Below are positions 1 through 64,000 of a stretch of 64,000 nt of DNA, piece after piece. The DNA comes from Branchinecta lynchi (Eukaryota; Arthropoda; Branchiopoda; Anostraca; Branchinectidae): positions 10,994,363 through 11,058,362 of the forward strand of contig JAKZAP010000014.1 in the NCBI GenBank assembly GCA_023053575.1, in the 5' to 3' direction. The position numbers were made by a program, and so were the translations under genes. The number at the start of each line of letters is the position of its first letter. The stretch's first letter is position 1. Under the pieces are notes generated by a model. It was given only the letters and a program-made list of their open reading frames with translations. It made no database searches and was not told the origin of the DNA.

Positions 1-617
1 AAGAACGTTTGAAACTGTCCTAGAATAACATCCATAAAACCCCATTCCTCGAAGTTTTGCCGAGTTGTTCCCGTGAACTAACTCTAATCTCGGATCCATA
101 TGGTATACTAATTAGTACCCGAAAACGGTGAAGCAGAAATTTTATATGAAAACTCAGATACTGGGAAAATCAGTTAAAATATTCGGAAACTCAAATTGAT
201 TTCGAAGAAAAAACAAACAAAAATAATTAAAATAAGAATAACAGACAATTAGAATTTAACTCGAAAATGAAATACATTTCATCACAAAATGTACGCCTTT
301 ACATATCTCGGAGTAATATGGAATGATAGTAACTAGTACATTCTGTACACATAAATAAATTCAAGAATATGTAATAGAATGGAAATGTGTGTTCTTCTTG
401 TGGTTTCATTGTTTTGATGAAATGTTGGGTGTTTTGCTGTATGCCGGCCATCAGTTACCCTTGCTCACACGTTGGGTTTTTGTTGGGACGGATTCCGGGT
501 GGATCTTTGCCGAATGTTGGTGTTTTTTTGGGGTCGGTGCCCGTCTTCTATTGAGTCATGGAAGCATTATTATTTTGGTTATGAAATTACTTGTATGTCA
601 AACTAGGATCGAAGAAG
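1..617. other. No gene or repeat recognised
   Basis: AT-rich sequence with only short accidental frames. It should lie in an upstream DDX20 intron if the gene extends past the left edge. Confidence 0.5.
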
Positions 618-1080
618 TACAGTAGAGGTATGCTTATGGAACGTCTGCTAACATCGAAAGATTGCCGAAGAAAAAAATAAAACCAGACCAGGCATTTTTA
701 CTATGAATACTTGTAATAACCACTCGCACTTTTGTCACTTTTTTATGTTTTGCTAATTCACGGCTGAAACTGACACCTGGTTTGCTTTTTATAATTTGAA
801 AATTTTGCCACGAGGAACGCACCTTCAGTGGAGAAGATGGCGGTCCGAACCTGCAGATGACTCCAAAACAGGAAGGAGCTCTTTTGGTAAATTAAAAATC
901 AAAGAAAGTATATTGAGTTCTACTTTAAGTTTGTGTCAGGATAACCTTGAAATAGTTGGCTGTTAGCTGATATCAAGTTTGTTATTTTTCTTTTCCGTTT
1001 TACTTGTTGTATCTGCAAGTAACAAAGCCAAAGTAGTGAAACAGTTAAAAAAGTGTTCAAATAAGCATACCTCTACTGCA
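618..1080. mobile_element. MITE with 18-bp terminal inverted repeats
   Basis: CAGTAGAGGTATGCTTAT at 620-637 is an exact inverted match to 1061-1078. No transposase is present. Related ends occur near 52605-52630 and 52915-52935. Confidence 0.65.
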
Positions 1081-1149
1081 TGAATACAAAATTGCACTTC
1101 AACACTGGATTAATAGAATAATGCGAAGAAAAGATGTGATCTAAAAGTA

Positions 1150-2078
1150 ACAAGACCATAGGTTTCGATGGGATCCCAGAAATTTAATATTTTCAGACAA
1201 TCGGGTCTTGTAGCGGTCCAGTGGTAATCATCGGAGAAGACGAAGTTCAAATATGGATTCAGCATGTGAGTTTGCCCCTATAGCCTGCGTCATGTCTACT
1301 TTGACGAAAGTTCCTGCCTTACTTCTGCCAAATTTCCGGTTTCAGCCGGATTCCGGGCGAACTACTTATCTTGCAAAAATTGAAGTTCAAAAACAGATTC
1401 AGCGTATCTCCTATCTCCATAATCAACTTCACATAAAACTTCAACTTTTAACAAATTTTCCGATTTCAGCAAGATTCGTGGTGAAATGTGTCCTGGTATA
1501 TATGATTGTCATACACGAATTCAGCATGCCTTCTTACCCGTAAATCGAACACCTAATGAAATTCACATCAAACTTTTACTTTTAACAGACTTTCCAGTTA
1601 TGGCCGGATTCCGGGCGATCTGTTTGTCCGGTGACAAAATCATTTTCATATTCGGATTCAGCATGTCTCCTTACCCCTAAATCGGATATCTGATCAACTT
1701 CAGATAAAACTTTTACTTTTAACAAACTTTCCGGTGTTAGCCGGATTCCGGCTGAACTACTTGTCCGGCGAGAAAATGGTTTTCAAATACGTGTTCAGCA
1801 TGTCGTCTTACCCCGTAATCAACTATTTCATTAGCTTTAAAAAAAAATAATCGCCCCTTAATTTGAAGTCCCTCCCCCTCCCCTAAATATGCAGCTATCG
1901 GGCCCATCTACGAACTCGACCTTTCCCTTGACTCGAAGAGTCCTCACACCAAGTTTCATCAAAATATCTCATTCCCTTCGAGAGTTATCGTGCTGACAGA
2001 CGGACGGAGCGACGGACAGACGGACAACTTTTGCGATGTCATAGGTATCCCTCCACTTACGTTTTGGGATCCCAAAAA
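1150..2078 (+). mobile_element. Family A element, copy 1
   Basis: Starts ACAAGACCATAGGTTTCGAT, carries about four units of the ~137 bp repeat (each with TTTCCGG..GCCGGATTCCGG and TCTTACCCC), then the terminal block with GTTATCGTGCT, a GGAC-rich tract and GTTTTGGGATCCCAAAAA. It is diverged from the other copies. It lies upstream of the first DDX20 exon seen. Confidence 0.7.
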
Positions 2079-2194
2079 TACAAGCAAGAGTCTCTTATAT
2101 TATCTTGGCTTGATTTTAGCCCAGTCGCTCTCTTTTCTCATGGTCCAAGCAAAATAATGTATTACTATATTACTTTCAATACGATGCGGAGATT

Positions 2195-2516
2195 GATGTC
2201 TGTTAGCGTGTTCCGCCCTTTCGAACAGTAGCAACTATTAGTTACTGTTCCGATCCAGCCTCGTGAAAAATTACTACGCCGACCGTTCCAGCCTTCTCGA
2301 AATAGTAACTATTTGCTTACCACGCTCAGGAGCGTAGTAAACGTGGTAACTACGAATTTCTTTGACGTGATTGGTCTGATTATATATCCCGTAGCACGAT
2401 ATTTTGTTGAAAATAGAATAATGTGTTCCAGCCTCGGCACCAAGAAGCCAGAATCCGTGACGTAATGCGTAGTAACTACGTTAAGTAGGGTGGCACACGC
2501 TCTGTATGGTTAAGAG
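2195..2516 (+). repeat. Family C interspersed repeat, copy 1
   Basis: Repeated motifs AGTAACTATT, GTAACTACG, CGTTCCAGCC and GTGACGT(A/C)ATGCGTA recur in the same order at 20185-20440, 35070-35300 and 35370-35600. The GTAGTNACTAC palindromes suggest a fold-back MITE family. Confidence 0.6.
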
Positions 2517-2817
2517 CAAAGTTGACATTGTGACTACGTATATTTGAGCACATGAGCGGGAGATATACCTTCGATATTATTTTGACTAAACTTCGTGTAT
2601 CGCATAAGCACAGACTCGAACGAATTGATGAAAGGACAAACGAGGCGAGCATGTTACGTCTTGCTAATTCGAGGCTCATTCATTCATGCATTACGTCGGT
2701 GTCGACAGAGCAGCAGTTGGAAATCACATCTTGACCTCCCCCCCCCCGCCTCCTTCCACTCTCCCGCATTCTGATTGGTTCCCGACTGTCTCATGGCACA
2801 TGGAAGTTATGGATTTG

Positions 2818-3046
2818 TATTTGACGTTGCAAAACGGATAAGTCAGCTACATTTTATTTGAGCTATATTTCGGCCCTTCGTAGCAAGGGTCCTCTTTAGG
2901 CTCAAGCTGGAAAATGAACTTCCAAAATATTTCCGAAATATAACTCTAATAAAATGTAGCTGACTTATCCGTTTTGCAACGTCAAATATGATTCGCAGTC
3001 AGCTTGGGCATATGATTCGCAGTCAGCTTGGGCTGAAGGAATATCT
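2818..3046 (-). mobile_element. Family B fold-back element, copy 1, next to a DDX20 acceptor
   Basis: Inverted arms of about 40 bp (TATTTGACGTTGCAAAACGG ... its complement ending at 2988) surround a core, and an extra tail (GATTCGCAGTCAGCTTGGGC, repeated twice) follows on the right only. Imperfect target duplications GTTATGGATTTG (2806-2817) and GTTACTGATTTG (3047-3058) flank it. On the minus strand the hammerhead core is damaged (CTAAAGA in place of CTGANGA). Confidence 0.75.
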
Positions 3047-3063
3047 GTTACTGATTTGACTAG

Positions 3064-3239
3064 AGTGAGGAAAGTCTATAAGTCGCACTTCCTTAGGAAT
3101 ATGATGGACATCATCCCTGCCACGGCACAGATCATGGCCATGAGTGCCACCTATCCTTCTGAGATGGAAGAGCACATTCTAAAACGCATGACAAATCCAG
3201 AAGTCATTCGTGTGAACGTGGACTCATTGGAACTCGTTG
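3064..3239 (+). CDS. DDX20: DDX20 internal exon with motif III (SAT)
   Basis: The acceptor is TTTGACTAG at 3055-3063 and the donor is GTAAGT starting at 3240. The frame is open throughout; residues 27-29 after the first full codon (GTG) are the SAT motif that couples ATP hydrolysis to unwinding. The first base (A) completes a codon from an upstream exon. A family B fold-back element ends immediately upstream, so the usual polypyrimidine tract is missing or comes from the element. Confidence 0.82.
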
Positions 3240-6200
3240 GTAAGTTCTTAGGAATACGTTAAACTTCGTCTGTTGATAACGGCGAGAAATAGCAACTGTG
3301 CCAGGAATTAGGATTTCATGCTTCAGAAAGGTTTCAGGGCTTCTAAATAAACAGGCCCCTGTGACTAACTTAATGACTATAGAGGCTCGTCCACTTACCT
3401 TGTCAGGCGTGTCAATAGGAAATTTGTTTTAAAAAAAATTAACGTGACTAAATGAATGATTTTTATTTGTAACCTGTCACACGATCACAGGTCACAAGAC
3501 GAGTATAAACTATCGGGCATAAACTCATCGGCACATCGGGTTCTTTTTATACGCAAGAAATGAAATACTGCAAAAATTTGTCGGGCAAAACACTGAAGAA
3601 ATCGAATTCGGCATGCTTTTGTCGTGCCTCAGTATTCTCGTCGGCACATCGGGTTCTTTTCATACATAAGGAATCCAGAAGAAATAATTTTGTTATGCTT
3701 TTAGAGACCCGACCAAACTAACTTGGAAATAGTCACTGGGGGGGGGGGGGGAGGGGGACCGGAAATCGTATGAAACTCTCAGAGTGGAGCGATCGGGATG
3801 AAACTTGGTGGGAAGAATAAGCACAAGGTCTAGATACACCACTGACAGAACTGGACCGGATCCGGACACTATGGGGGGAGTTGGAGGGGGTTTCCGGAAT
3901 TCCGGCGATCCGTAGTTAATGTACTTCCAGGTAGACTAGGACAACAAAACTTGGCAGGCATATCAGGGACCTGGCCAGATTAACTTGGAAACAGTCACTT
4001 GTCCGATCCGACCATCGCGGGGGGAGGGGGAGGTGGCAGAATCCGGAAAATAGGGGCATGCATAACTTTCGAACGGGTGATCAGATCTTAATGAAACTTG
4101 ATATTTGGACATAACTCGTGTCTCAGATGTCCCATTTCAAGTCCGGACCGGATCTGATGAATCTGGGGGGGAGGGGAGGCGGAGGGGGACCGGAAATCGG
4201 ATGAAACTCTCAGAGTGGAGCGATCGGGATGAAACTTGGTGAGAAGAACAAGCACAAGCTCCAGATACATCACTGACAGAAATGGACCGGATCCGGACAC
4301 TATGGGGGGATTTGGGGGGGGGGCGGAATTCCGGCGATCCTTAGTTAATGTACTTCCGGGTGGACTAGGACAACAAAACTTGGCAGGCATACCAGGGACC
4401 CGGCCAGATTAACTTGGAAACAGTCACTTGTCCGATGCCACCATCGTGGTGGGAGTGGGACCCGGCGGAATCCGGAAATTAGTGGCATGTATAACTTTCG
4501 AACGGGTTTCCGGATCTTAAATGAAACTAAATATTCTTTGAGCCCAAGCTGACTTTGAAACATTTATTCAAACAATGTTTACAACGGATACGTCAGCCTG
4601 ACGAGGACCCTTGCCAAGAAGGGCCGAAATATCGCTGATGAAAAATCATAGCTGACGTATCCGTTGTAAACATTGTTTGATTAAATGAAACTTGATATTT
4701 TGAAAGATCTCATGTCTCAGATGTCCCATTTCAATTCAGGATCGGGTCCGATAAACTGGGGGGGGGGGGTCGGAGGTGAGAACCGGAAATCTTGTGACAC
4801 GCATAGACTTGAGCGATCAGGATGAAACTTGGTGGGAAGTACAGGCACAAGTCCTAGGTGCATCAGTGACAGAATCGGACCGAATTCGGGTACCGAGGGG
4901 GGGGTGGGGAGCTGTATGGGGGTGTCCGGAATTCCGGTGGTCGTGAGTTAAGGTACTTCCAGATGTGCTAGGACGATTTGCTGGAGCATTAAAAACTTGA
5001 CATCATTGGGTTAGACATCGTTACTTCTCCGATCCTACCATCCCTTAAAGAACTCATCTTACCCGCAAAGTGCAAACAATACGTTAAGCAAAATTTACTT
5101 TTTCACGATCGCCATGAGCACACGATTCTTTTTCACTCAAGAGTTTTGCTTAGAAATTAATTTTTACCACCCTTAAAGTGCACATGTTAACCGAAAAGTG
5201 AAAGAAAAAAAATTGACATTAATTCCATCCTCTGACCCAGCCTTGCAAGTTTGGTGCATCTTAACCGAAAAGTGAAAAAAATACTTTTGACCATCACTTC
5301 CATCTGACTCTTGCAAGTGCCATATGAGATTCCAGCTCTTGTTTAATTTTTGACACTAAACTACAAATACATCAAACAAGCACTTCGGAGAATAACAATT
5401 CGTACATTCAATGCTTGTTATTAATTTTACTTTAACGACAGCAACTACGCACCTACGTTGGCTGTAGTGTTCACAGTACTGATTAACTTGGGAGTCTCTT
5501 TATTCTCAGGCATTGAACAGTACGTCCAGGTCTTCCCGGAAACTGACTTTGCTGCAAAACTACAAAAAATGAAGCACGAAAGCCTACTCAAGCTCCTAGA
5601 AAACGTTGAGTTCACTCAGTGCATGGTCTTCACAAACTATCAGACTAGGTAAGAGAATCTATCGTACATGTTAAGTCAGATAAAAATGTGACGGACTAAC
5701 CCTATTATTGTTTTTGTTCTTGTTTTTCAAAGTATTGCACTGTGGAGTGTAAACGGTAAGTTTAAAATTTAAGTAACTGATCGAGCAAGAGCACTAGAGA
5801 TTTGCACATATTTGTTCTTTTTCTATGTCTGTACTCCGCAGTCCCTTTGTGAGCAGGCAAAAATAAATATATGTATAGCCGGTAAGGTAGAGGTTTAAAA
5901 CAAATACGTCTTAACCCCGTCCTATTTCGACAGTATCATGTTATCTGTGAAGCATGTGCCAAGTGTATCGATTCTTGTCGAAGGGTCGACTTTTTCTGGT
6001 ATGGATATTTCGGACGAAATTAGGACAAAAATTCATGTTTGACGCAATTAAGGTTCCGCCCAAAACAGTTCGTCTTATTCTTTTTTGCTCCTAGGGCCGA
6101 GTCTATCGCCAGTCATCTTACGTCCAAAGGCTGGCCCGCCCGATCTCTCTCAGCGCATATGGATCAAACCTCTCGACTCCAGACCCTGGCATGTCTGCAA

Positions 6201-9200
6201 CAGATGAAGTGTCGGATAGTCGTTTGTACAGATCTGGCTGCCAGAGGGATCGACGCCGAGAATGTGGACTTGGTGGTGAACGTAGATGTTGCCATAGATC
6301 CGTCGACGTACTTGCATAGGATTGGCCGAGCTGGAAGGTAAGTTTTAAGCCGAAACTGCGGCAGAAACAGTCACACCTTGCTAAAGTTCTGGAACACAAA
6401 GCGAAAACTGGAAAATCAGTCCCCTACTTCTTCTCCTATTTCACCGAAAAAGCTGTTGTTGATTTTAGTCATTGCACGTATAGTCGTATTCTCGCCGTTC
6501 CCCGAGGACTCTACATGAGGAGTCCCGGTGGTTTTTTTTGTCCGGGACTCACTCCACGTATTCTCGGGAGTCCCCAAGGACCGGGAATGCTCCGATTATC
6601 ATCACCATCATCAAAAAGGATTCCTTTGCATATTCAGAGGGGAAATCAGAATAAACAAAACCAAAAAGTGGATCCAGAATACGCCTTATGGCGCCTTTAT
6701 AGAGCCGCGCAGTCAAAATTTATCCACGATTTTTGCAAGTTCCGTAAATCAGCGGGAATTTTGCTGGACCAAGACAAGAATTTTTATGTTGAGGTGCAAA
6801 TAACTTCAGCGACCCCGATCTCACTATGAGCCGTCTGTACAAAAACTTGCATACAAATATCGCCATCCGTCAGGAGCTATTGAGGTCACAGATAGATGGA
6901 CAGACTTCGATCGGAGGCTTCGACGAACGGACAGATCTGCGATTTATATGTGAATAAACGAATGTATTTCATTTGACCCACTATATTTGAGGTAGCCAAA
7001 AAAAGCATAGTATTGAAAGAGAAAGAGACAAAACAAAAAGAAAAAGAAACACTATTCTAACAAGCGCGTAAGCATAGAAGGGTGAATCCGAATCCGGATT
7101 CGGATTCAGATCCAGGATTCGTCCTTTTCGCCGGATTCGCTTCTGCTTGTCGGGCTGTATTCGGGTTCGGACTTGGATTTCAAACCTCGAATCTTACGAA
7201 TCCGCTCCAATTCCTATATGTTCACTGTGCTTAAGTTATTATGCTTAACGAGCCCCAAATTCATTCCTGGTTGCCAACGGTTGCCAACGAGCACACATGA
7301 AAACCTAGAAATACATCGTCCAACTAACTGTCGCAATTGCCTTAGGCCTCACTGCTTTTTCGTCAACTCTAATTTTTAAACCGTTATCCATGCGGTTCAC
7401 ATGATTTGATTTTTATGAAAGTCGGATTCGGATCAATATTTTGAATCCTCAGCGTCAAATTGTGGATTCGTAATGGGATTCATACCTAGCCCTAGATCCG
7501 CTTCGGATTCGAATCTTTCATGATCGGATTCGCCCATCTCTGGCTGTAAGCTCATATGGCACTTGCAACGGAAGGTAGCGTGCAAATCAGCTAAGGCTCA
7601 TGTTGTCAAGGTCGTAACTATATGTCTCATCCCATACTGTACTGCAACTCCTCCGAAGCATATGATAGTCATTCAAGTTCCGTCCAGAAATCTCCACCCA
7701 AAGAGGTGTGACAAGATTCCCCCCCCCCCCCCCACCACCACCACCACTTTAACCCTCCTCAAAGTGTCCGAGTCCTCTCTCGACCTGTGACTGAACAATA
7801 GGGCATGTGACCTCACAAGAGTTATCCTCTACGAGTTCCAGAAAAGCGAGCGAAGCTTCAAGCCTTACCGCACCATACAGCGAGTTTTCTTTGCTAAAAA
7901 CGGGAATAACGACCAAGCCGATTTTGGACCGCCATGTAGCCTATGGATTGGCAGCGCTCTGTCTTTCACCAGCCAGCGAGTTTCTAGTCAGGGGTGGTAC
8001 TTCACTTACCAAAGACTTGTTTTTTGCTTTTTTTATACTTAAAAATTATAATCTCCATTATAATTTTGTATAAACTATATAAACTCTTTAAACTATTTTG
8101 ATCAGTTTCCAGTTGCAAATCAAAATATCTTTTTTCTTTATTTATCAGTTGGCCTGCTATATTTCTTACTAAACCTTATTTTCATTAATAATTTGTTAAT
8201 TTGTTCATTAATCAATCAATCAATATATTTAATTCATGACATTATACGTCACATAAATAAAAGAACTGGACACTATAGCCTATATACACATTAACCATCT
8301 GGCAGTTCAGAGCAGTAGCATAGTCTGCGGTACAGACGATAAAACTGCCCGGAACGACAATCCTCATTCTGGTGAACAGCCTGCAGGAGTGGGTTTCGAG
8401 TCCGATCAAGGCGCGTTACAAAATTAACCAGCGCTTTCCGCCTCATAATATTAAACGACTCTATCTCATTATCTAAAACATCTGGCTAGCAGAGTAACGT
8501 CGATTATACGAAAACAACTGTCGGAACGCGCTATTGAAACAAACTTTCAGCTTACTCAATGTCGATTCCAGGTAATTATCAAACAGTGGAAGACAGTACA
8601 ACTGCGTACAATATGTTTTAAATAAAAGAATCTTCACTGGGTGACTACAACATTTAAAATTACGGATCAAATGGTTTGCACGCAGGCAAAGGACATGGCT
8701 GAATCATCGTAAAGATCATCATCTAAAACATATCCTAGATACTTGACTTTGTGAACTTGAGTTAAAACAATACCGCCAAGCCGTATAGCAGGGAATATCA
8801 ATTTAAAATATTTCGGAATAAAAATCATATAATTACATTTGGCATCGGCTCTAATAAAATGTAGCTGACTTATCCATTTTGCATCGTCAAAAAAATAAAA
8901 TAATTTGTATATTTTTTCTTTGTTATCTGCAAACCCGTAAATCATCACAGCTACAAATATAAACTCCATCCATCCTCAATTGCTACAAACTATCTCCTAC
9001 AGACACACAACCACGATAACTACAAATAGCCTACTTTTCAAAACTTAAAATTCAAACTTCAATATTTAAATTATAACCTATATTATAAATTATAATTTAA
9101 AAAAAAATTTACTTCCTTTATTTTTTTTTATTTGTCAGCAATTAATTTTAAAGTCCATGGGCCAAACCAGGGTGTTTTAACTGATGGAATTGTTCCGTAG

Positions 9201-11904
9201 GTTCGGCGGTCATGGGTTTGCGATTAGCTTCGCCGCCGAAGGAGAGGAACTTGAACAAATCAGAAGCGTCGTCACGACTGTAAACGTCAAAATACGGAAG
9301 TTAACCCCCGAAATACTTGAATTGTTTTCGGACGAAGAAGAAAGGGCAAACATGGAACTTTTAGAAGGAAACGGAAAGATAACACTGAATGTTGATTATT
9401 CAAAGCGGAGAGAAGAAATGAGAAATAGGTATAAAGGGAAAAAGAGGACGAAGCGTGGAGGTGGATGGGAGACTCCAGTAGAAGCAGAAACTGAAGAACT
9501 TGTGGTGGAGAAGGAATACTCGAGTCCGGTCCTGACGAAAGGATCGCATTATGTGGAAAGTGACGCTGGGGATGGATGCTCCAGTCCAGATGCAAATACG
9601 CTCAGTCAGTCGAAGTTCACAAACGGATATGCTTCAGAAACGCAGAATGGAGATATTCAGCTGAACCCCGAAGGAGAGAATGGCCCAATGGACGAATCGC
9701 ACAATATGGAAAAGGTGTTTGAGAAGCATCTGGAAGTCATTGATGTTCTTGTTAACAGTGTTAAAGAGGCAGTTGCAGATTGCGTGCATGAAGTGTTGCA
9801 TGATGATCTGCCGTCTTCACAGAATATCAGTGTGTCGGAGAATTGTACAACAGATCAATTTGTTACTGAATCAGGTCTGGAAGAAGAGTCAGTTTCCGCT
9901 CATGCGTCAAAGCAGGACGTCGAAATGGATCTTACAAAGAAAAAGATTGAACCAGACTCAGCTTGCACTTCTGCTCATATCCAGAAGGAAAATACTTACT
10001 TGGTGCTAGCTGAAGATCAGGCTGGTGTCTCTGAGAACGTTCAACGTGAGGTGCAAAAATATCAGGTCAGTGATTTCAAAGAAGCGACCATGACAGCTAC
10101 GCTCACGCAAGGCCAAAGTTTTGAGCCAAGTCGTGACCTAGTAGATCATGTGGAAAAAGAAGATGCGGAGGAAGATGAGCGACATGTTGTGAGTGAGAAT
10201 GAAGAGGAAGTAGACGAACAAACCAATAGAGAAATACAAGATGCTAAAAGTGTGGTACCGAGTCGGCAAGAAGAAATGACCAAAGCTGAAGGTGTTGCAG
10301 TGCCAGTAGATTCCGCTGGCACAGGAGCTGTTACGGTTTTAGAGTGCGCTGTGCCTCAAGACGAAAAAGTGTCTGCCATCTGTTCGCAGCATAAACAGCC
10401 AGACTTGAATGTAATCTGCGCGGGCGTACACTTATCGGGTATTTTGTCCAAGATTACTGCGCCGTCCAGAGAAGACTCAGTGGACGTGATTGCTGTCGTG
10501 TCGGACATTGCTAGAGAGGACACAAGCACAGGACATGTCACTGAAAAGGCTATCGGGTTAGAGTTCCCTTCGAGTACGATATTATCAGAGATCGCATCTA
10601 AAGGATCTGTTTCCGATGTAACTGACCAAGATTATATTGAGTTGGTATCGGAAGCTGTCATACCTATTAGTCTGTCGGCCGTTGCGTCGGAACCAGTCAC
10701 ATTCTCCGAGAGTACCGCCGTCCACGTTGCACCGCCCGTGGCTCGGCAAGATAAGACAGTGGAGACTCGTGTTGAAGTGACTGCAGTGGGTGATGATGGC
10801 ATACCTACCGGTGGAGAGGCGGCCCCTTGCACCGCTGCAGAAAAGGACGCCATAGAGGGAGCAATAAAATTTCCTGATTTACCATCAGTTTCGCTTAACG
10901 AGTCGTCGCAGTCGAAGCCCGAGCATCGGAGTTTTATGGACCGCCTTTCACGACTTACTAAGCGTCATCGCCAGTCGCTCGACCACCCAGGAATGTTTGA
11001 CTATCGCGGCTCGAGAAGAAGCTATGACGTCACCCCAGGTCTGGATGAATCTACTCGCTCGGAGAAAGCAAATACTCTAGAAACTTCCACGGTGTCCGAA
11101 AAGAGTAAGCGTCGAAGCTTCAGGCCTCTGAAGTTTGCGAGGAAGGCACTGCTACGGACTCGTAGTCTAATTATTCCCACCAAAAACAAAACCCTAGATA
11201 AACCTGGACCAGAACCTGTTAATCAACTAGATGGCGCTGGCCCATCCGAAGAAAAGGGATCTGTATCCCCCTCCCTGGAAATCAGCCCAGTTACAACTAT
11301 CAATAGAAGTCCACGACCTAACCGACTACCAGAACACGAAACAGCATGCATTGAACTATGCGAGAAGCTGGAAGAGACCAGGCAAAAATGCTCCAAAGGC
11401 GAAGGCTTTACAGAAATCCTTGGTAATGGAAAACCCGTAGTCGCTATGGATGCAGTCGATGGTGCAGCAAGCAATACCTTGCAACCGGTTGTGGAACGAG
11501 TTAAGGCGACCACGAAAGACTTGCTCCATAGGACCTTGAGTGATGAAACCTTGAAGAAGCAAACCTTAATCGTGACTGACTCGGAACACGACTTGCCTGG
11601 TGGCTTGGAGAGAAAGTGTATTGAAGGGCAGGATCTTACCTCTGCAGAGAACCTTGCAGTCCTTAATCCAACCGACAATGTCGCTGCAAGTCTTGCTGCA
11701 GTAGGAACCAATACTGAGGGACCCGCGGACCATATCGACGATAAGTCCACCTTAGACGAGGTAAACCAAACTGTAATCGATGAGTATCAGCGAGAAAATA
11801 ACCTCTGGTATGCCAAGTATTATGAGCAGGCGAATATTGTATCTCAGTATGTTGAGAATTGTAGGTATGTTAGGCAGTATCAAAACCAAAGTGAGGATTA
11901 TTAG
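3064..11904 (+). CDS. DDX20: DDX20/Gemin3-like DEAD-box RNA helicase, 3' part (4 exons)
   Basis: Exons 3064-3239, 5510-5648, 6095-6337 and 9201-11904 join in phase (3262 nt: one partial-codon base, then 1086 residues and a stop). The product has motif III (SAT in MSATYP), motif IV-like MVFTNYQTR, motif V (CTDLAARGID) and motif VI (HRIGRAGR, completed by FG in the last exon). The order and wording of these blocks match DDX20/Gemin3, the DEAD-box subunit of the SMN complex that assembles Sm cores on snRNAs in cytoplasm and Gems. The C-terminal extension is about 900 residues, acidic and low in complexity, roughly twice what I recall for vertebrate DDX20, and ends in a Tyr-rich segment. Motifs Q, I and II (DEAD) would lie upstream; I found no exon for them in 1-3063, so the 5' end is outside the window or unrecognised. 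Another DEAD-box paralogue is possible but fits less well. Confidence 0.85.
4529..4680 (+). mobile_element. Family B fold-back element, copy 2, inserted in family D
   Basis: The 12-bp duplication TTAAATGAAACT (4517-4528 and 4681-4692) flanks it. It carries inverted arms ACAATGTTTACAACGGATAC (4573-4592) and their complement near 4658-4677. An additional left tail (GAGCCCAAGCTGACTTTG) is not mirrored on the right. Insertion into a D element means that it is the younger of the two. Confidence 0.8.
4591..4640 (+). ncRNA. Putative minimal hammerhead ribozyme
   Basis: All core elements are in order. Stem I is CGTCAGC (4591-4597) pairing with GCTGATG (4634-4640). CTGACGA (4598-4604) is followed by stem II GGACCCTT ... 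AAGGGCC (4605-4625; GG/CC, bulged A, CCCTT/AAGGG, loop GCCAAG). GAAA is at 4626-4629, then TAT and C (4630-4633). Every invariant base of the CUGANGA/GAAA core and the U16.1-H17 site is present. Stem III is only the self-complementary AUAU, as in dimeric hammerheads of Penelope-like elements and retrozymes. Cleavage is predicted after C4633. Activity is not shown. Confidence 0.7.
5510..5648 (+). CDS. DDX20: DDX20 internal exon, start of helicase C domain
   Basis: The acceptor is TTATTCTCAG at 5500-5509 and the donor is GTAAGA at 5649. It encodes GIEQYVQVFP, the segment that opens RecA domain 2 in DDX20 (compare GLKQYYKV in vertebrates), and MVFTNYQTR, the motif IV region. It joins upstream and downstream exons in phase (1 in, 2 out). 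Confidence 0.85.
6095..6337 (+). CDS. DDX20: DDX20 internal exon with motifs V and VI
   Basis: The acceptor is TTTTTTGCTCCTAG ending at 6094 and the donor is GTAAGT at 6338. It carries SLSAHMDQTSR (motif IVa region), CTDLAARGIDAENVDLVVN (motif V) and HRIGRAGR (motif VI). The arginine finger and ATP-contacting residues of motif VI are intact, so the helicase core shows no sign of decay. Confidence 0.9.
6481..6960 (+). repeat. Family J interspersed repeat, copy 1, in a DDX20 intron
   Basis: TATTCTCGCCGTTCCCC, GAGTCC and GACTCACTCCACG blocks recur at 49795-49912 (+) and 51290-51413 (-). The GGGAATGCTCC and GTGGATCCAGA parts also recur near 49905-49965. The rest of this interval holds nothing else recognised. 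Confidence 0.5.
7075..7545. repeat. Degenerate GGATTC simple repeat region
   Basis: Clusters of GGATTCGGATTC-like hexamers at 7085-7175 and 7425-7535 flank a non-repetitive middle. No coding signal. Confidence 0.5.
7546..7572 (-). mobile_element. Family D terminal fragment
   Basis: AGCTCATATGGCACTTGC at 7551-7568 is the complement of the D end (GCAAGTGCCATATGAGCT). No other part of the element is seen. Confidence 0.4.
7573..8210. other. Intronic sequence without recognised features
   Basis: Contains a C-tract at about 7720-7733 followed by CCA repeats, then AT-rich sequence. Short open frames look accidental. Confidence 0.4.
8211..8851 (-). pseudogene. Decayed non-LTR retrotransposon, reverse transcriptase C-terminal part
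   Basis: The minus strand reads IRLGGIVLTQVHKVKYLGYV, then in another frame NFKCCSHPVKILLFKTYC and STLSKLKVCFNSAFRQLF, then after a TAG near 8470 NEIESFNIMRRKALVNF. These are the end-of-RT and thumb blocks of CR1/Jockey-like LINEs. At least one frameshift and one stop break it. On the minus strand a (TTGA)n-like 3' tail (about 8211-8223) ends it, as in CR1/L2-type elements. Confidence 0.7.
8852..8892 (+). mobile_element. Half of a family B element
   Basis: AATAAAATGTAGCTGACTTA and CATTTTGCATCGTCAA match one arm of family B. The other arm and the core are absent. It abuts the RT fragment. Confidence 0.55.
8893..9200. other. AT-rich 3' end of the last DDX20 intron
   Basis: Very AT-rich run ending in the TGTTCCGTAG acceptor. 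No repeat or RNA gene is recognised. Confidence 0.5.
9201..11904 (+). CDS. DDX20: DDX20 terminal exon: end of helicase core and long acidic C-terminal region
   Basis: The acceptor is TGTTCCGTAG ending at 9200. The open frame runs 2.7 kb to a TAG at 11902-11904. The first codons give RFGGHGFAISF, the expected continuation of motif VI. The rest is Glu/Asp/Ser/Thr-rich and probably disordered, with a basic patch near 10920-11190 (residues such as DRLSRLTKRHRQS and RRSFRPLKFARKA), and ends in a Tyr-rich tail (WYAKYYEQ...YVENCRYVRQY). In vertebrates the DDX20 C-terminal half binds SMN and transcription factors; whether this tail does is inference. I noticed no AATAAA in the few hundred bases after the stop. 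Confidence 0.85.
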
Positions 11905-12289
11905 ATCCGGCGATACATGACTTCCGAGACTAGATTTTTTTAATTGACGTTTTGACTATTTTTGTAGACAGTGTATGAATTACAACGAAAAGTTTGAATG
12001 GTGTCAAACAAGCAATTTCTAGAATCCCTTTCCTGCAAGCGAGGCGCATCGGGAAAAACTGTGAGAATCCGATTCCTGGAATTGTTTTCCGTTTTTCAGT
12101 CGGACTGATTGTGAAAACACATGGAAAACTTTTGGAATTCTAAACTTTTTAGAACAAAGAAGTCGAGATATGGTTCACCAGGCGTTCCTTCTACTCTCAT
12201 ACGTCCCACCAAAGTCATCTTGACGTTTTTTTTTGTTTAGACTTTCAAAACTTCCGCCGAAGCATTCAACTTTCCGCAGAGCTTTCCAC

Positions 12290-12700
12290 TAACTATCTGA
12301 GCCTCGTTTTTGTTGCTTGCTGCATGTCCACTTCTCGGCCGAATTCCGCTGATTCTTTCTACATCCGTTTTCGCACTGCAGCGCTTCCGAGGAAGACGGC
12401 AGCGCTTTTCGAGAATCACGGACTTGCTCCCCGACCAAGTCCGTGCTTCCTTGCAAGATGCTGCAGCGCTGCCGCTTCAACCAGAAAGAAAGTGAATCCA
12501 GAAACGCATATTGTGCAAAACCAAAGAAGTGCTGCAGCAGCGATGCGGCAGCGCTATTGCAACAAAAACGAGGCTCTGGAATCACCTTCCAAGAATGCTG
12601 CTTCGGTTTCCGTAACGCGATAACCGGTGCGAAAAGCTTGGCAATTTTCCGAAGCAACGCGAAAACCATTAAAATTGTTTCCGATTTGATTTCCATCTCG
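12290..12700. repeat. GC-rich inverted-repeat region after DDX20
   Basis: GAGCCTCGTTTTTGTTGC (12299-12316) is an exact inverted match to 12557-12574, and CACGGACTTG/CAAGTCCGTG forms a hairpin at 12417-12445. CAGCGCT motifs recur. The region is open in several frames on both strands, which I read as a consequence of its composition. Confidence 0.5.
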
Positions 12701-12784
12701 CGAAAACCCTCCTTATGCACCCACGTTAATGGGCGCCAAAATGTCCCCCTCTCTACTCGACCTTGGAGGTAGGCTATATCAGCA

Positions 12785-12905
12785 CAAGCTGTCTGCGAAT
12801 AATGCTTGTCGCTGACTAAACGGATTGGTCAGCTGAAACTTTATTAGGCGGTATTTCGGCGCTTCTGGGCAGGGGCCCTGTTTAAGTGGTGAATTCTGAC
12901 TTGTT
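12785..12905 (-). mobile_element. Degenerate family B element
   Basis: It keeps TGTCTGCGAATAATGC, GCTGACTAAACGGAT and, on the minus strand, GGGCCCCTGCCCAGAAGCGC then CGAAATACC, the stem II/GAAA part of the hammerhead. The CTGANGA block is lost. Confidence 0.5.
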
Positions 12906-12912
12906 ATTTTGA

Positions 12913-13323
12913 GAGAGCACTGTCAAAAGTTTGATGATATTTAGCACATGGATACGCATCTTTAGCTGCGTTCTTTGGAGTTCTCATCGGTTGTCTCCGG
13001 TTATTCTTATAAGGTGTTTTTGCATCCAGCGGTGACTACTCACCAGTCTTACAATCCGTGTTTGAACTAACCGGTGTCCGTTTTTGTCTCACCGGTGCGG
13101 ACTAACCAGCACCTGCTTAGGAGCACGGCTTTACCGAGAAGTTAGCAATTTTCGTCAACATTTGACGAGACCGAATTTAGGACGTTTTGGCACTCACCAG
13201 TGACTACCCACCGGTGAACCAAAAAACGCGATACAAGAGAAGAACCGAGCACCGGTGACAAAACAGCCCAGAGTGCAACGAACGCAGCCCTTGGGTTAAA
13301 TGTTATCAAACTTCTGACAGTGT
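12913..13323. mobile_element. MITE with long imperfect inverted ends
   Basis: GCACTGTCAAAAGTTTGATG at the left and its near-complement at 13302-13321 mark the ends. Inner arms also pair (GGTGACTACTCACCAG at 13031 against CACTCACCAGTGACTACCCA at 13191). The interior has several CACCGGTG motifs. Confidence 0.55.
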
Positions 13324-13689
13324 GGTAAGGAATTAACACTTAGTTTCGAGACTGCCGGTCTCGGAGGCCAATTTTTCTGATTTTGTTTCCCGTCGGCACT
13401 AGATATTCTAAGTAACTATGCCTATGCAGCGCTTACCATTGCAACCGGAAATCCGGTATAAGTATTTTACTATAATTCGGTTTTATCACCGGAAACTCAA
13501 AGGGTTTTATAATCAACTCGCATTATGCAGCGACCACTCCGGAAAAATAAACTGGAATTTTTTTTTGCCGAAAACTCCAGGTTTGCAAAACCACCACACC
13601 GGGGTGAGCAAGGAGGAGACACTTTATATCTCTGACTGCAGCCCCGATTCGTTGGGACGACAATAACCGTTTGAAGACATCTCGCCACA

Positions 13690-13830
13690 AAACAACTGGG
13701 AACCGGCTACTCGTCAAACATACATCTTGCCACACCGATAGCCTGCCACACTGATAGGCCACCCCGCCGACAACTTGACACAGTGACAAGCTGACACACC
13801 GACAACTTGCCACAAAGTGACGTCTCGCCA
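13690..13830 (-). repeat. GCCACACCGACAACTT minisatellite
   Basis: Irregular ~20 bp units of TTGCCACACCGA/ACAACTTG. The complementary array is at 16020-16175. Confidence 0.55.
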
Positions 13831-14239
13831 CATTTATTGCATAAGGTACTTCAGTCCCTATTAAAATTGCAGTACAAACCAATCAGAGAATCCTGATTTT
13901 TTCACGCTGATGAATATTGCGCGTAATACTTAGTGTCAGTGGAGAGGAAATTAATTCATCGGAGCAGATCTGTTTTATCCTCTTCTCGGGAATCTGGACT
14001 TGAATACAGCAAATGTATTCCGGTGAAACGATAAGCTTTTCTGATAACTTAAATGATAACTTCTTCGTAATCCTTCTAAACTTTGTGGTTTACTTTGTCC
14101 CAACTAATGGGAGTTTCGAATAAAAAACAATAAAGAAATGAATAATTAACTTATCAACATATTTGCTCACCTTTCCTGGATATACTCGAAGTTTAAAACA
14201 TGTGTTCCCCTCGTAGCCGAGGTTTTTTTCCCCCCTTGA

Positions 14240-14660
14240 GCTTGAATAGTTTCCATCTTTAAGTTTAACGGAAAAGCCAACTTATTTCGTATCATAATAT
14301 ATATAACGAAACACACTGTATTTCTTGGCTTGTGTTAAGGGATTTATTTTTTATTTTTCACTAGTTGCTCTAGTGATGTTGAGATTTCAGAATATCTACG
14401 GCCGTCCACACAGCGCAAAATTCTACTACGACGCGGAAAATTTGTATCTCAGTACGAACGTGGCTTTTCAGTGGCCGGAAAACGTGGAAGGTAGCTAACT
14501 GCGTGAATACTTATTTGTCGTAAATCGTTTTCGTCAAGCATAGAGATACCACAAATCCGACAGCCCGACAGGAAAATTCCACTGTATGAAAGTCAATTCT
14601 TCGTGAATAACGTAGCAACGAAGTAACGCACTTCATCAGGTCTTCGAGTCTCTTTAAAGC
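14240..14660 (+). repeat. Family F dispersed repeat, copy 1
   Basis: Blocks AGAATATCTACGGCCGTCC, GACGCGGA and GTGGCCGGAAAACGTGGAAG, ending TCTTCGAGTCTCTTTA. These recur at 15616-15827 (second half) and 30965-31345 (whole). No coding content. Confidence 0.55.
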
Positions 14661-15342
14661 ACAATGGACACTTCTAATGCTTTACTTTGTATTAAATGCT
14701 TCACAAATAAACATTTCCGACTTCCTTTAGAAGGCGCTACGAAAATCGGCCGTTTCCTTGTTATCCCTTGTCTTTACCTCTCTGGCATTTCGGTGACCCA
14801 AATCTTAGTTGCTGGAATATCGTGGCAGGAAATTCAAAAACTCCCAGCAATGCTTGATAGAAAAATATGTATTTGAGATGTAACCGAAGTCAAGCCGCAG
14901 ATGCAGATTACCTGATTGTTCTAGTATTTCATCAGAAGTTCCATGGCTTAAAGTGCCCATTAAAAGTTTTTCTTTGTGGAATAGTGTTGTGAAGCTTGAT
15001 TAGTTTACTTTATAAAATGCACCAGAATATACAATAAGCTTATAAAAAATAACATAGCTACAAAAATCATTCAAAAACAAATAACCTATTCAAATCTGAA
15101 TTATACAAGCTGATTTATGCATAAAATAAAGATCTACTAATTATTATAAGAAACATCACTTTTATCTTTGTCCAAGCTAGTAAATTGAGCATGTACTGGC
15201 CCGAAAAAATTACGTTTTGAAATATCACAGAGAGGAAACTGTTGAAAAAGCTGCTGATCTAGGGGATAAGCATTGTTCCTAGGTTGTTACAGAGTGGGAT
15301 TGGGGTAGTTTGATGTGCCGATTGAACTTTAAGTGAGTAGTG

Positions 15343-16085
15343 GCGGGTAACTAGATTGTCCCATCTCAACCTTTTCCGCTAATTTTAAACTATACTGAAC
15401 TACCAACCGCTATCGGTTGTTTCTAATCGCAAGAAAGGATTATTATTAAAGATTAAAAACTGTAAGAATTAGAAGAGGATCCAAATTCCTTGGGTCAACT
15501 GGACCAAAATGTCTATCACAGATTTTGTTTGATTTTTTCTGCCTAACAGCATACTTTTGTGGCGAGTTGTGCTATATGGCCAGTTGGTGGTGTGGCGATG
15601 TCGTTTGGCTCCCCAAACTGACGTGGCCAGAAAACGTGGAAGGTAGCTAACTGCGTGAACACTTACCTGTCGTAAATCGTTTTCGTCAACCGCATACAAT
15701 ACAGGTACAAGTACATGGAGATACCACAAATCCGACGACAGGGAAATTCCACTATATATTCGTGAATAGCGGAGCAACGAAGTAAAGCATTTTCATCGGG
15801 TCTTCGAGTCTCTTTACGGTGGGTAACTAGATTGTCCTATCTCAACCTTTTCCGTTAAATTTTAAACTATACTAAACTACTAACCACTATCGGTTGTATA
15901 TAATCGCAAAAAAGGATTATTATTAAAGATTAAAAACTTTAGAAGAGGATCTAAATTTTTGGGTCAACTGGTCCAAAATGTCTATCACAGTTTTTGGTGC
16001 ATTTTTTTTGCCTATCATAATACTTTTGTGGCGAGTTGTGCTATGTGGCGAGTTGTGCTATGTGGCCAGTTGGTAGTGTAGCTAG
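15343..16085 (+). repeat. Direct duplication of unit M flanking family F copy 2
   Basis: GGTAACTAGATTGTC at 15346 recurs at 15832 (spacing 486 bp), and each M unit runs ~250 bp through ATCGGTTGT, GGATTATTATTAAAGATT, GTCAACTGG and GTGGCGAGTTGTGCTAT. Family F copy 2 (15616-15827) lies between. A third M start follows F at 31365. Confidence 0.65.
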
Positions 16086-16175
16086 TTGACACTGTGTCAA
16101 GTTGTCGGTGTGGCTATTATCGGTATGGCGACATGTCGATGTGGCGACTTGTCGGTGTGGCGAGTTGTCATGAAA
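16020..16175 (+). repeat. GTGGCGAGTTGTCG minisatellite
   Basis: About eight irregular units of (T)GTGGCGA(C/G)TTGTCGGTG. It is the complement of the array at 13690-13830. Confidence 0.55.
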
Positions 16176-16850
16176 CCGACAATGACCAGTGAGAAACGTT
16201 GTAGCCTCACGGTTGGAAAATTTATAATTACATTCGTGATAGTCCAGAGGATTAAATATAAGCTGTTGTAAAATGATTGACTCTTATTTGAGCTGTCAAT
16301 CCTTGACTTAAAAAAATCCATGATGCAGTGGTATTTTGATCCCCTTATCAGTGAACGACTTATTACTTTCGTGCGGGCACAATATTTGTTTCCAGCAGAC
16401 GAAGGGCTCTTCAGAGTGTGGTGTTCCCAGGAATGGAGAACTGGATTCTGGTGCTTTTGGTAAGTTAGAACATAATCGTTTGCAAACAAATTTTGTCTTC
16501 AAAGATGCGCCCCGAGCAAAATCGGCAGACGTAAAGCTTAGGCATTCACAGAGGCTTGCTTTCATTTGGGTGTAGGTTTATGTGCTTTCAGACGGGTTCC
16601 CACCGTTATACAAGAACAGTATATTTCTAAAATACATATGACGAAAAAATATATTCGGGTTCGTCCCTGAGACAATTTTTGAACTGAATTAAAAATAAAT
16701 TGAAGACTCGCAGTATTTTCTGTAGAAGCAAAAGGAAAAATTGGTACGTTAATTCCGTCTTGCCACTGAATCTCGTACAACGACTACCAATCTTGTAGCT
16801 TTGTCCGGGGGGGGGGGGGGTGACTCATCCCCCATGCTCCAGAGAATCTA
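16176..16850. other. No gene recognised
   Basis: Short overlapping frames on both strands (for example 16097-16489 minus) show no family signal. A G-tract is at about 16807-16821. Confidence 0.4.
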
Positions 16851-17230
16851 CCCTCAGTCGTATGTTTTGAGCTTGTCTGGATGACAGTCTTATATTTTGA
16901 GCTTTTCAGAATGACACACAGGCAGTTACCAAACGTGAATTTCACCAACAAATCACATTTTTAGTCGTATGGCTACGAAGAAATTTCTATTCGTATGTTT
17001 ACAGATTCCCAGTTGTGTGTTCTGAGTTTTCCAAATTGAAAGTCGTATGTTTGAGCTTGCCAGAATGACTTCAGCCGCGAATTTCGCCTGGAAAGACATA
17101 TGAGGCAGTTGTTGAGTTTCGACAGCAAATGTCCCATTTCTGGTCATTACGTTACGAACTATCATGTGTTTTGAGATTGTTAGAATGACAGTCGTATGTT
17201 TCGAGCTTGTCAGAGTGACATAAATGCCGT
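16850..17230 (+). repeat. Degenerate tandem repeat GTCGTATGTTTTGAGCTTGT
   Basis: About seven spaced copies of GTATGTTTTGAGCTTGTCAG followed by AATGACA, e.g. at 16858, 16888, 17042, 17166 and 17190. Between them lie non-matching spacers. Confidence 0.5.
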
Positions 17231-17249
17231 TACCAAATCGTGATTTTCA

Positions 17250-18150
17250 CTCTGTGGCGGTGAAAACAGCTGATTTTCGAAAATTTCGCCTGCGGCGCGA
17301 CGTTTCAACATTGTTCTATCAGGTTCTGTGCAAAAATCTCCTTATCTTAAAAAGAAACAATTTTTTGTATTTTTTTAGTGGCTTGTGGAGTAAGGTTTGC
17401 AAGCAAAGCGGCTTTGTAAGTAGCCTACTGTATGACGAGACTGATGATTGCACTATTTTCTTGTAGTCACTACCACGTACCAACTTCCGGGAAAATATCC
17501 CACTCCTTTTCCGAGTTATCGGGTACGGACAGACATGTGATACCCTATGTAGCCTTTAACTTTTTCGTAAAACTTCACCTGTGCCGTCTTACATAGTAGC
17601 CTACTCGCTATCTGGTTGAATGGCCCGTAATTTGGTGAGGAATTAGGCCTAAGATTTCAGCCACATTAAAAGCTAGAAATGCCAGAAAAAGGTCGGATTA
17701 CAAAAAAATCGCATGCGGCGCTGAGTTTAAATTTGTCTTGGTACATACAGTAAAAGCTGCTGCTTGGGATCTGAGCTACGTTAAAGCCAGAGTCTGTGGG
17801 GAATTAGTCGAATATTGCCGGATAAAGAGCGATTTAACAAATAAGATGTTCCTTCGGCCCAAGCTGACTGCGAATCATATTTGACGGTGCGAAACGGATA
17901 AGTCAGCTACATTTAAAATGTAGCTGACTTATCTGTTTTGCACCGTCAAATATGATTTAACAAAGTTTTGCCTGCGGCTCTTTCGTAGTCCTACCCTGTT
18001 TCTATTTAGCTTAACATTTATGTGCGGTTTTAAAAGGTAGAAGTTGTAAAGGAGTAGTTGAATTTGCTCGGATTTAAAAAATTTCGCCTGCGGCGCTCAC
18101 TTTAGTTTGTCTTGAGTAGTAGATCTCAGAAGCTGGTACCGAAGCTTGTC
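17250..18150 (+). repeat. Family G repeats with TTCGCCTGCGGCGCTCACT
   Basis: Four copies of the hairpin motif CGCC-TGC-GGCG or close variants (near 17287, 17712, 17972, 18081), each preceded by A/T-rich AAAATTT. Units also share ATTAAAAGCTAGAA and TTTGTCTTGGTA segments. A second cluster is at 26310-26720. Confidence 0.55.
17842..17953 (-). mobile_element. Short family B element with 11-bp target duplication
   Basis: GATTTAACAAA at 17831-17841 and 17954-17964 flank it. The two arms (ATTTGACGGTGCGAAACGG and complement) meet almost directly, so the ribozyme core is deleted. The left tail GGCCCAAGCTGACTGCGAAT is present on one side only. Confidence 0.75.
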
Positions 18151-18780
18151 TTCTCTCCAGGGAAATTTGATATGAACGGCATGTCTAATTCCTGTTACTT
18201 ATTTGTTTATTATTTTATTACTACAATGGCATTCTCCGTAACGTTTTAGAACTTAATAACGTTAATATTTCTTGAGCCTTCTGGTGCTGTGTTTTTAGCC
18301 AGTCGTATATTTTGAAGTCCTCCCCCCCCCCCCCATGCCCAAGCCCTTCGAACCGCCCCTGGCTTTGTCCCCTTCGTGTAGCTTGTGCACTTCAAATCTT
18401 TTGCTTCTCAATCACAACTGGCGATCACTCTTCCTTTTCTTCCTGCATTTGCATATTTCTATCGAATGCGTTGGTTGCCTTCCCGACACCCGGAATGTAG
18501 CGGGTGTAAACATCCCGGACTTCCAAACGTTTTTGGCCTGGCTTCACCTTCCTAATCCGTGTCCTTCCTAATCCGTCCTAATCCTAATCCGTTTCAACGA
18601 AAACGGATGTCTCGAATTCAGGAAAAAATGTTGAGGTCGGAAAACATGGCCTTAATGGCGATGTGGTTTACCCAACTAGAAAGTAATAGAAAGTCCTATC
18701 AGGAACTCCCGATCGTCTGTACATACCATAAACTACAAGACAGGTCATGGCTATAGTGAACTAACGAAATCTTCTTTCAG
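18151..18780. other. Upstream of the LRR gene; no exon identified
   Basis: Contains a C-tract (about 18319-18331) and a TCCTAATCCGT tandem (18550-18595). The signal-peptide exon of the LRR gene should be here or farther upstream but was not found. Confidence 0.4.
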
Positions 18781-19540
18781 CTATGCCTGTCGACGACAAG
18801 CGGCGTTCCAGTTGAAGACAGGGGCATCAATGGATGCCCTGACCCCGCCACCATCTACCCCTGCCAATGCACACCGAATCCCAGTGATTCTGAGAATGGT
18901 AAACCAGGGCTTTACTGCTCAGGGATCGTGTCACCTGAACAGGCTGAACCGATTTTTTCTTCTTCATCGAAAGCTGGTGGATACTCCTACATTATTCTAT
19001 CCGATCTGTTGGTAGGAGAGCTGACCAAGGATTTTTTCGCCCAGACGACGTCAGATGTCCTTACGATACGAAACTCGAATCTGACCAGAATAGATCCTGA
19101 GGCCTTCCGGTACTTCGACGGCGTCTTGACGATTTTATCAGTGCAGAACTGCCAAAATCTAAAGTCGTTTCCGTTTGCTTCACTCGCCGGGTTTAATCTG
19201 CTAGCCATGCTGGAGTTGGCGAACGTTGGACTAACATCGATAGATAACTTTCCAGAACTGCCGTCTCTCAACCAACTCGTAATAGAGACGCCGGGTACCC
19301 TGGCTTCTATCCCGGTGTTACCTTCCCTGCCAAAACTGACGCGCGTAGCATTCAAAGGAAAAAGGTTGGATATACCCCCATTTGCATTCTACGGCCTACC
19401 AGTGCTGGACATGTTAGACCTTTCGAGCAATGACATCTACAGGCTTAAAACTAACGCTCTCGCCTTCTCAACGCCGTCAATAAGGGCGATTATGCTGCAG
19501 GAGAGTCCTCTGGATTATCTGGAAGTTAAAGCAATACAGG
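18781..19540 (+). CDS. LRR protein exon: Cys cluster and most LRRs
   Basis: The acceptor is AAATCTTCTTTCAG ending at 18780 and the donor is GTGAGT at 19541. It encodes the CPDPATIYPCQCT cysteine cluster and about seven LRR strands. Reading phase is 0 at the start and 1 at the end, matching the next exon. Confidence 0.85.
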
Positions 19541-22500
19541 GTGAGTAGAAACGGTTATTTTTTAATTGCGGTACCCCCCCCCCCCTCGCCTTGTTTCCCG
19601 ACATCAATGGCCGGAATTCAGGGCTGAAAATGGTATCCGGAATTCCGAATACCCTTTCATCGCACAGAAAAGTTCTAAAAGCATAATGAGAAGTGCAATA
19701 ATCCTCCGGGGCTGGAGCCTCGTACCAAACGCTTCAAGGAGTACCAATCCTCTGTTTTCTGCCGGTGCGCGGAAGCTCAAGTAATGCGAAGTACACGTCC
19801 TTTTGGTGTCTGTTAGAGGTAGCAGCAATAGCATAAGACCGATGGAAAAAGCTATATTCGCAAAACTATTTTCGGAATAGACGCCATCTAAATAAATTTG
19901 GTTCTTCTGACGTTAGACGCAGATGAACGTCGCTAAACCAAGTGTCGGGCGACGATTCAAATACAACATTGAGTCTGTTCTACCCTACGAAGGGGAAAAA
20001 GCGGACAAGATCAAATTCGATTTCCGGGTCAAAGTCTATTTACATAAGATCAAACTCTATTTACTTAATCAAAATATATTTACTTTGCAAAATAAAATTA
20101 TATTTATTTAACCAAAATATAGGCTATTGACTTACCAAAAATTTATTGAACACATTTTTTTTTTTTTTCCATAGTCTGTAAATGCAAATACGTAACTATT
20201 AGTTACTATTTCGTTCCAACCTCGTGAAAACCAACCTTCTCAAAATATTAAATATTTGCTTACCATGCTCGGTAGCTCAGTTAGCGTGGTAACTACAGTC
20301 TCTGTGATGTAATTGGCCCGATCAGCCCGCGACACATTATTTTGACGAAAATAGAAAATGCGTTCAAACTTTGACGCCAAGAACCCATGATTCGTGGCTT
20401 CATGCGTAGTAACTACGTTCAGTAGGGAGGAACACGCTCATGCTGTCCACTCCCATCACAGTTCGAAGGCCAACGACGCAGCCACCGGTTATCGACGACG
20501 CGGTAGTGCTGTCTGCAAATCATTCGTCGAATGTTTGCATCGATGCCTGATCCGACTTTTTGGGATCCCAAAACGTAAGTGGAGGGATACCTATGACATC
20601 GCAAAAGTTGTCCGTCTGTCCGTCCGTCCGTCCGTCCGTCCGTCCGTCTGTCCGTCCGTCCGTCCGTCCGTCCGTCCGTCCGTCCGTCCGTCCGTCCGTC
20701 CGTCCGTCCGTCCGTCCGTCCGTCCGTCCGTCCGTCCGTCCGTCTGTCCGTCCGTCTGTAAGCACGATAACTCTCGAAGGGAATGAGATATTTTGATGAA
20801 ACTTGGTGTGAGGGTTCGTTGGGTCGTCGGACCAGTCAAGTTCGTAGATGGGCTTTGTAGCTCTACATTTAGGGGTGGGGGAGGGGATTCAAATTAAGGG
20901 ACAAACAAAATATTTTGAAACAGCTAATGTGATAGTCGATTATGGGGTAAGAAGACATGCTGAACACGATGGTGAAAACCATTTTGTCATCGGACAAGTA
21001 GTTCGCCCGGAATCCGGCCAAAACCGGAAAGTTTGTTGAAAATAAAAGTTTTATTTGAAGTTGATTAGATGTTCGAATTAGGGGTAGGAAGACATGCTGA
21101 AGACGATGGTGAAAACTATTTTCTCGATGGACAAGTATTTCGACCGGAATCCGGCCCAAACCGGAAAGTTTGTTGAAAGTAAAAGTTTTATTTGAAGTTG
21201 ATTGAATGTTCGATTTAGAGGTAGGGAGATACGATGGTGAAAACTATTTTCTCGACGGACAAGTATTTCGACCGGAATCCGGCCCAAACCGGAAAGTTTG
21301 TTGAAATTAAAAGTTTTATTTGAAATTGATTAGATGTTCGATTTAGGGGTAGGAAGACATGCTGAAGACGATGGTGAAAACTATTTTCTCGATGGACAAG
21401 TATTTCGACCGGAATCCGGCCCAAACCGGAAAGTTTGTTGAAAGTGAAAGTTTTATTTGAAGTTGATTGAATGTTCGATTTAGAGGTAGGGAGACATGCT
21501 GAAGACGATGGTGAAAACTATTTTCTCGACGGACAAGTATTTCGACCGGAATCCGGCCCAAACCGGAAAGTTTGTCAAAATCAAAAGTTTTATTTGGAGT
21601 TGATTAGATGTTCGATTTAGGGCAAGAAGACATAATGAACACTTATGTGAAAACAAGTTTCTACCCGGACATGTAGTTCGTCCGGAATCCGGCCAAAACC
21701 GGAAAACTGTTGGAAGTCAAAGTTTTATTTCTAGTTGATTAGATAAGCGATTTAGGGGTAAGAAGAGATGCTGAGTCCCTGTGTGACAATCGTATTTTAC
21801 CCGGACATATAGTTCGACCGGAATCCGGCTGGAATCGGAAAATTTGTTATAAGCTAAATTTCTATTTGAAGTTGATTAGATGTTCATTACTGGGGAAAGA
21901 AGATACCCTGATTTCGTCTTTGAGCTTTCTTTTTTCGGCCGAATCCGGCCCAAACCGGAAAGTTTGTTGAAATTAAAAGTTTTATTTGAAATTGATTAGA
22001 TGTTCGATTTAGGGGTAGGAAGACATGCTGAAGACGATGGTGAAAACTATTTTCTCGATGGACAAGTATTTCGACCGGAATCCGGCCCAAACCGGAAAGT
22101 TTGTTGAAAGTAAAAGTTTTATTTGAAGTTGATTGAATGTTCGATTTAGAGGTAGGGAGACATGCTGAAGACGATGGTGAAAACTATTTTCTCGACGGAC
22201 AAGTATTTCGACCGGAATCCGGCCCAAACCGGAAAGTTTGTCAAAATCAAAAGTTTTATTTGGAGTTGATTAGATGTTCGATTTAGGGCAAGAAGACATA
22301 ATGAACACTTATGTGAAAACAAGTTTCTACCCGGACATGTAGTTCGTCCGGAATCCGGCCAAAACCGGAAAACTGTTGGAAGTCAAAGTTTTATTTCTAG
22401 TTGATTAGATAAGCGATTTAGGGGTAAGAAGAGATGCTGAGTCCCTGTGTGACAATCGTATTTTACCCGGACATATTGTTTGACCGGAATCCGGCTGGAA

Positions 22501-25500
22501 TCGGAAAATTTGTTATAAGCTAAATTTCTATTTGAAGTTGATTAGATGTTCATTACTGGGGAAAGAAGATACCCTGATTTCGTCTTTGAGCTTTCTTTTT
22601 TCGCCGGACAAGTAGTTCTGGAGTTCGGCCGGAACCGGGAAATTGGCAGAAGTGGCAGGAAGTTTTCGTCAAAACAGATATGACTTATAGGGGTAAACAC
22701 ACATGCTGAATCCAAATCTGAACTTGGTTTTCTCAGGTGATTAGCTATTTGGCCTTAATCTGTTTCTGAATTTTAATTGTAAAAATGTTCAAGGAGTCTG
22801 GCGAAGACTGGATCTGGCTAAGACAAGACCCAGTTGTCTGGATCAAATCTTAGATTTTTGGGATCCCATCGACACCTTTGGTCTTGTTTCTTTTTTTATT
22901 ATTTTACTTCTATCTAACGAATTCGACGATTAAACTATAAGAAGAATTCCATAACATCGAAAATTACGGTAGCCTACAGAGAATTCTTTTCCGAATTTGC
23001 AAACGACATTGTCCTAAAAACAATTCATCTTAAAATACTTCCGAAGCAATCAATGAACATTAATGTGAACCTTATCTAGCTACAGTGGCGCTACAGATAA
23101 TTACCATATTTAACAAGACCAAAGGTTTCGATGGGATCCCAAAAATTCAATATCTGATCCAGACAACTGGGTCGTGTCTTAGCCAGATCCAGTCTTCGCC
23201 AGACTCCTTGAACATTTTTACAATTAAAATTCAGAAACAGATTAAGGCCAAATAGCTAATCACCTGAGAAAACCAAGTTGAGATTTGGATTCAGCATGCG
23301 TGTTTACCCCTATAAGTCATATCTGTTTTGACGAAAACTTCCTGCCACTTCTGCCAATTTCCCGGTTCCGGCCGAACTCCAGAACTACTTGTCCGGCGAA
23401 AAAAGAAAGCTCAAAGACGAAATCAGGGTATCTTCTTTCCCCAGTAATTAACATCTAATCAACTTCAAATAGAAATTTAGCTTATAACAAATTTCCGATT
23501 CAAGCCGGATTCCGGTCGAACTATATGTCCGGGTAAAATATGATTGTCATACAGGGACTCAGCATCTCTTCTTACCCCTAAATCGCTTATCTAATCAACT
23601 AGAAATAAAAGTTTGACTTCCAACAGATTTCCGGTTTTGGCCGGATTCCGGACGAACTACATGTCCCGGTAGAAAATTGTTTTCACATAAGTGTTCAGCA
23701 TGTCTTCTTGCCCTAAATCGAACATTTACTCAACTCCAAATAAAACTTTTTATTTTGACAAACTTTCCGGTTTGGGCCGGATTCCGGTCGAAATACTTGT
23801 CCGTCGAGAAAATAGTTTTCACCATCGTCTTCAGCATGTCTTCCTACCTCTAAATCGAACATCTAATCAACTTCAAATAAAACTTTTACTTTCAACAAAC
23901 TTTCCGGTTTTGGCCGGATTCCGGGCGAACTACTTGTCCGATGACACAATAGTTTTCACCATCGTGTTCAGCATGTTTTCTTACCCCATAATCGACTATC
24001 ACATTAGCTGTTTCAAAATATTTTGTTTGTCCCTTAATTTGAATCCCCTCCCCCACCCCTAAATGTAGAGCTACAAAGCCCATCTACGAACTTGACTGGT
24101 CCGACGACCCAACGAACCCTCACACCAAGTTTTATCAAAATATCTCGTTCCCTTCGAGAGTTATCGTGCTTACAGACGGACGGACGGACGGACAGACAGA
24201 CAACTTTTGCGATGTCATAGGTATCCCTCCACTTACGTTTTGGGATCCCAAAAACTGGTTTTAACTTTATTGTCTTTTCATAGCTTCTAATAGTAGATCA
24301 TCACAACGTTTATTGTCGCTATATTTGACTCAAGCAATTTAAACGGCAGAGGAACTTCCCAACAATTAAATGAAACATACGGCTCGTATGTTTCATGTCC
24401 TTTGTCCTCTTTATGAATCTGAAAGAATTTAAAACACGCGAATACAATTTTAATACTTGGTAATTTGTCAGCGTTACTCGAGCAGAATCTCTTCCGTAAT
24501 GTCTTCACATTTTCCTATTTAAGCTTTTCTATTAAGAATACTTAGTCTTATCTTTGTTTAAGTCTCTAATTTCTAGGAATCGATCCGAACACGTCGATTG
24601 ACGTATCTGGGAATGTCCGATATCTCCACGAAGTTTCATGGAAACCGATTCTTGAGACGATGAGCAAAGGGACAGGAACTGTCACAGCTAACTCGCACGT
24701 CCAGCGTAAGTCGAACATGATATATTTTACTGACAAAATACGACAAAATATCCACAGAAAAAGAAGAACGAATCGCATAACCAAAAGTAAATATAATCTT
24801 TACGTTACATTACATATGTTTCACTGCTACTGTACGGTGGCTTTTTGGGGCCATAGTTCGAACCTACATTGAGGTAGCGTTCCAGCAACTTATTATTAGT
24901 TACGATCGTTACTATTCTTGTTATTATTGCCGTTCCAGAGCCCGCCGTAATAAGTAAATTGGCTCCTCCCACTTATTATTTTCGTGCCACGACTGTTACG
25001 ATCGTTACAATTTACTTATGATGGTCGCGAGCATCATAAGTGATAATGACTATCAGTTCTGCAGGAACTCCCGTAACTCCGCGTTGTTATTATTTTCGTT
25101 CCAGAGAGCGTGGTAACCACGACAATACGGCGCTCGCCCCTGCTCTTATCATCGTAACTTGTAATAACTTCACTGGAACGCTACCTGAGCGTTGAGATTT
25201 ATTAAAGTTTAACTGAATACTGCTGAGACCGAGTCCAGGGACGGATCCAGAGGGGGGGCGAGGGGGGCGATAGCCCCCCCCCCCTAGACGGGCTGTAATT
25301 TTTTGTTTTTTTTTACTGCACTTACGGAAGTCTGCATTAACGCATGTTCTAACTACTGTAACTAGACTCTAAAATCTTTTTACAAGTGGAGCCAGGAGCT
25401 TGAATTTTTCTTGTAAACAGTTGTCAGTTGATCAAGTACAGTTTTTACCATTATTGTAATGTATGAAAACCACATTTTCGTTAAATAAGAGACCGACAGG

Positions 25501-28411
25501 GACAAATAAAAAGCGAAAAAAAATCGGCCTTGTGGCCGACAAAAAGGACACTACCCCCACTCTTTTCGGTAAGAATCGCCCCCCTAGAACGGAAGGCTAG
25601 ATCCGCCCCTGAGACCGACGTCTGTTTATACATAACCTTTTCACTTAAATAGGCCGGAAAACCCGATAAAAATGTTTTACTTCGTTTTTCTTTAGGGGAT
25701 TCGGTAGTTATACAGAATCCTAAATAGGCTATCTGTACAAATCTCTTTGGTATAAAAATCGGGATCCGGCCGGTATTCGGTAGTTATCACGAATTTGGTG
25801 AGAGAATTTACTGAAATAATTTGGTAATTTTTCGATGCCGGAACTATTCAGTATATTTATGGAGATTCCGTAGTTACACAGAATCTCGAATAAGCTATTG
25901 GTTCGAAATTATTCGGTATCATGATGGGAATTCGGTAATTTGTTCAGTATAATTTCCAGGATTAGGAAGTTAACCAGGAATCCTGACTTTGTTCCAGTTT
26001 CGACGAAAGTATACCGAATATGAATATTGTCCGGTAGTCTTTCGATACCAAAACAATTCGGTATAATAACCGGGATACGGTAGTTATACAGAATCCCGAA
26101 TATGCTATCGGTCTAACTTATTCGGTATAATAACTGGGATTCGGTAACTTATTCATTATAATTGCCAAGATTCGGAAGTTACCACGAACCTCGAAACTCA
26201 GAAGAGGTCGAGTGAAGCACTGGTCGCAGACAAAAGGGGTGATCTGTGATATCATCGATAGTCCTTATTTTTATTTTGGATCCCAAAAAGAATATCTAAT
26301 CATAAATATTTCGAAAATTCCGCCTGCAGCACTTTTCGTAATATTCTCTATTTTGTGGAAGGGCGCGTCATTTGACGGGGGGTTTAAGTCAGTTTTAGGA
26401 TTGAGATTTCGAAACATTAAAAGCTAGAATTTGGATGGAAATTAAATTTGGCAGGAAAAAGCCAAACAAAAATTCGCCTGCGGCGCTCACTGTATGTAAT
26501 TATAGGTAGTATATTCACTAGACTACAGTTGCTGCTGCTGCCGGAACGTCGCTCCACCCAGTTTCTGGAACTTCATAGAGTCTCAGTATTTAATCAAAGG
26601 TAAATGATACAAATCTGTAAGAGAAGCAGTTAAATTTTAGCCTAAAAAAAAAAAAAAAAATTGATTTCGAAAATTTTCGCCTGCTGCGCTCGATTTAATT
26701 ATCTATTGGCTATAATAGATAGTAGCTGTTACTGCAATCATGTTCGGCAATATATTTTCCATGTGGGCTTCGCCAAAACGTCGCCTAATAGTTGGCTTAT
26801 CGTCGTTCATGCTGCCTTTTATTGTTACTCTTCCTACGTAATCCTTTCTGTTTCACAATTTTAAGCTCGAGTTCTTAGTTCTAGGATTCGGTAAAATTTT
26901 TGAGAGATTGGGTAAAATTTTGGCTCTGCATTCCCCCCCCCCCACCGAAAATGCACTTGCGACGCGGAGTAAAGAGAGCAACGAAAAACAACACAAGATA
27001 ACTTACAGTATAAACACAAACAATTTAGACATAATTTCTAAGTGGGCCTGAAAAGTTCATGAAAAAAATCACGTACTCGATAACCAGGATGACGAGATGT
27101 ACATAGTAGTGACGCTGACGTTTTCTCATTAATAAGTAGGATCAGTTGAAATCTTGAGAGGCCGGATATAACAAGACCAAAGATTTCGATGGGATCCCAA
27201 AAATTCAATACCTAATCCAGACTTGAACATTTTTACAATTAAAATTCAGAAACAGATTAAGGTCAAATAGCTAATAATCTGAGAAAACCATGTTCAGATA
27301 TGGATTCAGCATGTGTGTTTACCCCTATAAGTCACATCTGTTTTGACGAAAACTTCTTGCCACTTCTGCCAATATCCCGGTTTCGGCCTCCAGAACTACT
27401 TGTCCGGCGAAAAAAGAAAGCTGAAAATTGAACTCCGGGTATATTCTTTCCCCAATATTGAACATCTAATCAACTTCAAATAAAAATTTAACTTATAACA
27501 AATTTTCCGACTCAGCCGGATTCATGTCTTCTTGTCCTACACCGAACATCTAATCAACTAAATAAAACTTTTAATTTTAACAAACTTTCCGGTTTGGGCC
27601 GGATTCCGGGCGAACTACTTGTCCGTCGAGAAAATAGTTTTCATCGTCGTCTTCTGCATGTCTTCCTACCCCTAAATCGAACATCTAATCAACTTCAAAT
27701 AAAACTTTTACTTTTAACAAACTTTCCGGTTTTGGCCGGATTCCGGGCGAACTACTTGTCCGATGACAAAATGGTTTTCACCATCATGCTCAGCATGTCT
27801 TCTTACCCCATAATCGACTATCACATTAGCTGTTTCAAAATCTTTTGTTTGCCCCTTAATTTGAACCCCCTCCCCCACCCCTAAATGTAGGGCTACAAAG
27901 CCCATCTACGAACTCGACTGGTCCGACGACCCAACGAATCCTCACACCAAGTTTCATCAAAACATCTCATTCCCTTCGAGAGTTATCGTGCTTACAGACG
28001 GACGGACAGACGGACAACTTTTGCGATGTCATAGGTATCCCTCCACTTACGTTTTGGGATCCCAAAAATTAAAGTAAGCAAATGCAAAAATACGGGCTGA
28101 TTGTCTCAGTATTGCAGCTAGAAAAGATGTCTCTGCTTACCGAGGAAAACTTCGCTTTGAAGTAAATGTGACTGCTGTAACAATAGCACTATCGGCTATT
28201 CAAAGTAAGGGAATGCTGATTGCTTCACCGACTGATTCATCCCTTCATTTCAGAGGAAGGGCTTATCTGTGACTGCCATTTAGCGTGGCTCATCCGAAAC
28301 CCAGACTTATTAGCACATCTGCGAAGTGCTATCTGCAGCCGTGATGGAAGCAGATTCGGCGGACTTCCATTATCTGATATTCCAACTGATGGAATGGATT
28401 ACTGCGTTTAA
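18781..28411 (+). CDS. Secreted LRR protein, Oplophorus-luciferin 2-monooxygenase non-catalytic subunit-like (3 exons, 5' exon missing)
   Basis: Exons 18781-19540, 24577-24705 and 28254-28411 join in phase to 348 residues plus stop. The N-terminal part has a Cys cluster (GCPDPATIYPCQCT ... LYCSG), then several leucine-rich repeats (TLEL-like strands such as LDMLDLSSNDIYRL), then a C-terminal LRR cap (LICDCHLAWLIRNPDLL ... DYC). This layout is that of the LRR subunit of Oplophorus shrimp luciferase and its many crustacean relatives, which are secreted proteins of mostly unknown role; the luciferase catalytic subunit is a separate protein. The first exon starts in phase 0 with hydrophobic residues, so a signal-peptide exon should lie upstream; I could not identify it. 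The introns (5.0 and 3.5 kb) are filled with repeats. The luciferase connection is by homology only and does not imply light production. Confidence 0.8.
20185..20440 (+). repeat. Family C interspersed repeat, copy 2
   Basis: Same block order as 2195-2516: AACTATTAGTTACTATT, CGTTCCAACCTCGTGAA, GTGGTAACTAC and GCGTAGTAACTACGTTCAGT. It lies inside LRR-gene intron 1. Confidence 0.6.
20557..22892 (-). mobile_element. Family A element, copy 2, full length, minus
   Basis: On + it starts TTTTTGGGATCCCAAAACG and ends CACCTTTGGTCTTGTT, the complement of the family's two ends. It contains the (GTCC)n tract, then about a dozen ~137 bp units. A 666-bp segment is duplicated in tandem (21299-21941 and 21967-22607). 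It is the longest copy here. Confidence 0.75.
20608..20758 (+). repeat. (GTCC)n microsatellite inside family A
   Basis: About 37 tetranucleotide units, nearly pure with a few GTCT variants. In other family A copies this position has only 2-8 units, so the tract expanded in this copy. Confidence 0.9.
23109..24255 (+). mobile_element. Family A element, copy 3, full length, plus
   Basis: Starts AACAAGACCAAAGGTTTCG and ends GTTTTGGGATCCCAAAAA, with about five units and GGACGGACGGACGGACAG between. It lies 216 bp from copy 2 in opposite orientation, in the same intron. Confidence 0.75.
24577..24705 (+). CDS. LRR protein exon: last LRR segment
   Basis: The acceptor is TCTAATTTCTAG ending at 24576 and the donor is GTAAGT at 24706. 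It encodes GIDPNTSIDVSGN and HEVSWKPILETMSKGTGTV, the stretch that precedes the CDC cap in this family. Phases (1 in, 1 out) agree on both sides. Confidence 0.8.
24868..25193. mobile_element. MITE with AGGTAGCGTTCCAG ends
   Basis: AGGTAGCGTTCCAG (24873-24886) is inverted at about 25173-25190. The interior is rich in TTATTATT and GTTACGATCGTTAC palindromes. A terminal fragment (CTTGTAATAACATTCTGGAA) occurs near 32340. Confidence 0.6.
25236..25611. mobile_element. hAT-type MITE
   Basis: Ends CAGGGACGGATCCAGAGG and, inverted, CAGGGGCGGATCTAGC are the widely seen hAT terminal CAGGGGCGGATCYAG. AGACCGAGTC (25226) and AGACCGACGTC (25612) look like a diverged target duplication. G- and C-tracts lie just inside. 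Confidence 0.65.
25690..26200 (+). repeat. Family H degenerate tandem array (GGGATTCGGTAGTTAT)
   Basis: About six units of roughly 75 bp with GATTCGGTAGTTATACAGAA, TCCCGAATAGGCTAT and TTATTCGGTATAATAAC in fixed order. Confidence 0.55.
26310..26720 (+). repeat. Family G repeats, second cluster
   Basis: Three copies of CGCCTGCGGCGCTCACT or variants (near 26327, 26466, 26677), with ATTAAAAGCTAGAA before the second, as at 17668. An isolated GGATCCCAAAAAG near 26279 resembles the family A end. Confidence 0.5.
27168..28069 (+). mobile_element. Family A element, copy 4
   Basis: Starts AACAAGACCAAAGATTTCG and ends GTTTTGGGATCCCAAAAATT, with about four units. It lies in LRR-gene intron 2, 185 bp before the last exon. 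Confidence 0.75.
28254..28411 (+). CDS. LRR protein terminal exon: C-terminal cysteine cap
   Basis: The acceptor is CCCTTCATTTCAG ending at 28253. It encodes EGLICDCHLAWLIRNPDLL and ends DYCV before a TAA at 28409-28411. The CDC...C...C spacing is an LRR C-terminal cap with two probable disulfides. Confidence 0.85.
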
Positions 28412-28449
28412 GCAAGGTTTAAGCAAGCAACGTCATATTTTTTTTTTAG

Positions 28450-28617
28450 TTTTACCGGACGAAATTTTATTTTTATTTACTGAACTTCTGTGATACACAT
28501 GATTTATGTACAAAGCTTTGCGAAACAAACGTCCTGGCGGCGTATACCTTGCTGATGCTTACGCTGATCGCTGACGTGTTGAGGAAAGATAGTATGGGAG
28601 AGACATATTTCCGAACG
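28450..28617 (+). CDS. Weak candidate internal exon of an unknown gene
   Basis: A strong acceptor (T-tract then TAG ending at 28449) and a good donor (ACG then GTAAGT, from 28618) bound a 56-codon open frame that is phase 0 at both ends. It includes a Cys-rich part (FCDTHDLCTKLCETN) and a hydrophobic stretch (VLAAYTLLMLTLIADV). I do not recognise it. It lies only 38 bp after the LRR-gene stop, so either it is an alternative 3' exon of that gene or it is spurious. Confidence 0.25.
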
Positions 28618-28910
28618 GTAAGTGGCGTTTTAGTGTAGTTTCCATTTATGACTAATTCGGTATTGCGGTCACTCTATACGGTTTTCGATCTTCCGTTTTT
28701 TGGGCGTATGCGCACTTTGCGCACTTGTTATTGTCATTCGACTACCGCTTGAAGTTTAACAGAACAGGACTGATCCGACAATCTAGTTACATCACTTATT
28801 TACTTAAATAGGCCTGAAAACTCGATAATGTGCTTTGTGCTTGTCCCTCTATACTTGAAATATTCAGCAACTACAGTGGTAAGCCATTGCCGAAAAATAA
28901 GTCATATAAC

Positions 28911-29695
28911 AACAAGACCAAAGGTTTCGATGAGATCCCAAAAGTTAAATATTTGATCCAGACAATTGGGTCTTATCTTCCCCAGACTCCTTGAACATTT
29001 TTACTATTAAAATTTAGAAACAGATTAAGGTCAAATAGCTAATCATCTGAGAAAACCAAATTCAGGTATGGACTCAGCATGTGTGTTTACCCCTATAAGT
29101 CGTCAAAACAGATCGAAACTTCCTGCCTTACTTCTGCCAATTTTCCGGTTTCGGCGGAATTCCGGAACTACTTGTCCGGCGAATTCAGCGTATCTCCTTA
29201 CTCCTACATCCAACATCTAATCAGCTTCAAATAAAAATTTAACTTGTGACAAATTTTCTGGTTTCAGCCGGATTCCGGGCGAACTATATGTCTGGGTAAA
29301 AATTAGTTGCGTTTTTGATCGAAATTTGAAGTTACCTTCAACCTCAAAGGTCTCTGCTTAAATACCGTTTTTGGTCTCCGGTCACAGTTCCTTAGTGCGC
29401 TAGCAAGTTCGATGTTTGCTTGAATCGTCGAAGAAACGTCGACCTGGCATCGCCGGAGTCTTAAAAACACTAATTAAGCAAACGGTGAACTTCGACGGCG
29501 TTGAAAAACGGAAATTAAGCAACCGGCTAAGCGAACTGCGAACAATACTTCGATCAAAAACGCAACTATTCATTGTCATATACGGATTCAGCATCACTTC
29601 TTACCCCTAAATCGGACATCTAATCAACTTAAAATAAAACTTTTGCTTTTAACATATTTTCCGGTTTTGTCCGGATTCCGGGCGAACTAGTTTTT
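28911..29695 (+). mobile_element. Family A element, copy 5, truncated
   Basis: The 5' header AACAAGACCAAAGGTTTCG and about three units are present, but the terminal (GGAC)n block is absent. A TA-flanked MITE is inserted at 29306-29566. Confidence 0.65.
29306..29566. mobile_element. Tc1/mariner-type MITE nested in family A
   Basis: Perfect 18-bp inverted ends GTTGCGTTTTTGATCGAA (29306-29323 and inverted 29549-29566), flanked by TA on both sides (29304-29305, 29567-29568). 261 bp, no transposase. Confidence 0.75.
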
Positions 29696-29699
29696 AGAC

Positions 29700-30535
29700 A
29701 CTTTAAATTACCGCCAAAAAACAGACGAAAGTCTCTGCGAGTCTCAACGTGTGGCTGGACTGTCTGGCACGCAGTCGTGTTTCCGCGACAACTGTGTCGC
29801 GGAAAAAGGACTTTAAGGTTCTTGATAGGGAATGATATGATGGTATATTTAAGGGTTACATGATGAGATGTTAAGGGTCGTGGAAATTACCAAATCTTGT
29901 TCTGCCACCGAGTGAATTCAGAAGACCCTTGCTTTCATCCTGACTGTTTCCAATCGGCAATCGTCAGTTAAATAAGGGTCATATACATATGTGTAGGGGC
30001 TATGTTCGGATATATAAGTTCCGGGTATGTCAGAGGATTGTGTACATAGAGATTACAAGGCACGAGTTCTCTTACGGGTTCATCTATTCTTGCCATCTGA
30101 ACGAACACGTCTAAAAGTAGCGTGGCTCATCCAAAAAAGTAGCACAAAATGGAAAGCATAGCTTAAGCTTGGACAGGCTCCCTCTGACGAAAAAAGACGT
30201 TGCCGCAAGCTCCTACACTGAACAAATTTTAGCCGCGTATCTTTTATAACACGCGGGTCCACGTTTTGTCAAACAGCCATCACCTTCTCAAGCTGCAACC
30301 GCCGGAAAAGCGATACGTACTTCACAACCCGAGTAGTTGCTGGGACTAGGAATGCTTCTGAAAAACTCACTTTATCACAAATGGATTTGGACAAATCCGG
30401 GTGGTCGAGGGAACGAAGAAATTCCAGAACGAAGCTAAAGCAGTTGACTCCATCTTCATCATAGCTGAAAGGTGCTGTGGTTAGAGAGACATTCAGATTG
30501 TTATGGGCGCTTGCCCCTACTTAGAGACGACCCTA
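29700..30535. other. No gene or repeat recognised
   Basis: Mixed-composition sequence; open frames under 65 codons without splice context or family signal. Confidence 0.4.
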
Positions 30536-30536
30536 T

Positions 30537-30745
30537 GCAGGCACGTCAGTAAATGGAAAAAAAATCCGACACTACGTGGACACGTCGGTAAGTCGAACGA
30601 CGATACAAAGACACGGCGGTACATCGAACGACACTACGTAACACGACTGTAGGCTACACTGAACGACACTACGCAGACACGCCAGTACGTTGAACGACAC
30701 TGTGTGGACACGTCACGAACAGGACAAAATCCGACACTACGTCGA
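30537..30745 (+). repeat. Minisatellite with GACACTACGT-type units
   Basis: About five units of 35-40 bp: GACACTACGTGGACACG then TCGGTAAGTCGAACGAC with variations. Confidence 0.55.
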
Positions 30746-30964
30746 AAGCCAAAAAGTGTAATGTTTACGCTACCATTCTCAAGTTTTTCCTCTGTGCTTG
30801 AAAGCAAAACAAACAAACAAATCGTTAACGTTGCTCACAATAAGTTTACAGGTGAAACTCAGTAAAATACTGTGAAGCTCAGTGGATCCAACATATATAT
30901 TTACCCCGTGATTCGCCGTGTGTTCTTACCCCTGATGGGAACCTCTAATCGACTTAAAGTTTAG

Positions 30965-31345
30965 TTGAAGAACAAACTTATTTTTGTATCATTTGATTGA
31001 ACTACACTGAATTATTTGGGTTTTGCTAAAGGATTTTTTTTGTTCCACTATCTGCTCTAGTAATGACGTTCAGAATATCTACGGCCGTCCCCATAACGCA
31101 AATTCTACTTTGACGCGGACAATCTGAATCTCAATACAAACGCGGCTTTTCAGTGGCAATCAGCTGGTAGCAGGTGTCTCAATTTTTTAACACTTCTTTT
31201 CCGTAAATCGTTTTGTCAAGCGTACAACAAAGGGACATTTGCATAGAGGTACCAACAATTCGACAGAGAAAGTTCACTATCTGAAAACCGATTATTCGTG
31301 AATAGCGGAACAACGAAGTACCGCATTTTCAGTGAGTATACAAGC
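30965..31345 (+). repeat. Family F dispersed repeat, copy 3
   Basis: CAGAATATCTACGGCCGTCC, GACGCGGACAATCTGAAT and CGTAAATCGTTTTGTCAAGC follow the order of 14240-14660, and the M start GGGTAACTAGATTGTAC follows at 31365. Confidence 0.55.
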
Positions 31346-31419
31346 CCATTTAAGTGAATAAGCGATGGGTAACTAGATTGTACTATCTCAGCCCTTTTCG
31401 GTTAAACTTTAAGAATGAA

Positions 31420-32314
31420 CTTTTACTTTTACCAAATTTTCCGGTTCTGGCCGGATTTCGGGCGAACTACTTGTTCAGCGAAAAAATTAGTTCCAGATAT
31501 GTCCGTTTACCCCTGGATCGAAGTCAAAACTACTTCAGAATAAAATTTGGTTGCTTACTGACTTTTTGGTTTTGACCGAATTCCGAACGAACTAGTTGTC
31601 CGGCGAGAAAATAAGTTTCAGATATGGCTTTTTCATTGGCTTTTTAAACTATTTTTTTATCTCTTGATTTGAAACCCCTCCACCAACCCTAAATATTCAG
31701 CTATGGGGCCCATCTACGAACCTAACCTAAATGTTGACCCAACGGATCCTTACACCAAGTTTGAATAAAATATGTCAATCCCTTTAAAGGACACCTGAAT
31801 GAAGAGTACCAAGTATCATCCTTATCGGTACGACTTCCGCTCACATTGCCTGCAGAAAACCCAATCCAAATACGAAATAGTGTTTCCAAGCTCTGATTTT
31901 TGCTCCATTTTGCATCTGTCCTTATTTCAGTACCAAACAATTGTTGAAATGAACAAATGTCTCCAATCAAACGTTCTTCTGGAATATTTCTGAACCAGTT
32001 AAGCCCAAAACGTATATCTAGAAGAAATTCCAATACGATCCGGCCAGCGCTGTACAAGATTTGAATGAATTGCGCTTTTTGTCTTGGAGTCTGCATGTGC
32101 AAACCTCCAGAAACGAACATCCCTATTTTGAAAACGTCACGCTCAGGAGAAGAATGCTCTCCTCGGCCATGTCTGTAATTGCGTTCTCCATGGTGGGTTC
32201 AAGTACGGTTTCATTGTTCAGGTGTCCTTTAAGAGTTTAATGCTAGCAGCCGGACGGACGGACAATTTTACGAAGTCATAGGTATCCCGTCACTTACGTT
32301 TAGGGATCCCAAAA
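31420..32314 (+). mobile_element. Family A element, copy 6, degenerate
   Basis: Two or three diverged units from 31420, then GAACCTAACC...CACCAAGTTTGAATAAAAT, interrupted at 31788-32228 by a TTAA-flanked MITE, then GGACGGACGGACAATTTTAC and TTTAGGGATCCCAAAAAG. Confidence 0.6.
31788..32228. mobile_element. piggyBac-type MITE nested in family A
   Basis: Inverted ends AGGACACCTGAA / TTCAGGTGTCCT are each flanked by TTAA (31784-31787, 32229-32232), the piggyBac target. 441 bp. Host family A sequence resumes correctly on both sides. Confidence 0.7.
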
Positions 32315-32649
32315 AGTAGCTCCTCTTTTATCATCATAACTTGTAATAACATTCTGGAACGCACTCCGCTGTTATAGGCTTGCGTTGCGTTTATAGGCCT
32401 GTTCTCAGTCGACCATTGTCTCGGTCTAACATTTGGGCAGGCCAGTTTTCACCCCGTCTCGGAACTATCCGAGTCTGACTGAAAAAAAATCTGGTCAGAT
32501 TGGTAGTTTCGCAGAAGACGGATGGACAAAGAGAAAACCCTGTTTTTTGTAGGGATTACTTGAAATCTGGCAGTCTTATTTTCTGTCCGGAAAAGAAAGT
32601 CCGAGCAGTGAAGAACACTCTTGCGTCTGAATTTCTTTTACCTTTCCAG

Positions 32650-32863
32650 CGAGTATTTGCTGCGGGACCTCTCGAGTTTCGCCTCCCAATCATCTTTATC
32701 CACGATGACATCTATAGGAATATTCAGGAATTCCTTCCATTGTGATGACAACAACACACCGTCTGAACAGAACTCAAATATCGTCCCGCATGAGTCTGTT
32801 ACCCCAATATGGAGATCATCGCCGTTCCGGAAATCCCTGGAAGGCGATTATCGCACAATGTAA
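32650..32863 (+). CDS. Weak candidate terminal exon of an unknown gene
   Basis: The acceptor TTTTACCTTTCCAG ends at 32649. One frame runs about 71 codons to TAA (EYLLRDLSSFASQSS ... RKSLEGDYRTM); a second frame runs 31 codons from the same acceptor (RVFAAGPLEFRLPIIFIHDD) to TGA at 32745. The second is in phase with the 28450-28617 candidate. Neither is recognised. Confidence 0.22.
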
Positions 32864-32869
32864 TAAATG

Positions 32870-33325
32870 AATATCACATATATTAAACGGACACTATTCA
32901 ACAATTCCATTCCGTATCAACCTAAAAGGAAAATATAGAGCCAACAGAGTATTTGTACCCAATAAAGTTCCCAAATTTGCTGGAAAAATTAGGGTTAAAT
33001 GGATATTGTGTGAGGAAGGAAGTCTGTTTTAGCTAATCCTGTATATAGTGGAGTAGGTCCAGTCTACCACAAACCTGTTGATGCTCTAACCCTTACCTAC
33101 TCAATTATAAAATAATTTTGATTGGTTGATTTTTAAAGGGCGCCTGAATAGAGAAAAATTAAACATGAGTTTAGGGGGAAATGTTGTTCGGTTGGGCATA
33201 AGAAGAAAGTAGCCTACTTAGGAAGAGAGCGCTCTGCAGATGGCCTTGGCCCGTTTCTTGTATGTGGTGTTTTAGATATATGTTATAAACTTCATAAAAA
33301 ATTGCCAATAACTAAGTGAAATAAG
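32870..33325. other. No gene or repeat recognised
   Basis: AT-rich with one AAAGGGCGCCTGAATAGAG near 33136 that faintly resembles the TTAA-MITE end. Confidence 0.35.
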
Positions 33326-33329
33326 AATG

Positions 33330-33960
33330 GAGTTATTGGCACTGTCTAGGGAACCGTGAACCGTACTTTATGTCCTACAGGCTACGGAACCGGTAGTTCT
33401 CACAGAAATCAAACCATATGAGCTGCGATTCCGGGTTCTGACGTCATTGACTACCGGAAACTTGTATGTGCTGGCTCCCGTTCCGGTAGTAAGTGGAAAT
33501 CGCTCACGGAAACTTCATCGCACCAGCTTCTCGTCCGGTCGTCTCACGGAATTGTGTACTCGGGAGCTAGGGAGCCGGTAGTTGTTACCGGAAACTGTAT
33601 AATTGGAGCTTGTGTTCCGGTAGTGTCTACGTGGAATAGAGAACCCATATATTGATAGCTAAGGTTTTGATTGCAATTGTTTGATTGAAAATGACCAGCT
33701 CACGGACAAAGATGGCTATGGGCTAGGGTTCCGGTAGGTAGTGCCAAAAAATAAAAATGAACTCACGGACCCATGTCGGTGTATACTAGGAAACCGGAAG
33801 TGAGTATTTTTAACTCGTGGAACCAAACTCCTGCGGGCTAGGGTTCCGGTAGTGCGTGATACTTATTAACATCTGCACTAACATGGGACCGTGAGTTCAA
33901 AAATATTATTTTTTTGGCACTACCGGAACCCTAGGTTAGGTTTGACCTAGATCCACCACG
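33330..33960 (+). repeat. Degenerate CCGGTAGT array with embedded palindrome
   Basis: GTTCCGGTAGT/TACCGGAA motifs recur roughly every 60-70 bp. CTAGGGTTCCGGTAG near 33724 and its complement near 33921-33935 form arms about 50 bp long, so the right part is a MITE of ~210 bp. Confidence 0.5.
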
Positions 33961-34074
33961 GTCACAGTGACCGAAAGAGAAAATTCAGGTACTTACTCAA
34001 GGAAGGATCCTTCTGTCGGCTTTAGCACAACTGACAAGGGGACAGCATGGTTAGTAAGGGGGGTCGGTACGCTG

Positions 34075-34430
34075 GAAATTTAATCAATCAATCAATCGAG
34101 TTTAATCCGAATAGCTAAAAGCTAGAAAAGGAATACAAATTTACAAAATACACAGACACGCAAGAAACAAATTAACTAATACACTTACAAGAAATTACCA
34201 GAAATAAATGATGGAATGAAACTACGTAAAAATTGGGCAGAAGAATTAGCGAGATATGGGGAAAACTTATTGCCAGTATTCCTCTAAATTTAAAGCAATT
34301 CTGAAAGCCTGTATTTCCACCTGTTTGACTTCAAGCAGAAGCCAGTGCTGGTCTTGTTCCATCCTACTTATTGTAGTAACTAGCATGAACTGGCTTCTCG
34401 GAGTCAAGCCGGCAACGCATTTTTAACCTT
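34075..34430 (-). mobile_element. Possible LINE 3' end, minus strand
   Basis: On the minus strand the segment ends in TTGATTGATTGATTG, like the tail of the RT fragment at 8211. Upstream sequence has no clear coding frame, so the call rests on the tail alone. Confidence 0.3.
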
Positions 34431-34560
34431 TCGGCAAAATATCGCGCCATGCGCCAATTCCGCCACAGAAAGCGTAGTTACCAACGGTTACTGAGCTCCC
34501 GAGCCTGGTAAGCAAATAATTGCTATTATTTACTATTTCGAAAAGACTGGAACGGTCGAC
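34430..34560 (-). repeat. Family C fragment, minus strand
   Basis: AGTTACCAACGGTTACTGAG and TGGTAAGCAAATAATTGC are the complement of family C blocks. Another piece in + orientation lies at 34735-34835. Confidence 0.45.
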
Positions 34561-34734
34561 GTAGTAAGTATTCACAGCCGTTCTCGTACATTCCCTCTGT
34601 AGCTCTATCAGCCCAATTCCCACATTGACAACTCTGGCCTCTTCGAACCAGTCCCAGAAGACGACAGAAATTCAAAGCAGAACCAAGGCCTATAATTTCC
34701 TCGATACGTTTCTCAACAACCAACACTAACATAT

Positions 34735-34835
34735 GCCCGCCATGAGCGTGTTCCACCCTTCTAACAATAGTATGTGGTTATGAGCTACTACTTTCGTTCC
34801 AACCTCGTGAACAGTTACTACGCTCAGAGGCGTTA
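34735..34835 (+). repeat. Family C fragment, plus strand
   Basis: GAGCGTGTTCCACCC, TTTCGTTCCAACCTCGTGAA and AGTTACTACGCTC match family C. The sequence after it (34880-35040) is an irregular AAAAATCGACTGTTTT tandem. Confidence 0.45.
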
Positions 34836-35069
34836 CGAGCCAAAATGTTTGGGGGGGACGAGGCATTTACTGACTGGCTGTTAATTTTTACTGACTTTTC
34901 TGCAAAAAAACCCACTGTTTTCACAATAAAAATCACATTTTTGAAAAAAAATCGGTTGATTTTCCGAAAAATCGACCAATTTTCAGAAAAACCGACTGTT
35001 TCATGAACAAAAATCAATTGTTTTGACGAAAAATTGACGGCTTTGGGGGGAGGCGTCCCCCCCCCCCGT

Positions 35070-35630
35070 CGTGACACCTCTTACTACGCTGACCGTTACA
35101 ACCTCCTCGAAATAGTAACATAGTATCTATTCGCTTAGCACGCTTGGGAGAGTAGTAGGTGCAGTAACTACGATCTCAGTTTGATGGCACGATTAGCCCG
35201 TGGCACGAACTTTTGGTGAAAATGTATAAATGCGTTCAAGCCTTGACGGCCAGAATCCGTGACGTCATGCGTAAGAACTAAGGTAAGTAGGCTAGAACAG
35301 GCCTAGGCGACCCCTCCCGGACATAACCCCACTGTCTTAAATCCCTCCCCCCCCCCCCCCCGTCGTGACGCCTCTGACTACGCTGACCGTTCCAACCTCC
35401 TCGAAATAGTAACTATTCGCTTAGCACGCTTGGGAGAGTAGTAGGCGCAGTAACTACGATCTCAGTTTGATGGCACGATTGGCCCGTGGCACGAACTTTT
35501 GGTGAAAATGTATAAATGCGTTCCAGCCTTGACGGCCAGAATCCGTGACGTCATGCGTAAGAACTACGTAAGTAGGCTGCAGCAGGCCTAGGCGACCCCT
35601 CCCGGACATAACCCCACTGTCCTAAATTCC
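35070..35630 (+). repeat. Tandem duplication of a family C segment
   Basis: Two ~270 bp copies (about 35070-35345 and 35370-35630) share TACGCTGACCGTT, CGCTTAGCACGCTTGGGAG, GACGGCCAGAATCCGTGACG and GCGACCCCTCCCGGACATAA at high identity, each preceded by a C-tract and GTCGTGACGCC. Confidence 0.75.
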
Positions 35631-35639
35631 TACCCTCCC

Positions 35640-36555
35640 CCCTGAATGCAAAATATATAGGAAATCAAAAAACCTTTTTAAAAACTGCAGTTGGTACCGC
35701 GAGCATTTAAAGATCTCCTTGACACGCGAGTAAACTGAAAACGTGCGACGGCGTCTCGCTAGCCGCTCGCCTATATATACTTTTCACAGAAATATACTGC
35801 ATTTTATTAAGACTGTATAGGGGGGTGGGTGCCGGAGAGGCGGGTAACCCGGCTAGAACACGCTCCATGTAGCTATCCTTCCTTTCACATTCGTACTCGC
35901 GTATCGTCTGTAACCAGCTTATACGCCACATGGGCAACTTCAGTCGGCGAGAGTTCAGCCGCGAGCACCAATCACAGACAATGCGGTCGACAAACTTGGT
36001 CATGAGTGCTCACAGGCAGCAAAATGTAGCGTTTCACAATGAGGAGTCATTACGTCAGTGTATGCAAGGGTCCGCATTGATCCTTTCTTCGGGGGTTGTC
36101 GGAATTGAAGGTGGCAACTGTGCCGGTAAAAACGGCTTGACAAGCTCTTCAGTAATGTTTTTCACTTAATTTGAAAGGAAAAATTTCTATCAGGTAATAC
36201 CCTCCACCAAACTGTAGCCATTGTCCTTACCGGAATTCTGGTATGCAGTATGTTGCCCCGCTCAGCTCTTCACTACACACAGGGCATGTTTTCGGCATGT
36301 AAAGACACAGTACACGTTGCGAACAGTGTTGGAAACAGATAATGGGATCTAACATCCTCAGTAACCTGAAAAAGGCGTCTAAAGTTCTTGCGGCCGAGCT
36401 GACTACGTCGACACATTTAAACCCAGTCTACCCAAATGCCTGATTTTCGAATAGGCTGTGCCAAATGTCATGAGTGGGTCGTAATTTTAGTTCTTTGCTT
36501 CTGTACATGGTTCTAGCTGATCTACCTTCCTCTTTGATCTTGGAAGTCCCTCGCT
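35640..36555. other. No gene recognised
   Basis: Short frames on both strands (35707-36003 minus, 35930-36169 plus) overlap each other and show no family signal or matched splice sites. Confidence 0.35.
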
Positions 36556-36559
36556 TAAA

Positions 36560-36969
36560 AGGTTCAAGAATTTTCTTCAATCACGAATCAACAAGCCAGT
36601 CTCCAGTACTGGGTGCCCTCGGTCTAACTGAACACTATTAAAAGATTCCCCAGGGATGTTATTCCTAGGGTACAACATCATTGCTCGAAATCCAAGTCCC
36701 CTACATTCAGCTCTTAAAGGATTTTAATGTAGATACACTTGCAAATCGTCGTCTCAGGTTATTGACAGTTTTTGGTATTAAAAATCCTTGAGAATCCCGT
36801 CATCCCTGACATCCTCCCTCCGGATTTCAGCGCTGAGAGGGTGAGTCCACCAAGAGCGGTCACTTTACCAGTGCCGAAATTACAGCCGCACACACACAGC
36901 CACACTCGTTACGTGAACAGCTTTGTGCCTAGTTTCGTAAAATTCTATAATAACAAGAATGAATTGTAA
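36560..36969 (+). pseudogene. Decayed non-LTR retrotransposon, RT C-terminal end
   Basis: Reads LLKDFNVDTLANRRLRLLTV, then after a +1 shift ILENPVIPDILPPDF and YVNSFVPSFVKFYN before a stop. The RRxRL...F and SFxPxxV motifs are the usual end of CR1/RTE-like RT ORFs. Confidence 0.55.
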
Positions 36970-37511
36970 ATGACTTTAGTGTTGTTGTTTGTTAGCTTTC
37001 GTAATTATATAGTTTTCGTATAAAGTTTTATTGCACGACTATGTATTTGTATGCCATTTTTATACTATTGTTAACCATATAACTGTCGCAAGTGGACATA
37101 TCTACTGACCGAGCTGTTGTCAGATAAATTTTTATATCTGCTTCTTGTTGTATTATGTTGATGTGACACGAAACCTACTAGTCGGCTTGTCCGTGTTATG
37201 GCTTTCTTGAATATAACTGAATTGAAACTGAATCGTCTGTCTAGCATAAGATCCACACTGAACCAGACAGTTTCCTGAATCTTTGTTCCCGTGGTCAAAA
37301 CAAAAATACACGCTTCAGGCAAGGTGCATAAGGGCGCGGAAGAGTACAAGAGTGAAGAGAGCAAAGAACGGGAATGGCCGACCCGGTTTGAGGTCAATGC
37401 AGGAATGCCTCCTTGAAAATATTTTCTAACCGAGAATTCCAAGGACCAGGATGAAGGCAGATTAGTTGGAGTGACATGCTTTGAACATTTCTGTTCTTTG
37501 TCATCACAATT

Positions 37512-37517
37512 TTTATT
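37512..37517 (-). promoter_or_regulatory. Candidate poly(A) signal AATAAA for the MRPL53/small membrane protein unit
   Basis: AATAAA on the minus strand, about 115 nt after the small ORF's stop codon. I noticed no earlier one between the MRPL53 stop and this point, which would fit one 3' end shared by both ORFs. Confidence 0.4.
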
Positions 37518-37632
37518 TGACCACAAAATCATGACAGGGTTCTAAAAGTCAAGTGAGTTGCAGCTGCTGCAGAGAAAACCCTATTAGGAAAAGGGTGGTT
37601 ACTGTTCCACGCAAAAGAAAGTGCGAGCACGT

Positions 37633-37833
37633 TCAGTCAAGGGGCTTCAGTGTAATGTATCGGGACCCAATGAAGACTGCTACAAGTGTGGTCATGACAA
37701 ATATGAAAACAAATATGTAAAATGTCTCCTCATCAAAGACATCTGTAAAGGATGGCACTTGGTTGTATAAGACGTCCACTACATTCACACCGCCTGAACC
37801 TGGCTTCTTTGCACTGCCACCACGACCTGCCAT
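37633..37833 (-). CDS. 66-residue single-span membrane protein directly behind MRPL53
   Basis: The ATG at 37833-37831 lies 24 nt after the MRPL53 stop codon on the same strand, and the stop is TGA. The protein has a short basic, Gly-rich N-terminus (AGRGGSAKKPGSGG), an acidic linker (FTDVFDEETF) and one hydrophobic span (YIFVFIFVMTTLVAVFIG) followed by SRYITLKPLD. I do not recognise the family. The composition is clearly protein-like, not an accidental frame. The interval before it contains TTGAAATTGTAG, which could serve as a 3' splice site for an alternative or trans-spliced transcript. Otherwise it is a second cistron on the MRPL53 mRNA. A shared AATAAA follows at 37517-37512. Confidence 0.6.
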   Translation of the reverse strand: MAGRGGSAKKPGSGGVNVVDVLYNQVPSFTDVFDEETFYIFVFIFVMTTLVAVFIGSRYITLKPLD

Positions 37834-37857
37834 TACCACCTACAATTTCAACACAAG

Positions 37858-38021
37858 CTATCTTCGTCTCTTCTGGGCGCCACCAGCAGCAATTGTTCCC
37901 TTCGTAGCACGGACTGTTTCCTCTTCTTTCGGTACTAAGGGTTTCACAATAAGATTGAAATGCTTCACTATGTCTTCAACACCCAGGTTCTCAGTCTCAA
38001 AGATCAGCGACTTGCCGTTTT
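37858..38021 (-). CDS. MRPL53: MRPL53 exon 3 with stop
   Basis: The acceptor is TTTTTTCCTTGCAG (minus, ending at 38022). It encodes ENGKSLIFETENLG...VKPLVPKEEE and a basic tail, ending in TAG at 37860-37858. Confidence 0.82.
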
Positions 38022-40256
38022 CTGCAAGGAAAAAAGAGGCCTGTAGCCTTATACTACATTTACGGGAAAAAGAACAAAGAAGGGGTTTGAAGGTCCCTTG
38101 CAGCCAAAGGCACTGGGCATCCTCGAATGCGGAAGACATAGTTGTCTAGAGGACTAGGTACAAAACTTGTCTCCCTATCAGCATATTCCCCCGCCCCGCC
38201 CCACCCAACAAATTTTTTTCATGGCTAAGCTTTCGATACATGTTTAGTATCGTCCTGGAATCATGCTGATTTTCGTTTTTATCACAAGAAGAATTTGAAC
38301 TTTTTCCACTTATCTGTACATGAATAATGATAGTACACAAACTGATACAGGCTTTTGGGTAAGGGTAATGAAACCTGGTTAGCCTGCAGAATGCTTAGCC
38401 TGCAGAATGCTTATGATGAAAAAAAAAAAAAATCACAGGCCTACCGACAAGCAGATTTAGCATGCTGCCGTTCCAGATTTGGTAAAAAAAAATATCAGAA
38501 AGTCCACTAGAACTTAAGTAGGTAGAAGTGGTAGAAAGGGACACAAGTAACAAAAGACAAAGACCTACTTACCCAACTGTGCAGTTATCTTAGGTGGACT
38601 ATCGTCGCTTACAATTTCTGTTTTCACAATGCACTTTAGGTTTGTGTTTCTCACTTTGTCCAAGGAGAAGTAATACAAGCAGTCTCTGCAAGAAATAATT
38701 ACACTTTATAGCTCTTCTTTTAACATAGAAAGGGTCCACACTTGCCTTGCATTTTCATAGCAGAATGATGGTATAGGTCTCACAAGATGGGCACCTCCAT
38801 GCAGTTTATGATCCTGAACCCAGATTCTGCCCACTCCTGTTACTGATGGCAAGTGGTTCAGTTACAGGTTTCTAAGTCTGATCACCATTTGATGCTTGAA
38901 ATTAAGAGGTAAGTATTCCTGTGGTTTATGTCCCTATGTTTTATAATCGAAGTAAAAAAATAAACTAATCGTTTACACCTTTTTTTCACAGCGTCAATAA
39001 CACGAGTGTAAGTCACGGTGCAAAGTTCACCAAACCCCGAATGCACTATTCTGTGTAAATGATACAAAGATCAATTTTGTGTCCAAGACATCCGTAATGA
39101 ATACTGGTTCGTGAAGCATTTGCTGATAGAGATAGGTCACTAACAAGAAGAGGAATTATCAATTGAAAAATAATGTGTAAAAAAGAAAATCCTTCTGCTG
39201 TGGGTAAGTCACGTTTTTCTAACAGACTTTAAGAACGAGCTAACAGAACTTGGCAATGTATTGATATTGTGACTGAAAGCTAATTTTTTTCTCTGTTTAG
39301 TCGTGTATGCACAGTCACTGGAACTTCTATGGTTACTTGGAAAATCATGAATAAGGCTTGTGAAGCGAGTGTAAGTCACAAAACCAATACCGAATTTTCA
39401 CCCTAGAAGAGAATTAAAACATTTTCAAATTTTCACTCAAATGGCACTACTGTCCGCAAAGAATGGCGAGTTTAACTGCCCAAGCTTGTCCGGGTGTCTG
39501 AACTAGCAAACTTTGAACAGAGGGATGGACCAACAGGAAGTAAGGTATTGGTCACTTTGTCTATGGGGTGCGGACCTAACATACAATGTTTGGTACCAAT
39601 AACAGTCCTGCACTGCCGCCACAATCAGTCCACAACTGATGACTCTTTTTGCTTACTTGCTGATGGCAAAAATAAACAACAAGCTGGAACCTTTGGAAGA
39701 TAAGGCTGAACAGAAAAGAACTTGAAACATTTCACCTAAATAGAATCTGTAGCACAATTTTTAACAGCATGGCACCAAGATGTTTTCAGCGGTGGCCGCA
39801 GAGTTATTTCCGCCGCATCACAAACTTTCAGAGTGACTTTGGGGACTATTTAGGACTTTGCAATGATCTGTCCTCTTAATCTTTTTAGGCACAAATTCTA
39901 TTATAAAATTTGAGGATAGATCGGTAATGCTTCAGATTCAGAAATGTTACCAGTGGGAGTATGGGTGATCGATTACTTCCTCTTGTTTTTGGTTTTAAAA
40001 TTTGGTTTATCTTTCTAGAAATGCTCTAAAATTCTAATAAATATAGTACAGTATGGTACCTAGTAGCCTAGTAGAATCTAAAGAGGCAAATAAATGTTAC
40101 TACAGCTTACCTAATGGGCCTAGCTGGTTCTCTAAATGGGTCGAAGCGGAAAGTAATTTTCTTGACGGGTTTCAGTGATATCGCAGCTACTTCCTTATGA
40201 ATGTAGCCCAAAACTCCAGCCCCTCTGGTGAGTCTTCCAGAAAATGGTATGGACAT
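37858..40256 (-). CDS. MRPL53: Mitochondrial large ribosomal subunit protein mL53 (3 exons)
   Basis: Minus-strand exons 40256-40111, 38685-38573 and 38021-37858 join in phase to 140 residues plus TAG. The ATG at 40256 starts MSIPFSGRLTRG; the next part (LKPVKKITFRFDPF) corresponds to the LRPVKQVRVQFCPF block of human mL53. The second exon gives KVRNTNLKC (human KVRSTNLNC), and the third gives the LIFETENLGVEDI block that resembles the thioredoxin-like fold's C-terminal half. Length is close to the human 112 residues, with a longer basic tail ending QKRRR. The protein is a metazoan-specific component of the mitoribosome large subunit. Introns are 1.4 and 0.55 kb and contain no coding sequence that I can see. 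Confidence 0.85.
38573..38685 (-). CDS. MRPL53: MRPL53 exon 2
   Basis: The acceptor is TTTCTTGCAG (minus, ending at 38686) and the donor is GTAAGT (minus, from 38572). It encodes DCLYYFSLDKVRNTNLKCIV, the most conserved block of mL53. Confidence 0.85.
38690..40105. other. MRPL53 intron 1, no features recognised
   Basis: No repeat family of this window and no convincing exon. Short T- and A-tracts only. Confidence 0.45.
40111..40256 (-). CDS. MRPL53: MRPL53 exon 1
   Basis: Starts at the ATG (CAT on + at 40254-40256) and ends at a GTAAGC donor (minus strand, 40110 downward). It encodes 48 residues plus two bases of an Arg codon, including VKKITFRFDPFREP. Confidence 0.82.
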
Positions 40257-41041
40257 TTTAGCTTGAACTTCCGCTTCTTCTTGTTAATGAGGATAGAACA
40301 ACAGTTTTTTTCCAAACGATTTCAAGAGTGGACATCATTTCGAAAAAAGTGCTAAAGCTGAGAGAAAGAAATATTTTTGGAGAACGCTCTGACAATCTAT
40401 GTACTTTAACCAAAAAGAAGAAAATCTGTTCATTAACTCAACAACCAGCTCCAGGCCATTTCTGGTCGATAAATCAGTCCAGAGTACTTGTTTTCAAGCT
40501 CTTGTTCATGAATCATCACCGTGAAATTAATTGCCAGCCTGTCGTTCACCGTCGTGTCTTTTTCCCTTTCTCGAGTAGGCTCTATGGTAGACCGAGCAAT
40601 CGCCATATCTTCTTCTTTTCCTCTACTGAATTGTTTGATTCAAGATTTCTTTCAAAAAGAGTCTGACTTTGAATGACCAATTTACAGGGTGACAGCAGAC
40701 TACTGCAATACAGCTAGTACAGGTAGATAGTTGGCTGTTACTCCGTGCCGTGTTCTAGAAGAATGAAGAATCCGCCTTCTGAAAATCAGGTAGATTAATT
40801 AAGCAATTTTTCCAGTTTAGCCCTGAAGGATGTGTGCATAGCTTAGGCTACTGGATACATACTCCATTGTGTGGAGGTGCATGCAATTTGTATCCTTTAC
40901 TCACCATGCCATAGTCATAGACAGTGACACAAATATTGTTGCATTACTATTTTTGGATGCAAAATTTTACCAGACTGTGTGTGGTGTGTGTGCTTACTTT
41001 AAACACTTTAGGTCATCTCAGCCTGGAAAGCCTTGGTAGTC

Positions 41042-41176
41042 CAGTCATACACAAATCCTCAGTTTTTGGGCATGGGCATGGTACAGTCTACCACAAATCC
41101 CTGATTCTTGGATAACCTATGCCAAACGCTGGATATCTCTAGCATTTGCATAGCCTATGCCTAACGCTGGATACCC
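41042..41176 (+). repeat. Family E partial copies
   Basis: CAGTCATACACAAATCC at 41043 and CTATGCC(A/T)AACGCTGGATA repeated at 41127 and 41157 precede the large palindrome. Confidence 0.5.
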
Positions 41177-41951
41177 CAGTCATACACAAATCCTCAATTT
41201 TTGGGCATGGTGCCCCAACGTTTGGGCATGCCTGGACGCATGGGCATGGTGCCCATACGTTACGGCACCATGCTCTGGAGTATGGGCATGGTACCCCTGT
41301 GAAATTTGGTTAAACTGACACTGGCTACATACCTAAATAGGGTCTTCCTGTCCTAGATCAAAAGATACCTGATTTCACTGTCTATCCAACCTCATTGGAC
41401 TTTTTGACAACGTGGAAAAGGATTGAGTATCATATTCCAACTACATGGAAAAGGATCTCGAAACCCCATGCTCGTGGTTCTTTCGAGTCCCCATATGAGA
41501 CTGACGTTGCCTGTGTGGTTAGTCTGGAACCGCGAACTTTACACTTGTTGCGTAGAAGGCTCGCCATCTTAAATGTATTTTGTTGTTGTTTTTATGTGTT
41601 GTATGTGTAATGGCTCTAGAAGCCGTAGTCGAAGTTAAATAAATAAATAAAAATAAATAAATAAATAAACCCACTGGGAAAGAAGTGGCCTCAACAAAAC
41701 TCTCTGTATCTTGAAAGTGCTCGAACATTTTTTAAATTGGAAAATGAGGTTGGATAGAAAGTGAGATCAGGTATCTTCTGATGTAGGACAGGAAGAAGAC
41801 CCTATTTAGGTATGTAGCCAGTGTCAGTTAGCCGAATATCACAGGGGTACCATGCCCATGCTCCAGGGCATGATGCCCCAACATAGCCTATGGGCACCAT
41901 GCCCAGACGTTGGGGCACCATGCCCAAAAATTGAGGATTTGTGTATGACTG
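41177..41951. mobile_element. Family E long palindrome
   Basis: Arms 41177-41398 and 41733-41951 are imperfect complements over about 220 bp: CAGTCATACACAAATCC ... GGGCATGGTGCCCCAACG ... GGGTCTTC ... CTATCCAACCTCATT on the left, inverted on the right. The loop of ~335 bp holds a LINE 3' end. A shorter relative is at 49284-49509. Confidence 0.75.
41500..41670 (+). mobile_element. LINE 3' end in the palindrome loop
   Basis: The frame reads LRRRLAILNVFCCCFYVLYV and stops, then GGCTCTAGAAGCC and a (AAAT)n tail at 41638-41668. A hydrophobic ending followed by a (TAAA)n tail is typical of LINE 3' ends. Confidence 0.5.
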
Positions 41952-41989
41952 GGGTGGTCTAGCCTAGGAAAGTCTTTTCTAGCTAAACT

Positions 41990-42332
41990 TCTGTTTTTTT
42001 GTAACTTTCCAGGCAAACTATTTGTCCTGCGAGATGTCTCCTTTTGTCGAAATCAACTTGAATTGGCTTTTAATAATAAAAACGGACCCTTGAATATGAC
42101 ACCACACCCCCCACCCTTCTTAAATATAAGGCAAGAATCTACAAACTTGACCTGTACCTTGGCCTAAAGGATCATCATACCAAGTTCAGACAAAATATCT
42201 CAGTGTCTTTGAGAGTTCTTGTTCTGAGAGACAGACAACTTTACTAAGTCAAAGATGATTACTAAGTCAGAAATTGTATGTCTCTCCTTTGACAAAAGTA
42301 TCCCGCCAACTTACATTTTGAGAACCCAAAAA
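41990..42332 (+). mobile_element. Family A element, degenerate
   Basis: TTTCCAGGCAAACTATTTGTCC, ACCAAGTTCAGACAAAATATC, GAGAGTTCTTGTTCTGAGAG and a final ACTTACATTTTGAGAACCCA follow family A order at low identity. Confidence 0.5.
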
Positions 42333-42514
42333 TAGCTCACCTTTCTCAGACCAGAGTACACACTCTCGAATTTTGCAGTGAAAATTTTAATTGAAATTTT
42401 CATGTCATCCTCACAGTCAAGAGGCAAAATCTGGTTTAACAGTCATTAGTCCCAAAATATTAAAATTATACACCTTTTCTTTGTTTTGAACCTGCTTTAA
42501 ATAGGGTTTTCTGG

Positions 42515-42602
42515 TCATTGGTCAGCTGAATTTTATCTAGTAACATTCAGCTAACATATCCATTTTACACTATTTAATATGATTGGCAGTCAGCTTGTGC
42601 TT
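42515..42602 (+). mobile_element. Family B half element, degenerate
   Basis: CAGCTAACATATCCATTTTA and TATGATTGGCAGTCAGCTTG match the right arm and tail of family B. The core is not recognisable. Confidence 0.45.
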
Positions 42603-43359
42603 TTGAATTTGTAGGGGTCCTGTCTAAATTTGTCCAAGCTGGTTTTGTTTTTACTTTTAACATACGAATCTAGCTTTAAAAACACAACTGCACTTTCATT
42701 CAAAAATTTGTTCATACCAATGATAGAAGGACCTGAGATGGTACTGTTACGTCAGCCTGTCTTAGCACCTGTAGGCTATATATATATTTTCTTGTGTAAC
42801 CCAGTTACCGCTAGCCAATGCCACTACTTATCTGTTCATTTAACTCTCTCTCTCAAACAAACTAACATCAAATTTCTAAAATTTCATGAATCCAAGATGG
42901 CTGATCCATAGTGCTATGTGATGTGAGTATGAGAAAGTCTGAGATTGTTTCATTGGATGTCAAATCAGGACCACAGATCAATAATCTTTTGAACAGTTTT
43001 GCTTTTTTTGTTCTGTTTCTTTTGCACCTCCAGTTGCAGCCAGGGTATGGCAGCTACTGCATCACCAATGATTCTTCAGAGTATCCCGACGAAAGGAGAA
43101 CTAGGCTTTCAAATTAGCCTATCTCTATTGTACCCAAATCACTCCGTGTTTTGCCATTTAGATTTGTTGAAGGAGGGAAATTATCTGCCTGTATTTTTTT
43201 TTGCATTTTTAACACTAAATTACTACACAGAATTTAATATTATTTACACAGTACTCTGCACTCAAAATTATTTCAAGGTTCGAACCAGAGAATGGTTTAA
43301 AAGAGCAATAGGCAATAGCTGAATATCTTGGCAATGCCAGTAGTCTTGATAAAGGGATA

Positions 43360-43850
43360 TTGGGTTCTTGGGTCAGTCCATTATGTCTAGCCTTTAACAC
43401 TGATGAGACAGTTGTTTTACTGTTTAATTACAAAGGAAACAGACGTTCAATAAATCTATCGGGTCCTGAAGTTCCTTTCGCTAGGAGACCTGGGTATGCC
43501 TGTTGGAGCGAATCTGAAAGATACTGCAAACTAGCACTGAAAAATTATGCTCGAAAGAGATCTGAGTAGAGCACACCCATCTCAGTTATATAATAGCCTA
43601 ACAGTTCCTCGCCTACTCGCTCTTGATCCTGTTTGGTCTTTTCTTAATTGTGGTAAGAGGAAGCAAGTTCACCGCCTTTATTTTAAATTTGCAAAGTATT
43701 TGATGGGACTGCCAGCGTGGACAAGTAATTCTTTTCTGCAGAGAAAATATCGACTGGTAAACCCCGTGGGAGTTATTGAGAAGCGTTTTAGTGATTTCTC
43801 TACTGAATGTCAGGGAGTCATTCCATCTTTGGTCATTTCTGTTTGTTCCA
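43360..43850 (+). pseudogene. Decayed non-LTR retrotransposon fragment
   Basis: One frame gives NTDETVVLLFNYKGNRR then LSGPEVPFAR (RT block before YLGV); another gives NSLTVPRLLALDPVWSF, KRKQVHRLYFKFAKYLMGLP (thumb region). Jockey/R1-like in wording. At least one frameshift separates the two. Confidence 0.5.
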
Positions 43851-44509
43851 GGTTCGTAGTTATCGAAGTATGTTTTTTCCTTTCCGTTGTTTCTTTTTCT
43901 TGTTTTTTACTCCGTCTTTTCTGGGCCTCTCCCAGTTTTGTTCAGTGATGGGTTATAAATACAATGATGATGATGATGGTGACTTTTTTGTGGGACTGGT
44001 ATGAAACCTTTCTTTCATTTTGTTTGGCTAGAAGATAAGGCAAGTTGTCCCTCTGGTCTGTGTCCAGGTAAGGCAGCTAAGGATTGACTAACAGAAAGAA
44101 ATTGACTAGAAGTAGGGGTAGACTGCAGTGACACAAACACTGCATCTAATTCCAAAAATTAACCTGTTCTTCTCAACATTTGTTTATCAGTCAAGAACCA
44201 AATTGTTAAACACCACCATCCTTCTCAGTCAGTTAGCTGAAGGACAGATTGTTTGTCCTGCTTTATCTTGAATGAATAGAGTCAAGCTTGTGTGTTGTAA
44301 AGAAAACTGCAATGCAAACAATCTGTAGATTTAATATTGGCCAGAATTCTGCCCATAAGTTTTGCTGGTGTCACAAATTTGCTTCTTCAGATTTAAATGC
44401 CTATTTGTACCTTGGGCATTGCAGCTTGGAGCAAAATAAGGATTTCTCCTGTAGAATTCGCTCTGTAGTTGACTCTGTTTGGTTGGTACGTATGATGGTT
44501 TGTATTTGT

Positions 44510-45030
44510 GGTGAACCTTCAAACGTTGATACTGGTATCAACGGCATCCCATTTCAGCCTCCACTGGATGTCTGCCCACTCATCATCAACAGTATTTTTT
44601 AAGGATTTAGCTGTTTCACAATTTACTGTTTTTCGGAGAGGGAGTTCTAAATGGTATTGCTCTGGTAGAGAAGAACTGGTGTCCGATTGTGTCCAAGCGT
44701 TTTGGTGGCTGGCTTTGGTGCAAAAACTTTGCGAGACAGTTTTCGTCTGTAACCTCTGCAATTGCTGATTGTACAGGTGAACCTTCAAGTTGGATCGTTT
44801 TTCAGGCTCGCTTCTGCACACGTTCAAGGAGGAATTTATCCTTTTTGCAGAACTGGCGACAACCATACCAAACTCAACCCTTGGCCTGACCATGGATTTG
44901 TATAGCTTAGATATGACGGAGGGACTACGGCTTGTGAAGGTCCTACAGATATTTCCAAGGACCTGGTTTGAACTAGATGCAGAGTGCTTTGCATGCAGAT
45001 CAATCTTGTTGTCAATAATGACATCATGGT
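44510..45030 (-). pseudogene. Decayed non-LTR retrotransposon, RT thumb region
   Basis: The minus strand reads DVIIDNKIDLHAKHSA, FTSRSPSVISKLYKSMVRP, EFGMVV, then in a second frame KFLLERVQKRA and later QFFSTRAIPFRTPSPKN and, shifted again, AKSLKNTVDDEWADI. This is the full end of a CR1-like RT with at least two frameshifts. Confidence 0.7.
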
Positions 45031-45238
45031 CCTCTCATGAGTGACCGACTCCAGGTTATATCTATGGAATATTTCTCTGTCCCAGGGCTGCTTACTCAGC
45101 TCAGTCTAGTCTACTGAATGCAGAATTAACGTGAGATCCTGTCCTCATTCTGCGGATACAAAAGAATTATCTTAAACTGAACCTGTAAGCAATAAGGATG
45201 TTGCATCCCCATGAGTAGCTTTTTGTTGATGGTGGTGT

Positions 45239-45442
45239 TTATTTCCTGGTTATGAATTCTAGGGTGCCCCACATTTGCGTGCACCAGTCCTCGTCAAGTC
45301 GCATTTTGAACCACCAAGGTGTTTCGCTAGTCACAGTTGTTCCCGACAGGCCGCTCCATACAGGAAGAGCTCGGTTGCTGAAGAAGTGCTGGCGAACACG
45401 AGAGGAGCACGATCGTCGGAACTTCTTCCGGAAATGGCCCAA
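45239..45442 (-). pseudogene. Second LINE RT end, minus strand
   Basis: SSRVRQHFFSNRALPVWSGL and FKMRLDEDW correspond to the same RT terminal block (FFSxRxxxxWNxLP ... FKxRLDxxW) as at 44510-45030 but from another copy. Found upstream of the PHF-like gene. Confidence 0.55.
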
Positions 45443-45699
45443 GTCTGTAATTGGCTATCAGGAGTTAAGGGGGTGGGGGAACAACTAGAGTTTAGTAGTT
45501 TGAAGGTCCCCTCTCTTCCTTTGGTTTCTTAGTAGTGGAATCTTTAGTTTCTGCAGGCTGCGGATGGATTTTGTGAGCCGCCTCTAGCCGCCTTCAATTA
45601 GCTTCTTGTCCTGTTTATCGGAGGCTCATTTTACTGCTCCAACTTTCTTGCCGTGCAGGCTCCATGAGCAACTATTTAATGTTTTGTTTTATTTTTCAG

Positions 45700-45810
45700 G
45701 GAACAGATATGTCATTGCCGCCAGCAAAAAAAGGGAGAACCTCAGAGGATTTTCTGAAGTTCTGCAAGTTTATTTTGGACTATGAAAATTATGATGCAAT
45801 TCGACGTGAT
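45700..45810 (+). CDS. PHF13/23-like exon 1 of coding sequence (9 nt UTR plus 34 codons)
   Basis: The acceptor is TTTATTTTTCAG ending at 45699; the ATG is at 45709 and the donor GTAAGT at 45811. It encodes MSLPPAKKGRTSEDF and KFCKFILDYENYDAIRRD and ends in phase 0. Confidence 0.78.
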
Positions 45811-48800
45811 GTAAGTCTACATTTTAATTTATTTGCGAATGGAAAAAGTAGCAACAGCAGGATCGTCTGTGAGATCGCTTCTTGAGATAAATGCTCCGTA
45901 GTTACCAAGTGGTAACAAAACCTTTAATATGTAAGCTGTAGTTACAGTGTCAGAAGTTTTTCATAGTATTTCATTTATATTTCTTTCGTCTATTTAATTT
46001 TAAAGTGGATCAGGCCATTTGCTGCATCTTTCTATGAATTTCTTCATTGAAACTGTTCCCCAGAAATCCATTGTCCTAGTCTTCGACTATCTTGTTTTTC
46101 ATGCAACAATATTGTACAGCAAGCTCTCCCGCTGTCGACCACTACCATGGCTTGGGCCATGCCGAGGAACCTTTCACTAGCCACCTGAAAACACCTTCCG
46201 AGAAAGCTGGAACAGTTTCAAGAGTGCACAAACAGTTACAATTCGATTTGTTGATCATAGACCCCGACGCCCCGCCACATATCTTGGCCGTTGCTGAAAC
46301 TGAAACAGCTAAAACGCACATACGAAACGGTTGCGCGCCGATCGTCGACGCTGATAAATTGGCGGCGGCGATTCGCTTTTGTTCCGGCGTTTGCGTAACA
46401 ATTTTGGTCCAGGGAACCACTGAAGTTGAATTCAGACTCAAGTCTTCTGATTCGAATTTTTGCTTGAACTTTTTGCACTGAGATAACTAGTGTTTCCCTG
46501 TGCCCAAGCTAGCCTAGCACCAGCCTCCCAATAAGATAATTGAATTACTGAACTCAACGTGGAAAAACCAACCAACCCAAGTTCCAGAACATATTTTTTG
46601 CCAGCAAGAGTTTCAGTAAAGCAGCTACTCCAGTCGAGCTGTTGAGGAAGCTGTGGCTTGTTTTTGATGATTTTTTTTTTTGCACTTGTGTACGCTTTGG
46701 TAAACGTTAATTTTACATGGAGTAATAAAGAAATAGAAAACCGCGATTTTCGGGGTTTTTTCTTGATCAGCTAATTGTCCCTCTAGGATGATGTGCGAGG
46801 GATAAATATAAATAAGAAAAATCACGGTTTTCTATTTCTTTCGTAATGAATGGTCAGCTTGGCTTCAAACCTTATATACATGGAGTAATGTAATGTCGAG
46901 TAATATCCAACTCGCAACTAGGGCGGCAGAAGTAAGGACAAGTTCTCCTATTTAAACCACCTATATACCTCCTCCTATTCCCCAAAGGAAGACCATCGGC
47001 CCGTAGACTAAGAATTAATGTTAGTTCTTCCTAACCCATTCCCAATTTAAAATAAATAGTTTCCCCCCATGTCTCTCTTGCCCTTGCGTAAAACCTCAGG
47101 GAAGCCGAACTACTCAACAGACCTTGCCAAACTCTCGGTCGTGCTTTTCTGTTCGGCCTGAAGAGGAGTCTCATAAAGGGTGGGAAGCAGAAACATCATT
47201 ATTTTTGCCGGTTACTAACCTTCTTATGTTCCTCAGGAGAAATTAAGGTCGAGGTCTCGCAGTCCACCCAACAGCTCCGAAAGCGGGTTTGAGAGTTCAA
47301 AGTCAGATCGACCACGTTCATCCACACGAAGGAGAGCATTGCGACCAGAGTCACCGGTACAGAAACGTGTAGTGAAGAGGTCGGCACCAAGTCTCAGTGT
47401 TCAAGCCAAGGAGATTGAAACTTCATCGAGTAGTACAGGTAAAAACCATTCAGCTCTGTTGGCTTCGCCTAGTTAAAGCACAGGCTATACAAGAAATTAT
47501 TATCTGTCTCTATTTACTCTTTCAGACCATTCCCAATCTCGAGAGCTTGTACAGTGATGATTCTCCTAAATATCTTTTGTATGGCACTTGCCTTTCGGTT
47601 CCATATACGGATAACTTTTCCGTCGGTCGGTCCGTTGATCGCGAGTTAGGTATTTCCAGATGTGCTAGGACGATGAAACTTGGCAGGTTTATTAGGGACC
47701 CGACTAAACTAATTTGGAAACAGTCACTTCCCCGATCCGATCGTCGTTGTGGGAGTGGATGTAAGGGCAATCCGTAATCGTGAGGTATGTATAACTTTGA
47801 ATGGGGATCGGATCGTGATGAAACTTGATATTTGGAAAGGCCTCATGTCGCAGACGTCACACTTCAAGTCTGGACGGGATCTGGTGACTTTGGGGGTAGT
47901 TGGAGGGGAGGAACCGGAAATCGTGTGACACGTTCAAAGTGGAGTGATCGGGATGAAACTTTGTAAGAAGAACAAACACAAACCCTAATGCATAGCTGAT
48001 AGGACTGAACAGGTCCATGGACTATGGTGGAGTTGGAGGGGGGAGGGGATTCTGGTGATCCTGAGTTAAGGTACTTCCAGATGTGCTAGGACGATGGAAC
48101 TTTGCTGGTACATTGTAGACCTGACAAGATCGACGTTGAAATAGTCACTTCCCAGATTCGGTGAGGGATGGAGGGAGAAAGGTCGGGAAACTTGAGGCAT
48201 GCATAAATTTCAAACCGGTGGTCAAAATTAACGAAACTGAAGAGTACTCTGATGTTTCTCGTGTGTGCCTCAAGGGTTTTGTGTACAAACGAATTCCTAG
48301 TCCCCGTACAGTGCACATCTTGACCGCAAAGTGATAAAAATACGTTTGACTAAAGGATGCATTGGCATGATCTACAAGGGCCTATTACCATCTTTGCCTC
48401 ACTGGTTTCGCTTACAAATAATTCCTTAAAGTACCGCTTCTTAATCGCAAAGTGCGAAAAATACTTATGACCAAAAGATACATTTAAGTACGAAAAATAC
48501 TTATGACCAAAAGATACATTTCCGTGATCTCCAAGGGCCCGTGATCATTTGTGCCTCAAGGTTTTTGCCTACAAATGAATTTCTAACCCCCTGAAGGTGC
48601 GCATAATTACCGTAAAGTGCAAATACAAACTTTCGAGGAAACGGTACATTTGCGTGATCTCCAAGGGCCTATGCACATTCGTATCAGAATAAACCCACAA
48701 GTTGACAAATTCCCACAGTCATCCTCTAACCCAGCTTTACAAGTGCCATGTGAGCTTCTAGCTCTTGTCTTGGTTCTTAGTAAACTTCGACAAGCATAGG

Positions 48801-51800
48801 CATTGCTTTGCGGCTTTCCAGTCTAGCATGGATATATCAATCATAGTTGCCTAAAGTCAACGTGAGTTTCCTTGATGAACACCAAGTGCGCATCAGAAAC
48901 TCACATCTAGGGCATGTGTTCTCTAATAATTTGTGTGCTCCAGTATTATGATGCCCTTGAACTCCAGTCGGGTTTCATTTTCGAATAACAGTCTCTTTTG
49001 ATGTTGACCACAACATTCTCACTGGCAGTCGCAACGTTGTAGGCTCTGCATCAATTTCCGAGGGGACAGTCTAGAAGAAATTACTCATTTAGAAGAAGGT
49101 CGCTAAGAATCATTGCCGTAGGATGATAGTGCGATTCACAGTGGTCCAAGAAGGAGAGCTTGGTTTTACGTGAGATAAATCCGCATTCCTTAATCTCCAG
49201 AGGGAAAACTCTTCGTAGCATGTCCAATTTCCGTCGGTTCGTCTTATCATTATCGTCCTGTTGTTTTCTCAGACAGGCATTAGCAGTCATACACAAATCT
49301 ACAGTTTTTGGGAATGGTGCCCAATGTATGGGCATGGTGCTCATACTTTGGGGCACCATGTCGTGCAGCTCCCCGCCCTTTAAAATATGATTCTGAATCC
49401 AACAGATTGTGTGGGGGTACCATGCCTTTTCTGCAGGGCGTAGTGCCCCGACGGGCTTGGCTAGACGTTGGGGCACCAGTCCCAAAAAATGAGGATTTGT
49501 GTATCACTGGGCGTTAGTCGAATTTGTTTGATCTAGGCTAAGCAGAACCTTTAATTCAGGTTCCTCAAGAGCTGCCACTACAGAGTCGATCTCTATTTTA
49601 CTGTGAAAGGGCAAATGACTGCAGTATGGGCATAAAGAAGAACTCTTACAGACAGCGTGTAAGGTCAAGATCGAGAATACCGAGAGCGTAAAAGAATACC
49701 AAAACAAAGGAAGTATTGACGGGGATGTTTCATGAAGAAAGTATCACGATGTTGCTCTTGAGGTCAGCCGAACACGACTGCATTTCCCTAAAGGCGTATT
49801 CTCGCCGTTCCCCCAGTGCTCCTCGGGGAATTAAAGGGAACGGCGAGAATAGAGGGAGTCACTCCACGCGGACTTACAGAAAGAGCGAGAACACTGGGAA
49901 CGCTCCAAAATGGATTTTGTTCGAAAAATAAATATTAAGTTTACGAAATTAGTCTGGATCCACTTTATTTTTGGTTTCGTTTATTCTGATTATTTTAGTT
50001 AATCTTAACATTGCTCCAACACCAGCAAAAATTGATTCCCCTCCAAATCTGAAAGGGAGTCCTTTTTATGGCACTTGCCCTGCGGCCAAGTGCCATATAG
50101 CGATCGCAATTTCTGTCCGTCCGTCGGTCTGTCCAGGTTTTGCTAGTTCGGGCAATTCCACATAAGCTAGGACGATGAAACTTGACAGGCATATCAGGGA
50201 CCCCAAATCATTAAGTTGGAAATAGTCACTTCCCCCATCCGAGCACCGTGGAGGGAGGGAGAATCCGGAATCTTGAGGTATTTATAACTTATGAACGGGT
50301 GATCGGATCTCGATGAACTTGATATTTGGTATTTGATATTTGGAAAGACCTCATGCCTCAGACGACCCATTGTGACTTTTGGGGGAGCTGGAGGGGGCAA
50401 CCGGAAATCTTGGGAAACGCTATGAGTGGAGGGATCGAGATGAAACTTGGTGGGAAGACACCTAGCAAACCCTAAATACGTCATTTACATAACCGAGCCG
50501 ATTCGGTCACTTTTGGGGAGTGGAGGGAGGGGGAATCCAGGATCTTGAGGTATTTATAACTTTTGAACGGGTGATCGGATCTCGATGAAACTTAATATTT
50601 GGAAAGACCTCATGCCTCAGACGACCCACTTAAAATCCGGACCCGGTGACTTTTGGGGGAGCTGGAGGGGGCAACCAGAAATCTTGGAAAACGCTATCGA
50701 GATGAAACTTGGTGGGAAGAATTGACAATACCGATTTTATGAGACCTAGGTTGTTTTTTACGGTTCAGATTGGATCCGGCCAGGGTAGAAGGAGGATGAA
50801 CCGGAAACCGGAAATTTGCAGATATGCTTCGGTTGGACTCAAACTTGAAGAGTGAGAAGAGGCGATGTCAGGGATACAACGTCTATGTATCCTAGTCGTA
50901 CTTGGCCAGTGTGGAGAGTTAGATGGGGAGTCCCGGAAATTGTTTAGCTAGCATAGGGGTCAAACGAGTGGAGGGATTTGAATGAAACTTGAAGAGTAGA
51001 GATACGATGTTCCCTAGATGACATAGTTTAGGGTCCGGGCCGGATCTGAACAAGGTGAAGGGGAGGTGCCGTATTTTCGCGAAAAATGCTCAACTCAAGC
51101 GAAACGTGATAGCCGGTGGGAGAAGATGCTTTTGGTGATCATTTTAGGTGTAACTAGGTATCCTATTTCTAGGTCCGATCCTCGGAGGTTGAAGGGGGTA
51201 TTTTGTGACGTTCTCATCTTCTTTCTTGCCTACGTGCCTACTCGTAACAAGTGCCATATGAGCTCATAGCTCTAGTTGATAATGGTTATGGTAGTCGGAG
51301 CATTCCCCGTCCGTGGGGACTCGCGAGAATACGGGGATTGACTCCCCGGGACTAACAAAAACGCGGGGACTCCTCAAGTTGAGTCCTCGGGGAACGGCAA
51401 GAACACGCCTTAAGTCTATGCGCCTGACTGCCTCATTCTGACTCGAAAGTCTGTTTACCTCTCTCGTCACTATTCGTCTACAACGTTGACCGGATGAGTT
51501 CGGACCTAACCTGTTTCCCAAATTGCATTTTCATTTTTTTCCTTCTTTCAGAATCAGATACTGAAGCTGAAGGATACAACGACGTTACTTGCTACTGCGG
51601 CAAACCTTACGCCGGTCGGCCCATGATCGAGTGCACAAATTGCCTCACCTGGCTGCACATTTCCTGTGCCAAAGTGAAGCGTACGAACATTCCCGAGATT
51701 TTCATATGCAGCCAGTGCACTGGCCACGAGTCTCAGTCCCCAGATCACACCATGCCTTCGAACCGGTCTTTCAGCGGATCCAGGAATGTCCGCAATAGAG

Positions 51801-51814
51801 CTGGTGACCTTTGA
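45709..51814 (+). CDS. Short PHF13/PHF23-like PHD-finger protein (3 exons)
   Basis: Exons 45709-45810 (coding part), 47237-47438 and 51552-51814 join in phase to 188 residues plus TGA. The N-terminus carries KKGRTSEDFLKFCKFILDYE, matching the conserved N-terminal box of PHF13/PHF23 (RRRTVEDFNKFC...). The middle exon is Ser/Arg-rich and basic (RSRSRSPPNSSES ... STRRRALRPESP), a likely nuclear and DNA- or RNA-contacting region. The C-terminal exon is one C4HC3 PHD zinc finger (CYCGKPYAGRPMIECTNC, LHISC, ICSQC). In vertebrates PHF13 (SPOC1) and PHF23 read H3K4me2/3. The protein is shorter than those (about 300 and 400 residues), so it is a compact version of the family; direct orthology to one of the two cannot be decided. 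A 5' UTR exon should precede it, since the ATG lies 9 nt after an acceptor. Confidence 0.85.
46092..46481 (+). other. GC-rich patch open on both strands inside PHF-like intron 1
   Basis: A 130-codon + frame and 80-100 codon minus frames overlap in a CpG-rich stretch that differs from the AT-rich intron around it. No family is recognised and no clear splice sites frame it. It could be an inserted fragment of a coding element. Confidence 0.2.
47237..47438 (+). CDS. PHF13/23-like exon 2, Ser/Arg-rich
   Basis: The acceptor is TATGTTCCTCAG ending at 47236 and the donor is GTAAAA at 47439. It encodes a basic low-complexity linker (EKLRSRSRSPPN ... KRVVKRSAPSLSV). Phase is 0 in, 1 out. Confidence 0.75.
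47574..48769 (+). mobile_element. Family D element, copy 2, in PHF-like intron 2
   Basis: Starts TATGGCACTTGCC, then GTCGGTCGGTCCGTTGATC, CTAGGACGATGAAACTTGG and two to three repeat units, then about four ~110 bp repeats with ACCGCAAAGTG and GATCTCCAAGGGCC, and ends AAGTGCCATGTGAGC ... AGCTCTTG. Confidence 0.75.
49284..49509. mobile_element. Family E MITE, short copy
   Basis: CAGTCATACACAAATCTACA at the left, inverted GAGGATTTGTGTATCACTG at the right, with GGGCATGGTGC and GGGGCACCA motifs inside. 226 bp, in PHF-like intron 2. Confidence 0.7.
49795..49912 (+). repeat. Family J repeat, copy 2
   Basis: GTATTCTCGCCGTTCCCCCA followed by its own complement GGAACGGCGAGAATA within 60 bp, then GAGTCACTCCACGC. 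Confidence 0.5.
50063..51277 (+). mobile_element. Family D element, copy 3, full length
   Basis: Starts TTTTTATGGCACTTGCCCTG with a hairpin to GGCCAAGTGCCATA, then GTCCGTCCGTCGGTCTGTCC, CTAGGACGATGAAACTTG, two to three ~440 bp units, and ends ACAAGTGCCATATGAGCTCA. It occupies the 3' part of PHF-like intron 2, ending 275 bp before the PHD exon. Confidence 0.75.
51290..51413 (-). repeat. Family J repeat, copy 3, minus
   Basis: CGGAGCATTCCCCGTCCG, GCGAGAATACGGGGA and GTCCTCGGGGAACGGC are the complement of copies 1 and 2. Confidence 0.5.
51552..51814 (+). CDS. PHF13/23-like exon 3, PHD finger
   Basis: The acceptor is TTCCTTCTTTCAG ending at 51551. It encodes ESDTEAEGYNDVTCYCGKP, the full C4HC3 finger, and a tail ending RAGDL before TGA. 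All eight zinc ligands are present. The aromatic residues YNDVTCYC and WLH fit a methyl-lysine reader. Confidence 0.9.
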
Positions 51815-52415
51815 CCGCGGTGGACTGCTTTTTGTTTTCAGAGAAGTTTGCGTTACGTTAGTTATGCGATGATGTTCTTTCGTTTAGTGCACGTATTACA
51901 GATGCGCAAGTAGTGAAGTACCCGGTACGTTTTACTGGTTCTCCAGGTGCAACTTTTTCGGGGTTTCAGCTAATGGCCCTTTGACGTCCACCATCTTATG
52001 AGACTCTGCTTCCAAGTCCAAAAGAAGAGGTCAGGCTACATACAAATATATGATCTACCTGTACCGCCTTACAGAAAATGAGACCCATATCAGGATCCTA
52101 TTGGATCGAAACAGCAAGGCTCCTCATCTTGATGAAACAATTCCTTGTCAGTCACTGATCTATACAGTAATTCCTTCTTATTTCCCAGAGTCCTTCGCAA
52201 GTTGACATGACGTGACCATATTCATTTAAAGCACGCGATGTGGGAAACGAGCAAAAATCCAACCCATTCCCTTCCTAACAGTTGTTATCGCGCTTTGGGT
52301 TTTCACGGATTGGTGCTGTCACAGTCTCCGCACGACGACGTCCTTACGACATGAATCTTAATTGAGACAGTCATCAGTGATGAACCGATAATACGGAAAT
52401 GTCTACTTTAAAACT
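51815..52415. other. Downstream of the PHF-like gene; 3' UTR not delimited
   Basis: No AATAAA was noticed close to the stop. No repeat family of this window is recognised here. Confidence 0.35.
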
Positions 52416-52419
52416 ATAG

Positions 52420-52935
52420 TATAGGTGAGCCTCTTGTTAGTTGACTTTCAACAGTGCAGTTTTGGGCTAAATGGCAAAACGAAACTTCTGAACAGACTTT
52501 TATATATTCTTAAGGACCCTTGGTCAGCTTATTTGGCTGACGGATAGGTTCCTTTTTTCACAGCAATTGTGTGACAAGGGCACTGTTGAAAGTTAACAAA
52601 CGTCGAAGAAGCACACCTCTACTGTAGAATATTGTTCTATTGTAATGGCACAGTAGTATATGCAGTTGCAGGTTCGGTACGCTGTCTGACCATTGCCTTA
52701 ATTTGACAGCCCTTTGAGTCTCGCAGCTCCGATCGCTCGGTAATATGTGATAGAGGATTTTACTATTGCAAATCTGTAAACAGTGTTTTCGCAAGGACCC
52801 ATGATAAGTGTTTTGTAACTTGGCTGTTCTCTGGGCTTTCCACTATTTACCGTTTAAAAGATCTTCTTCCCCCGCGACTTAAGATGAAAGTTTGGCGTGG
52901 TGCTAATCTAAGGGCACAGTAGAGTTATGCCTTTT
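52420..52935. mobile_element. Nested or broken MITE related to 618-1080
   Basis: GTTGACTTTCAACAGTGCAG (52440) is inverted at GGGCACTGTTGAAAGTTAAC (52578), and ACACCTCTACTGTAG (52611) with CAGTAGAGTTATGCC (52918) resemble the TIR of the first MITE. Confidence 0.45.
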
Positions 52936-53288
52936 AACTGCAACGAAAAATTTGACGAAATTCAAGCCTAGCGAATATTCATGGCTTGCAAAGGATAATT
53001 TAAAGGACCCGTCGTAGCTGTAATTCCAATGCCACCTACTTACGTAACGGATTACTTAATTCTTAAAACTGAAGACCCAAATTTCGTATTTTACGTTCTA
53101 AATCCGGTAACGACACCTCTTTGCACTTGCTATTTTCCATGCGCATTATGCCGTCGCCAAGTGTTCGCGTATCATGCTCTTGATGCGCAAAACCGTTTTT
53201 CTGCATTTGGCTGAGTTTTTGGGAACATAGGAAAAGACTTATAACGGCCTAAGCTGTGGATAATTTTTTAAAAGCAGAGCCTAGTCTT

Positions 53289-53740
53289 AAGCTCCGTTCA
53301 CAAGCATGCCTAGCCAGGCGCAGATTGCAGGCCAGGCACGGAGTTACAGGCTCTGGAACTCGGTGCCTGGCTACGCCTGACCACGTGTCTAGGCATCAGT
53401 GCTTGGCGAGGCATGCTTGTGAACGGGGCTTTACAGTTTTCAAATAGTTTTGAATATATGAACATAAATGGTAAATAGTGTGAGGTGTGCTTCAAGTAAG
53501 CACAGATGTCTAGGCCCGTGCCTAGCATCACCGTTCACACCCATGCCTAGGCACAGATTTCGGGCCAGGCACGGAGTTACAGGCTCTGGAACTCGATGCC
53601 TGGCTAGGCCTGGGCACGTGTCTAGGCATCTATGCTTGGCTAGGCATGCTTGTGAACGGGGCTTTACAGTTTTCAAATAGTTTTGAATATATGAACATAA
53701 ACGGTAAATAGTGTGAGGTGTGCTTTAAGTAAAAAACACG
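53289..53740. mobile_element. MITE with GTTCACAAGCATGCCTAG ends in a 232-bp tandem duplication
   Basis: The first copy (53289-53432) has ends AAGCTCCGTTCACAAGCATG and inverted CATGCTTGTGAACGGGGCTT. The second copy (about 53529-53664) is similar. The ~75 bp after each copy (ACAGTTTTCAAATAG ... GTGAGGTGTGCTT) is nearly identical, so the element was duplicated with its flank. Confidence 0.7.
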
Positions 53741-54405
53741 TCAAATTTAGGCCATCCACTCTAACTTGTCTTAATATTTTGCTCAGTTGCTTTTGCGCCC
53801 TACAGCGGCTAAGATATACGGAGTTGTTAGTATTGCAACAGTTTTGAATTATTTTCGTTGTCGTTCAAAGTGTTCAAATAGACGAAACAGAACAGCCAAA
53901 AATAACCAGCAGACTTAAAAGCGAATTCGATTCCATTCTTTGTTTAAAAACAAACTGAAACTTTTGTCAGTTTCAGATGTAAAAAAAAAAAAAACTAATG
54001 CATACCGAGTTTCGGTATGTGTTCAAAGAAGCATACTGCACCTTTGGTGGTATGAGAGAACCGTTTTTGTTTCTTCCCAGTGATCAAATTAAGTTTCTAT
54101 GTTTGGAGCTCGTAAAGCACCATCTAGTGGCTTCGATCCCTGCGCGTCATTAATCGAAAACCGAGGAAAGTTAAAATTAACGAAGAAGAGCGACGGGAAA
54201 TCTAGTGGATAGCCAACTATGAGACACCACATCATGGGTCCTTGTTTTTTGTTTTTTTTAGTGATTATCCATCGGTGATGTTTGTTATGCGGCGAGGATG
54301 CTGTGATTAGTACTTCATAGTGTAACTGGTGAAAAAGATACATATATATACATAGGCGCGGACAATAGTGTATAAGTATTCAAGAGATAAGCTCTATGAT
54401 TAAGT
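53741..54405. other. No gene or repeat recognised
   Basis: AT-rich with an A-tract near 53981-53995. A minus frame at 54089-54343 shows no family signal. Confidence 0.4.
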
Positions 54406-54407
54406 AG

Positions 54408-54840
54408 CCCTTCAGCCCGAACTGACTGTGAATCATATTTGATGTTGGCAAACGGTTAAGTCGGCTGCGATTCAGATCGCTGGTTCGTTTTTCTGGTGTA
54501 GCTTATTATGCGCGGCCCCTGACTTTTTTTTTGACTTCATGAAAGAAATGGAGAAATTCGATTAAATTAATGCTGCGGAATATATATTTGTATCTATATA
54601 TGTAGAGCCGAGCGGCCAGAGACGCGCCGTTTATATTTATAAAACCGTTCAAGGGACGACCAGTTCCGTTAGTAAATGGAAAATATAGACTTCTGGTGTG
54701 ACTTCACGGGCCACGCATAATAGGCTGAGGTATAGACGACACCCTTTTTCTAGCTAGAGCCGGAAGAGGACCTTGTCAATAAGAGCCGAAGTATCACAAG
54801 AATAAATCTCATCTGACTTAATTGTTTAGCGCCATCCGAT
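54408..54840 (+). mobile_element. Family B element, degenerate and long
   Basis: The left arm ACTGACTGTGAATCATATTT and a decayed right arm enclose, on +, AGAGCCGGAAGAGGACCTTG then AAGAGCCGAAGTATC (54756-54795). This is the hammerhead block with the core changed (CGGAAGA, GAAG). Confidence 0.5.
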
Positions 54841-54856
54841 AAAAACTTACTAAGAT

Positions 54857-55176
54857 TTACCCATTAGAATATTTTTTGATATTAGGCTGAGTTAATCGTC
54901 TCGTTTTCGCAAAATTGAAATCTCGTCGGGTCGGGTCAAATCTGTTTGCGAACATTGGTCGTTCAAAAACGTTCATAGGCAGGCTGGGAACGAGTGTGTA
55001 TTTATGATCCGTCGAAATAGATGGGTTGCAGTTTGCGAACTTGTCTCCCGCTGATCTTTCTATTGTTCGCACGGTAGCTTGTGAATAATTTTGCATACAT
55101 ACCCGTCCAATGGTCGAATTATGCAATCTGGCTCGAAAATTCGCCACTGCATTAAAAGCATTAAGCTCATCCTAAT
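54857..55176 (-). CDS. Unassigned open frame, minus strand
   Basis: An open frame of about 106 codons follows a TTAG that could be a splice acceptor (minus, near 55176). It contains ARLHNSTIGRVCMQNYS and FERPMFANRFDPTRRDF. I do not recognise a family; it may be an exon or part of a decayed mobile element. Confidence 0.18.
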
Positions 55177-55415
55177 TTTGTATCTGTGGGGACCCAGTCA
55201 AGACTAAGCGATTTGAAGGCAGTCTTAATGCCCAGGTTGGTTTTGGTAAGGACATCCTGGCATTGTTTTGCAGCAATCAGTCGTTCTTGATAATACGATG
55301 CCTGTTTACTAAATTTTTCCTACGTTTTGAGTTTAATATTAAAGGGATAAACTTGTAGATCTTTCAACAAGCTGTTTGGCGATTCACAAGCTTCAAGAGC
55401 CGGGAGCGTTTAACT

Positions 55416-55615
55416 AGAAATTCCTTCGACTGCGAATCATATTTTGAAGGTACAAAACGAATAAGTCAGCTACATTTTATTTATAGCTGTATTTCGGCCC
55501 TTCTTGGCAAGGGTCCTCTTCAGGCTCAAGCTGGAAAATGAACTTCGCCAAGAAGGGCAGAAATATAACTCTAATAAAATGTAGCTGACTTATTCGTTTT
55601 GCACCGTCAAATATA
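55416..55615 (-). mobile_element. Family B element with perfect 11-bp target duplication
   Basis: AGCGTTTAACT at 55405-55415 and 55616-55626 flank it. On the minus strand the core reads CTGAAGA, GGACCCTTGCCAAGAAGGGCC, GAAA, but the following base pattern (TACA) lacks the U of the cleavage site, so the ribozyme is probably inactive. Confidence 0.8.
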
Positions 55616-56027
55616 AGCGTTTAACTGACCTAGTTCCAGACATCAGTTGCGTTTTGTTAATCTCAGTTCTCTTATAAATTAGTGTTTTTGATGGACGAAG
55701 GACTATTGAGAACGAGAAACGGGGACTCGAGAAGTGACTAGCCAACTATCTTCTCGATTCTGCAGAATAGTGAAGGTTTTACCGTTCCCATTTTTTGACA
55801 AAAACGCAAGAAAAGAAGAATACGCCGCTCATGAAATTTAATGACGAATTGCCGCCAGATGCGCTAGAGGAACAATAACAATCACACGCTAGATCTTGGT
55901 ATAAGAATATGGAGGGCAATAAGCGATTAGGCTTTCGGCACACCCAGTCGCGCATTAGCCCCGTGGAAAAGTTTGCAGTGAAATCGGAAGCCAGAATTGA
56001 GCTTGACAGAACAGAGTTGGGTACACT

Positions 56028-56170
56028 GTAAACAAAAATCTTGCAGTATTTGCTCCTAGGATTAATCTTGTCTCTAGAAAGATAATCTTGTCTCTAACTC
56101 TGATTAATCCTGTCTCGGTGAGACAAGATTAATCCCAGTAGCAAATACTGCAGTTAACTTAAACAGTTTA
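56028..56170. mobile_element. Small fold-back MITE
   Basis: GCAGTATTTGCTCCTAGG (56043) and AGGATTAATCTTGTCTC are inverted as GAGACAAGATTAATCCCAG and AGCAAATACTGCAG near 56119-56154. 143 bp. Confidence 0.65.
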
Positions 56171-56639
56171 AAACATGGCCAGACCTGAGAGGAATTGAAA
56201 TGGCCAAATAAACCTGATTAAATCAACACCAAGAAGCAGCGTGGCATTATTAATTTGTATACTGGCGCGTCTAGCAGCAAAAAACGAACTAATCCGGAAG
56301 GAATTTATAGGGGACGTGTTGGCTTCATTGTATTGAGAAAGAGGAGAGTTTTTAGGAGGATTGCGAAGAGAACTGAGATTAAAAAAAAAAAAAAAAAATG
56401 CTGCCTACAAAGCCCCTTTCATAGGTAGAGCTCAGTCGCTAGCCGACATCTACTGCTCAGAGGCGTCATTTGGAGTGAAGGGGATAGCTTTTCAAGGGGA
56501 GTGCTGACTTAGAACAATGCCGTTGCCCACCCCTCGGTTTCCGTAGAGTGACGCCTTTGCCTGGCAGCAAAGAGACGGGTAGCGACAATGCTCTTGAGAG
56601 CCTGGCTGCTTGGGCATGAATGCTGGAAAGAAACGCTTG

Positions 56640-57400
56640 TGAAAACTTACGAGAGTATCTTCTCCGGTAGCGTTTCTGTACTCTTGATGACTAACTCTTC
56701 GTGCAGATGAAGAATTTCCGGTTCCGCAGCGAAGAGCCAGAAACGTCACGACAACAAACGTTGTTGATTAGTTTACACGTTATTTGAATCAGTTTTGATG
56801 TTAGTTTGGGTGACGTTTCTTGTTCTTCTCGGGGTTCACTGGCAAAGTGACTTCGTTTTCGGACTTCGGTCATATAGAGCATTAGCTTGACCAGACGATT
56901 AGGGTCGGGTGCTCGCGGGCTGAAACTCCTGCCCAGATTTTAGGCACCGCCATCAATTCCATATGGAAAAGTTGTAGACCTTTTCAACATGGTGATGGAA
57001 GTACAGAAAATCAGGCCGGGAAATCCTAATCGTGGTTTCGTACTATAACAGACGCTACCGAAATTATTGGAGATCAGCGGGGAGTTGCTTTGTCAGGAAA
57101 TTTGCTTGGAGGCCAGGGTTTGCGTTTGTGATTTTCCCATAACTGGTTTTGGTTTCGTCTTAGTGTTGCGCTCTCTAATTGTGTAGTATGTGACACGCTT
57201 GTATACTCTATATGACTAAGTCCGAAACACGCCAGTGACCATCAGGAAGAACGAGAAACGTCACCCTAACGATTATTCAAATCATTTGTAAACCAATCAT
57301 CAACGTTTGTTGACAGCTGTGGTGACGTTTCTGGCTCTTCGCTTTCTTCACCGGCACGATGAGTTAGTCATCAAGAGTATCGCGGAAGGGGGCTGAAGAG
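56640..57400. repeat. Large inverted repeat with ~200 bp arms
   Basis: Left arm 56640-56880 and right arm 57195-57400 match as complements: CTCTTGATGACTAACTC / GAGTTAGTCATCAAGAG, GAAGAGCCAGAAACGTCAC / GTGACGTTTCTGGCTCTTCG, AGTCCGAAA-type ends. The spacer is ~315 bp. A minus-strand GTAAGT near 56651 follows an open frame in the left arm. Confidence 0.65.
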
Positions 57401-57489
57401 GTTCTCAATTTCTGTCAAGTCTCTGCGAAAAATCAGGGATATCTTCAAGATTTGATCCGCGCTCGTGTGTGTTGAACTCTGTGTCGTTG

Positions 57490-57860
57490 AAACAACTTGA
57501 GCCACGTTCGATTTAGCCTTGTCCCGGTCTTGTCTCAGTCCTGTCAGCCAAATGCTGTTTTATTTAACTGCCTTGTCCGCTTAATGCCGTTTTATTTGTC
57601 CTGTCAGCTGACCATTGTCAGTGCCCTGTCAGACAGGACGCCGCGAATGGTGACATGCTCCCGGAGAAAGTTTTGGTCCTGTCTCGGGTAAATTTCTTGA
57701 CTGCGTTTTATTTGCGATGCTTGTCCGCTGAGTCATTCACCTGACAGGGCTACATAAAACGGGTTGAAACTGTGACAAGGCAGTAACAAGAAGACAGGAC
57801 CGAGACACGGAGGACTCAAATCGAACTCGCAAAGGCCCTTCGAAAGTGAAATACCTGTCA
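57490..57860. repeat. Fold-back region with CCTGTC-type motifs
   Basis: GCCTTGTCCCGGTCTTGTCT (57513) pairs loosely with ACAAGAAGACAGGACCGAGA (57785), and CCTGTCAGNN/CTGACAGG motifs lie between. Probably a decayed MITE. Confidence 0.45.
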
Positions 57861-58149
57861 CGATCGCAAGCAAATACATATGCCCATTTTCTGTCTCGAA
57901 AGAAGGAGCAAGGGACCTGAAAGTGGCGCAGGTCTGTGTTTTTTTCTTGACGAGCCGTGCAAAGATTGTGTTTCCAAGAGGCATGTTTCTTCAGTTCGTT
58001 TGTTAACAATTTTCTTGTGATACGAGACGAATGAACTTGAACCCAGAAGCGGGCTTGTTCCGGTCCTTACATTTCGTTGTTCCGACTTAAGGAAGTGATT
58101 AGTCGGCTGGTCGGACGACATATTTTTGTACGAGGTCACTGCGCTTCCT

Positions 58150-58949
58150 AAGTGCCATTATCGATTTTCAGATGTGTTTATAGTTTGAAATAAAATTACG
58201 ATTCACGTTATGCTCGGATCTGGTCCGGACTTGAAATGAGACACGAGATCTTTCGAGACATCAAGTTTCATTAAGATCCGATCTCTCGTTCGATAGTTAT
58301 GCTTGTCCCTATTTTCCGGATTCCACCACCTCCCCTTCCCCCCACGATGGTCGTATCGGGCAAGTGACTATTTCCAGGTTAATTTGGTCGGGTCCCTGAT
58401 ATGCTTGCCAAGTTTTATCGTCCTAGCCCACCTTGAAGTACATTAACTACGGATCGCCGGAATTCCGTAACCCCCTCCAACTCCCCCCCCCCCCCACAGT
58501 GTCCGAATCCGGTCCAGTTCTGCCAGTGATGTATCTAGAGCTTGTGCTTGTTCTTACCACCCATCCGATCGCTTCACTCTGAGAGTTTCACACATTTTCA
58601 AGTTCCCCCCTCCGACCCCCCCCCCCCCCCCCCCAGATTCATCGGATCCTGTCCGGACTTGAAATGAGACATCTGAGACACGAGATCTTTCCAGATATTA
58701 AGTTTCATTATGATCCGATCACCCGTTCGAAAGTTATGCATGTCCCTATTTTCCGGATTCCACCACCTCCCCCTCCCCCACGATGGTCGGATCGGGCAAA
58801 TGACTATTTCCAAGTTAGTTTGGTCGGGTGCCTGATGTGCCTGCCAACTTTCATCGTCCTAGCGTATCTGGAAGTACCCTTTCTCGCAAACACCGGACTA
58901 ACCGACCGACCGTCGACCTTGGCCGGAAGGCAAGTTCCATAAAAAAAAT
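58150..58949 (-). mobile_element. Family D element, copy 4, minus
   Basis: On the minus strand it starts ATGGAACTTGCCTTCCGG, then GTCGGTCGGTTAGTCCGG, GCTAGGACGATGAAAGTTGG, then two units with ATGAAACTTAATATCTGG and CCGGAATTCCGGCGATCC. C-tracts (minus: G) mark each unit. The far end is truncated. Confidence 0.7.
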
Positions 58950-58957
58950 TTGTTTGT

Positions 58958-59029
58958 GTTCCAACTAGTCGGCCACTGTAAGAAATTTCGTAAAGGAAAT
59001 CCCGTGCTGCCGAATAGTTGGCTACGAGA
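58958..59029 (+). repeat. Family I fragment (CCAACTAGT units)
   Basis: TTTGTTTGTGTTCCAACTAG and TAAGAAATTTCG, GGAAATCCCG match the start of the array at 62236. Family A copy 7 begins directly after it. Confidence 0.6.
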
Positions 59030-60137
59030 ACAAGACCAAAGGTTTCGATGGGATCCCAAAAATTCAATATCTGATCCAGACAACTGGGTCTTGTCTTAGC
59101 CAGATCCAGTCATCGCCAGACTCCTTGAACATTTTTACAATTAAAATTCAGAAACAGATTAAGGCCAAATAGCTAGTCCTCTGAGAAAACCAAGTTCAGA
59201 TATGGATTCAGCATGTGTGTTTACCCCTATAAGTCATATCTGTTTTGACGAAAACTTCCTGCCACTTCTGCCAATTTCCTGGTTTTGGCCGAACTCCAGA
59301 ACTACTTGTCCGGCGAAAAAAAAAGCTCAAAAACGAACTCAGGGTATCTTCTTTCCCCAATAATGAACATCTAATCAACTTCAAATAAAAATTTAACTTA
59401 TAAAAGAATTTCCGACTCCAGCCGGATTCCGGTCGAACTATATTTCCGGGTAAAATATGATTGTCAAACACGGATTCAGCGTCTCTTCTTACCCTTAAGT
59501 CGGTGATCTAATCAACTAGAAATAAAACTTAAGCTTCTAACAATTTTCCAGTTTTGGCCGGATTCGGGGGGAACTAACTGTCCAGGTAGAAAAATTGTTC
59601 ACATAAGTATTCAGCATGTCTTCTTGCCCTAGATCGAACATCTAATCAACTCCAAATAAAACTTTTAATTTTAACAAACTTTCCGGTTTGGGCCGGATTC
59701 CGGGCGAACTGGTTTTCACCATCGTCCTCAGCATGTCTTCCTACCCCTAAATCAAACATTCAATCAACTTCAAATAAAACTTTTACTTTTAACAAACTTT
59801 CCGGTTTTGGCCGGATACCGGGCGAACTACTTGTCGGATGACAAAATGGTTTTCACCATCGTGTTCAGCATGTCGTCTTACTCCAGAATCGACTATCAAA
59901 TTAGCTGTTTCAAAATATTTTGTTTGCCCTTTAATTTGAACCCCCTCCCCCACCCCTAAATGTAGGGCTACAAAACCCATCTACTAACTTGACTGGTCCA
60001 GTGACCCAACGAATCCTCACACCAAGTTTCATCAAAATATCTCATTCCCTTTTAGAGTTATCGTGCTTACAGACGGACGGACAACTTTTGCGATGTCATA
60101 GGTATCCCTCCACTTACGTTTTGGGATCCCAAAAAGA
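59030..60137 (+). mobile_element. Family A element, copy 7
   Basis: Starts AACAAGACCAAAGGTTTCG and ends GTTTTGGGATCCCAAAAAG, with about six units. Only two GGAC units remain before the end. Confidence 0.75.
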
Positions 60138-60348
60138 GGCGGGTTTTCCGACGAGACTGAAGTTGCGTTTTTTTTCGGGTGTAGTTTAACTGCAGTTTTG
60201 AGATACTTTTGTTTATAAAAGTACGGTGTACCCTTTTATTTGTCCATTCGAAACACTGTACATAACTAGAGCAACAGTATGTCAGATTACAGTGAAACTA
60301 CATCGACAAACTGCAACTTATAAGTGTTGCACAGACGAAACAAACTTT
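60138..60348. other. Short unique stretch between family A copies
   Basis: No coding or repeat signal recognised. Confidence 0.4.
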
Positions 60349-61383
60349 CGGCCAAAGGTTTTGATGGGATCCCAAAAATGTAATATTTGATCCAGACAAT
60401 TGAGAACGAACTACCATACTTGTCCAGAAAAACAAGACCAAGGTGTCGATGGGATCCCAAAAATCTAATATGTGATTCAGACAATCGAGTCTTGTCTTCG
60501 CCAGATCCAGTCTTGGACAGGCTAATCATCAGAGAAAACCAAGTTCGGATATACCTCTATAAGCCATATCTATTTTGACGATACTGACCGAGACTTCCTG
60601 CCGATTTCCGAGCGAACTACTAGTCCAGCAGAAAAAAAAATACAGAAACAAAACCAGCGTATCTCTTTATCCCTATAAAGAACATCTAATCAACTTTGAA
60701 TAAAAGTTTGACTTAAAAAAAATCCGGTTTCAACCGGATTCCGGAATAATTATATGTCCGGGTAAAAAAACCATTGTCATAAACCGACTCAGCCTCTCTT
60801 CTTACCCCTTAATCTGTCATCTAATCGAAGTTTTGATTTTAACAAATTTTCCGGTTTTGGCCGGATTCCGGGCGAACTAGTTGTCCAGCGAGAAAATGAT
60901 TTTCACTATCGTGTTCGGCATGTCTTTTTACCCATAATTCAAACATTTAATCAACTTCAGATTAAACTTTTACTTTTAACCAACTTTCCGGTTTTCGCCA
61001 GATTCCGAATTCCGGGCGAACTACATGTCCGGGTAGAAAATTGTTCTGACGTAAGTGTTCAACATGTCTTCTTGCCTTAAATCGAACATCTAATCAATTC
61101 GAAATAAACTTCTAATTTTAACAAACTTTCCGGTTTCGGCCGGATTCCTGGCGAACTACTTGTCCGTCGAGAAAATGGTTTTCACCATCGTCTTCAGCAT
61201 GTCTTCCTACCCCCAAATCGAACATCTAACATCTTGGGTCCGACGACCCAACGAATCCTCACACAAGTTTCATCAAAATATCTCATTCCCTTCGAGAGTT
61301 ATCGAGCTTACAGACGGACGGACAGACGGACAACTTTTGCGATGTCATAGGTATCCCTCCACTTACGTTTTTGGATCCCAAAA
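60349..61383 (+). mobile_element. Family A element, copy 8, with a duplicated header
   Basis: A header piece (CCAAAGGTTTTGATGGGATC) at 60351 is followed by a complete header at 60433 (AACAAGACCAAGGTGTCG), units, and the end GTTTTTGGATCCCAAAAAAG. Confidence 0.7.
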
Positions 61384-62235
61384 AAGGTCAGAAACGAATC
61401 CAGCGTATCACCTTATCCGTATAAAGAACATCTAATCAACTTCAAGTAAAAGTTCAACTTATAAAAAAAAAATCCGGATTCCAAACGAACTGTAAGTCCA
61501 GGTAAAAAAAAAAAAGATTGTCATATCAGTATTGTCATTCAGCGTGTTTTCTTACCCCTAAATCTGTCATCTAATCAACTTCAAATAAAACTTTTGCTTT
61601 TAACAAATTTTCCGGTTTGGCCTGATTCCGGCCGGACAAGTTGTCCTGGTAGAAAATACTGTTCCCATAAGGGTTCACCATGTCTTCTTACCCCTTAATC
61701 GAACATCTAATCAACCTAAAACAAAACTTTTACTTTGAACAAACTTTCCGGTTTTGGCCGAATTCCGGGCGAACTACTTGCCCGTCGAGAAAATGGTTTT
61801 CACCATCGTGTTCAGCACGCCTTCTTATCCCTAAGTCGAACATCTAATCAACTTCAAACAAAACTTTTACTCTTAACAGACTTTCCGGTTTTGGCCGGAT
61901 TCCGGGCTAACTACTTGTCCGGCGAACAAATGTGTTTCACCATCATGTTCAGCATGTATTCTTATCCCTAAATCGTACATCTAATCAACCTTTCAACAAA
62001 CTTTCCGGTTTTGGCCGGATTCCGGGCGAACTAATTGTCCGATGACAAAATGGTTTTCACCATCGTGTTCAGCATGTTTTTTTACCCCATAATCGACTAT
62101 CACATTATATGTTTACAAATATTTCATTTGCTCCTTAAATTAAACCCCCTCCCCCACCCCTAAATGTAGGGCTACAGAGCCCATCTAGGAACTTGACCTT
62201 ACTCTTGACCCAAACAATCCTCACATAAAGTTTTT
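61384..62235 (+). mobile_element. Family A element, copy 9, both ends truncated
   Basis: It begins within a unit (AACGAATCCAGCGTATC) and carries about six units, then GGGCTACAGAGCCCATC ... CAATCCTCACATAAAG, and stops where the family I array begins. Confidence 0.65.
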
Positions 62236-63001
62236 GTTTGTGGTCCAACTAGTCCGCCAATGCAAGAAGTATAGGAAATCCCGCGTTGCCGACTAGTTGG
62301 CTAGGATCAGAAATCATATTGGAGAAAAGTTTGTAGCCTACTAGTTCGCTACTGTAAGAAATTTCGTATAGGTAATCCCATATTGCCAACTAGTTCGCTA
62401 CGACAATAAATCGTATAGGAGAAACTTTATATCCAACTAGTTGGCATACATAAGAAATTTCGTCAAGGAATGCAGAATTATCAAACTAATTTGCTGAAAT
62501 AATAAATTTTTTATAGAGACAAATTGAATAATCAATTAGATAGCTGTTAGTTTATTGCGGATAAGATAATATGGCGCATAGCCATCTAATAGGGAAAAAA
62601 TCTTTCTTAAGACTGAAAGCTTGAAACCGACTAGTTGGATATTTCGAAATTTCTATGTGAATTGACACAATCCGACTATCTCTGTACGAGTGAGAGACAT
62701 ACCCAACTAGCTGAATAAAAAGTTGTCTCCTAGACGATTTCTCGCCGTGAAATTTCTGCCGATCCAACTAGTTGACTAAAATAAGAAAATTCCTATAGAA
62801 ACGGGGGGTGATTATGCAACTAGTTGGCTAAAATAAATAAAAAATCCTGTAGGAACGAGGATGAATATTCAACTAGTTGGCTAAAATAAGATAACTCGTC
62901 AAGGAATTCAGAATTATCAAACTGATTCTCAAAAATGAGAAAATTTGTATAGAGACACACTGATTATCCAATTGGATGGCTGTTAGCTCATTGACTATTA
63001 G
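62236..63001 (+). repeat. Family I tandem array centred on CCAACTAGTTGG
   Basis: About thirteen units of 50-65 bp: CCAACTAGTTGGCTA then AAATAAGAAATTTCG and a GGAAAT-type spacer. The palindrome is best kept at 62440-62450, 62763, 62816 and 62870. Confidence 0.75.
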
Positions 63002-63336
63002 AACAAGACCAAAGGTGTCGATGGGATCCCAAAAATCTAATATTTGATTCAGACAATCGAGTCTTGTCTTCGCCAGATCCAGTCTTGGACAGGCTAATCA
63101 TCAGAGAAAACCAAGTTCAGATATACCTCTATAAGCCATATCTATTTTGACGATACTGACCGAGACTTCCTGCCGATTTCCGAGCGAACTACTAGTCCAA
63201 AAAAAAAAAATACAGAAACAAAACCAGCGTATCTCCTTATCCCTATAAAGAACATCTAATCAACTTTGAATAAAAGTTTGACTTAAAAAAAAATCCGGTT
63301 ACAACCGGATTCCCGAATAATTATATGTCTGGGTAA
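63002..63336 (+). mobile_element. Family A element, copy 10, 5' part
   Basis: Header AACAAGACCAAAGGTGTCG and about one and a half units closely resembling copy 8 (60433-60770), then cut off by the next header. Confidence 0.65.
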
Positions 63337-64000
63337 ACAAGACCAAAGGTTTCGATGGGATCCCAAAAATTCAATATCTGATCCAGACAACTGGGTCTTG
63401 TCTTAGCCAGATCCAGTCTTCGCCAGACTCCTTGAACATTTTTACAACTAAAATTCAGAAACAGATTAAGGCCAAATAGCTAATCACCTGAGAAAACCAA
63501 GTTCAGATTTGGATTCAGCCTGTTGTTTTTACCCCTATAAGTCATATCTGTTTTGACGAAAACTTCCTGCCACTTCTGCCAATTTCCCGGTTCCGGCCGA
63601 ACTCCAGAACTACTTGTCCGGCGAAAAAAGAAAGCTCGAAGACGAAATCAGGGTATCTTCTTTCCCCAGTAATGAACATCTAATCAACTTCAAATAGAAA
63701 TTTAGCTTATAACAAATTTTCCGATTCCAGTCGGATTCCGGTCGAACTATATGTCCGGGTAAAATATGATTGTCATACAGGGACTCAGCATCTCTTCTTA
63801 CCCTAAATCGCTTATCTAATCAACTAGAAATAAAACTTTGACTTCCAACAGATTTCCGGTTTTGGCCGGATTCCGGACGAACTACATGTCCGGGTAGAAA
63901 ATTGTTTTCACATAAGTGTTCAGCATGTCTTCTTGCCCTAAATCGAACATCTAATCAACTCCAAATAAAACTTTTAATTTTGACAAACTTTCCGGCTTGG
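63337..64000 (+). mobile_element. Family A element, copy 11, runs off the window
   Basis: Header AACAAGACCAAAGGTTTCG at 63338 and units in the same order as copy 3 (23109 onward), continuing to the right edge. Confidence 0.7.

Follow-up and report, generated by a model that had tools for sequence, protein, structure and literature searches.

A minimal hammerhead motif within a young, palindromic element family of Branchinecta lynchi

The motif and its element in a helicase intron

The window, i.e. the whole stretch of Branchinecta lynchi DNA that was analyzed, is 64,000 nucleotides long. It contains a helicase exon with a match to DEAD-box proteins, and an intron at approximately positions 3240–5509 (splice sites located by eye). 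Inside this intron and in sense orientation is copy A, a 152-bp non-autonomous retroelement flanked by perfect target-site duplications (Table 1). Positions 4591–4640 of the window are within copy A; the motif found there is part of a mobile element and not an isolated ribozyme of the helicase intron.

As read from the sequence and the family alignment, positions 4591–4640 display a minimal type I hammerhead on the + strand with all 11 invariant bases intact. The minimum free energy fold of positions 4585–4645 consists exactly of stems I and II (z = −3.48), and none of 200 shuffled sequences was equally stable. This agrees with a preliminary description of the DNA, which had pointed to an intact core with 7-bp stems I and II and to a fold-back around the motif; the fold-back arms are 97% complementary. 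Stem III is reduced to the self-complementary AUAU and no intramolecular stem III is possible. A bare AUAU/AUAU duplex is predicted to be unstable (+1.6 kcal/mol). The AUAU occupies columns 61–64 of the family alignment A3 and shows 93%–95% identity there. Since it recurs across the family, a dimeric mode of action is plausible.

Chance matches depend strongly on the descriptor used, which was narrowed only once the motif was known. A loose descriptor (5-bp stem I, stem II with 4 of 5 pairs) found matches in 45 of 500 dinucleotide-shuffled windows, or about 1 in 11. Strict descriptors were matched in 5 of 2000 shuffled windows (7/7 and 6/7 bp) and in 3 of 2000 (6/6 and 6/6 bp), and stems of the real lengths (7/7 and 7/7 bp) in none of 2000. 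The family copies described below are stronger evidence than the shuffles. By sequence and predicted fold, positions 4591–4640 represent a genuine minimal hammerhead motif, and one of an already known kind, i.e. minimal type I and helix-III-less.

Table 1. Positions of the hammerhead motif, of copy A and of other family members in the window (TSD, target-site duplication).
Feature	Positions	Strand	Remarks
Copy A	4529–4680	+	152-bp non-autonomous retroelement; 5′ head, arms, one sense hammerhead; from TSDs and genome copies
Copy A, 5′ TSD	4517–4528	+	TTAAATGAAACT, perfect 12 bp
Copy A, 5′ head	4529–4560	+	Non-palindromic; common to family copies
Copy A, left fold-back arm	4561–4597	+	Final 7 nt double as stem I 5′ strand
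Stem I	4591–4597 / 4634–4640	+	CGUCAGC / GCUGAUG; 7 bp, one G-U
Core (C3–A9)	4598–4604	+	CUGACGA; from sequence
Stem-loop II	4605–4625	+	From sequence and predicted fold
Stem II	4605–4612 / 4619–4625	+	GGACCCUU / AAGGGCC; 7 bp, bulged A4607
Loop II	4613–4618	+	GCCAAG
GAAA (G12–A15.1)	4626–4629	+
UAUC	4630–4633	+	H17 = C4633; predicted cleavage 3′ of C4633
Copy A, right fold-back arm	4651–4687	+	Final 7 nt extend into TSD
Copy A, 3′ TSD	4681–4692	+	TTAAATGAAACT, perfect 12 bp
Copy B	2817–3050 or 3065	−	Older subfamily, two inverted units; 5′ limit approximate; imperfect 12-nt TSD (10/12) by eye
Copy B, better unit	2854–2907	−	CUAAAGA (G5 to A); family model match
Copy F	8848–8892	+	Single arm; starts at GCTC of ribozyme 3′ strand
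Copy C	12779–12891		Decayed; ribozyme remnant 12840–12891 (−)
Copy S	17842–17953	+	Both ribozymes lost, head and arms kept; TSD GATTTAACAAA at 17831 and 17954
Copy G	42536–42606	−	Remnant of head and left arm
Copy D	54409–54836	+	Head 54409–54466 and damaged-core ribozyme unit 54753–54805, other sequence between
Copy E	55416–55615	+	Older subfamily; TSD AGCGTTTAACT at 55405 and 55616
Copy E, ribozymes	55478–55531; 55524–55577	−; +	Family model match; + strand unit degenerate

Rfam does not recognize the motif. Rfam 15 at gathering score gave no match in the window, its hammerhead models gave none in the motif region at E-values up to 10, and none was found among the 72 of 91239 genome candidates scored; 14 control genomes were silent too. 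This is presumably because the Rfam models expect stem III. The preliminary description had proposed a search with these models, with stem III relaxed if need be; the models were used unmodified, stem III unrelaxed, and taken literally the search speaks against the motif, which is nevertheless real on the other evidence. The exact 26-mer of the hairpin has no match in GTDB genomes and none in IMG/VR.

A model built from the family finds seven matches in the window at E < 0.01, and only the one at 4591–4640 is intact. The four other, damaged copies noticed at the outset are all real members of the family. Copies A, S and E have perfect target-site duplications of 11–12 bp. Copy B adjoins the helicase exon that ends near position 3240; by eye, its imperfect duplication apparently reaches coding sequence, and its head contains a 24-nt duplication. 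Copy F is enclosed by an open reading frame fragment (8667–8975, − strand) that by eye resembles a LINE-type reverse transcriptase. The approximately 280-bp insert in copy D (54467–54745) has apparent inverted ends of its own, also by eye. Elsewhere in the window, positions 22506–22888 and 23112–23494 form a 383-nt inverted repeat that is 98% complementary with a spacing of 223 nt, and no kinship of it to the hammerhead family was seen. Positions 1426–2078, 20873–24254, 27272–28076 and 59029–64000 are many-copy interspersed repeats with a periodicity of about 137 bp.

Full-length palindromes and the older subfamily

The exact 50-nt motif is present 56 times in the 576-Mb host genome; the reversed control pattern is absent. 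Copy A as a genome query gave at least 102 matches, with 40 of 369 candidate places scored, and copy E at least 83, with 40 of 2961 scored. Five more full-length copies are 96%–99% identical to copy A.

The full-length young element is approximately 210 bp long; it begins with a head of about 33 nt, and the rest is a palindrome (loci L026, L028 and L030). The palindrome arms are 88 nt in L030 and 87 nt in L026, free of mismatches and separated by one central base. Since a complete ribozyme unit makes up each arm, one hammerhead is read on each strand, the two being head to head. The central base completes stem I on one strand only. Among the 20 of the 56 exact-motif places that were sampled, 14 are full palindromes (arms of at least 85 nt, at most two mismatches); by eye the others are three 3′-shortened palindromes, two composites and one internally deleted copy. 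Both the 5′ head and the 3′ end are constant across the family. The GC content is 0.40, and at about 210 nt the full-length members are too short for reverse transcriptase and GIY-YIG open reading frames. This is a young and abundant element family formed as a near-perfect palindrome with one hammerhead per DNA strand. No report of a palindromic element with inverted hammerheads was found among the papers listed in the literature searched.

Thirty-three copies bounded by target-site duplications were classified by ribozyme orientation: 13 carry the ribozyme in sense only, five in antisense only and 15 in both. These places were picked for likeness to copy A (L001–L030) or for the exact motif (L123–L142), and ribozyme-less copies are therefore under-counted. 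Of the 15 elements with two units, eight have the base completing stem I in sense and seven in antisense. This near equality indicates that activity in sense is apparently not required. L027 represents the same place as L026 and was left out of the alignment and of the flank, end and orientation counts.

The sequence and length of copy A (152 = 210 − 58) suggest that a full-length copy lost 58 bp separating two CGTCAGC repeats, which would leave a single sense ribozyme with a complete stem I. Deletions in the opposite arm give copies with the ribozyme antisense to the head. L114 appears by eye to be an internal deletion of a head-bearing copy. Three further units, L002:1357–1409 (−), L017:2409–2462 (+) and L023:1818–1870 (+), have a stem I 5′ strand ending in GACAGC (GAGATC in L023); a spacer common to them (..CCCGAAGTTGAACCGGAAGATTGACAGC) is located upstream and marks a further subfamily.

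The family also includes an older subfamily. A 34-nt piece of its arm has 1002 exact matches in the genome, where the control has none. The sample analyzed comprises 60 places among the 100 listed of these 1002, all on two contigs (C1 and C2), and many of the 60 copies have a longer spacer between the arms. The older ribozyme reads (U)UGAGC CUGAAGA, the identical 21-nt hairpin, GAAAUAU A and GCUC. When the sequences of the two subfamilies are compared, none of 34 positions of core, hairpin and UA differ, as against 9 of 39 aligned positions (gaps excluded) of the 3′ flank (p = 0.003). A test limited to the 11 invariant positions gives p = 0.18. The remaining differences within the motif are confined to N7, H17 and stem I. 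In stem I a G-C pair is replaced by C-G, GC being found in 6 and CG in 23 of 43 distinct alignment rows.

That alignment holds 57 matches (43 distinct rows), with copy A in it twice (in the window and as L001). The motif is intact in 31 of the 57, many of them outside the window, which together with the exact genome copies bears out the earlier suggestion that the family carried the motif in general. Paired cells make up 84.2% of pair cells against 80.0 ± 0.9% in shuffles (reached by 0 of 500), and cells changed on both sides number 27 against 17.5 ± 2.9 (reached by 2 of 500). The covariation score of the 43 rows was reached by 0 of 500 shuffles. Relatedness of the copies inflates these positive measures, and the alignment had been built to fit the structure. 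No excess was seen in the number of pairs with changes on both sides (276 of 500 shuffles) or in further pair types (385 of 500), and the seven sequences of the window taken alone show no sign of double changes (148 of 500).

Copies of the older subfamily decay evenly. Invariant positions are changed in 41 of 660 cases and the rest of the motif in 127 of 1980, a count that excludes 5 of 65 matches with less than 75% identity. Purifying selection on individual copies was therefore rejected as a candidate (p = 0.93). Any selection would thus target source elements rather than individual insertions.

Insertion, folding and candidate explanations

Twenty-one of 24 elements with recognized ends share at least 9 nt between their flanks, compared to 1 of 200 mismatched flank pairs; the test leaves out 12 of 36 heads that have no recognized 3′ end. 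The length of the duplications varies from 9 to 14 bp. The duplications and the constant 3′ end suggest insertion by target-primed reverse transcription. Three elements among the 20 exact-motif places terminate with GAAATATCGCTGAT(G), where the ribozyme ends; their duplications measure 10, 13 and 15 nt. These ends, in L128, L140 and L141, are at the 3′ edge of the ribozyme and the duplications are complete, which indicates that reverse transcription there apparently started just 3′ of the ribozyme. This position may represent a second, internal start site.

Both sides of the predicted cleavage site are kept in 138 of 158 arms and in 167 of 178 units (places present in two loci are counted twice in the 158). 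Since the site is mostly spanned in integrated copies, the RNA that was copied was apparently uncleaved. The 20 of 158 arms without a core upstream were considered as 5′-truncated copies that would begin at the cleavage site and might thereby record cleavage in vivo. Copies that start at GCTC are found at window position 8848 and in L030 and L045, and L081 and L087 show a break at CTC within the join of two arms. In the composite L132, a single anecdotal case, CCGAAATATC is fused to an arm from a different copy, and the junction coincides exactly with the predicted cleavage site.

The predicted folding of the ribozyme depends on transcript length. In the growing transcript of copy A the hammerhead is the minimum free energy fold at the three lengths tested (4640–4656). 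A transcript that ends at 4633 has the 5′ strand paired to the core, and from about position 4660 on the arms displace stem I. The long hairpin at 4561–4690 has a predicted energy of −67.0 kcal/mol, as compared to −55.9 kcal/mol with stem I enforced (4561–4687), i.e. the hairpin is ahead by about 11 kcal/mol. The full-length palindrome gives a hairpin of −163.5 kcal/mol, and here the antisense half is transcribed first and is predicted to zip up the emerging ribozyme. With the ribozyme masked in the palindrome, any cleavage should come from derivatives like copy A or from dimers, or else be assisted by a protein. A simple consensus scan of copy A showed one A-box-like site inside the hairpin and no B box.

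The data are probably best explained by a real minimal type I hammerhead in a non-autonomous, palindromic retroelement family that is SINE-like in size and insertion mode. The full-length form would be a linear RNA of about 210 nt that inserts by target-primed reverse transcription, with a further, internal start directly 3′ of the ribozyme. Cleavage by the ribozyme would most likely be weak or dimeric, co-transcriptional or protein-assisted, and would act on the element RNA; its role would be in the RNA cycle of the element and not in the host gene. Another reading has the same anatomy, with the hammerhead inherited from a ribozyme-bearing ancestor, the hairpin kept as a binding or start site for reverse transcriptase and cleavage irrelevant. 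It merits serious consideration although we hold it to be the less probable; its likelihood is judged for the anatomy common to both readings, and the two assessments overlap. It would account for the identity of the 21-nt hairpin in both subfamilies, loop and bulge included, which goes beyond the needs of a hammerhead, for the near equal frequency of sense and antisense ribozymes, for insertions that begin at the ribozyme 3′ edge and for a ribozyme that is folded away in full-length RNA. However, the changes between the subfamilies spare every invariant position, are found at N7 and H17, which are free to vary, and restore pairing in stem I, none of which a hairpin site would need. We think it rather improbable that the family is a perfect-palindrome retroelement that presents a hammerhead on RNA of either polarity, with the ribozyme also serving as an internal start site of reverse transcription. 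The core sequence CUGACG has its reverse complement in CGUCAG, the 5′ strand of stem I, and the young palindrome may have been rebuilt by fold-back synthesis with its center in stem I. As a kind of safety catch, the palindrome would then keep the ribozyme silent in full-length RNA, and deletion derivatives such as copy A would release it.

By the features tested, the element is not a retrozyme of the published type, a Penelope-like element or a MITE. Its small size, GC content, duplications longer than 4 bp and type I hammerhead are as in animal retrozymes, but it is very unlikely that it is transcribed in tandem, with direct repeats that self-cleave and circularize and circles that are reverse transcribed. 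The 122 model matches (L090, which overlaps L089, being left out) include 7 same-strand and 26 opposite-strand pairs within 400 nt, and by eye the seven are neighboring or nested insertions or composites with no tandem repeat of the unit. The element ends are constant and not permuted, and two direct units were found in none of the 33 duplication-bounded elements (up to about 300 nt long). Of the dimeric hammerheads to which the motif had been likened initially, those of Penelope-like elements remain an apt comparison for the helix-III-less type, whereas those of retrozymes do not, as no direct tandem array was seen. No more credible is a DNA transposon remnant with terminal inverted repeats and an incidental ribozyme match: size and long inverted arms are as in a MITE, but the arms stop short of the 5′ end and leave about 33 nt of head beyond the palindrome, the duplications vary in length, and 3′-truncated copies have full duplications. 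We give least credence to an intronic ribozyme domesticated by the host, with the helicase pre-mRNA as its target. The preliminary description had raised such a role, and the intact core and the sense orientation in the intron agree with it; against it are the near-identical copies scattered over many contigs and the lack of extra conservation in the core of older-subfamily copies (see the decay counts above).

A Penelope-like enzyme is the leading guess for the partner that mobilizes the family, because of the parallel with the 3′-terminal fold of Terminons and because helix III is missing. The Pfam GIY-YIG model PF01541 has only two matches in the genome, both unconvincing as Penelope-like. 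This model may miss the Penelope-like subfamily. A 154-aa open reading frame at L144:1405–1869 (+) displays a GIY-YIG match and, by eye, a C-terminal zinc knuckle. L073 and L082 were considered as possible leads into an autonomous partner, but open reading frames of at least 80 aa in the longer stretches L121 and L122 show by eye no evident transposon protein.

Comparison with known hammerhead elements

Cervera and de la Pena in 2014 and Lunse et al. in 2017, as related in papers that cite them, reportedly described minimal type I hammerheads in Penelope-like elements and Terminons. The present family offers a tractable case of such a motif, as it comprises many near-identical natural forms, with the ribozyme masked on both strands, present in sense only, present in antisense only, or lost. 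This makes it possible to measure how an active ribozyme affects the spread of the element.

Published papers describe minimal type I hammerheads without helix III as dispersed by the thousand in animal genomes and as present in Penelope-like elements (PMC7761336; PMC6155905; PMC7229834), and the activity and role of minimal hammerheads in retrotransposons as “still a mystery” (PMC7761336). The motif reported here is like the Penelope-like and Terminon hammerheads in its core, in stems I and II, in the reduced or absent helix III and in a possible dimeric activity. In Terminons the hammerhead is described as the 3′-terminal fold (PMC6431247), and similarly 3 of the 20 exact-motif places end at the ribozyme. 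Unlike in these elements as so described, the family has no open reading frame and no pLTR, no direct tandem copies were seen, no Penelope-like protein was found for it in the searches above, and its two units are head to head in a palindrome.

With animal non-LTR retrozymes, as portrayed in PMC7229834, the family shares a small, non-coding retroelement form, a type I hammerhead, a GC content below 50% and target-site duplications longer than 4 bp. Retrozymes however are described there with direct tandem repeats, canonical hammerheads and circular RNAs, in contrast to the single unit and inverted ribozymes found here.

PAc, a Penelope-like element of Anolis, offers a parallel to the insertion data. 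According to PMC11167929, cleavage was not needed for its insertion in vitro, the RNA that was used was unprocessed, the start of reverse transcription is internal, and the ribozyme is protein-dependent in vitro. The copied RNA of the present family likewise appears to have been mostly uncleaved, and in three elements reverse transcription apparently began internally. Unlike the present element, PAc is autonomous and protein-coding, with its ribozyme at the junction of pLTR and open reading frame.

A hammerhead that is possible on either polarity is a likeness to viroid-like RNAs, as these are treated in PMC9608096 and PMC8781251. In the present case both polarities would stem from the DNA palindrome of a genomic retroelement, unlike those of the viroid-like RNAs. 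A palindrome with one ribozyme per strand would constitute a simple genomic route to both-polarity hammerheads, which are otherwise known from viroid-like RNAs.
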